Positions 1 to 32,932 of a stretch of 32,932 bases of DNA are shown here, one piece after another. Source of the stretch: Desulfuromonas sp. TF (GTDB lineage Bacteria > Desulfobacterota > Desulfuromonadia > Desulfuromonadales > ATBO01). The notes beneath the pieces were generated by a model, which made no database searches, was not told the DNA's origin, and worked only from the letters and a program-made list of their open reading frames with translations. Location: positions 1 to 32,932 of the forward strand of contig NZ_KI421419.1 of NCBI RefSeq assembly GCF_000472285.1, written 5' to 3'. How positions within the stretch are numbered: the stretch's first letter is position 1; each line of letters opens with the position of its first letter. The translations under genes were made by a program, and so were the position numbers.

Positions 1-255
1 CGCCTGCTGGAGGAAGGGGTGGCCTCGGCCGAGGACATCGACACCGCCATGAAGCTCGGCTGCGGCATGCCGATGGGCCCCCTGGAATTCCAGGATTTCG
101 CCGGCGCCGACATCGGCTACCACGTGGGGAACATTTTCTACGAGTACATGAAGGAAGCCCGCTTCGCTCCGCCGGGGCTGCTCCGCAACATGATCAAGGC
201 CGGCTATCTGGGACGCAAGACGGGCAAGGGGTTTTACGACTACTCCGACGAATAA
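1..255 (+). CDS. 3-hydroxyacyl-CoA (3-hydroxybutyryl-CoA) dehydrogenase, C-terminal part
   Basis: This is the 3' end of a gene entering from the left edge; 84 codons are visible, read from base 1 in frame, ending with TAA. The residues match the C-terminal dimerisation domain of NAD-dependent 3-hydroxyacyl-CoA dehydrogenases: a GCGMPMGP segment near the start and the family's closing pattern KAGYLGRKTGKGFYDY just before the end. The family oxidises 3-hydroxyacyl-CoA to 3-oxoacyl-CoA in the cytoplasm, in beta-oxidation or butanoate metabolism. The Rossmann domain and catalytic His lie outside the window. It sits 46 bases before paaK on the same strand, so it probably belongs to the same operon and may oxidise side chains or ring-opened acyl-CoAs. 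The substrate chain length cannot be told from this fragment. Confidence 0.88.
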   Translation, partial: RLLEEGVASAEDIDTAMKLGCGMPMGPLEFQDFAGADIGYHVGNIFYEYMKEARFAPPGLLRNMIKAGYLGRKTGKGFYDYSDE

Positions 256-301
256 GCCTTTGCGCTTTTCGGCCAACAACCGACCGGGAAAGAGGTGAAC
301 C

Positions 302-1645
302 ATGGCCTGGAATAAAGAAGAAGAGTTCAATCGCAGTGAAATGCGGGACCTTCAGCTCGCGCGCCTGCAGAAAACCGTCAATTACGTTTATGAGAAAAAT
401 CCATATTACAAAAAAAGCCTCGACTCGATCGGAGTTAAGCCGAGTCATATAAAGTCCCTGGAGGATATCCGGATACTTCCTTTCACCACAAAGCAGGACA
501 TCCGGGACAACTACCCCTTCAGCCTCTTCACCGCCTCCCAGGAGGATATCCTCGAGTACCATGCCACCTCAGGCACGACCGGAAAGCCGGTGGTGGTCGG
601 CTACACACGGAACGATCTCGACAACTGGTCCGAAGTCGTGGGGCGGGCTTTTACCGGCGCCGGCATTTCCAAAAACGATGTGGTGCAGAACATCTACGGC
701 TATGGCCTGTTCACCGGCGGACTGGGAGCCCATTACGGGGCCATCCGGGTCGGCGCGTCGGTCATCCCGATCTCCGGCGGCAACACCCAGAAGCAGATCA
801 TGCTGATGCAGGACTTCGGCAGCACCGCCCTGACTTCCACCCCCTCCTTCCTCATGCATATCTTCGAGGTCGGAGATCAGATGGGGGTGGACTTCAAGAA
901 GCTCAAACTCCGCACAGGCGTGCTCGGCGCCGAGCCCTGGAGCGAATCGATGCGCCATTCGATCCAGGATAAGTTCGGCATCAAGGCCTGCGACATTTAC
1001 GGTCTCTCCGAAATCATCGGACCGGGCGTCTCCTTCGAGTGCCGCGAGGCCCAGGACGGCCTGCATATCAACGAAGACTACTTCTACCCCGAGATCATCA
1101 ACCCGGATACGGGCGAAGTGCTTCCCGAAGGAGAGATGGGGGAGCTGGTCTTTACCACCATTACCAACGAAGGCCAGCCGCTGCTGCGCTATCGCACCCG
1201 GGACATCACCCGGCTGACCCGCGAAACCTGCGCCTGCGGGCGCACGCTGGTCAAGATGCAGAGGGTCTGCGGCCGCAGCGACGACATGCTCATTATCCGC
1301 GGCGTCAACGTCTTTCCCTCCCAGATCGAAACGATCATCCTCAAGCGCCAGGGGGTTTCACCCCATTACATGATCGTGGTCAGCCGCAACGGCAGCATGG
1401 ATGAACTTGAGATCAAGGTCGAAGTGACCGAGGATTTCATGGCCAAGGCCGCCGCCGACGTCCTCAAGGGATGCGAGCACGAGCTGCTCGACGACGTGGA
1501 GGCGGTAAGAAGTAAAGTCAATAATCTCAAACGGGATATCAAGGATATCGTCGGCGTCTCCGTAAAGATCACCCTGGTTCCGCCTGGAACGATTCCGCGA
1601 AGCGAAGGCAAGGCCAAGCGGATCGATGACAGGCGGCCCAAATAA
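302..1645 (+). CDS. paaK: phenylacetate-CoA ligase
   Basis: A 447-residue ANL-superfamily ligase of the PaaK type, which activates phenylacetate or a related aryl-acetate to its CoA thioester with ATP in the cytoplasm. The visible signature is the P-loop SGTTGKPVVVGYT at about residues 90-102, a YGLSEIIGPGVSFEC segment, the hinge region YRTRDITRLT followed by a CACGRT cysteine pair, and GRSDDMLIIRGVNVFPSQIE near residue 330. These are typical of PaaK and its IorAB-linked homologues. The start ATG has an AGAGGTGA ribosome site just upstream, and the length is normal. It lies directly upstream of iorAB; in many anaerobes this pairing lets aryl-pyruvate oxidation and aryl-acetate activation share a pathway. 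The exact aryl substrate (phenyl-, hydroxyphenyl- or indole-acetate) is inference. Confidence 0.93.
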   Translation: MAWNKEEEFNRSEMRDLQLARLQKTVNYVYEKNPYYKKSLDSIGVKPSHIKSLEDIRILPFTTKQDIRDNYPFSLFTASQEDILEYHATSGTTGKPVVVGYTRNDLDNWSEVVGRAFTGAGISKNDVVQNIYGYGLFTGGLGAHYGAIRVGASVIPISGGNTQKQIMLMQDFGSTALTSTPSFLMHIFEVGDQMGVDFKKLKLRTGVLGAEPWSESMRHSIQDKFGIKACDIYGLSEIIGPGVSFECREAQDGLHINEDYFYPEIINPDTGEVLPEGEMGELVFTTITNEGQPLLRYRTRDITRLTRETCACGRTLVKMQRVCGRSDDMLIIRGVNVFPSQIETIILKRQGVSPHYMIVVSRNGSMDELEIKVEVTEDFMAKAAADVLKGCEHELLDDVEAVRSKVNNLKRDIKDIVGVSVKITLVPPGTIPRSEGKAKRIDDRRPK

Positions 1646-1671
1646 CGCCCAAGAAAAGAGGGATATAACAT

Positions 1672-3501
1672 ATGAAAAAGAGCAATTCCGCTAAAGAGGC
1701 AACGGCCTTGAACTTCTCTGATTCCGGAAGAAAATCGGAAGAAGCCCGGCCCTTGACGAAGCAGATCATTTCCGGCAACGAGGCTATCGCCCTGGGCTTC
1801 GGCGATTCCGGGGGGGTCTTCGCCTCCGGTTATCCCGGAACGCCCAGTACCGAAACCCTGGAAGAGGTGGCCCGCCTCGGCGAGGTCTACTGCGAGTGGG
1901 CCCCCAACGAGAAGGTCGCCCTGGAGTCGGCCATCGGAGCTTCAATAGCCGGCGGCAGGGCCTTGTCCACCATGAAGCACGTCGGGGTCAATGTGGCCGC
2001 CGATCCGCTGTTGACCCTCAATCACACCGGCGTCAATGCCGGCCTGATTCTCATGGTGTCGGACGATCCGGGGATGCACTCCTCCCAGAACGAGCAGGAC
2101 AGCCGCAACTACGCCAAATTCGCCAAGATCCCGATGCTCGACCCGGCAAACTCCCAGGAAGCCTACGACTTCGTCCGGGCCGGCTTCGAGATCTCCGAGC
2201 AGTTCGACGCCCCGGTGATGCTGCGCACCACCACCCGCATCTCCCATGCCAAGGGACTGGTCCAGCCGAAGGAGAAGATCGAGCCGAAGATCGGCGAATG
2301 GGTCAAGGACGTGCCCAAATACGTCATGCTCCCCAATTTTGCCCGGATCAAGCATCCCCAGATCGAAGAGCGCCTCCTGAAGCTTCAGGAGTTCGCAGAA
2401 ACCTCGGAGCTCAACCGGATCGAGATGGGCGACAAGGATCTCGGCATCATCACCTCCGGCATTTCGTATCAGCACGTCAAGGAGGCCTTTCCCAACGCTT
2501 CGGTGCTGAAGCTGGGCCTGGTTCACCCCCTGCCCCCTAAGAAAATCAAAGAGTTCGCCGGGAGCGTCAAGCGCCTCATGGTGGTTGAGGAACTCGATGC
2601 TATTTTCGAAGAACAGATCCGGGCCATGGGGATTCGGGTCGATATCGGCAAGAACAAAATTTCCTACTGCGGCGAGGTCAATGCTGAAATCATCCGGGCC
2701 GCCGCCGGCGAGTCCGTGAGTGCAAAGGCCATGGCTCCGGTCGAGAAGCTGCCCGCACGCCCACCCGTCTTCTGCTCAGGCTGTGCTCACCGAGGCCTTT
2801 TCACCATTCTGGCCAAGCTCAAGACCTTCGTCTCGGGCGACATCGGGTGCTATACCCTCGGCGCCCTGCCGCCGATGAATGCCATGCATTCGGTGATCGA
2901 CATGGGGGCCAGCATCAGCGCCGCCCACGGCATGGCCAAGGTCAACGCCATCGCCGGCAGAGAGGAGAAGCCGGTGGCGGTCATCGGCGATTCCACCTTC
3001 TTCCATTCGGGGATGACCGGGTTGCTGAGCATGGCCTACAACGGCGGCAATGCCCTGGTCATCATCATGGACAACCGCACCACAGGCATGACCGGCGGGC
3101 AGGAAAACCCCGGCTCCGGCCAGACCCTGCAGGGCACTCCGGCCAAGCAGGTCGAGATCGCCCCGCTGGTCAGGGCCCTGGGGATCGAAAACGTCGCCGA
3201 GCTCAACACCTATGACCTAAAGGAAACTGAGGCAATCATCAAAAAAGGGCTCGAAACCCCCGGCCCCTACGTCCTGATCGACAAGAACCCCTGCATCCTC
3301 CGCTACCGGATCAAGAAGCCCGCACTGACCGTCGATCCAGACAAGTGCACCGGCTGCCGCGCCTGCCTCAAGGTGGGGTGCATGGCCCTGGGCCTGACCG
3401 CCTCCGGCGACAAACCGAAGGTTCGGATCGACCCCAATGTCTGCAACGGGTGCGGTATCTGTAAACAGACGTGCAAATTCGACGCGATGTCCGAGGTCTA
3501 A
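1672..3501 (+). CDS. iorA: indolepyruvate:ferredoxin oxidoreductase, alpha subunit
   Basis: The 609-residue large subunit of an aryl-pyruvate:ferredoxin oxidoreductase, which decarboxylates indole-, phenyl- or hydroxyphenyl-pyruvate to the aryl-acetyl-CoA and reduces ferredoxin. The N-terminal pyrimidine-binding domain carries GYPGTPSTE. The thiamine diphosphate domain has the GDS...N motif at about residues 439-467. A C-terminal ferredoxin domain holds two cysteine sets, C559/C562/C565/C570 and C591/C594/C597/C601, for two 4Fe-4S clusters. The first ~30 residues (low-complexity, Ser/Lys/Glu rich) precede the conserved domain and look like an extension; a start further in cannot be excluded, but AGAGGG lies upstream of the chosen ATG. 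iorB follows after 11 bases, so the two are translated together. Confidence 0.94.
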   Translation: MKKSNSAKEATALNFSDSGRKSEEARPLTKQIISGNEAIALGFGDSGGVFASGYPGTPSTETLEEVARLGEVYCEWAPNEKVALESAIGASIAGGRALSTMKHVGVNVAADPLLTLNHTGVNAGLILMVSDDPGMHSSQNEQDSRNYAKFAKIPMLDPANSQEAYDFVRAGFEISEQFDAPVMLRTTTRISHAKGLVQPKEKIEPKIGEWVKDVPKYVMLPNFARIKHPQIEERLLKLQEFAETSELNRIEMGDKDLGIITSGISYQHVKEAFPNASVLKLGLVHPLPPKKIKEFAGSVKRLMVVEELDAIFEEQIRAMGIRVDIGKNKISYCGEVNAEIIRAAAGESVSAKAMAPVEKLPARPPVFCSGCAHRGLFTILAKLKTFVSGDIGCYTLGALPPMNAMHSVIDMGASISAAHGMAKVNAIAGREEKPVAVIGDSTFFHSGMTGLLSMAYNGGNALVIIMDNRTTGMTGGQENPGSGQTLQGTPAKQVEIAPLVRALGIENVAELNTYDLKETEAIIKKGLETPGPYVLIDKNPCILRYRIKKPALTVDPDKCTGCRACLKVGCMALGLTASGDKPKVRIDPNVCNGCGICKQTCKFDAMSEV

Positions 3502-3512
3502 AGGAGGAGTCT

Positions 3513-4088
3513 ATGGAAACTCTCAATATCGTAATCGCCGGCGTCGGCGGCCAGGGGGTTCTGATGGCCTCCAAGGTACTCGCCGAATGCGCCCTGGTCA
3601 GCGGGCTGGATGTCAAGCAGAACGAAGTTCACGGGATGGCTCAGCGGGGCGGCAGCGTCATCAGCTTCGTCCGCATCGGCGACCGGATTTACTCCCCGGT
3701 GGTCCTGCCGGGAACGGCCGACATCCTGATCTCCTTCGAACCCCTCGAGGCCCTGAGGTATGTCCACTACCTCAAGCCCGGCGGCAGGCTGATTTACAGC
3801 AAGGTCACCATCAACCCCAGCACCGTGGCGGCGGGCCTGGCCGTCTACCCCACCGATGTCGAGGAGCAGATCGCCCGCCTATGCGGCAATGCCCATGGGA
3901 TCGAGGCTCTTTCCATCGCCAAGGAGGCCGGCAACGCCAAGGCCGTCAACATGGTCATGGTCGGCTCGGTGATGAAGAATCTGCCCTTCAAACCGGAGGT
4001 CATCAAGGACGTGGTCAGGGAGGTCTCCAAGGGAAAGGGGGCCGACGTCAACCTGAAGGCACTCGAAGGCGGCGCTGCCGCTGCCTAA
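3513..4088 (+). CDS. iorB: indolepyruvate:ferredoxin oxidoreductase, beta subunit
   Basis: The 191-residue small subunit of the IorAB enzyme. It corresponds to the gamma-type domain of 2-oxoacid:ferredoxin oxidoreductases, with the glycine-rich GVGGQG at residues 10-15 and NEVHGMAQRGGSV near 40-52, the conserved strip of this family. I chose the ATG at 3513 because AAAGGAGG sits 5 bases before it; an in-frame opening further upstream overlaps iorA and has no conserved residues. The length fits the family (about 190-200). It functions only with IorA, which carries the thiamine diphosphate and the iron-sulfur clusters. An inverted repeat lies immediately after the stop codon. Confidence 0.93.
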   Translation: METLNIVIAGVGGQGVLMASKVLAECALVSGLDVKQNEVHGMAQRGGSVISFVRIGDRIYSPVVLPGTADILISFEPLEALRYVHYLKPGGRLIYSKVTINPSTVAAGLAVYPTDVEEQIARLCGNAHGIEALSIAKEAGNAKAVNMVMVGSVMKNLPFKPEVIKDVVREVSKGKGADVNLKALEGGAAAA

Positions 4089-4092
4089 CTCC

Positions 4093-4142
4093 GTGAGGGG
4101 TGAGGAGAAAACTCATAAGATTTGTCACCCCTCACCCCTCAC
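4093..4142. repeat. 13-bp perfect inverted repeat (gtgagggg type) between iorB and the ACT gene
   Basis: The 13 bases at 4093-4105 (gtgaggggtgagg) are exactly reverse-complemented at 4130-4142, with a 24-base AT-richer spacer. The right arm carries the motif twice (ccctcacccctcac). No T-run follows, so it is not a standard terminator. It is more likely a REP-like intergenic repeat or an mRNA hairpin that separates iorB from the downstream ACT gene. An in-frame reading through it would add 26 residues to the ACT protein, but these are not conserved in its paralogue. Confidence 0.7.
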
Positions 4143-4170
4143 GTCTCACCTGTTTCGAAGGGAGGTTTCC

Positions 4171-4623
4171 ATGAAGCTGAAGCAACTCTCCATTTTTCTC
4201 GAAAATGCCCCCGGCCGCCTTTTCGAAACGACCGAGGCCCTCGGAGAGGCGGGCCTCAATTTGAGATCGCTCTGCATCTGCGACAGCTCCCACGACTTCG
4301 GTGTACTGCGGATTCTCGTCTCCGATGTGGCGACGGCACGCCGGGTGATCATGCAGAAGCAACTTCCGGCCCGGGTCGACGAGGTCGTCGCGGCCGAGAT
4401 CGAAGACACGCCCGGCAGCCTGGCCAGGGCCCTCAAGTCCTTCCAGGGAACCAAGGTCAATGTCGAGTACATGTACGCACTGGCCGGAACGGGAATCTCC
4501 TCAGGCAAAGCGGTGATGGTCTTCCGTTTCAGCGACAATGATCGGGCCATCGAGATCCTCCAGGACGCCGGCGTCAAGCTTCTCGATGCCGAGGCCTTCG
4601 GGATCCTCGAAAATCCGAGTTAG
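4171..4623 (+). CDS. tandem ACT-domain protein, copy 1
   Basis: A 150-residue protein made of two ACT domains: one starting at the N-terminus with LSIFLENAPGRL and one from about residue 75 with EDTPGSLARALK. ACT domains bind amino acids and act as small-molecule sensors. Stand-alone double-ACT proteins are often encoded beside paaK/iorAB, so a role in sensing aromatic amino acids or aryl acids for this operon is plausible but inferred. The ATG at 4171 follows GGGAGG and matches the start of the second copy (5701), where the first 17 residues are identical. By hand count the two copies are roughly three quarters identical. No DNA-binding or catalytic domain is present. Confidence 0.88.
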   Translation: MKLKQLSIFLENAPGRLFETTEALGEAGLNLRSLCICDSSHDFGVLRILVSDVATARRVIMQKQLPARVDEVVAAEIEDTPGSLARALKSFQGTKVNVEYMYALAGTGISSGKAVMVFRFSDNDRAIEILQDAGVKLLDAEAFGILENPS

Positions 4624-4630
4624 TTTCTGT

Positions 4631-4673
4631 CCGGAAACTCGTCAGTGTACATTCGGAGTTTCCGGATGTACAC
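4631..4673. repeat. Nested inverted repeats between ACT copy 1 and KPR copy 1
   Basis: A 10-bp perfect inverted repeat (ccggaaactc at 4631-4640, gagtttccgg at 4656-4665) is interleaved with a second pair, gtgtac at 4645-4650 and gtacac at 4668-4673. The two stems are mutually exclusive or pseudoknot-like. The gtttccgg/ccggaaac ends resemble the termini of the elements at 8697-8838, so it may be a shortened member of that family. No T-run follows. Confidence 0.55.
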
Positions 4674-4719
4674 GAGCTAGATCTACACTGTCAGACCCCT
4701 AGTCCAAGGAGTGCGCGAT

Positions 4720-5661
4720 ATGAAAGGTGAAAGCAGCTTCCAGCCGAAAAAATTCGCGGTCATCGGTGCCGGTCCCGTCGGCGGGATCGTCGCGGCCTTT
4801 CTCGCCAAGGGCGGTTACGATGTCACACTCTGCGACGTGATTCCGAGCCTTCTCGAGCCAGCCCTTGATCCCGGAATCCTCATAGAAGGGACCGACCACT
4901 TCCAGGCCAGGGTGACCAGAACAACCACCAACGTCGATGACCTTGCCGATGACCCGCCCGATGTGGTGGTTGTCACCGTCAAGGCCACCGCCCTGCCCCT
5001 GATCGCCTCGGCCCTTGAGAACATCGTCACCGAGGGGCGTTACGTCGTGAGCTGGCAGAACGGCATCGACACCGAACTGGTCCTGGCGGAGCAGCTCGGC
5101 TCCAGAGCGGTCATGCGGGCGGTTGTCAACTTCGGATGCACCCTGGTGAAGCCCGGGCGCATCCACATGTCCTTCCATCATCGTCCCCACTTCCTCCAGG
5201 AGCTCGACCCCGCTTCCAGGGACGCGGCCGTCGGCATCTGCAACGCCCTGACCGAGTGCGGCCTCGATACCCGTCATACCGACCAGATTGCCGACATGGT
5301 CTGGCGCAAGGCGGTTCTGAACTCCTGCATGAATCCCATCTGCGCCGTCACCGGCAAGACCATGGCCGAGGCCATCAGCGATCCGATCATCTTCAACCTG
5401 GTCGACTCTCTCATCAAAGAAGGGGTCGCCGTGGCTCGCGCCAATGAATTTTCCCTCGGCTCGAACTTTTACCCCTATGGCATCAATTACCTGAAAAACG
5501 CAGGGCACCACAAACCCTCCATGCTCCAGGACATCGAGGCGAAGCGGCGGACCGAAGTCGACTACATCAACGGGAAAATCGTCGAATACGGTGCTCAGGC
5601 CGGCATGCCCACCCCCTTCAACACCATGATACGAGGTCTGGTCAAGGCGCTCGAGCCCTGA
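4720..5661 (+). CDS. ketopantoate reductase (PanE/ApbA)-family dehydrogenase, copy 1
   Basis: A 313-residue NAD(P)-dependent dehydrogenase of the 2-dehydropantoate 2-reductase family. The N-terminal Rossmann fold shows GAGPVGG at residues 16-22. The C-terminal helical domain has the catalytic-type pair K197 and N201 (WRKAVLNS) and the family's KPSMLQDIEAKRRTEVDYIN segment near residue 265. I prefer the ATG at 4720, 9 bases after AAGGA, over a GTG at 4711 that abuts the ribosome site. The family reduces 2-oxo acids such as ketopantoate, or oxidises the reverse. Two near-copies inside an aromatic/amino-acid operon argue against pantothenate synthesis as the main role; an aryl 2-oxo/2-hydroxy acid substrate is a reasonable inference. 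Confidence 0.85.
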   Translation: MKGESSFQPKKFAVIGAGPVGGIVAAFLAKGGYDVTLCDVIPSLLEPALDPGILIEGTDHFQARVTRTTTNVDDLADDPPDVVVVTVKATALPLIASALENIVTEGRYVVSWQNGIDTELVLAEQLGSRAVMRAVVNFGCTLVKPGRIHMSFHHRPHFLQELDPASRDAAVGICNALTECGLDTRHTDQIADMVWRKAVLNSCMNPICAVTGKTMAEAISDPIIFNLVDSLIKEGVAVARANEFSLGSNFYPYGINYLKNAGHHKPSMLQDIEAKRRTEVDYINGKIVEYGAQAGMPTPFNTMIRGLVKALEP

Positions 5662-5700
5662 TGCGCAATAGGTCCCCTCTGTCCAGCAAGGGAGATATCA

Positions 5701-6153
5701 ATGAAGCTCAAACAATTATCCATCTTTCTCGAAAACGCCCCCGGCCGCCTGTACGAGGTCACCAAGGCTTTCGGCGATCTCGGCATCAACCTGAGGGCGC
5801 ATGTCATCTGCGATACTACCCATGACTTCGGCGTCCTGCGGATTCTGGTCTCCGATCTCGCAACCGCCCGCGGGATGATCATGGACAAGTACATTCCCGC
5901 ACGGGTCGACGAGGTAGTCGCTACCGAGCTAGAAGATACCCCGGGCAGCCTGGCGGAAGTCCTCAAACTGTTCCTGGGATCCAAGGTCAATGTCGAATAC
6001 ATGTATGCGGTAGCCGGGGGCAAACTGGGAAAAGCCGTAATGATCTTTCGCTTCAGCGACAATGACAAGGCCATCGAGATCCTGCACGCCAACAACGTCA
6101 AGGTTCTCGATGCCGAGGCCTTCGGCATGGTCGAAAGCCAGCCCTCCGAATAA
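5701..6153 (+). CDS. tandem ACT-domain protein, copy 2
   Basis: A 150-residue paralogue of the protein at 4171, with the same two ACT domains (LSIFLENAPGRL at the start, EDTPGSLAEVLK from about residue 78). Long identical runs include HDFGVLRILVSD and KVNVEYMYA. Differences concentrate in the first domain around residues 18-40, the region that normally forms the ligand-binding loop and helix, so the two copies may sense different ligands. The ATG is preceded by GGGAGA at about 5 bases. It follows KPR copy 1 by 39 bases and precedes KPR copy 2 by 11, so it belongs to the second unit of a tandem duplication. Confidence 0.88.
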   Translation: MKLKQLSIFLENAPGRLYEVTKAFGDLGINLRAHVICDTTHDFGVLRILVSDLATARGMIMDKYIPARVDEVVATELEDTPGSLAEVLKLFLGSKVNVEYMYAVAGGKLGKAVMIFRFSDNDKAIEILHANNVKVLDAEAFGMVESQPSE

Positions 6154-6164
6154 GGATTTTTTCT

Positions 6165-7109
6165 ATGACCAGAGAAAGCAACTACCGACCGAAGAGGTTC
6201 GCGGTCATCGGCGCAGGCCCCGTGGGCGGGATCGTCGCCGCCTTTCTGGCCAGGGGCGGCTATGAAGTCACGCTCTGCGACGTCGTCCCCGCCCTTCTCG
6301 AACCGGCCCTCGATCCCGGCATCATCCTGGAGGGGACCGACAACTTCCAGGCACGGGTCGCCAGGGTGACCACCCGGGTGGACGACCTCTGCACCGCCCC
6401 CCCCGACGTGGTCATCATCGCCGTCAAGGCGACGGCCCTGCCCATCATCACCTCCGCCCTTGAAAATTTCGTCGGCGAAGGACGTTACGTCGTCAGCTGG
6501 CAGAACGGCATCGACACCGAACGGGTCCTCTCCCAGTACCTCGGATCGAAACCGGTCATGCGCGCGGTCGTCAATTTCGGCAGCGTGCCGGTGAGCCCCG
6601 GTCACATACGCCTGGCATTCCACCACCGCCCCCACTACATCCAGGAGCTTCATCCGGAGTCCCGGGACGCCGCCGTCGGCATCAGCAACGTTTTCACCGA
6701 ATGCGGGCTCGACACCCTGCATACCGACCAGATTCGTAACATGGTGTGGACCAAGGCGGTCAACAACTCGTGCATGAATCCGGTCTGCGCCGTCACCGGC
6801 AAGACCATGGCCGAGGTCATCAACGATCCCATCCTCTTCAACCTGGTCGACAATCTGCTCAAGGAGGGGGTTGCCGTAGCCCGGGCCAACGAACTCAGCC
6901 TCGGTCCCGACTTCTACCCCGACTGCATCGACTACATCCAGACCGCCGGACAGCACAAACCCTCCATGCTTCAGGATATCGAAGCGGGCCGCTCCACCGA
7001 AGTCGACTACATCAACGGCAAAATCATCGAGTATGCCGCCCGGGCGGGGATGGCCGCGCCGTACAACACGGCCCTTCGCAGCCTGGTGAAGGCCCTCGAG
7101 CCCAAATAA
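6165..7109 (+). CDS. ketopantoate reductase (PanE/ApbA)-family dehydrogenase, copy 2
   Basis: A 314-residue paralogue of the enzyme at 4720, colinear without obvious gaps: GAGPVGG at residues 16-22, K197 and N201 in WTKAVNNS, and the KPSMLQDIEAGRSTEVDYIN segment. Both copies therefore keep the family's cofactor and catalytic residues, which argues that neither is decaying. Differences cluster in stretches such as GCTLVKPGRIHMS versus GSVPVSPGHIRLA near residues 140-152, which may alter substrate preference. The ATG is 11 bases after the ACT copy 2 stop, with AAGGA upstream, indicating tight co-translation. The physiological 2-oxo acid is unknown. Confidence 0.85.
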   Translation: MTRESNYRPKRFAVIGAGPVGGIVAAFLARGGYEVTLCDVVPALLEPALDPGIILEGTDNFQARVARVTTRVDDLCTAPPDVVIIAVKATALPIITSALENFVGEGRYVVSWQNGIDTERVLSQYLGSKPVMRAVVNFGSVPVSPGHIRLAFHHRPHYIQELHPESRDAAVGISNVFTECGLDTLHTDQIRNMVWTKAVNNSCMNPVCAVTGKTMAEVINDPILFNLVDNLLKEGVAVARANELSLGPDFYPDCIDYIQTAGQHKPSMLQDIEAGRSTEVDYINGKIIEYAARAGMAAPYNTALRSLVKALEPK

Positions 7110-7120
7110 TCAGAGTGATT

Positions 7121-7230
7121 TTTTACCACAGAGGCACAGAGACACAGAGACACAGAGAAATTCAACAAGACAGCAGGTTTTCCTCAGTGCTTTCTGTGTC
7201 TCCAGTGAGCGGAGCGAACGGGTGGTGAAA
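7121..7230. repeat. cacagaga-rich intergenic repeat with inverted ends
   Basis: This intergenic stretch starts ttttaccaca and ends ggtggtgaaaa, giving inverted ends. Inside are three cacagaga-type tandem units (about 7135-7158) and, opposite them, ctgtgtctcc (7195-7203), so the strand can fold into a long imperfect hairpin. It interrupts the operon between KPR copy 2 and the CoA-transferase. Similar accacagag...ctctgtggt elements are, to my recollection, common in intergenic DNA of Geobacter-like bacteria; I did not search for it. It contains no convincing gene. Confidence 0.6.
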
Positions 7231-7319
7231 AGATCTTGGATTAATACCACCTACGAAACTTACCGATAATCGGATACGACATCGCTCCTGAGCGGGGCGG
7301 AAGGAAAGGAAGGACCATC

Positions 7320-8693
7320 ATGAATTCACAGGACGTGTTGCAGGCCGGTGCAGCCGCGCCGACGATGACCGCCAAGCAGGGAGGCGACTGGCGCGCCCTT
7401 TATCAATCCCGCGTCACCACGGCCGAGGAAGCGATCAAGGCGATCGAGTCCGGGAACCGGGTGTTTCTCACAGGGAATGCTTCGGTCCCCCTTCAGCTTC
7501 TGGACGCATTGGTAAAGAGCGCTCCCGAGCTCCGGAACGTGGAAATCTGCCATCCGCTGGTCATCTGCCCCGCGGACTATGTGGCTCCTGAGATGGAGGG
7601 TCACCTGCGGGTCAACTCCATGTTCATCAGCGCCAACGTCCGCAAGGCCGTCAACGAAGGGCGGGCGGATTTCACGCCGGTCATGCTCTCCGAATTCCCC
7701 CTGCTGTTCAAGAACGGGATCCTCCCCCTCGATGTGGCCCTGATCCATGTTTCCCCTCCGGACGAGGAAGGCTACTGCTCCATGGGCGCCGAATCGGGAC
7801 TCACCATCTCGGCCGCGGAAGTGGCCAAAATCGTCATCGCGCAGGTCAACCAGCAGATGCCCCGCACCCTGGGGGACACCCGGATGCACATCTCCCGCAT
7901 GCACCACATCGTGCCCCTGGACACCCCGATCAGCGAGCACGCCATGGGCGCCGAGGCCGACAACGCCATCGTCGAGGGGATCGCGGGCCACATCGCCGGG
8001 CTGATCCCCGACGGCGCCACCATGCAGCTGGGGATCGGCGGCATTCCCGACGCCGTTCTCAAGTACCTCTACGGCAAGAAGGACCTGGGGGTCCATTCGG
8101 AGCTGATCTCCGACGGGGTCATCGACCTGGTGGAGGCGGGGGTCCTGAACGGTTCGCGAAAGAGCATCCACAAGGGAAAGATCGTCTGCGGCTTCCTCCT
8201 GGGGACCAAACGCCTCTATGAATGGGTGAACAACAATCCCCTGGTCGAACTCCACCGCACCGAGTACGTCAACGACCCCTTCGTTGTGGCGCAGAACGAG
8301 CGCATGGTCGCCATCAACTCGGCGATCGAGGTCGACCTCACGGGCCAGGTCTGCGCCGACAGCATCGGCCCCAAGTTTCATTCGGCCGTGGGCGGACAGC
8401 TCGATTTCATTTACGGCGCATCCCGTTCCAAGGGAGGTGTGCCGATCATCGCCCTGCCGAGCACCTCACAGCTGAGGGACGGAACGGTGGTAAGTAAAAT
8501 CGTTCCGATGCTGAAGCCTGGCGCAGGCGTAGTCACCAGCCGCAATCATGTCCATTTCGTCGTGACGGAGCACGGCGTGGCGGAGCTGTACGGCCGATCG
8601 GTCCGCCAGCGAACCCAGGCGCTCATCAACATTGCGCATCCCGACTTCCGCGCCGAAATCACCGAGAAGGCAAAGGAGCTGCATTACATCTAG
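7320..8693 (+). CDS. 4-hydroxybutyrate/acetyl-CoA-type CoA-transferase
   Basis: A 457-residue member of the acetyl-CoA hydrolase/transferase family, closest in motifs to 4-hydroxybutyrate CoA-transferase. It moves CoA between acyl-CoAs and free acids through a glutamyl-CoA intermediate. The likely catalytic glutamate is E261 in VHSELISDG, just after the CoA-binding GIGGIPDAV loop near residue 239. Conserved FIYGASRSKGG (about 362) and VVTEHGVAELYGR (about 415) complete the family pattern. The ATG at 7320 has AAAGGAAGGA 5 bases upstream; about 20 residues extend beyond the usual family start, and Met16 is an alternative. In this operon it could save ATP by exchanging CoA between acetyl- or aryl-CoA and the pathway acid. 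The donor and acceptor are not predictable from sequence. Confidence 0.88.
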   Translation: MNSQDVLQAGAAAPTMTAKQGGDWRALYQSRVTTAEEAIKAIESGNRVFLTGNASVPLQLLDALVKSAPELRNVEICHPLVICPADYVAPEMEGHLRVNSMFISANVRKAVNEGRADFTPVMLSEFPLLFKNGILPLDVALIHVSPPDEEGYCSMGAESGLTISAAEVAKIVIAQVNQQMPRTLGDTRMHISRMHHIVPLDTPISEHAMGAEADNAIVEGIAGHIAGLIPDGATMQLGIGGIPDAVLKYLYGKKDLGVHSELISDGVIDLVEAGVLNGSRKSIHKGKIVCGFLLGTKRLYEWVNNNPLVELHRTEYVNDPFVVAQNERMVAINSAIEVDLTGQVCADSIGPKFHSAVGGQLDFIYGASRSKGGVPIIALPSTSQLRDGTVVSKIVPMLKPGAGVVTSRNHVHFVVTEHGVAELYGRSVRQRTQALINIAHPDFRAEITEKAKELHYI

Positions 8694-8696
8694 CCA

Positions 8697-8838
8697 GTTT
8701 CCGGGCCGGAAACGAGGGATTTTTCGTCGTGGCAAGGAAATCAAGGGATTGCACGGAGGCGTACATCGGTACGCCGCACAAGCAAGCCCGCAGATTGAAG
8801 CCGCCATGGCGAAAAAGAACCGTTTCCGGACGGAAACT
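8697..8838. repeat. Intergenic element R1 with inverted ends (full-length form)
   Basis: A 142-base element fills the gap between the CoA-transferase and the FAD subunit. Each end is itself a small palindrome (agtttccgg..ccggaaac at 8697-8714; gtttccgg..cggaaact at 8822-8838), and the outer ~38 bases of both sides are imperfect inverted repeats of each other. The core has another hairpin, ggcgtac/gtacgcc (8758-8775). It is clearly related to element R2 at 14971-15051: 23 of 25 bases match on the left (8708-8732) and 32 of 35 on the right (8794-8828). The next gene's ribosome site lies just beyond it. Confidence 0.8.
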
Positions 8839-8851
8839 AAGGAGTGAACAG

Positions 8852-9745
8852 ATGCACGGCGAACCTTTCGGGTACGAAAAGCCCACCTCCCTGAGGGAAT
8901 TCGAATCCCTTTTCGCGGCCAGGGCCGACGAGGCGAAGATCCTGGCCGGGGGAACGGACCTCCTCGTCCTGATCAAGGAGAAGCTCCTGGCCCCCAGGCT
9001 GCTGATCGACATCTCGGATCTTCCCGAGCTGCGGGACATCCGGTTCGACCCGAACCAGGGACTCACCATCATGGCAGGGACCAAGATCGCGGAAATAGAG
9101 CGCAGCGAACTGGTCAGACGGCACGCCCCTGCCCTGGCCTTTGCCGCCTCCAACCTCGGCTCCACCCAGGTGCGGTGGATGGCGACTCTGGCCGGCAACG
9201 TCTGCCACGCCTCCCCTGCGGCGGAAACATCCCCGGTTCTGCTGGCCCACGACTGCGAATTGGTCCTCGGCAGAAAGGGGGGTGAGCGGACCCTGCCGAT
9301 CAGCGGGTTTTTTCTCTCCTACCGCAAGACGGCTCTCCTGCCGGGGGAATATGTCAAGGCCTTTCGTCTGCCTCCTCTGCCCCCCCGGGCGGCCGTGGCC
9401 TACCAGCTCAAAGGGCTCAGGAGAGCCATGGAGATCGACATGCTCAACCTGGGGGCCTACCTCGAGCTCGAGCCGGACGGCGATACGGTCAAAGAGGTCC
9501 GGCTCGCCATGGGATCGATGGGCCCGACCACCTTCCGGGGGACGGACACCGAGCAGCAGCTCAAGGGGATGCGACTGGGGGAGGAATTCATCGCCGCAGC
9601 CTGCGCCGGAGTGGCCCGGGAGGCCAAGCCGATCGACGACGTACGGGCTTCGGCCGAGTATCGGACCCGGGTGATCGGTGTTCTGACGCGAAGGGCTCTC
9701 GAAGAATGCCTGGACCGCATCAAGGGGGAGGAGATCCGAGCGTGA
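8852..9745 (+). CDS. xanthine dehydrogenase-family hydroxylase, FAD-binding subunit
   Basis: A 297-residue medium subunit (CoxM/XdhB/HcrB type) that passes electrons between the 2Fe-2S subunit and an external carrier through FAD. The FAD-binding strips LAGGTDLLVLIK (about residues 31-42) and TLAGNVCHASPAAETSPVL (about 112-130) are clear. A longer reading from 8729 runs through the R1 repeat, so I set the start at ATG 8852, 8 bases after TAAGGAG. The extra ~40-residue 4Fe-4S loop that marks the beta subunit of 4-hydroxybenzoyl-CoA reductase is absent: the sequence runs straight from the second FAD motif into ELVLGRKGG. This makes a hydroxylase/dehydrogenase as likely as a reductase. It overlaps the next gene at GTGA. 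Confidence 0.88.
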   Translation: MHGEPFGYEKPTSLREFESLFAARADEAKILAGGTDLLVLIKEKLLAPRLLIDISDLPELRDIRFDPNQGLTIMAGTKIAEIERSELVRRHAPALAFAASNLGSTQVRWMATLAGNVCHASPAAETSPVLLAHDCELVLGRKGGERTLPISGFFLSYRKTALLPGEYVKAFRLPPLPPRAAVAYQLKGLRRAMEIDMLNLGAYLELEPDGDTVKEVRLAMGSMGPTTFRGTDTEQQLKGMRLGEEFIAAACAGVAREAKPIDDVRASAEYRTRVIGVLTRRALEECLDRIKGEEIRA

Positions 9746-10227
9746 AAAAGCTGGTTCAACTGGAGATCAATGGAGAAATTTTCGATGTGGCGGTTTCTCC
9801 CACCGCCTATCTGGTCGAGGTGATCCGGGAAACGGTCGGCCTGACCGGGACCAAGAAGGGGTGCGGCATCGGCGACTGCGGGGCCTGCACCGTCCTTATC
9901 GACGGCAAGCCGACCCTGTCGTGCCTCACGCTGGCCATCGCCTGTCAGGGCAAGGCGATCACCACCATCGAGGGGCTGAGCCAGGGGGCCGGACTCCATC
10001 CGGTGCAGAAGGCGTTCATCGACAAAGGAGCCGTCCAGTGCGGCTTCTGCACCCCGGGGATGGTTCTCTCTTCCAAGGCGCTGCTCGACGAGAACTCCAC
10101 TCCGACGGAAGATGAAATCAAGTCGGCACTGGCCGGAAACCTTTGCCGCTGTACCGGTTACGCCAAAATCATCGAGGCGGTCGGTTACGCGGGGAAGCTT
10201 CTGAAGGGGGAGGTCGGAGATGAGTAA
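9742..10227 (+). CDS. xanthine dehydrogenase-family hydroxylase, 2Fe-2S subunit
   Basis: A 161-residue small subunit (CoxS/XdhC/HcrC type) carrying two 2Fe-2S clusters. The plant-ferredoxin-type set is C41, C46, C49 and C61 (GCGIGDCGACT ... LSC), and the second, helical-domain set is C100, C103, C135 and C137 (QCGFCTPGM ... CRCTGY). All eight ligands are present. Translation starts at GTG 9742, overlapping the previous stop, with GGGGGAGGAG about 10 bases upstream. The 161-residue length fits the family. It links the Mo subunit to the FAD subunit, and its stop lies 8 bases inside the Mo-subunit gene, so the three subunits are translationally coupled. Confidence 0.93.
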   Translation: MKKLVQLEINGEIFDVAVSPTAYLVEVIRETVGLTGTKKGCGIGDCGACTVLIDGKPTLSCLTLAIACQGKAITTIEGLSQGAGLHPVQKAFIDKGAVQCGFCTPGMVLSSKALLDENSTPTEDEIKSALAGNLCRCTGYAKIIEAVGYAGKLLKGEVGDE

Positions 10228-12526
10228 GCACGATTTTGCAGTCATAGGCAAGGGGGTCAAGCGCAAGGACGGTCCCAAGAAGGTCAAGGGAGAGCACGAG
10301 TTCGCCGACGACATTCAGTTTCCCCTGATGCTCCACGGCCGGATCAAACGCTCCGACATCGCCCACGGACGGATCGTGAAAATAGACACCTCCAGAGCCG
10401 AGGCGCTCGCCGGGGTCAAGGCGGTCCTGGTGGGGGCCGAAGCGCCCATCAAGTACGGCATCGTTCCCCAGGTACCGACCGAATACGCCCTCGCCCATCA
10501 AAAGGTGCGCTTCCACGGCGAACCGGTGGCGGCGGTGGCGGCGGTCGATGCGGAAACGGCGGAAAAGGCCCTCGACCTGATCGAGATCGAATACGAGCCC
10601 CTCCCCGCCTACACCACGCCCGAAGAAGCCATGGCTGAAGGTGCGACAAAAATCCACGAAGACAACCGCTTCCCCGGGAACATCGCCTACCAGGCGGACC
10701 AGAACTTTGGCGATGTGGACGAGGCTCTGCGCAATTCGCACTACGTTCTCGAGAAGACCTTCCGGACCAGCTACGTCAACCATGTCTTCATGGAGCCGCA
10801 CTGCGCCGTGTCCAAATTCGACACCAACGGCGAACTCTTCATCTGGTCCACCACCCAGGTCCCGCACTATCTGCACCGGACCCTCTCGAAGGTCCTCGAG
10901 ATGGAGATGAACCAGATCCATGTCAAGGTTACGGGGGTCGGAGGCGGCTTCGGCGGCAAGGGGGAGACCTCCAACAACGAGTTGATCTCCGCCCTGCTCG
11001 CCCGCAAGGCGGGACGCCCGGTGAAGGTCGCCTACTCCCGCAAAGAGGTCTTCCTCCAGCACCGGGGGCGCCACCCCATCGAGATGAAGCTGAAGGTGGG
11101 CGTCGACGAGGAGGGGAGGATTACGGCCATCGATTACGACGGCATCATGGACGGCGGCGCCTACGGCGGATGGGGGCTCGTCATCCTCTTCTACACCGCG
11201 GCCATGCTTCACCTGCCCTACGATGTCAAGAATGTGCGCTTCAATGCTCGCCGGATCTATACCAACAAGCCGACCTGCGGCGCCATGCGCGGGCTGGGCG
11301 GCGTTCAGCCCCGCTTTGCCCTGGAGAGCCTGCTCGACCAGATCGCCGTCGACATCGGCATGAACCCCTACGACCTCAAGAAGAAAAACGCCATCGGGCT
11401 GAAACACACCACGGTCAGCGGCCAGCAGGTGCGGCACAGCGAGTTCCGCAAGTGCCTCGACCAGGCGGTTGAACTTTCCGGGTACAAGGAGAAACACGGC
11501 AAGCTCCCCTTCGGCAAGGGGATCGGCCTGGCCGGCGGATACTATATCTCGGGAACAGCCTATACCCTGTATATGGCCTACAAGCCGCACTCCTCGGCCA
11601 TGATCCGGGTCGATACCGAAGCCGGAGTGACGGTCTACTGCGGGGCCACCGACATCGGACAGGGGTCCGATACGGTTCTCGGCATGATGGCCGCCGAAAA
11701 GTTCGGTCTTCCTTTCGAGTCGATTCATGTGGTCAGCGGAGATACCTCCCTGGCCCCCTTCGATCTGGGGACGTTTGCCAGCCGGGTCACGGTGGCCGCC
11801 GGCAGCGCAGTCTGCAAGGCCGCCGACAACATCCTGGCGAAGGTCATGCCCGTGGCGGCCATCCAGCTCGGAGTGCGCCCCGAACAGCTCGAGGCCCGCG
11901 GAGGAAAGATCTACTCCGTCTACGAGCCGGCAAAGCAGATCGAGTTCTGGAAGGTGATCGAGAAATACATCGACGCCCACGGCCCCTTGACCGCTACCGG
12001 CGACTACACGCCGCCGCGCCGGACAGGGGATTTCAAGGGAGCCAATATCGGCCATAGCCCCACCTACGGATTCTCGGCCCAATGCACCGAGGTCGATGTC
12101 GATATCGAGACGGGAGAAATCCGGGTCGTGCGGGTAACCGAGGCTGGCGACTGCGGCCAACCGATCAACCCCGTCGCTGTCGAGGGGCAGGTCGAAGGCT
12201 CCATCATGATGGGGATGGGACAGGCTCTTTTCGAGGAACTCAAGGTCGGCAAGGACGGCAGACTGCTCAATCCTTCCCTGCACGACTACAAGATTCCCAC
12301 CACGGCGGATCTCCCCGAGCTGAAGACAACCTTCGTCGAGAGCTACGATCCTGAAAGCCCCTTCGGCGCCAAGGAGGCCGGCGAGGGACCGATTCAGCCC
12401 GTGATCCCGGCGATTTTCAATGCGGTCTACGACGCCATCGGCGTGCGCTTCACCGAAATGCCGATCACTCCCGAGAAGGTCCTCAAGGCTCTCGATGAGA
12501 AGAAAAAACAGGAGGAAAACAACTGA
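10220..12526 (+). CDS. xanthine dehydrogenase-family hydroxylase, molybdopterin-binding subunit
   Basis: The 768-residue catalytic subunit with the molybdenum cofactor, close in size to the 4-hydroxybenzoyl-CoA reductase alpha subunit. Seen in order: the a/b hammerhead domain (residues ~15-125), GGGFGGKGE (~239-247), the cofactor strip CGAMRGLGGVQPRFALES (~353-370), GATDIGQGSDTVLG (~475), EAGDCGQPINPVAVEGQVEG (~643-662) and the base-catalyst region AKEAGEGP, where E722 aligns with the active-site glutamate of the family. It would hydroxylate, or reductively dehydroxylate, a ring or acyl-CoA substrate. The missing 4Fe-4S loop in the partner FAD subunit leaves the direction open. A benzoyl-CoA-type substrate is suggested only by neighbours. 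Confidence 0.9.
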   Translation: MSKHDFAVIGKGVKRKDGPKKVKGEHEFADDIQFPLMLHGRIKRSDIAHGRIVKIDTSRAEALAGVKAVLVGAEAPIKYGIVPQVPTEYALAHQKVRFHGEPVAAVAAVDAETAEKALDLIEIEYEPLPAYTTPEEAMAEGATKIHEDNRFPGNIAYQADQNFGDVDEALRNSHYVLEKTFRTSYVNHVFMEPHCAVSKFDTNGELFIWSTTQVPHYLHRTLSKVLEMEMNQIHVKVTGVGGGFGGKGETSNNELISALLARKAGRPVKVAYSRKEVFLQHRGRHPIEMKLKVGVDEEGRITAIDYDGIMDGGAYGGWGLVILFYTAAMLHLPYDVKNVRFNARRIYTNKPTCGAMRGLGGVQPRFALESLLDQIAVDIGMNPYDLKKKNAIGLKHTTVSGQQVRHSEFRKCLDQAVELSGYKEKHGKLPFGKGIGLAGGYYISGTAYTLYMAYKPHSSAMIRVDTEAGVTVYCGATDIGQGSDTVLGMMAAEKFGLPFESIHVVSGDTSLAPFDLGTFASRVTVAAGSAVCKAADNILAKVMPVAAIQLGVRPEQLEARGGKIYSVYEPAKQIEFWKVIEKYIDAHGPLTATGDYTPPRRTGDFKGANIGHSPTYGFSAQCTEVDVDIETGEIRVVRVTEAGDCGQPINPVAVEGQVEGSIMMGMGQALFEELKVGKDGRLLNPSLHDYKIPTTADLPELKTTFVESYDPESPFGAKEAGEGPIQPVIPAIFNAVYDAIGVRFTEMPITPEKVLKALDEKKKQEENN

Positions 12527-12939
12527 TGCTCGACTCCAGAACGGTCAGGGAACTCATCAACGATCCTCACCGGATCGGCATCGTCGCCACCACCGATCGG
12601 GAGGGAAATCCCAATGCCGCCGTCTTCGGCTCCGTCCGCATGCCGGACGAGATGACGGTGACCATGGCCCTGGGAGACACCCGCACCGCCCAGAACCTTC
12701 TCGAGACCGGCAAGGCCGTTTTCATGAGCGTACTGCCTCACGAGGAACCGATGAAAACACAAGGCTGCCGGGTTTATCTCAAGGTCCGACTCATGGAGAA
12801 GGAGGGGCCCTATCTCGATGCTGCGAAGGCGCGGGTGGCGGCGGAGGCCAACGAAAGGGCCGCCGGCATGATCAAGTATGCTGTCTTCTTCGATGTCGAA
12901 TCAACCCGTCCGCTTATCGACTGGAGTCCGAATAAATAG
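12526..12939 (+). CDS. pyridoxamine 5'-phosphate oxidase-family FMN-binding protein
   Basis: A 137-residue split-barrel protein of the pyridoxamine phosphate oxidase-like/flavin reductase group. The N-terminal strand pattern HRIGIVATTDREGNPNAAVFG followed by TAQNLLETGKAVFMSVL is typical of small FMN- or F420-type binders in this superfamily. The ATG overlaps the previous stop (TGATG) and has GGAGGAAA 6-7 bases upstream, so it is coupled to the Mo subunit. It is too short for full PdxH, and the PLP-site residues are not recognisable. A likely role is electron transfer or flavin handling for the Mo enzyme, which is inference from position alone. It is the last gene before a 270-base gap. Confidence 0.8.
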   Translation: MLDSRTVRELINDPHRIGIVATTDREGNPNAAVFGSVRMPDEMTVTMALGDTRTAQNLLETGKAVFMSVLPHEEPMKTQGCRVYLKVRLMEKEGPYLDAAKARVAAEANERAAGMIKYAVFFDVESTRPLIDWSPNK

Positions 12940-13209
12940 TGAAAATACCTGCAAAAGCCCGGACCTTTCCGAGGAATGTTTATCCTGGGGCCATTCCTCG
13001 CTCAAAAAACCTCTCCTCCCTGACAGCCGATTGCAGGTCCGGACCATTCCGAATGAACAAACAGTGGTTTCATATAAAACAGAACGAAAAAAGTCGTTGA
13101 GTAATACCGAATTGCATGATATCCTTAAACACTCAGAAATCTTGAATTTATTACTTGATTTTTGATTTTATAACATTGTTTTTTATAGGGTTGTCGAAGA
13201 GGTTTTATT
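12940..13209. other. AT-rich intergenic region with a hairpin between two operon segments
   Basis: No gene is supported here. A 9-bp inverted repeat (cgaggaatg at 12970-12978, cattcctcg at 12992-13000) is nested inside a second pair (ccggacct at 12959-12966, aggtccgg at 13035-13042), so the first 90 bases can fold into one branched hairpin. The remaining ~150 bases turn strongly AT-rich and carry a candidate promoter. The region probably ends one transcription unit and begins the acyl-CoA dehydrogenase unit. Confidence 0.55.
13097..13125 (+). promoter_or_regulatory. Candidate sigma-70-type promoter for the acyl-CoA dehydrogenase operon
   Basis: TTGAGT at 13097-13102 and TATCCT at 13120-13125 are separated by 17 bases, in an AT-rich stretch 85 bases before the acyl-CoA dehydrogenase start. 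Each hexamer matches four of six consensus bases. No alternative with a better score was seen nearer the gene. Confidence 0.35.
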
Positions 13210-14970
13210 ATGAAAGAAAAATTGGCCATGGGAGGAGAGTTTCTGCTCACCGACGCGGTCAATTATCACGTCTTTTCCCCAGAGGACTTCTCGTCGGAGC
13301 AGCGGCAGATCGCCGAAACCACCGAAGAGTTCATGCGTAAGGAAGTCCTTCCGGATCTTGATCGGATAGAAAGTCAGGATTTCGACCTGGTGCTCGAGAA
13401 GATGCGGGCATGCGCGGATTTAGGCCTTTTTCTGGTGGACATCCCCGAGGACTTCGGCGGCCTGGAGCTCGACAAGGCCACCAGCATGCTGCTGGCGGAG
13501 AAAATGGCGCCCGCGGGATCTTTCTCGATCACCTATTGCGGACAGACCGGCATCGGCTCCCTCCCCCTGGTTTACTATGGGACGATCCCGCAAAAGGAGC
13601 AGTATCTGGGAAAGCTCACTTCCGGAGAGTGGATCGGAGCCTATTGCCTGACCGAGCCCGATTGCGGCAGCGATCCTTTGAGTGCCCGGGCCACGGCCGT
13701 CCTGACGGAAGATGGCCGGCACTATATCCTCAACGGGGTCAAGCAGTTCATCACCAATGCGGCATTCGCCGATCTCTTCACCGTTTTCGCCAAGATAGAC
13801 GGGAAACTCTTTTCGTCCTTTCTCGTGGAGAGAAGCTTTGAGGGTGTCTCCGTCGGTCCGGAAGAGCAGAAGATGGGACTGAAGGGCTCGTCCACGGCCC
13901 AGGTACTTCTGCAAGACGTCAGGGTCCCGGTGGAGAACCTGCTGGGAGAGGCGGGCAAAGGGCACAAGATCGCCTTCAATGTTCTCAACATCGGCCGGCT
14001 GAAGCTTGCCGCGACGACAACCGGAGTGGCCAAGAGCGCTTTTGCCGAGGCATCGGCCTATGCCGGCGAGAGAAAACAGTTCGGTCGGCCTATCGGAGAT
14101 TTCGGAGCCATCCGGGAGAAACTGGCTGACCTGGCGGCCGCAACCTTTGCCTCCGAGTCGGTCGTTTACCGGGTAGCCGGTCTACTGGACGACCGCATCG
14201 CTTCGCTGGATCGCTCCGCGGCGGATTACCTGGATCAGTATCAGAAGGCCATCGAGGAATATGCCGGAGAGTGCGCCATCGCCAAGGTCTTCTGCAGCGA
14301 GGTCCTGGCGCATGTGGTCGATGAGGTGCTTCAGATTCACGGCGGGTACGGCTACATCAGAGACTACCCGGCAGAACGCTATTACCGGGACGAGCGCATC
14401 AACAGGATTTTCGAGGGGACAAACGAGATCAACCGGATTCTCATCCCTACCCTTCTGCTGCGCAGGGCCGAGAGCGGAAGATTAGATCTCCGGGGAAAGG
14501 TTGAAGAGGCGAAAGCCCGCGCCGGTGCGGAAAAAGTTCAGGAAGTCGGGGGGAAACCTTTCGACCTTGAGTTTTCGGTTCTGGCCAACCTCAAGCAGCT
14601 CTTTCTGGTGATTCTGGGAGAGGTTTCGAAAGCCGGGGAAGCCCAGGAGCTCATGCTGGCCCTGGCGGACATGGCCATCGGCATCTTCGCCCTGGAGAGC
14701 ACCGTCATGCGGGCCCGCAAGGTCTACCAGGCGGCCAGCGACGAAAAAAAGGACCTCCTTGAAGCGGTCGTCAAGGTGACGACCTTTGAAAGAGCCGGAC
14801 GCTTCTACCTGGCCGCCATCCGCTGCGGCGCCTATGCCCTGAAGGAGGATTCGCTGAAGCCCCTCCAGCAGGAGATCGCGCGCCTCTCGGCCTACCCTGC
14901 AGGAGGTCTGCTGGAAGCCAAACAACTGCTGGCGGAAACATCGACAAAGTCGGGCAAATATATATTTTAA
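13210..14970 (+). CDS. acyl-CoA dehydrogenase, long form with C-terminal extension
   Basis: A 586-residue FAD-dependent acyl-CoA dehydrogenase, longer than the usual ~380 because of a C-terminal helical domain as in FadE/very-long-chain types. The N-terminus (GGEFLLTD, then FSPEDFSSEQ) matches that subgroup. AYCLTEPDCGSD near residue 145 is the FAD/substrate signature, and the catalytic base is E402 in FEGTNEI. It forms a trans-2-enoyl-CoA and passes electrons to electron-transfer flavoprotein, which is not encoded here. The ATG has GAAGAGG 8 bases upstream. Standing before a feruloyl-CoA synthase-like ligase, it may desaturate phenylpropanoyl-CoA side chains rather than plain fatty acids; this is inferred from context. 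Confidence 0.88.
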   Translation: MKEKLAMGGEFLLTDAVNYHVFSPEDFSSEQRQIAETTEEFMRKEVLPDLDRIESQDFDLVLEKMRACADLGLFLVDIPEDFGGLELDKATSMLLAEKMAPAGSFSITYCGQTGIGSLPLVYYGTIPQKEQYLGKLTSGEWIGAYCLTEPDCGSDPLSARATAVLTEDGRHYILNGVKQFITNAAFADLFTVFAKIDGKLFSSFLVERSFEGVSVGPEEQKMGLKGSSTAQVLLQDVRVPVENLLGEAGKGHKIAFNVLNIGRLKLAATTTGVAKSAFAEASAYAGERKQFGRPIGDFGAIREKLADLAAATFASESVVYRVAGLLDDRIASLDRSAADYLDQYQKAIEEYAGECAIAKVFCSEVLAHVVDEVLQIHGGYGYIRDYPAERYYRDERINRIFEGTNEINRILIPTLLLRRAESGRLDLRGKVEEAKARAGAEKVQEVGGKPFDLEFSVLANLKQLFLVILGEVSKAGEAQELMLALADMAIGIFALESTVMRARKVYQAASDEKKDLLEAVVKVTTFERAGRFYLAAIRCGAYALKEDSLKPLQQEIARLSAYPAGGLLEAKQLLAETSTKSGKYIF

Positions 14971-15051
14971 CCTTTGTCGGATTGGAAACGAGGAATTCTT
15001 CGTCGTGGGAGGATTGACGCAGCCATGGCGGAAAAGAACCGTTTCCGAAAG
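14971..15051. repeat. Intergenic element R2 (shortened form of R1)
   Basis: An 81-base relative of the element at 8697-8838. The left block (14984-15008) and right block (15013-15047) match R1 at 23/25 and 32/35 bases, but only 4 bases lie between them, against 61 in R1: a net loss of 57 bases that removes the central hairpin. The ends (cctttgtcgg / ccgaaagg) again form an inverted repeat. As with R1, it occupies the whole gap and is followed at once by the next gene's start, and the AAGGA ribosome site lies in its right end. Confidence 0.78.
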
Positions 15052-15060
15052 GATAAACCT

Positions 15061-16929
15061 ATGAGTCAGCCTGACATCGCTACCCCGGCTTCCGCGGCTT
15101 TTGCGGAGATTGACTTTGCACCGCCCCGGGTTCATGTGGAGACCACGGCCGAAGGCGGCTATCTCCTCAGCTCTCCCCTTCCCCTGGAGCCTTTCGAAAA
15201 AAACCTGGGGGTAATGCTGCGCCGGTGGGTGAAAGAATCTCCCGAGAGAAACTTTCTCGGCGAAAGGAAGGCTGATGGTCAATGGCGGATCCTCACCTAC
15301 GGAGAGGCCGGCCGAATGGCCGATTCCCTTGCCCAGGCTCTGATCGATCGAAAACTGGGCCCTGAGCGGCCCGTGATGATTCTGTCCGGCAATTCGATCA
15401 ACCACGCGCTGCTCATGCTTGGCGGATTCATTTCAGGAGTACCGATCGCACCGGTGTCCGTCGCCTATTCGCTGCTCAGTCAGGACCTGTCCAAGGTCAA
15501 GTACATTTTCGAAGAAGTGCGCCCGGCCCTGATTTATGCCGAAGACGGGGAAATGTTCGCGCGGGCGCTTGGCTCCCTGGACCTCTCGGGGGTGGAGGTG
15601 GTAATCGGGAGAGGACAGGTCCCGGGGATCCCGGCGACGGCCTTTTCGAGCTTGCTCGAAACCTCCCCCTCGGAGGAGGTGGAAAAGGCCTTTGCCGCGG
15701 TCGGCTCGGACACCATCGCCAAATATCTCTTTTCCTCCGGATCGACCGGAATGCCCAAGGGGGTGATCAACACCCACGGCATGCTCTGTGCGAATCAGCA
15801 GATGCTGGCCCAGGTGTGGCCCTTCACGGAGAAGAATCCTCCGGTTCTTGTGGACTGGCTGCCATGGAACCACACTTTCGGCGGAAATCACAATTTCAAT
15901 CTGATCCTCAAACGGGGAGGAACCCTGTACCTCGACAGCGGCAAGCCTGCTCCCGGGATGGTTGATAAAACGGTTAAAAACCTGGCCGAAATTTCTCCCA
16001 CGATCTACTTCAACGTTCCGGCCGGATATGCCATGCTGCTCCCCTATCTGGAAAATGATGAAGCCCTGCGCCGAAACTTCTTCAAAAGGCTGCAGCTTAT
16101 CTTCTATGCCGGGGCGGCTCTATCGCAGGATCTCTGGCAGCGTCTGGAGAAGGTCGCCATCCAGGCGACGGGCAAGAAGGTCGTGATGACTTCCTCCTGG
16201 GGGTCGACCGAAACCTCGCCTCTTGCCACGGCCGCACACTTCCCCATCGAAAAGGCGGGAATCATCGGTCTACCCTGTCCGGGGGTCATCATAAAAATGG
16301 TGCCCAATGAAGGAAAATACGAGCTGAGAGTCAAGGGACCGAACGTGACCAGCGGATACCTCAACCGGCCCGACCTGACCCGGAGCGCTTTCGACGAAGA
16401 CGGATTCTACAGGATCGGCGACGCCGGGACGCTCGCCGATCCCCTTGATCCGAGCAGAGGCATAGCATTTGACGGACGGGTTGCCGAAGATTTTAAACTC
16501 AATACAGGGACCTGGGTTCACGCAGGGAAACTAAGGCTGGAGGTTCTTGCGGCAGCGCCTCTCGGCGTGCAGGAGGCCCTGGTTGCCGGTCAGGACAGGG
16601 AATATATCGGCATTCTCGCCTGGCCGAATATTCAGGGATGCAGGCAAATCTGCCGGGATTCAGAAAATTCCATCTCCCCGGAGGCTCTTGTACGAAGCGA
16701 GGAGGTCATGGAATACCTGCGAAACACACTGGAGAAATTCAATTCCAGACAGCAAGGATCCGCCTCAAGGGTCCGGCGGATCATGCTTATGACCGAACCG
16801 CCTTCAATCGACGCCAACGAGATTACGGACAAAGGATACATCAATCAAAGAGCTTCCCTCGAAAGGCGAGCACTGATGGTTGAAAAATTGTATGCTGAAA
16901 ATCCTGGACCGGAGATCGTAGTGTTGTAA
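15061..16929 (+). CDS. fcs: feruloyl-CoA synthase-like (hydroxycinnamate) acyl-CoA ligase
   Basis: A 622-residue ANL ligase. The AMP-binding P-loop [10 protein letters not shown] is at residues 225-234, with [15 protein letters not shown] (~270) and [10 protein letters not shown] (~380) further on. The N-terminal pattern [20 protein letters not shown] together with [16 protein letters not shown] is characteristic of feruloyl-CoA synthases, which activate ferulate, coumarate or caffeate. The late segment [20 protein letters not shown] also fits that group. An in-frame extension to 14974 runs through repeat R2, so I start at ATG 15061, 6 bases after AAGGA. It probably supplies the CoA ester for the acyl-CoA dehydrogenase. 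The true acid could be a phenylpropanoate or another aryl acid. No enoyl-CoA hydratase/lyase partner lies within the window. Confidence 0.85.
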
Positions 16930-16994
16930 TATTTTCTAATGGAGAAAGGAGAGGTGAATTTTAATTGCAACCTCGCAATGTGCAGTAAAACCCT

Positions 16995-17011
16995 GCAGGC
17001 ACCCCGCCTGC
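16995..17011. other. Small hairpin before the TRAP binding-protein gene
   Basis: In the 104-base gap after fcs, gcaggc (16995-17000) and gcctgc (17006-17011) form a 6-bp stem with a 5-base loop, ending 9 bases before the AAAGGAG ribosome site of the next gene. It could modulate translation or processing between the ligase and the abundant binding protein. Nothing else is visible in the gap. Confidence 0.4.
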
Positions 17012-17033
17012 ACCCAATCAAAGGAGATAACGC

Positions 17034-18065
17034 ATGAAAGTCAAGTTTTTTGGCCGTTCCATTTTGACGCTTCTGATTGTTGCGCTGGCTTGCGGCACAG
17101 CCTTCGCTGCCGACCCCCTCGAAAATTTCAAGCCAAAATTTGATCCCAGCTCCGCCGAGTACACCTATCTTCTTTCCAACATTTCCCATCCGGCGATTGC
17201 GGGCGTTGCCAACGGGTACCACATTCGCGACAAGGTCTGGGAGCGCAGCAACGGACGTCTCTTCGTGGATTACCGTCCCCTGGCCCAGCTCGGCGGTGAA
17301 AAAGACGTGATCAGCAAACTGAAACTGGGAGCCGTCCAGGGGATGCTCTGTTCTTCCGTGGCCGCCGCCAACGTCGCCCCCCAGCTGGGGGTCGTCAACT
17401 TACCCTTTGTCGTCGATTCCTTCGACAAACTGGAGAAGTTCCGCAATAACGAGAAACTTTTCGGCGAGTTCCGCAAGAGCGCCCTGCCCCAGGGAATCAT
17501 GGTCGCCGACATCGTCAATTACGGAACTTACGGCTGGGCCACCACTGTCCCGGTCAGTTCCGTCAAAGAGGCCGCCAACGTGAATTTCCGCATCGCAGAG
17601 GCACCGGTCAATGCCGACATCTACAAGGCCTGGGGCCTTAAGTTTACCGTCATGCCCTGGCCCGATGTTCCTCAGGCCCTGCAGACTGGCGTCATTGACG
17701 GCCTCGACCACACCGCCATCGTCTGCAATCTCACCAAGAAGTTCGAGATCGCCAAGAACTTCACCGAAGTCAACTACGCTCAGGGACTCTTCATTCATCT
17801 CATCAACAAGAGCTGGTTCGACAAACTCCCCGCCGACCTGCAGAAGATCCTGATGGAGGTCATTGAGGAGGAGAGCACCAAAACCCGTCAGGCGACCCGC
17901 GAACAACAGGATGCCCAGATCGCAGCCGCCAAAGCCAATGGCGTCAAATTCTTCCCGCTCTCTCCTGAGGACAAGCAGGCGCTTATCCAGAAAACCGGCC
18001 CGGTTTATGAGAAGTGGGGCGAGCGAATCGGCAAGGACTATCTCAATGAGATGCGCTCTCTTTAA
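17034..18065 (+). CDS. TRAP-type transporter periplasmic substrate-binding protein (DctP family)
   Basis: A 343-residue exported protein. The first ~25 residues are a signal peptide (KFF...hydrophobic core...AFA/ADP). The mature part shows DctP-family features: GRLFVDYRPLAQLGGEKDVISKLKLGAVQG (in two parts, ~70-100), a conserved arginine strip in NVNFRIAEAPVNADIYKAWG (~185-204), and TGVIDGLDHT (~220). TRAP binding proteins capture organic acids, including aromatic ones, for a DctQ/DctM permease. No such permease gene is adjacent: the gene is followed directly by a terminator and then by a kinase/regulator pair. It may work with a permease elsewhere or present ligand to the sensor kinase. The ATG has AAAGGAG 7 bases upstream. 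Confidence 0.9.
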   Translation: MKVKFFGRSILTLLIVALACGTAFAADPLENFKPKFDPSSAEYTYLLSNISHPAIAGVANGYHIRDKVWERSNGRLFVDYRPLAQLGGEKDVISKLKLGAVQGMLCSSVAAANVAPQLGVVNLPFVVDSFDKLEKFRNNEKLFGEFRKSALPQGIMVADIVNYGTYGWATTVPVSSVKEAANVNFRIAEAPVNADIYKAWGLKFTVMPWPDVPQALQTGVIDGLDHTAIVCNLTKKFEIAKNFTEVNYAQGLFIHLINKSWFDKLPADLQKILMEVIEEESTKTRQATREQQDAQIAAAKANGVKFFPLSPEDKQALIQKTGPVYEKWGERIGKDYLNEMRSL

Positions 18066-18089
18066 TTGAACCCCTGTGAAGTCCTTTTC

Positions 18090-18119
18090 GAAAGCCCGCC
18101 TTACGGCGGGCTTTCTTTT
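18090..18119 (+). terminator. Rho-independent terminator after the TRAP binding-protein gene
   Basis: An 11-bp perfect stem (gaaagcccgcc at 18090-18100, ggcgggctttc at 18105-18115) with loop ttac is followed by tttt. It begins 25 bases after the stop codon and ends the acyl-CoA dehydrogenase/ligase/binding-protein transcription unit. Confidence 0.93.
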
Positions 18120-18228
18120 CGTGCAGCAAACGGCTGTTTGTGTTAAATTGGTGTCTCGGAAAGTCGGTACACCGGCTGGAATTTCCCCCAAAGGGATCAG
18201 GTAAAAAAGATGACGTGAAGCGGAAGAG

Positions 18229-20070
18229 ATGCTTCTGTCACTGTCTCCAGCGAAATTTCATTCGATGTTTTTTCCCCGCAAATCCAAATCCTTGTTTTTC
18301 CTGCTGCTCATCATCGGCATCACCATTGGTATTCTGTTTTGGCTTAAACATACGACCGATGCCGTTCGGGCTGAAGCCCGGGAGCGGTTTTTCGAGCAAT
18401 ACAACCGGCAGCAGTATCTGATGGCCGAGCTGGCTTCGCACACCCTGGAGGAAATGTTCGCCACGTTTCACCGAGACCTCGATTTCGTGGTGAGTCTCTT
18501 CGAAAGAAGGGAAGTGAACCGGCAGCGTGCCAGAGAGGTCCAGGGTACGCTGGAGAAGATTTACGACTCTCTGGCTCACACCCCCGTGATCGACCTGGTA
18601 ATTTTCGACCATCAGGGAACCACCATCGGCATCGAGCCCGCCGACCCCTATACCCTGGGACGCAATTACGCATGGCGGGATTACTTCCGCTGGGCCCGGG
18701 AAGAAGGGAAGCCTGGACAGATGTATCTCTCCCCTTTCATGCCCCTGGCTGGAGGGCAGCAACGCGGGGACAAGGCCCTGATCGTCGCCGAAGGGATCTA
18801 CGACCCGCAGGGGGAATTCCTCGGGGTGGTCACATTCACCCTGAATTTTGATGAACTGGTCCGCAAACAGATCCTTCCCGTCCGCATCGGAACCGATGGC
18901 TATGCATGGCTCGTGGATACAAGCAGCCGGACCGTACTGGTCGACCCCAACGGGAACATCACTGGTATGAGCTTTGAAGAAGCGTTTCTTCCCAAATGGC
19001 CGGGGCTGTTCGATCTTCTGCTCTCCATGGAGGACGGTAATCCGGGGAGCGGTTCGTATGCCTACCAGGACCCGGATGACCCGGGCCGTCAGGTACGAAA
19101 GCTGGTCAGCTTTCATCCGGTGTCCATCGCGGGCCGGCACTGGACCCTTGGAGTGGCCACCCCCCAGAGGGAAGTAGAGAACCTCCTTTCCTCCTTCCTG
19201 CAGCGCCAGGAGGCCCTGGCGACAACCCTCCTGGTGACGGTCGCGGGGGTCGCCTCCATGCTGCTGGGGCTGCTCTTCACCTGGAATCGTGCTCTTTCGG
19301 CTCAGATCGAACGCCATACCAGGAACCTCAATGCCGCCCACTCACGACTGGAGTCGACCTTCGAGGAGCTGTTGGCGGCAAAAAAAATGGCTGCCGTGGG
19401 ACACTTGGCCCTGGGCCTGGCCCACGAGATCCGCAACCCGCTCTCAGCGATCCAGATGAACATGCAGATGATCCGAAAAAAAATCAACCCCGCCGGCATT
19501 CTCCGGGAAAACTTCTCCATCGTGGAAGGAGAAATTCAGCGTCTCAATGATTTCCTGAAGGATGTCATGGATTTCGCCAAGTCGCGTCCACTGCGTCTGC
19601 GATCCGCTGAGGTGGGAGAAATCGTGAGCCGTCTGATAGGGTTGATGAACCAGCGCCTCAAGACCCTGCAAATCCAGACGGAAATACACATCGAGTCGCC
19701 ATTGAATCTGATTTGCGATCCGGAGCAGATCTACCGGGTGCTCCTCAACCTGATTCTCAATGCCATCGAGGCCATGGAAAAGGTTACGGGTGAAAGGCGC
19801 CTCACCATCGCCGCTTCGACCCGAAACGGGATGGCCCTGATCCGGGTCAGCGACACCGGCCCAGGGATCCCGTCGGAAAAACGCGAGCAGCTTTTCGACC
19901 CCCTTTTCACCACCAGAGCCTCAGGGGGGGGGCTGGGGTTGTCCATTCTCCAGACCATTGTCCTGCGCCATGGCGGATCGGTCAGCGTCGAAAGCAAGCC
20001 AGGCCGTGGCTCCGCATTTACCGTAACACTCCCCCTTGAAGGACCTGCGAAAACCGGAGATCCCCACTGA
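18229..20070 (+). CDS. membrane sensor histidine kinase (Cache-type sensor, DctB-like)
   Basis: A 613-residue sensor kinase. A first membrane segment (~residues 22-40) is followed by a ~270-residue extracytoplasmic region whose patterns (VIDLVIFDHQGTTIG, GRNYAWRDYF, GDKALIVAEGIYDPQGEFLGVV) look like a Cache sensor. A second membrane segment at ~325-345 comes next, then HisKA with the phospho-acceptor H399 in AHEIRNPLSA, and an HATPase domain with NLILNAIEAM, DTGPGIP and GGGLGLSIL. The start is uncertain: ATG 18229 has GGAAG only 2-3 bases away, and ATG 18265 is an alternative that keeps the first membrane helix. The stop overlaps the regulator's ATG. By family it senses an organic acid and phosphorylates the downstream regulator; proximity to DctP suggests an aromatic or dicarboxylic acid signal. 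Confidence 0.9.
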   Translation: MLLSLSPAKFHSMFFPRKSKSLFFLLLIIGITIGILFWLKHTTDAVRAEARERFFEQYNRQQYLMAELASHTLEEMFATFHRDLDFVVSLFERREVNRQRAREVQGTLEKIYDSLAHTPVIDLVIFDHQGTTIGIEPADPYTLGRNYAWRDYFRWAREEGKPGQMYLSPFMPLAGGQQRGDKALIVAEGIYDPQGEFLGVVTFTLNFDELVRKQILPVRIGTDGYAWLVDTSSRTVLVDPNGNITGMSFEEAFLPKWPGLFDLLLSMEDGNPGSGSYAYQDPDDPGRQVRKLVSFHPVSIAGRHWTLGVATPQREVENLLSSFLQRQEALATTLLVTVAGVASMLLGLLFTWNRALSAQIERHTRNLNAAHSRLESTFEELLAAKKMAAVGHLALGLAHEIRNPLSAIQMNMQMIRKKINPAGILRENFSIVEGEIQRLNDFLKDVMDFAKSRPLRLRSAEVGEIVSRLIGLMNQRLKTLQIQTEIHIESPLNLICDPEQIYRVLLNLILNAIEAMEKVTGERRLTIAASTRNGMALIRVSDTGPGIPSEKREQLFDPLFTTRASGGGLGLSILQTIVLRHGGSVSVESKPGRGSAFTVTLPLEGPAKTGDPH

Positions 20071-21419
20071 TGAAAACCATCCTCATAGCCGATGATGAAA
20101 AGTCCATCCGGAGGACACTGGAGCTGCACCTGTGCGAAGAAGGGTATGAGGTTCTTACGGCGGTCGATGGTCCCGATGCGGTGGCCAAAGCCGTAGAGAA
20201 GGAAGTCGATCTGGTGCTTCTCGATCTGCGACTACCGGGCATGGATGGGTTCGAGGTCCTCAGGATCATAAAAGAGAGGCGTCCGGCTCTGCCGGTGGTC
20301 ATGATCACCGCCTACGACGACATGTCAACTGCCATTGAGGCCATTCGTCTCGGCGCGATGGACCATCTCGGCAAGCCGGTCGATCTCGACCACCTCGACG
20401 GGGTCATAGAAAAGATCTTCGAAATGAGCTCCTTATCCCGGGATGGCGTCCTTCTCTGCGAGTCTCCCGAGCCCCCTTTCGAAAAAAACATCATGGTCGG
20501 CCGCTCCCGTTCCATGAAAGAAGTCTATAAAACAATCGGTGCTGTTGCCGATTCCAGGGCCACGGTCCTGATACATGGCGAAAGCGGGACCGGTAAGGAA
20601 CTGGTTGCACGGGCCCTGCACTTCAACAGTCAGTTCCGCAACCGTCCTTTCATCGCGGTGGCCTGCTCCGCTCTTGCTCCCACCCTCCTCGAAAGCGAAC
20701 TTTTCGGCCATGAAAGAGGAGCTTTCACGGGAGCCTATCGGACCAAGCCGGGAAAGTTCGAGCTGGCGGAGGGAGGAACTCTTTTTCTGGACGAAATTTC
20801 GGAGACCAGCCTCGAAATCCAGGTCAAACTGCTTCGGGTTCTTCAGGAGAGGGAATTCGAGCGGGTCGGAGGGGATGAAACTCTCAAGGCCGATGTGCGT
20901 ATCATCGCGGCCACGAACAAGGACCTTTCCGCCCTGGTCGCCCGCAATGACTTTCGCAAGGACCTCTATTACCGTCTAACGGTAGTCACCCTCGATCTGC
21001 CGCCCCTTCGAGATCGCAAAGAGGACATTCCCATGCTGGTGAAGTTTTTTCTCGAGAAGATTCGCCATGAAATGGGCAAGAGTGTGGAGGTTGTCCCCCA
21101 GGAGAGTATGAGCCGTATTTTCGATCACTCCTGGCCGGGCAATGTGCGGGAATTGGAAAATACGCTTCGCCGGGCCGTTCTGCTTTCTCCCGGCAATGTT
21201 CTGCTCCCGGAGGCTCTCCGGATCGACGGCAGCAAAGGAGGCGACAAGCTTCCCCTGATGATCAAGCCTCTCCAGGAATTGGAAAGGGAGCACATCGAAA
21301 ACATTCTTGCTTTCACCAATCACGAGAAGAAGCGTGCCGCCCGGATCCTCGGGATTTCCCGCCCCACTCTGGACAGGCGTATCCGGGAATACGGTCTCAA
21401 CTATTCGCAGAAGGAGTGA
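20070..21419 (+). CDS. sigma-54-dependent response regulator (NtrC/DctD family)
   Basis: A 449-residue activator with three domains. The receiver has D52 as phosphorylation site (LLDLRLPGMDG), plus acidic DDE at 8-10 and the conserved lysine in GKPVD near 102. The AAA+ domain has Walker A GESGTGKE at 170-177, GAFTGA (the sigma-54 contact loop) near 223 and Walker B LFLDE. A C-terminal Fis-type helix-turn-helix (AARILGISRPTLDRRIREYG) ends the protein. The intact GAFTGA loop means it should activate sigma-54 promoters when phosphorylated by the adjacent kinase. Its ATG overlaps the kinase stop (TGATG). Targets are not identified; a weak -24/-12-like site lies before the benzoate-CoA ligase operon. 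Confidence 0.93.
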   Translation: MKTILIADDEKSIRRTLELHLCEEGYEVLTAVDGPDAVAKAVEKEVDLVLLDLRLPGMDGFEVLRIIKERRPALPVVMITAYDDMSTAIEAIRLGAMDHLGKPVDLDHLDGVIEKIFEMSSLSRDGVLLCESPEPPFEKNIMVGRSRSMKEVYKTIGAVADSRATVLIHGESGTGKELVARALHFNSQFRNRPFIAVACSALAPTLLESELFGHERGAFTGAYRTKPGKFELAEGGTLFLDEISETSLEIQVKLLRVLQEREFERVGGDETLKADVRIIAATNKDLSALVARNDFRKDLYYRLTVVTLDLPPLRDRKEDIPMLVKFFLEKIRHEMGKSVEVVPQESMSRIFDHSWPGNVRELENTLRRAVLLSPGNVLLPEALRIDGSKGGDKLPLMIKPLQELEREHIENILAFTNHEKKRAARILGISRPTLDRRIREYGLNYSQKE

Positions 21420-21488
21420 GGCGCCTCCTCCCCTTCCCGACTCCCTCCCACCTCAGGTCTTCAGGTGCTTTCTATCCCTGGGGTGTCG

Positions 21489-21509
21489 GAAAAGTGATTT
21501 TCCTTTTTC
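21489..21509 (+). terminator. Weak candidate terminator after the response regulator
   Basis: ggaaaa (21489-21494) and ttttcc (21499-21504) form a 6-bp stem with loop gtga, followed by five T residues. The stem is short and AT-rich, so termination may be partial. It lies between two convergent genes. Confidence 0.4.
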
Positions 21510-21518
21510 ATCAGCCTG

Positions 21519-22307
21519 CTACCCGGACACCAGAACCGGAATGGTCATGTGTTCGAGGAAATAACGGGCGACCGGTCCGGAACCGGCGGTTCCGATTCTG
21601 CCGGAGGGAAAGATCCCCATCACGACCAGATCGGCGCCCAGATCGCACGCCTGGTTGAGAAGCAAATCCCCGACGCGGATATCGTCCGACCTGAGCTTGT
21701 CAGCCAGGGAATGTATCCCGTGACGCTCGAGATAGGTTTGCAGGTTCACGACATCATTTTCAAAATCCCCCCCCTGAGGATTCACCCTGACGACGTTGAC
21801 CTGCCGGGCGTGCTTCATCAGGGGGAGAGCATCGTTGACAGCCCGGGAAGAGGCCTTTCCGCGTCGCCAGGCCACCATGATCCGATCGCCGACCGTTTTG
21901 AATTCTCCTTTATGCGGAACGATCAGAACCGGGCGACCGCTTCCCAGGGCAACCTGCTCGGGATTGAAGGGATGGCCGGAACTGATCTCGGTCTGACCGA
22001 CAACCACCAGGTCGGCGTAATAAGCCTGGAGGATCACCCTTTCGCTGACCTCGATTAAAGACTCTTCCGCAGTACCGCTGAGCCAAACGGCTGCCACACC
22101 TGCCCGAGCGGCTCTTTCATGGAAAAGAGTTTCCGTCTTCACCTCTGGGCTGGCATTGGGCCGGTAGGGTGAATGGTAAGTACTTTCCGTTGCGTAAAGA
22201 CCGGTGAGATGGGCCTGGTGTCTGTGCGCCAGAGAAATGGCGACATCCAATCTGGCATGACAGCCAGGGGTATGATCGAGATGAACAAGTATTTCTTTCA
22301 AAGCCAT
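21519..22307 (-). CDS. universal stress protein (UspA family, two domains)
   Basis: A 262-residue cytoplasmic protein with two Usp domains in tandem. The first begins KEILVHLDHTPGC and reaches SGRPVLIVPH near residue 150; the second runs from DRIMVAWRRGKASSRAV to IPVLVSG at the end. The second domain carries the ATP-binding-type pattern GADLVVMGIFPSGRIGTAGSGPVARYFLEH (shown in part: VMGIFPSGR, then GSGPVARYFL). Its start is 25 bases after the livF stop, with GGAG upstream, so it is probably the last gene of the benzoate-CoA ligase/Liv operon. Universal stress proteins respond to stress and starvation; here one may report the toxicity or energy state linked to aromatic uptake, which is inference. 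Confidence 0.9.
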   Translation of the reverse strand: MALKEILVHLDHTPGCHARLDVAISLAHRHQAHLTGLYATESTYHSPYRPNASPEVKTETLFHERAARAGVAAVWLSGTAEESLIEVSERVILQAYYADLVVVGQTEISSGHPFNPEQVALGSGRPVLIVPHKGEFKTVGDRIMVAWRRGKASSRAVNDALPLMKHARQVNVVRVNPQGGDFENDVVNLQTYLERHGIHSLADKLRSDDIRVGDLLLNQACDLGADLVVMGIFPSGRIGTAGSGPVARYFLEHMTIPVLVSG

Positions 22308-22332
22308 GGCGATCGATCTCCGGGGCTCGGCC

Positions 22333-23058
22333 CTATACTCCTAGGTGCTGTTTGTGTATTTCCGGATTGGAGGCCAACTCCTCCGAACTTCCTTCAAAAA
22401 CAATCCTGCCCTTGCTGATGATGATGTTCCGGTCGGACACGCCGAGCAGCGCCTTCAGATCCTTATCCACGATGACCGAGGCAATGCCGCTCTCCTTGAT
22501 CTGGCGGACAACCGACCAGATTTCATTCCGGATCAGCGGCGCCAGTCCCTCGGTGGCTTCATCGAGAAGAATAAGATCGGGATTGGTCATCAGCGCCCGG
22601 CCGACAGTGAGCATCTGCTGCTCTCCGCCGGAGAGATGGTTTCCCATGTTGGTCATTCGCTGTGCCAGGCGGGGAAAGGTATCCAACACCCGGTCCAGAT
22701 CCCATTCCCGGCGGCCATTGGGTCCCTGCCGGGCGGCCATGACCAGATTTTCCCGCACCGTGAGTTTGGGGAAGATGCCACGGTCCTCGGGGACAAAGGC
22801 AATCCCTTGGCGGACGATCTTCTGGGGCGGCGCTCCGGTCATGTCGCGTCCGAAGACCTTGACCGTCCCCCGCCGAGGAGGCGTCAGCCCCAGCAGAGAG
22901 CGCAGCAGGGTCGTTTTTCCCATTCCGTTGCGCCCCATCAGGCTCACTGTTTCCCCTGCGGAAACGTTGAAATTTATGCCATGGAGGATGTGACTGTCCC
23001 CATAGTACGTATGGATCTCGCGGGCCTCGATGATCGGGTTGCTCGCTGTTTCTTTCAC
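22333..23058 (-). CDS. livF: branched-chain/aromatic acid ABC transporter ATP-binding protein LivF
   Basis: A 241-residue ABC ATPase of the LivF subgroup. Walker A GRNGMGKTT starts near residue 42, the signature is LSGGEQQ (~143), Walker B is LILLDEATEGLAP (~165), and IVDKDLKALLGVSD replaces the usual histidine-containing switch strip: the common H-loop histidine position reads D here (IVDKD against the usual VEQ/VEH). LivF proteins often carry a variant at this position, so I would not call it dead. It powers uptake by the LivHM permease together with LivG, and overlaps livG by 4 bases (ATGA), indicating coupling. Confidence 0.93.
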   Translation of the reverse strand: MKETASNPIIEAREIHTYYGDSHILHGINFNVSAGETVSLMGRNGMGKTTLLRSLLGLTPPRRGTVKVFGRDMTGAPPQKIVRQGIAFVPEDRGIFPKLTVRENLVMAARQGPNGRREWDLDRVLDTFPRLAQRMTNMGNHLSGGEQQMLTVGRALMTNPDLILLDEATEGLAPLIRNEIWSVVRQIKESGIASVIVDKDLKALLGVSDRNIIISKGRIVFEGSSEELASNPEIHKQHLGV

Positions 23059-23822
23059 TGCGCCGTTTCCTCCGTTTCCTCCACGCCCAGATAGGCTTCC
23101 TGCACTGCCTGACTGCTGCGGATCTGATCAACCGTCCCCGTTTCCAGCACCCGGCCATTGACCATGACAGTCAGCCGGTCGGCAATGGAAAAGACCGCGT
23201 CCATATCGTGTTCGATAAGAATCAGCGTATGATCCTCGGCCAGACGGCGCAGAAGAGTGATGACCTGTTTCGACTCCTCGCTCCCCATGCCGGCAAGAGG
23301 CTCATCCAGCAGCAGCAGTTCAGGCTCTGTGGCCAGCATCATGCCGATCTCCAGCTGCCGCTGCTCACCGTAGCTCATTGCTGCGGCCACGGTCTCACAG
23401 CGTTTGCCGAGGCCGCAGAGTTCCAGTGCCCGCTCGGTGCGCTCCCGCACGTCTCTAAGGCGAGAAGCGGGACGGAAAAAGCGCATCGAGGTATTGAGTC
23501 GCGACTGCGCGGCCACCCAGCAGTTCTCATAGCAGGTGAACTGAGAGAAAATGTTGGTTTTCTGATAGCTGCGGCCGATCCCGAGTTGCGAGACCTGGTC
23601 AGGCGGCAGACGGGTGATGTCCCGCTCCTTGAAAAGAATGGCGCCGTCATTCGGCAACAGATCACCTGAGAGCAGGTTGATCAGGGTGGTCTTGCCGGCG
23701 CCGTTCGGTCCGATGATCGCATGCACCTGGCCACGCTCGAAGGCGAGCGAGACATTGTTGGTGGCAATCAGTCCGCCGAAACTCTTGCTCAGCCGCTGAG
23801 TTCGCAGGATCGTTTCACTCAT
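23055..23822 (-). CDS. livG: branched-chain/aromatic acid ABC transporter ATP-binding protein LivG
   Basis: A 255-residue ABC ATPase of the LivG subgroup. Walker A GPNGAGKTT is at residues ~38-46, the signature is MSYGEQRQLE (~150), Walker B is LLLLDEPLAGM (~169), and the switch histidine is in LIEHDMD (~203). The segment GIGRSYQKTNIFSQFTCYEN carries the Q-loop. It pairs with LivF as the second nucleotide-binding subunit. The start overlaps livM's stop by 4 bases, and its own stop overlaps livF, so livM-livG-livF form one coupled block. The substrate is set by the binding protein rather than by this subunit. Confidence 0.94.
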   Translation of the reverse strand: MSETILRTQRLSKSFGGLIATNNVSLAFERGQVHAIIGPNGAGKTTLINLLSGDLLPNDGAILFKERDITRLPPDQVSQLGIGRSYQKTNIFSQFTCYENCWVAAQSRLNTSMRFFRPASRLRDVRERTERALELCGLGKRCETVAAAMSYGEQRQLEIGMMLATEPELLLLDEPLAGMGSEESKQVITLLRRLAEDHTLILIEHDMDAVFSIADRLTVMVNGRVLETGTVDQIRSSQAVQEAYLGVEETEETAQ

Positions 23823-24832
23823 GGCTGCGCCTCCTTGTGAGAATCAACCTTTTTGGCCGACGTCGGACTCCCGCCGATCCACCCCCGCCCCAAGTCAGCG
23901 ACCTTGGGAAAGAGACTGGCCACTCCGTGGGGGAGAAAAAGGACCACGGCGATGATGATGCCGCCGAACAGCAGCTGCCAGTGCGGGGTCAGTTCCGGGA
24001 GGAAGTTCTGCAACAGGACAACTGCGAAGGCGCCGAGCACCGGACCATAAAGCGTTCCCATGCCACCGAGAATGACGATCGCAATGACGATGCCGGACTC
24101 ATGCCAGCTCAAAAAAGCCGGATTGATATACCCGGTGTGGGCCGCCTCCAGGAATCCCGCCAGTCCCGCCAGGGTGCCGGCAAGAACAAAGCTCACGAGC
24201 TTATACCGATTGGTGGCATATCCCAGCGCCTGCACCCGATGTTCATTGGCGCGAATCGCCGTGATGACCCGTCCGAAGGGGGCGCGCAGGATCATCTTCA
24301 GGAAGAGGAAAGCGACCACCAGGCAAGTCAGGGTGAAATAATAAAAATGGCTATCCTTATCCAGTCCGAGAAGATCTTCGGAGCCGAGCATCAGCACCGG
24401 CTTCAGGAAGAGAAAGATGCCGTCATCGCCGCCGAAGCGGGGTGACTCGAAGAAGAAATAGAAGAACATCTGCGCAAAGGCCAGGGTGATCATGATGAAA
24501 TAAATGCCGGTTGTGCGGACGCTGATCCAACCGATCGCCAGGGCCGCCAGGGCCGCGGCCGCCAGGGAAAGGGGAAGCGCCTGCCATAGATGGATGACTT
24601 CGGCATTCTGGAATGCGATGCCCAGCGTGTAGGCACCAATCCCGTAAAAAGCGGCGTGACCGAAACTGACCAGACCGGTAAAGCCGATCAGCAGGTCAAG
24701 GCTCATCGCGAAGATGGCAAGAATAAGGATCCGGCTCACCAATCCAACATAGAAACCGGAAAGAAACAGGGGAACCAGCGCCAGGATCAGAAGCGCCAGC
24801 AGCAACGGCAGGTAACGTCTCATCGACAGCAT
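23819..24832 (-). CDS. livM: branched-chain/aromatic acid ABC transporter permease LivM
   Basis: A 337-residue inner-membrane permease of the LivM type, with about eight to ten hydrophobic segments. Family features are SLDLLIGFTGLVSFGHAAFYGIGAY split across residues ~43-68, AIRANEHRVQALGYATNRYKL (the cytoplasmic coupling loop, ~192-212) and GGMGTLYGPVLGAF near 255. The last ~25 residues are polar and may be a cytoplasmic tail. ATG 24832 was chosen; ATG 24823 would shorten it by three residues and has a poorer ribosome site. It starts 1 base after the livH stop. Together with LivH it forms the channel for the substrate delivered by the Tat-type binding protein at 25792. Confidence 0.92.
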   Translation of the reverse strand: MLSMRRYLPLLLALLILALVPLFLSGFYVGLVSRILILAIFAMSLDLLIGFTGLVSFGHAAFYGIGAYTLGIAFQNAEVIHLWQALPLSLAAAALAALAIGWISVRTTGIYFIMITLAFAQMFFYFFFESPRFGGDDGIFLFLKPVLMLGSEDLLGLDKDSHFYYFTLTCLVVAFLFLKMILRAPFGRVITAIRANEHRVQALGYATNRYKLVSFVLAGTLAGLAGFLEAAHTGYINPAFLSWHESGIVIAIVILGGMGTLYGPVLGAFAVVLLQNFLPELTPHWQLLFGGIIIAVVLFLPHGVASLFPKVADLGRGWIGGSPTSAKKVDSHKEAQP

Positions 24833-24833
24833 C

Positions 24834-25703
24834 TCAGACCGCCCTTCCGAACAGCCCTTGAGGCCGCCACAACAGAATCACGGCCATCATCGCATAGACT
24901 GCCATACTGGCCATTTCAGGGAGCAGGACCTTGCCGAAAGTGCTCACCAGCCCGATCAGCATGGCGCCGACGAAGGCCCCCTTGATAGAGCCGGTGCCGC
25001 CGATGACCACCACCACGAAGGAGATGATCAGGATGTTTTCACCCATTCCCGGATAAACCGAGTCCACCGGCGCCGCCAGCATCCCGGCGAAGGCGGCCAG
25101 GGCCACACCCAGGCTGAAAACAATGGCGAACAGGCGATTGACGTCGATGCCGAGGGCCTGCACCATCTCCCGGTTGCTGGACCCTGCCCGGATCATCATC
25201 CCCAGGCGGGTCTTCTGGATCACCCAGTACATGGCAGCGGCAATAACGATGCAGGCCGCCGATATGAAGAGGCGATAGACGGGGTACACCTGGTTCTCGG
25301 TCAGGGGGATCGAACCGGCAAGTGCCGCCGGTATCGCCACTCCGTGAACATTGTTTCCCCAGAGGATCCGTTGCAGCTCGTTGAAGACGAGAATCAGGGC
25401 AAACGTCAGCAGAACCTGATAGAGATGGTCCCGCCGATACAGAAAGGAAATGGCGAAACGCTCCACGGCATACCCGAGGATCAGGGCCAGGGGGAGTCCC
25501 AGCAGGATGCCGAGCCAGAGACTGCCGGTCATGCCGGACAACCAGTAGGACAGGTAGGCCCCGATCATGTAGAAGGAGCCATGGGCCAGATTGATAATCC
25601 CCATGATCCCGAACAACAGGGTCAGGCCGCTGGCGACCAGGAACAGCAGAAAGCCGTATTGGATTCCGTTGAGGAGTTGAACCAGGTAAAAAGAAATTTC
25701 CAT
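24834..25703 (-). CDS. livH: branched-chain/aromatic acid ABC transporter permease LivH
   Basis: A 289-residue inner-membrane permease of the LivH type. It opens with the usual LVQLLNGIQYGFLLFLVASGLTL region and GIINLAHGSFYMIGAYLSY (residues ~34-52), has the coupling loop IRAGSSNREMVQALGIDVNRLFA (~172-195, shown in two overlapping parts in the family), and GGTGSIKGAFVGAMLIGLV near 236. The ATG follows GAAGAG on the reverse strand. A strong hairpin lies just upstream, separating it from the binding-protein gene. The transporter type usually carries branched-chain amino acids, but in operons with aryl-CoA ligases it commonly carries aromatic acids. Confidence 0.93.
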   Translation of the reverse strand: MEISFYLVQLLNGIQYGFLLFLVASGLTLLFGIMGIINLAHGSFYMIGAYLSYWLSGMTGSLWLGILLGLPLALILGYAVERFAISFLYRRDHLYQVLLTFALILVFNELQRILWGNNVHGVAIPAALAGSIPLTENQVYPVYRLFISAACIVIAAAMYWVIQKTRLGMMIRAGSSNREMVQALGIDVNRLFAIVFSLGVALAAFAGMLAAPVDSVYPGMGENILIISFVVVVIGGTGSIKGAFVGAMLIGLVSTFGKVLLPEMASMAVYAMMAVILLWRPQGLFGRAV

Positions 25704-25730
25704 TATCTATCTCTTCAGGATTATTTTTAT

Positions 25731-25761
25731 CCGCCCGACGCACCGGATGTGCGTCGGGCGG
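25731..25761 (-). other. Strong intercistronic hairpin between binding protein and LivH
   Basis: A 13-bp perfect stem (25731-25743 with 25749-25761) has a 5-base loop and is very GC-rich. In the direction of transcription it is followed by an A-rich run (ataaaaataa), not a T-run, so it should not be a standard terminator. It more likely protects the 3' end of the binding-protein message, giving more binding protein than permease, as in other ABC operons. Confidence 0.65.
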
Positions 25762-25791
25762 GATGGAACGGCTTTCATTCACGGTAAAAGC

Positions 25792-27003
25792 TTACATCGA
25801 GCACCCTTCGGCCGGATCAGACTGATCCTTTGCGGCGACCCGGATGACACGGTTCTCCCCTTTGACCACTTCCCGGAGGTAGATATCATGAATCGGGTTG
25901 TGTGACGGGGAGAAACGCAGCTTGCCGCGCGGACTGGCGATTTCGGCCTTCTCCATGGCCCGGATCATTTCGGCTCGGGCACCGGTATCCCCCTTGACCG
26001 CGTCCATTCCCCGGAGGATGAGTTCCCCGGCATCATAACCCTGGACGGCATAGACGTCGGCCTCCTGGCCGGTGGCCTTCTTGAAGGCGGCCCGGAACTT
26101 ATGATTCTCTGGGATATCCAGGGTATCGGCGTAGTGCAGGACGGTGCGCACTCCTTCAGCGGCTGCGCCCTGGGCTTCCAGTACCCCTTCGGTGATGAAA
26201 CCGGCCCCGTAGAGCTTGATGGAATCCTTCAGCCCGGCAGCAGCAAAGTCCTTGACGAACTTGGCAGCGCCGCCGCCGGCGTAGAAGGTGTAGATCGCAT
26301 CCGGCTTGAGGGCGGCAAGCTCCGTCAGATAGGCCTGGAAGTCCACTTCCGGGAAGGGTGTCGCAATCTCCTTGACCAGGGTGCCGCCCCCCGCCAGGAA
26401 AGATTCCTTGAAGCCGGCGGCGACTTCCTTGCCGAAACCATAGTTCCAGTACACCAGGGCCACCCGTTTGTGGCCGTCTTCCAGCATCACCGGTCCGCCC
26501 GGGTAGCCCATCTGGTAACTGGAAAAGGAGGTGCGGAAGATGTTCGGGGCGCAGAGGGAACCGGTCAACTGGTCGGCGCCGGCATTGGTGACAACCGTAA
26601 TGGGACCTTGATCGCCTCGGGCCATCTTGACCATGACCATGCCGACTCCGGAATGCACCGGTCCGATCAGGAAATCGACCTTGTCCCTCTTGATCAGCCG
26701 GTTGGTCAGCTCCGGCGCCTTGGCCGGATTCGCCTCGCTGTCGACATCGATGAACTCGATCTCCCGTCCTCCCAGTTTGTTGCCTGCCTCGGCAAGGCGC
26801 AGCTTGAGGGCATCACGGCAGAAGGTGCCGAGTTTGGCATAAGTGCCGGTATAGGGGAGCAGGAAACCGACTTTGACCTTAGCCTGAGCGCCGATGGCGA
26901 ACCGCGGCGGCACGAAGAGCGATGCCGCAGCCAATCCCGCCGTAGCCGCCGTACCCTTAATCAAATCGCGTCTGGTGATCCCCTTTTTTTCCTCGTTGCT
27001 CAT
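25792..27003 (-). CDS. ABC transporter substrate-binding protein, Tat-exported (LivK/aromatic-acid type)
   Basis: A 403-residue periplasmic binding protein of the type-I fold family (Peripla_BP_6). The N-terminus has a twin-arginine signal, ITRRDLIKG at residues ~9-17, then a weakly hydrophobic AATAGLAAASLFV segment, instead of a Sec lipoprotein signal. The mature part starts KVKVGFLLPYTGTYAKLG and has EFIDVDSEANPAKA, LIGPVHSGVGMVM and YAVQGYDAGELI, typical of binding proteins for aromatic acids and branched-chain amino acids. The ATG follows GGAGG 6 bases upstream. It supplies substrate to LivHMGF encoded downstream and lies after a benzoate-CoA ligase, so benzoate or a hydroxybenzoate is the natural guess. 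Confidence 0.9.
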   Translation of the reverse strand: MSNEEKKGITRRDLIKGTAATAGLAAASLFVPPRFAIGAQAKVKVGFLLPYTGTYAKLGTFCRDALKLRLAEAGNKLGGREIEFIDVDSEANPAKAPELTNRLIKRDKVDFLIGPVHSGVGMVMVKMARGDQGPITVVTNAGADQLTGSLCAPNIFRTSFSSYQMGYPGGPVMLEDGHKRVALVYWNYGFGKEVAAGFKESFLAGGGTLVKEIATPFPEVDFQAYLTELAALKPDAIYTFYAGGGAAKFVKDFAAAGLKDSIKLYGAGFITEGVLEAQGAAAEGVRTVLHYADTLDIPENHKFRAAFKKATGQEADVYAVQGYDAGELILRGMDAVKGDTGARAEMIRAMEKAEIASPRGKLRFSPSHNPIHDIYLREVVKGENRVIRVAAKDQSDPAEGCSM

Positions 27004-27042
27004 CTTGAATCCTCCACATGGCTATTGTTGTCGGTCGCTCAG

Positions 27043-27059
27043 CCTGACAGGATGTCAGG
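27043..27059 (-). other. Short hairpin between benzoate-CoA ligase and binding-protein genes
   Basis: cctgaca (27043-27049) and tgtcagg (27053-27059) form a perfect 7-bp stem with a 3-base loop in the 142-base gap. No T-run follows in the direction of transcription. It may be a processing or attenuation structure; nothing else is seen in the gap. Confidence 0.4.
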
Positions 27060-27145
27060 AAGGCTAACCGGCCGCTTAGCTTGCAATGCTTTTGTATTGA
27101 ACATAGATGCAGCTGATCATGGAAGAGCGGCGGAATCCGCTGTAG

Positions 27146-28762
27146 CTATAGGACTTGAGATGCCTTATCCTCCGAACCCGAGGATGAGGATCCGGTCCGC
27201 AGCTTGAATCTCTGGATTTTGCCCGTGGCCGTCTTGGGCAATTCAGGGACGAACCGGAACCACCGCGGATATTTGTAGGGAGCCAGTCCTTTTTTACAAA
27301 AATCCAGCAGGTCCGCCTCGAGAGCTTCTCCGGCATCGGCCGGATTTTTAAGGACGATAAAGGCCTCGGGCTTAATAAGCCCGGCTCCGTCGGCATGCCC
27401 CACCACCGCCACTTCCAGGACCTGGGGATGCTCGATGAGCTTGGCCTCGATCTCGAAGGGCGAGCACCAGATCCCCCCGACCTTCAGCATGTCGTCATTG
27501 CGTCCGCAATAATGGTAGTATCCGGTCTCGTCCTGCACATAGGTATCGCCCGTGTCGAGCCAGCCATCGACCATGGTCCGGGCGCTCTTCTCCGGATTGT
27601 TCCAATAGCAGCGAGCGGTCGAGTCGCCCTTGATCCAGAGCCGGCCGCTCTCCCCCCGAGGCACTTCCTTTCCTTCGTCATCGGTAATGCGCAACTGGTA
27701 GCCAGGTACGGCTCTTCCGCTGGAGCCCGGCTTGATGTCGTTAAGCTGGTTGGAGATGAAGATATGCAGTGCCTCGGTGGAGCCGATGCCGTCGAGGATG
27801 ACTAATCCGGTCTGCTTCCTCCAGCGATTAAAGATATCGGCAGGAAGGGCCTCACCGGCAGAGACGCAGAGTCGAATCGACGAGAGATCAGGCCGTTCTG
27901 TTTCCAATGCCTGCAACTGGGCTGAGTAGAGAGTCGGAACCCCGAAATACAGGGTGGGCTTGAACCGTTCTATGGTCTTGAAAGTCGATTGCGGCGTGGG
28001 CCGGGAATCATCAAGAACCGTACTGGCGCCGACCCAGAGGGAGAAGGTCATGCCGTTGCCCAAACCGTAAGCGAAAAAGAGCTTAGCCGCGGAAAAGCAG
28101 ATATCGTCTTCGCGGATTCCAAGCGTCTCGACCCCATAGAAATGGCTGGTCACCACCATATCGCGGTGACGGTGCACTGCACCCTTCGGACTTCCTGTCG
28201 ACCCTGAGGAGTAGAGCCAGAAGCCGTCATCTTCGGCCGTGGTCGGCGCCGGTTCCAGATCGGTGGCGGCATTACGGAGCAAACCCTGCAGACTTTCACT
28301 GCCTTCAGTCAAAAGACAGTGCGGCTTGACTGCAACCTGTGACAGAGCGCCATCGATCTCTCCGGCGAATTCAGGCGAGTAGATGACCGCAGTACAACCG
28401 GAATCGGCAATGATGTAGGCATAATCCTTGGCGCGCAGCAGAGTATTGACAGGGACCGGAATCAGACCGGCCTTGATGGCACCCCAGAAGACATAAAAGA
28501 ATTCGGGGCAGTCTTTTATAATCATGATGACGCGCTCGCCTCGGCCGATCCCCAGAGCAAGAAGAGCATTACCGCAGCGATTGACGTTTTCAGCCAATTC
28601 TCGGTAAGTAACTTCCTCTCCATGATTGGTCCTGATCGCGACTTTGTCAGCTCGCCCTTCTCGCAGGTGGCGGTCGACAAAAGGAACAGCAACATTGAAG
28701 ACCGGGGCAAAGTTCAACCCGGATTTATCCCCGGCATTTACTTCCACAGTGTGATTTTGCAT
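27146..28762 (-). CDS. badA: benzoate-CoA ligase family protein
   Basis: A 538-residue ANL ligase that activates benzoate or a substituted benzoate to its CoA ester in the cytoplasm. The P-loop SSGSTGSPKG is at residues 185-194. FSAAKLFFAYGLGNGMTF, then GIGSTEALHIFISN, are typical of benzoate-CoA ligases (BadA/BclA/BamY); the last places the aryl-binding pocket. YCGRNDDMLKVGGIWCSPFE is the hinge region, and K in ATGKIQR near the C-terminus is the adenylation lysine. I chose ATG 28762, with AGGAG 7 bases upstream, over a longer reading from 28831 without a ribosome site. It heads the operon with the Liv-type transporter, coupling uptake to activation. Whether it prefers benzoate or hydroxy-/aminobenzoate cannot be read off. 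Confidence 0.92.
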   Translation of the reverse strand: MQNHTVEVNAGDKSGLNFAPVFNVAVPFVDRHLREGRADKVAIRTNHGEEVTYRELAENVNRCGNALLALGIGRGERVIMIIKDCPEFFYVFWGAIKAGLIPVPVNTLLRAKDYAYIIADSGCTAVIYSPEFAGEIDGALSQVAVKPHCLLTEGSESLQGLLRNAATDLEPAPTTAEDDGFWLYSSGSTGSPKGAVHRHRDMVVTSHFYGVETLGIREDDICFSAAKLFFAYGLGNGMTFSLWVGASTVLDDSRPTPQSTFKTIERFKPTLYFGVPTLYSAQLQALETERPDLSSIRLCVSAGEALPADIFNRWRKQTGLVILDGIGSTEALHIFISNQLNDIKPGSSGRAVPGYQLRITDDEGKEVPRGESGRLWIKGDSTARCYWNNPEKSARTMVDGWLDTGDTYVQDETGYYHYCGRNDDMLKVGGIWCSPFEIEAKLIEHPQVLEVAVVGHADGAGLIKPEAFIVLKNPADAGEALEADLLDFCKKGLAPYKYPRWFRFVPELPKTATGKIQRFKLRTGSSSSGSEDKASQVL

Positions 28763-28879
28763 AGCGTTCTCCTGATTCGCGGCTTTCCGATGGCACATTG
28801 GCCCCCGCCGCCGCAGAGTCTTTCCGAGCACATCGGAAGTCTATAAAATATTGTTCTAAAAAGTTTAGCACAGTGTCCT

Positions 28880-28894
28880 GCAAAATCACCACCC
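28880..28894 (-). promoter_or_regulatory. Possible sigma-54 (-24/-12) site for the benzoate-CoA ligase operon
   Basis: Read on the reverse strand, GG (28893-28892), ten bases, then GC (28881-28880) give the spacing required for sigma-54; the -12 side reads TTTTGCA, a good match, but the -24 side (GGTGG) is weak. The start would fall about 105 bases before the ATG. The only reason to weigh it is the sigma-54 activator encoded nearby. Confidence 0.25.
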
Positions 28895-28939
28895 AGAATT
28901 TCTGACCTATTTAAATATATTTCACAACTATTCGATTTC

Positions 28940-28945
28940 ATTATA
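28940..28945 (-). promoter_or_regulatory. Perfect TATAAT -10-like box upstream of benzoate-CoA ligase
   Basis: The reverse strand has TATAAT at 28945-28940, preceded by a run of seven T residues, but no convincing -35 hexamer at 16-18 bases. It would give a leader of about 170 bases. It competes with the sigma-54-like site as the promoter of this operon. Confidence 0.3.
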
Positions 28946-29221
28946 TAAAAAAATTGGAATAAGAGTACCACCTTACTTTATACAGGTGTTATCAATGCCT
29001 CATTGTGCAAAATATTGAACGACCGTGTAAAAAACTGACGTTGAGCTTATGGAAAACCCTTTCGTTCGAAGAGCAATCCGCGATGAGGCAGATGTACCCC
29101 ATTAAATATACCATCTGAAATTGGAAGTTCAGTGGTTTAGCCTCCGGGTTGCAGGTTCGGGTCCGCTTCGACGCCTAATTGCCTCACCCTGCACGCCGAT
29201 GAAAGTCCCCTGAAGTTCCCC

Positions 29222-29250
29222 TTGACAATTACCAGGTTCTTTTGTAAATT
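29222..29250 (+). promoter_or_regulatory. Sigma-70-type promoter for the small ORF at 29352
   Basis: A perfect TTGACA (29222-29227), a 17-base spacer and TAAATT (29245-29250). Transcription would start near 29257, about 95 bases before the small gene's ATG. It is the best housekeeping-type promoter seen in the window. Confidence 0.6.
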
Positions 29251-29351
29251 TCGCATAGCAGACAAAGGATATTTTACCATTCGGGCCATTTAAAAAACAT
29301 CATCTGGGATAAAAACACGTAAAGTGTCCCGGCTTCACCAAGGAGCAGACA

Positions 29352-29561
29352 ATGAAACTTCTCTGCTTTCTGAAAAGCAGCAGATCCGATTCACGGCCCA
29401 TCATTCTCCATGAGAGTGACAGTCTCGATGACCTGAAATCCATAGCCATGGAGTATGCGAGCACCAACCCGAGTTTCCGGGCCAACTGGGAACCCAATGG
29501 TGGTCGTGATCGCCAGGAACTGAAAGTCGAATTCGACTATCGTCTGGAAATTCAGGCGTGA
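29352..29561 (+). CDS. Small hypothetical protein, 69 residues
   Basis: I do not recognise this protein. The ATG has a good AAGGAG ribosome site 7-8 bases upstream and a strong promoter about 100 bases before, which is why I accept it as a gene despite its size. The product is soluble, with no membrane segment or signal: a basic start (MKLLCFLKSSRSDSR), an acidic helix-like middle (DSLDDLKSIAMEYA) and an amphipathic end with alternating residues (ELKVEFDYRLEIQ) that looks like a final beta strand. It has one cysteine (C5) and no metal motif. A 7-bp hairpin follows the stop at 29591-29614. Function unknown. Confidence 0.55.
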   Translation: MKLLCFLKSSRSDSRPIILHESDSLDDLKSIAMEYASTNPSFRANWEPNGGRDRQELKVEFDYRLEIQA

Positions 29562-29590
29562 GTCTTCAAGCAACAGAAGGTGGAAGGGTG

Positions 29591-29614
29591 GCTACGGCTT
29601 AACGGAACCGTAGC
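29591..29614 (+). terminator. Hairpin after the small ORF, possible terminator
   Basis: gctacgg (29591-29597) and ccgtagc (29608-29614) pair perfectly. Flanking bases (ggtggaagggtg / cacctctcctccaacc) extend it imperfectly. There is no T-run, so it is at best a weak or factor-dependent terminator. Confidence 0.35.
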
Positions 29615-29901
29615 ACACCTCTCCTCCAACCCCTCCTTCCTCACTGCTGCTTCAGCTCCAAGAGTTACCCCTTTCAGATCTCCACCCCTCGGGGACGCGA
29701 GCCTCTGCCTTTAAAATTCTCCGATCCGCTTTTCAAGAAGAATGCCTGGCTCCGCAAAGGGAAGCCAAAGGAAAAGCCTTGTATTTTGGCCACTCTTGTG
29801 GTAAGCCGGTACGATGTTTTTTCAAAAGGCCACCCGGGAACAACTGACGTAATGTGCGCCCAGAGCACCGCAGAGGCAGAATTGTTTGATGGGATATCGA
29901 A
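29615..29901. other. Intergenic region before the GNAT gene
   Basis: About 290 bases with no supported gene, no convincing promoter hexamers and no repeat longer than a few bases. Short open frames on the reverse strand here have no ribosome sites. Confidence 0.45.
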
Positions 29902-30345
29902 ATGACTGATCAGATCTTCATCCGGAATGCCGTCCCGGCCGACCTCGATGCCGTGATTTCATTAGATGAGACGACGACCCAGGAAGAAAAGCCGGCTTAT
30001 TGGCGCGAAATCTTCGATCGGTACGTTGGAGGGGGAAGAGACGATCGCTTTTTCCTCGTTGCAGAAACTCACGCCTTGCCTGTCGGTTTCATCATCGGGG
30101 AGGTCCGGGCCTGGGAATTTGGTTCGCCTCCGTGTGGCTGGGTTTTTGCGCTCACCGTCTCGGACCAAGCACGCGAGATGGGAATCGGCCAGAAAATGTT
30201 CGAGGAAATATGTAAACGATTGAAGCAGGTTGGCATCACGACAGTGCGTACCATGGTGGATCGCGACAATAAACTGACCCTGTCGTTCTTTCGCAGCCAG
30301 GGATTGCGCACGGGTCGATATGTCGAACTCGAAAAAGAGATTTAA
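29902..30345 (+). CDS. GNAT-family N-acetyltransferase
   Basis: A 147-residue acetyltransferase of the GNAT superfamily, which moves an acetyl group from acetyl-CoA to an amine. It begins IFIRNAVPADLDAVISLDE, the usual first strand and helix. The acetyl-CoA pyrophosphate loop is REMGIGQKMFEEI near residues 91-103 (pattern R-x-M-G-I-G), preceded by the strand WVFALTVSD, and the closing segment NKLTLSFFRSQGLRTG matches the family's last motif. Length is normal for a single-domain member. The substrate (ribosomal protein, antibiotic, small amine) is not predictable. It lies 73 bases before the Rrf2-type gene, with which it may be transcribed. The ribosome site is weak (TGGGA). Confidence 0.85.
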   Translation: MTDQIFIRNAVPADLDAVISLDETTTQEEKPAYWREIFDRYVGGGRDDRFFLVAETHALPVGFIIGEVRAWEFGSPPCGWVFALTVSDQAREMGIGQKMFEEICKRLKQVGITTVRTMVDRDNKLTLSFFRSQGLRTGRYVELEKEI

Positions 30346-30374
30346 AGGTTTCAGGAGTCTCAGCTAACCTTTTT

Positions 30375-30392
30375 GCAATAGATCGATATTGC
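30375..30392 (+). promoter_or_regulatory. Inverted repeat, possible operator before the Rrf2-type gene
   Basis: gcaata (30375-30380) and tattgc (30387-30392) are separated by gatcga, ending 26 bases before the Rrf2-type ATG. With one mismatch the arms extend to eight bases. Its position suits an autoregulatory operator, and the size fits a dimeric winged-helix regulator. Confidence 0.4.
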
Positions 30393-30418
30393 GAACTTAC
30401 CTCAGAGTGGACCCTGCA

Positions 30419-30850
30419 ATGAAGCTTAACAAGGCAAGCCTGTATGCCCTATTTGCCGTACTCGAACTGGCCAGCGACCGCGAACGCCAGCTCTCGACCA
30501 CTGACATCGCCGATAAATACAAGATCTCAACCCATCATCTGGCGAAAGTGCTGCGTACCCTGGTACGCTCGGGAATGGTTCAGGCAGTGCGCGGCGCCGG
30601 GGGCGGGTATAAGTTCGCCGGAACCGTAAATCGAACGACATTGCTGGACGTCATTCAAATATTCGAGACCCTCGAATCGGAACTTGATGTGCCGGACCAG
30701 GGGAGCCAGGCAAGCGCACCCGTCGTGGAGGAACTTAAAAGCATTACCGCCGAGATCGACGACCTCACCAAGGCGGTCCTCGATACGATCACCCTGGAGA
30801 CAGCTATCAACAACACCCGTCAGCGCGCCAGGGAAAAGCAGCAACCTTGA
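30419..30850 (+). CDS. Rrf2-family transcriptional regulator
   Basis: A 143-residue regulator with an N-terminal winged helix (residues 1-75): KASLYALFAVLELAS, the recognition part ISTHHLAKVLRTLVRSGMV, then the family wing RGAGGGYKFA. The C-terminal half is a helical dimerisation region. It has no cysteine at all, so the 2Fe-2S-binding triad of IscR/NsrR-type members is absent and it must sense something else or act through another partner. ATG 30419 starts at MKLNKASLY, the usual family start; an in-frame start at 30389 would add ten unconserved residues. It is convergent with the amidohydrolase, and might control it, the AOR gene, or itself through the repeat at 30375. Confidence 0.9.
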   Translation: MKLNKASLYALFAVLELASDRERQLSTTDIADKYKISTHHLAKVLRTLVRSGMVQAVRGAGGGYKFAGTVNRTTLLDVIQIFETLESELDVPDQGSQASAPVVEELKSITAEIDDLTKAVLDTITLETAINNTRQRAREKQQP

Positions 30851-30888
30851 TGGCGCCGCCAAGCCACCCCCTTCTCTCGGCCGTAAAT

Positions 30889-31740
30889 TCAAAGGCGCAG
30901 TAATCGGGCGGCATTCCCGCCGAAAACATTCTCCAATCCCTCCGCAGACAGACCCAGATCAGAGATCACCTCCATATTGCGTCGAATCGAGACCATGCCA
31001 GGCCAGTCGCTGCCGAAGATCACCTTGTCCGTGTTCCTGGACAATTCGGGGAAATAGGTCAGCAGCCTGGAGGGCGGCAGCCCCGAAAGTTCCATGTAGA
31101 GATTGGGATGGTGTCTGGAGAGGAAAAAGGCCCGTTCGTACCAGAACCCCCTCCCCGAGTGAGCCATAACCAGGTTAAGGCGGGGAAAATCGACGGCCAC
31201 GTCATCGAGGTACAGGGGATCGCCGAATTTTAGCCGGGCCCCCTTGAAAACAGACGATCCGGTGTGGACCAGGATGGGGATCCCCAAATCCTGAGCCGCC
31301 TGATACAGAGGATAAATCCTTGGATCGTTCGGATAATATTGCTGATAGGTAGGATAAAGCTTCACCCCCCTGAAACCTTCATCTTCGACCTTCCGCCGCA
31401 GCTCCTCCCCCAGGTCGGTGAAGAGATGGGGGTTGAGGTCGCAAAAGGGGATCAGCCTTCTCTTTCCCCTGCAGAAATCGCGCACCTGTTCGTTGGTGCA
31501 TACGCCCGTAGTCACCGGACAGAGATCTGCCAGAACGCAGGCATAATCAATCCCTTCCTGCTCCAGAAGTTCTTCGAAAGCCCCAGGGTCGCTGTACTGT
31601 GCGATAAAGTCCTCATAGTGGACCGGGCGAGTCAGCTTCATCCACTCGGTGACCCATGGACGATGCTGGGTATACATAGCCAGGTGAACGTGGAAATCAA
31701 TCCTCAGCTTGCGGGGCGTCTGCCCTTCAGTTCCAGTCAT
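30889..31740 (-). CDS. amidohydrolase-family (amidohydrolase 2) metal-dependent hydrolase/decarboxylase
   Basis: A 283-residue TIM-barrel enzyme of the amidohydrolase 2 (ACMSD/LigW-like) group. Metal-site residues are visible: HVH (H17, H19) after the first strand, H159 in PILVHTG, H194 in VMAHSGRG, and D245 in FGSDWPG. These fit a mononuclear zinc or manganese site. Members hydrolyse lactones and amides or decarboxylate aromatic acids such as gamma-resorcylate, so a ring-acid or ring-cleavage substrate is possible here, though not shown. It is transcribed away from the AOR gene across a 531-base gap. A 38-base gap separates its 3' end from the Rrf2-type gene. Confidence 0.87.
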   Translation of the reverse strand: MTGTEGQTPRKLRIDFHVHLAMYTQHRPWVTEWMKLTRPVHYEDFIAQYSDPGAFEELLEQEGIDYACVLADLCPVTTGVCTNEQVRDFCRGKRRLIPFCDLNPHLFTDLGEELRRKVEDEGFRGVKLYPTYQQYYPNDPRIYPLYQAAQDLGIPILVHTGSSVFKGARLKFGDPLYLDDVAVDFPRLNLVMAHSGRGFWYERAFFLSRHHPNLYMELSGLPPSRLLTYFPELSRNTDKVIFGSDWPGMVSIRRNMEVISDLGLSAEGLENVFGGNAARLLRL

Positions 31741-32006
31741 ACGGATTCAACCTCCAGCTCTTGCAGTTATGAGAAGGAAGGCGCTCGGCCCTTGCGGCTC
31801 GCCGGGCACGAGTTCCCCGCGCCCGATTCTGGTCAGGCCTCCTCTTCGTAAAGACCTACCACAATACCGCTTTAATCATCAATGAGAATTTTATCCGTCG
31901 TCCCGGAGTATTCTCCAGCGAGACCTCAGTGCTCCGCCGGCACAGCGACGTACCGGCAGGACGAAATGCAAAACGATCTCCCCTTGCCGGATCTTTATTT
32001 GGGGAC

Positions 32007-32035
32007 TTGACGTGCTTGAGGTCTCATGATATCTT
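32007..32035 (+). promoter_or_regulatory. Sigma-70-type promoter for the AOR gene
   Basis: TTGACG at 32007-32012, a 17-base spacer and TATCTT at 32030-32035. Transcription would begin near 32042 and give a leader of about 230 bases. The -10 box overlaps operator copy 1, consistent with repression. Confidence 0.5.
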
Positions 32036-32046
32036 GCATACAAGAT
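32031..32046 (+). promoter_or_regulatory. Palindromic operator copy 1 (AOR promoter)
   Basis: ATCTTGCATACAAGAT: six-base arms, perfectly inverted, around CATA. It overlaps the -10 box and start site. The TTG..ATACAA core resembles sites bound by GntR-family repressors, which is a family-level guess. Confidence 0.55.
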
Positions 32047-32166
32047 TAAAAGAAGAGGCATCCTCCCGCGCCAATCGGTCCAGCCGAAACCCATGCAAAG
32101 CCACTTTAAAAGTGGCCTCAGGGAAGAAGAAGGGTTTCGATTGGAACATCCGGCACGTGCTCTACT

Positions 32167-32182
32167 GTCTTGCATACTAGAT
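32167..32182 (+). promoter_or_regulatory. Palindromic operator copy 2 (AOR leader)
   Basis: GTCTTGCATACTAGAT matches copy 1 at 14 of 16 positions and lies 136 bp downstream, about 13 helical turns, so both sites face the same side of the DNA. This arrangement suits repression by looping or a roadblock. Confidence 0.5.
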
Positions 32183-32271
32183 AGTTTTGACATTGAGGGC
32201 AAGAGAGCAAAGGGAGTTCAATCCGAAAACGGGACAGAGAACGCCGTCAACAATCAGCAGGAGAGGTGATC

Positions 32272-32932
32272 ATGGGCATCAGGGAAAAGGTTGAACAACT
32301 CGCGGCGCGGATGCACGAGCGCCCCCAATATCCGACCCAGGGGGCGGTACTGTTCGTTGACCTGGAACGGAGGGAATGTTTTTCCAAGTACCTTGGCAAG
32401 GAGGTTTTCCGCACCTTTCTCACCAACCGAGGCGGAAACATGTACCTCCTCTACAACCTGCTGCTGGATGGAGTGGCTCCGCTCGATCCGCAGGTTCCTC
32501 TTATTTTCGGCAGCGGCGCACTGACCGGAGCCGTTCCGACGGGGACGCGCGGCAACGTCAGCAGCATTTCCCCCGAGAGCTACGCCCTTCTCGACAGCAA
32601 CTGCGGCGACGCCTTTCCCACTTTTCTCAAACAACACGGCTTCGACCACCTCGTCCTCTACGGCAAGCAGAGCGACTGGAGCCTCCTGCAGATTGCGGAC
32701 GGCGGGGTCACCTTTCATGACGCCACGTCCTATCTCGGCATGGACAACATAGACTTCACCGAGGCGGTACAGAAAGACTTCTCCTGCACCGAGCGTAAGG
32801 ACATGGCCATGGCCCGCATCACCAGTGCAGGCGAAAACCTGGTTCTCTGCTCCGGAATCATGGGAGGAATCAAGGCGATCTATGCCCGGGGAGGGGCCGG
32901 AGCCAAAATGGGATCGCTCAAACTCAAGGCGA
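32272..32932 (+). CDS. aldehyde:ferredoxin oxidoreductase, N-terminal part
   Basis: The first 220 codons of a gene that runs off the right edge. It matches the N-terminal domain of tungsten/molybdenum-pterin aldehyde:ferredoxin oxidoreductases: VDLERRECFSKYLG, FLTNRGGNMYLLYNLL (family FLGGRGLGA region, diverged), PLDPQVPLIFGSGALTG, DSNCGDAFPTFLKQHGFDHL, then AGENLVLCSG and GGAGAKMGSLKLKA (family RGGLGAVMGSKNLKA). It oxidises aldehydes to acids and reduces ferredoxin. Several normally conserved glycines and the tungstopterin strip are altered, so it is a divergent member. GAGAGGTGA precedes the ATG. The cysteine ligands of the 4Fe-4S cluster lie beyond the window. Aromatic aldehydes from phenylpropanoid or amino-acid breakdown are likely substrates by context. 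Confidence 0.87.
   Translation, partial: MGIREKVEQLAARMHERPQYPTQGAVLFVDLERRECFSKYLGKEVFRTFLTNRGGNMYLLYNLLLDGVAPLDPQVPLIFGSGALTGAVPTGTRGNVSSISPESYALLDSNCGDAFPTFLKQHGFDHLVLYGKQSDWSLLQIADGGVTFHDATSYLGMDNIDFTEAVQKDFSCTERKDMAMARITSAGENLVLCSGIMGGIKAIYARGGAGAKMGSLKLKA

Follow-up and report, generated by a model that had tools for sequence, protein, structure and literature searches.

The window, that is, the whole stretch of 32,932 nucleotides of Desulfuromonas sp. TF that was analysed, contains near its start the genes of a PaaK-type arylacetate-CoA ligase (302..1645; TIGR02155, 570 bits, below the cut-off of 646), of IorA, the alpha subunit of indolepyruvate:ferredoxin oxidoreductase (1672..3501; TIGR03336, 658 bits, above the cut-off of 651), and of the beta subunit IorB (3516..4088; Pfam POR; NF005325, 224 bits, slightly below the cut-off of 230). 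Downstream of iorA and iorB lie two gene pairs, each encoding a double ACT domain protein of 150 residues and, as its partner, a putative NAD(P)-dependent 2-oxoacid reductase of the ketopantoate reductase (KPR) family. ACT1 (4171..4623; residues S33/L34) precedes KPR1 (4720..5661; R196/L200), for which a GTG at 4711 is a possible alternative start, and ACT2 (5701..6153; A33/H34 in strand 2) precedes KPR2 (6165..7109; T196/N200); the models of ACT2 and KPR2 have pLDDT values of 89.8 and 91.5, respectively. Both copies of the tandem module described in the initial annotation are thus present, at 4171-5661 and 5701-7109.

All of these genes are located on the + strand, as are those that follow: a CoA-transferase (CAT) of the butyryl-CoA:acetate CoA-transferase type (7320..8693; Pfam AcetylCoA_hydro/_C; TIGR03948, 328 bits, below the cut-off), a molybdenum hydroxylase of three subunits (8729..12526; Pfam), the large one being nearest to 4-hydroxybenzoyl-CoA reductase (TIGR03194, 845 bits, below the cut-off of 995), an acyl-CoA dehydrogenase (13210..14970; Pfam), an AMP-forming acyl-CoA synthetase (14974..16929; NF009232, 873 bits) and the TRAP transporter binding protein DctP (17034..18065; Pfam DctP). 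The acyl-CoA dehydrogenase and DctP are 74% and 61% identical to their counterparts in a dehydratase cluster on contig C12. The 5' end of a KPR-linked tungsten aldehyde:ferredoxin oxidoreductase (AOR) gene (32266..32931; Pfam AFOR_N) runs past the window; it shares 70.7% identity with the AOR portion of a KPR-AOR fusion at locus L041, and the remainder is found in L091. Transporters of the branched-chain-amino-acid and TRAP types are encoded near the two pairs. Promoter and terminator scans gave no excess over shuffled sequence.

The ACT copies, which had been estimated to be about three quarters identical, match at 109 of 148 aligned residues (73.6%), including the first 17, and the KPR copies at 234 of 313 (74.8%). 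This similarity is well above chance and confirms that the duplication is real. NG86 estimates of Ka were 0.18 (ACT) and 0.16 (KPR), and Ks was about 0.85 for both (0.87 and 0.83, respectively). A search of the host genome yielded four further KPR matches of 25-47% identity, three of them partial and none close to the KPRs of the window. One match, on contig C15, lies in an open frame of 528 residues; a fusion protein was considered and rejected, as the frame is mere open sequence upstream of a KPR of 25-32% identity.

To place the copies among their relatives, we used the best 80 of 191 relatives, corresponding to 78 loci. The careful KPR tree comprised 79 of 110 rows, with three divergent KPR rows omitted and ten of 38 rows from other lineages as outgroup, while the ACT tree came from a quick search. 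Among these best 80 relatives, KPR2 forms a clade of 29 rows (support 100/99) and ACT2 likewise a clade of 29 rows (SH-aLRT 99), and both clades are drawn from identical loci (29/29) of Geobacteraceae and other Desulfuromonadales. A sister relationship of the two window KPRs was rejected (p-AU 0.00107). In the free tree, the window KPR1 falls outside both clades (96/94), although a KPR1 clade that includes it was not rejected (p-AU 0.0585); moreover, an ACT1 row is absent for 5 of the 40 KPR1 loci, at one of which, L031, ACT1 is cut by the contig end. Both observations count against the interpretation proposed below. The KPR and ACT trees, the AU test and the matching locus sets support separate, conserved clades for the two copies. 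Therefore, the recent strain-specific duplication that the initial annotation had named as fatal to its proposal did not occur, being ruled out by the trees and the AU test. ACT1-KPR1 thus diverged from ACT2-KPR2 long ago, and within each unit the two genes have been co-inherited.

The two units differ at defined positions. Residue 34 of the ACT protein is His in 29/29 ACT2 and Leu in 35/35 ACT1 sequences from the best 80 of 191 relatives. In the same sample, residue 200 of the reductase is Asn in all 29 KPR2 sequences and Leu or Met in all 40 KPR1 and all ten outgroup rows, and residue 196 is split likewise, with Ser or Thr in KPR2 and Arg in KPR1 and the outgroup. Asn200 of KPR2, replaced by Leu or Met in KPR1, adjoins the catalytic Lys197 and Asn201, and the alignment shows that GAGPVGG, K197 and N201 are retained in both copies. 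Retention of the catalytic residues, with paralogue-specific residues next to them, agrees with the earlier suggestion of specialisation rather than decay. Both ACT proteins match the Pfam family ACT_8 ('ACT domain pair') over their whole length (76 bits for ACT1 and 84 for ACT2, gathering score 23.5). The only PDB sequence above 14 bits was the double ACT protein 2f06 (80 bits), which we take to be BT0572 and from which the window proteins differ by their pairing with a KPR. A third ACT_8 protein of the host genome adjoins a PaaK without a KPR. Each ACT protein presumably acts as an amino-acid sensor that would control its own KPR.

Both reductases exceed the gathering scores of Pfam ApbA and ApbA_C and have the KPR fold. 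They share this fold (Z 31.0, 23% identity to 2ofp) and the catalytic set with E. coli PanE, in that N114, K197, N201, S267 and E279 align with Asn98, Lys176, Asn180, Ser244 and Glu256. However, Asp39, which ends strand 2, adjoins the site that corresponds to PanE Arg31. This residue is invariant in 20/20 rows of one KPR alignment, and an Asp is also found in 3wfi. Such an acidic residue would select NAD, and both KPRs are probably NAD-dependent. A second difference from PanE concerns Asn194 and Asn241, whose equivalents are Met215 and His264 in 29/29 KPR2 and 38/40 KPR1 sequences from the best 80 of 191 relatives. According to passages of PMC10127515, which rest on a model with an analogue, these two Asn residues bind the substrate 4-OH group. 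Because both are absent and the NAD-type Asp is present, the KPRs are probably not PanE, though the catalytic residues for 2-oxoacids are kept. The loss of the 4-OH-binding residues likewise makes a role other than pantothenate synthesis, as put forward in the initial annotation, likely.

Around the KPR genes of the best 80 of 191 relatives, PaaK or IorAB is found at 51 of 78 loci (PaaK at 42, IorA at 46), in line with the expected proximity to paaK and iorAB; CAT occurs at 24 of the 78, there upstream of paaK or iorA. Among other lineages in this sample, a gene for the activase of 2-hydroxyacyl-CoA dehydratase comes after the KPR gene (the next mapped gene on the same strand, less than 400 bases away) at 30/34 loci. 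Altogether, PaaK/IorAB or activase/dehydratase genes occur at 65 of the 78 loci. The other 13 have neither within the available sequence, which is short in some cases; this counts against our interpretation. An AOR gene is present at 23 loci of the best 80 relatives, including L052, where the AOR has just 26% identity. The initial annotation had drawn no links to 2-hydroxyacyl-CoA dehydratase, tungsten AOR or the benzoyl-CoA pathway.

The activase (c8) has Cys131 and Cys170 in 33/33 sequences and the dehydratase (c9) Cys94, Cys134 and Cys362 in 32/32 from the best 80 of 191 relatives. All are kept in the host genome, those of c9 align with Cys residues of HadB, and we take them to be cluster residues, two in the activase and three in the dehydratase as in Fld/Had-type systems. 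The c9 protein matched HadB (2-hydroxyisocaproyl-CoA dehydratase alpha; 228 and 177 bits, far below the cut-off of 750), and assignment as a double-cubane reductase (DCCP, 77 bits) was discarded. Known HadA-I-BC and FldABC-I sets for reductive amino-acid degradation comprise a 2-hydroxyacid dehydrogenase, CoA-transferase, activase, 2-hydroxyacyl-CoA dehydratase and acyl-CoA dehydrogenase. The same kinds of genes are found here, but with a KPR-fold dehydrogenase, a single dehydratase subunit, additional beta-oxidation genes and genomes that carry the benzoyl-CoA pathway. Known 2-hydroxyacyl-CoA dehydratases have two dehydratase subunits, whereas 38 of the 39 loci having a dehydratase-like frame (best 80 of 191 relatives) have one; the extra frame at L049 is on the opposite strand next to a second activase. 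In the host genome, a single run on a different contig from the KPRs holds the genes of the activase, dehydratase, ligase, thiolase, a hydratase-like protein, 3-hydroxyacyl-CoA dehydrogenase and acyl-CoA dehydrogenase; the remaining HGD-D genes of this genome are a pair on contig C10 that resembles class I BCR. Both the single subunit and the separate contig count against our interpretation.

In the host's order, a KPR was found in 22 of 136 genomes. Of these, 22 encode the dehydratase, 21 an IorA of at least 79% identity, 21 the tungsten AOR and 19 the benzoyl-CoA ring hydrolase (raw counts, kinship ignored), and the dehydratase is present in 21/21 ring hydrolase genomes. Three KPR genomes without ring hydrolase (G016, G019, G077) and two dehydratase genomes without KPR (G018, G065) count against our interpretation; G018, G019, G065 and G077 are less than 90% complete, and G016 has a completeness of 91% and a contamination of 7%.

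We propose, with about an even chance of being right, that the KPRs are NAD-dependent aryl-2-oxoacid reductases with their own sensors, feeding a route from arylpyruvate via aryllactyl-CoA and cinnamoyl-CoA to benzoyl-CoA. Each KPR would act as a 2-oxoacid reductase/D-2-hydroxyacid dehydrogenase on aryl-2-oxoacids at the IorAB/PaaK node, such as phenylpyruvate or 4-hydroxyphenylpyruvate. The aryl-2-hydroxyacid would be converted to its CoA ester by a CoA-transferase or ADP-forming ligase, then to arylacryloyl-CoA by the dehydratase with its ATP-driven activase, and finally to benzoyl-CoA and acetyl-CoA via beta-oxidation. Arylacetates could enter through PaaK, followed by IorAB in the carboxylating direction. 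KPR1/ACT1 may serve phenylpyruvate and Phe, and KPR2/ACT2 an aryl group that is hydroxylated or polar in some other way. Where the AOR would fit into this scheme is not evident, which also counts against the scheme. More tentatively, and with considerable doubt on our part, the ACT-KPR pairs could be the committed step of an anaerobic route to benzoyl-CoA, so far without assigned genes, consisting of PaaK activation, IorAB carboxylation with reduced ferredoxin, KPR reduction, a single-subunit dehydratase and beta-oxidation.

It is very improbable that the KPRs serve pantothenate and CoA synthesis as ordinary ketopantoate reductases retained in two copies. Both exceed the cut-off of the apbA_panE subfamily (TIGR00745; 198 and 193 bits, cut-off 141), the single-sequence query placed the archaeal ketopantoate reductase 5hws/5ayv closest, and 5ayv ranked first by structure with the KPR2 model (Z 36.8, tied with others). 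Yet the PanE 4-OH-binding residues are replaced, the two copies are specialised, the gene neighbours at 65 of the 78 loci (best 80 of 191 relatives) and the ACT pairing differ from those of PanE, and occurrence in just 22 of 136 genomes is too patchy for a vitamin pathway. In the single-sequence query D-mandelate dehydrogenase was not closest, which counts against our own reading; the profile query gave 2ew2 and then 3wfi and 3hwr. D-mandelate dehydrogenase (3wfi/3wfj/5x20), presumably from Enterococcus faecium, has the KPR fold and an aryl 2-oxoacid as substrate, was solved with NADH, and shares with the window KPRs the fold (Z 36.4 to the ternary complex 5x20) and the Asp ending strand 2, but is 25% identical. 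The title of a 2008 paper by Wada et al. reportedly includes such dehydrogenases in the KPR family, and we know of no ACT partner or dehydratase operon for them. The KPRs might oxidise mandelate, and the resulting phenylglyoxylate would be converted to benzoyl-CoA by an IorAB-like enzyme in a Pad-like alpha-oxidation. We regard this as quite improbable: IorA passes the indolepyruvate model, IorB reaches only 36 bits on PadE (cut-off 300), PadE exceeded its NCBIfam cut-off in 0/136 genomes of the order, and the downstream activase would be unexplained, because mandelyl-CoA lacks the beta hydrogen that an elimination would remove.

KPR-family enzymes often take branched 2-oxoacids. A fungal 2-ketoisovalerate reductase belongs to the family, according to part of PMC3478992, and the nearby branched-chain-amino-acid-type and TRAP transporters would also fit KPRs with aliphatic or branched 2-oxoacids as substrates for reduction, or with a redox-sink function, unconnected with aromatic side chains. 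Such a role is rather improbable given the arylacetate and arylpyruvate families PaaK and IorA (42 and 46 of the 78 loci, best 80 of 191 relatives) and the co-occurrence with the ring hydrolase. It is also unlikely that the activase/dehydratase-like pair is a reductase, of the class I benzoyl-CoA reductase-like or hydroxybenzoyl-CoA dehydroxylase kind, to which the KPRs are linked merely via shared aromatic islands. While c9 also matches BcrB (149 bits) and MbdO (130 bits) and accompanies every ring hydrolase, it scores higher on HadB, and the KPR-activase adjacency is tight. Furthermore, passages of PMC1924859 indicate that such a catalytic subunit is absent from G. metallireducens, which degrades benzoate; the subunit is therefore unnecessary for the benzoyl-CoA pathway itself, and we rejected c8/c9 as a core part of that pathway.

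The aryl-2-oxoacid route proposed here resembles two published cases. The phenylacetate/phenylpyruvate cluster of Desulfococcus multivorans, as described in parts of PMC5109826, likewise has TRAP transporter, CoA ligase, IorAB, Hbd, hydratase, thiolase and phenyllactate genes and no PadB or PadEFGHI, and the step to benzoyl-CoA is called unclear there; however, its main text contains neither 'pantoate' nor 'ACT domain', and 'dehydratase' once, in the reference list. For the benzene-degrading strain BzS1, sections of PMC13416013 give the same sequence from phenylpyruvate via 2-hydroxy-3-phenylpropanoyl-CoA and cinnamoyl-CoA to benzoyl-CoA, but that route begins with benzene and enolpyruvate, CoA is shown attached before the reduction step, and the paper leaves the dehydratase unassigned and offers its own candidate genes; these sections mention no KPR ('ketopantoate' and '2-dehydropantoate', 0 matches). 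Our literature search, covering sources in part, found no description of ACT-KPR pairing with IorAB/PaaK.

Taken together, the ACT-KPR pairs point to a route, missing until now, by which anaerobic aromatic degraders would convert phenylpyruvate-type compounds to benzoyl-CoA. If the more tentative version is true, it would supply the phenylacetate/phenylpyruvate route that has been missing for strict anaerobes lacking PadB and PadEFGHI, and two enzyme-sensor pairs would work in parallel on two aromatic side chains. The conserved KPR-activase-dehydratase linkage provides concrete candidate genes for such pathway gaps, testable with few purified proteins, and the paralogue pairs, changed in both sensor and enzyme, are a clean example of joint divergence after duplication.

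In the window, paaK (302-1645) heads a plus-strand run that continues with iorA (1672-3501), iorB (3516-4088), ACT1 (4171-4623), KPR1 (4720-5661), ACT2 (5701-6153), KPR2 (6165-7109) and a CoA-transferase gene (7320-8693). The initial annotation had proposed that an ACT-KPR module, i.e., a double-ACT (ACT_8) putative amino-acid sensor and a ketopantoate-reductase-family enzyme, is tandemly duplicated behind iorAB. This duplication is real: the coordinates hold, both pairs lie on the same strand, and 109 of 148 aligned residues are identical between the ACT copies and 234 of 313 between the KPR copies. Since the synonymous divergence between the window copies is 0.83-0.87, the duplication is not recent, and with a Ka of 0.16-0.18 the Ka/Ks of ~0.2 is consistent with purifying selection. 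A perfect 14-nt inverted repeat (4092-4143) was found in the iorB/ACT1 gap and nested 11-13-nt inverted repeats (4630-4673) in the ACT1/KPR1 gap; no terminator-like site was called at either. The KPR2/CoA-transferase gap contains a repeat-like stretch (7108-7240, CACAGAGACACAGAG type) with 16 matches in the genome, itself counted.

A contig scan with KPR2 as the query returned 191 relatives, and the best 80 of these, corresponding to 78 loci, were fetched. The gene maps of these best 80 show the ACT-KPR module in records titled Geobacter, Geobacteraceae, Geotalea, Geopsychrobacter, Geothermobacter and other Desulfuromonadales. Among the same 80, both copies are present in 28 of the 41 loci of the window type, window included, in the order KPR1-KPR2 in 21 and KPR2-KPR1 in 7; KPR1 alone was found in 12 loci and KPR2 alone in 1. 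In L012 (3627-10942) the two pairs are separated by 5.9 kb with transporter-like genes, unlike in the other 27 two-copy loci. Divergent KPR genes (~26% identical) lie near the module at L018:2752 and at L014:6572-7552, the latter between iorB and ACT2. On contig C2 of the window's genome, a third ACT_8 protein adjoins a second PaaK-like gene without a KPR (L093:6123-7974).

In a careful KPR tree of 79 rows, KPR2 forms a clade of 29 rows (support 100/99) and KPR1 one of 39 rows (93/87). The window's KPR1 was placed just outside both clades (96/94), and a KPR1 clade that includes it was not rejected (p-AU 0.0585). A sister relationship of the window's KPR1 and KPR2 was rejected (p-AU 0.00107). 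A quick ACT tree (148 columns, 79 rows) contains an ACT2 clade of 29 rows (SH-aLRT 99), supplied by the identical 29 loci as the KPR2 clade. The separate, conserved clades that the initial annotation had suggested looking for were thus recovered, and both the duplication and the later inheritance involved sensor and enzyme together as one unit. Either the duplication of this unit predates the divergence of these families, or the whole unit was transferred.

Like E. coli PanE, the KPRs keep the residues N114, K197, N201, S267 and E279 that hold the 2-oxoacid head group, and N205 is also shared save in 2 of 40 KPR1 rows. In PanE, a model assigns the substrate 4-hydroxyl to Asn194 and Asn241 (PMC10127515). 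Unlike in PanE, these two positions are Met215 and His264 in 29/29 KPR2, 38/40 KPR1 and 10/10 outgroup rows. Asp39, adjacent to the site that corresponds to PanE Arg31, is invariant in all 20 rows of a KPR alignment and lies at the end of strand 2, where an Asp would favour NAD(H). In a single-sequence search the nearest chains of solved structure were 5hws (121 bits) and 5ayv (119 bits; archaeal ketopantoate reductase), with 2ew2 at 108 bits and 3wfi at 80 bits; a profile search instead gave 142 bits for 2ew2 and 124 bits for 3wfi, a D-mandelate dehydrogenase, as the nearest. By structure comparison, 5ayv (Z 36.8, rmsd 2.4, 296 aligned) is tied with NADH-bound D-mandelate dehydrogenase (5x20; Z 36.4, rmsd 2.3, 301 aligned). 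The sober reading is that the KPRs are probably not PanE but KPR-fold 2-oxoacid reductases for a non-ketopantoate side chain.

Residue 200, beside the catalytic Lys197 and Asn201, is Asn in 29/29 KPR2 rows and Leu or Met in 40/40 KPR1 (window's included) and 10/10 outgroup rows; residue 196 is Ser or Thr in 29/29 KPR2 and Arg in 40/40 KPR1 and 10/10 outgroup rows. Because residues 190-211 form a single helix in the KPR2 model (pLDDT 91.5), residues 197, 200, 201 and 204 should share one face. ACT position 34 is His in 29/29 ACT2 and Leu in 35/35 ACT1, and position 33 is Ala in 29/29 ACT2 and Ser in 34/35 ACT1; both fall in modeled strand 2 (31-38) of the first ACT domain. The exchange of a hydrophobic for a polar residue in enzyme and sensor alike hints, though it is no proof, that the aryl group handled by the second pair is more polar, e.g., that of tyrosine.

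Among the best 80 of 191 relatives, 38 loci belong to other lineages (L046-L084 without L049), in which the mapped gene upstream of KPR is PaaK in 17, ACT in 13 and IorB in 2. A BadF/HgdC-type activase follows KPR in 30 of the 34 such loci with >400 bases downstream (exceptions L067, L069, L070 and L084), as a rule succeeded by a HadB-like 2-hydroxyacyl-CoA dehydratase (Pfam HGD-D) and an ADP-forming acyl-CoA ligase. Taking the 78 loci together, the stretches covered show PaaK or IorAB in 51 of them, an activase or a dehydratase in 49, and at least one of these two sets in 65. The dehydratase-like protein scores 228 bits against NCBIfam HadB (cut-off 750) versus 149 bits against BcrB, and its cysteines 94, 134 and 362, present in 32/32 full-length rows, align with those of HadB; activase cysteines 131 and 170 are kept in 33/33 rows. 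In the window's genome this set lies on contig C12 as one minus-strand run of activase, dehydratase, ADP-forming ligase, thiolase, enoyl-CoA hydratase-like (31% match), 3-hydroxyacyl-CoA dehydrogenase (interrupted by runs of N), acyl-CoA dehydrogenase and DctP genes, the last two 74 and 61% identical to those of the window. Contig C10 carries a four-gene class I benzoyl-CoA-reductase-like set of two HGD-D proteins and two activases (L094:6805-11506) and, apart from it, the ring hydrolase of the benzoyl-CoA pathway.

Within the best 80 of 191 relatives, the mapped gene that follows KPR1 encodes a tungsten aldehyde:ferredoxin oxidoreductase (AOR) in 9 loci, two of which, from Holophagaceae, have it fused in frame to KPR1 (L041 and L042, the latter ending at a contig edge). 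The L041 protein (9992-12913, 973 aa) is a KPR-AOR-MoaD/ThiS fusion, the C-terminal MoaD/ThiS domain being present on complete AOR copies; the right end of the window (32266-32931) holds the start of the same AOR-MoaD protein, unfused. To our knowledge, a MoaD-like domain on a tungsten enzyme is unusual.

Among 136 genomes of the Desulfuromonadales, KPR occurs in 22, patchily within some genera (6/11, 2/10 and 1/2 genomes of g8, g25 and g30). The dehydratase was found in 24 genomes, including 22/22 with KPR; an IorA of ≥79% identity in 24, among them 21/22 (all other matches ≤55%); AOR in 22, including 21/22; and the benzoyl-CoA-pathway ring hydrolase (TIGR03200) in 21 (20 above cut-off and one gene cut short), including 19/22. 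The KPR genomes lacking a partner are G063 (IorA), G070 (AOR) and G016, G019 and G077 (hydrolase). Without KPR, G018 and G065 have dehydratase, IorA and hydrolase, G018 also AOR, and G012 has IorA only. Fisher tests, uncorrected for kinship, gave p = 2e-23 for KPR-dehydratase and 4e-18 for KPR-hydrolase. In G. metallireducens, as far as PMC1924859 describes it, benzoate is degraded with no dehydratase subunit of this kind, so that the link does not simply reflect the benzoyl-CoA pathway itself. PadE, of the phenylglyoxylate dehydrogenase route, was above cut-off in 0/136 genomes.

Beside these observed sequence relations, clades, neighbours and co-occurrences, we infer a route, every catalytic step of it from family membership. 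Arylpyruvate would come from amino acids, or from arylacetate via PaaK together with a carboxylating IorAB; for IOR, this direction has been proposed in the amino-acid synthesis of other anaerobes (PMC13285125). KPR would reduce arylpyruvate to the aryl-2-hydroxyacid, whose activation with CoA and dehydration would give cinnamoyl-CoA or a hydroxylated cinnamoyl-CoA, and β-oxidation would split this into acetyl-CoA and (hydroxy)benzoyl-CoA. The start may also run the other way, from phenyllactate to phenylpyruvate; growth of D. multivorans on phenyllactate is described in PMC5109826. The ACT proteins would set the flux through KPR or IorAB/PaaK according to amino-acid supply. A three-subunit 4-hydroxybenzoyl-CoA-reductase-like enzyme (8729-12526), below the cut-off of the respective model, would fit a tyrosine branch; no relative was found in the related-locus stretches examined (best 80 of 191 relatives), and among these only the window has it.

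The sequence from phenylpyruvate via cinnamoyl-CoA to benzoyl-CoA has been sketched for benzene, without KPR as far as PMC13416013 describes it, and no description of ACT-KPR pairs was found in the open papers searched. Here the parts belong to known families and the overall scheme follows the Had/Fld reductive branch, from which it differs by the KPR-fold dehydrogenase, the paired private sensors and the single dehydratase subunit.
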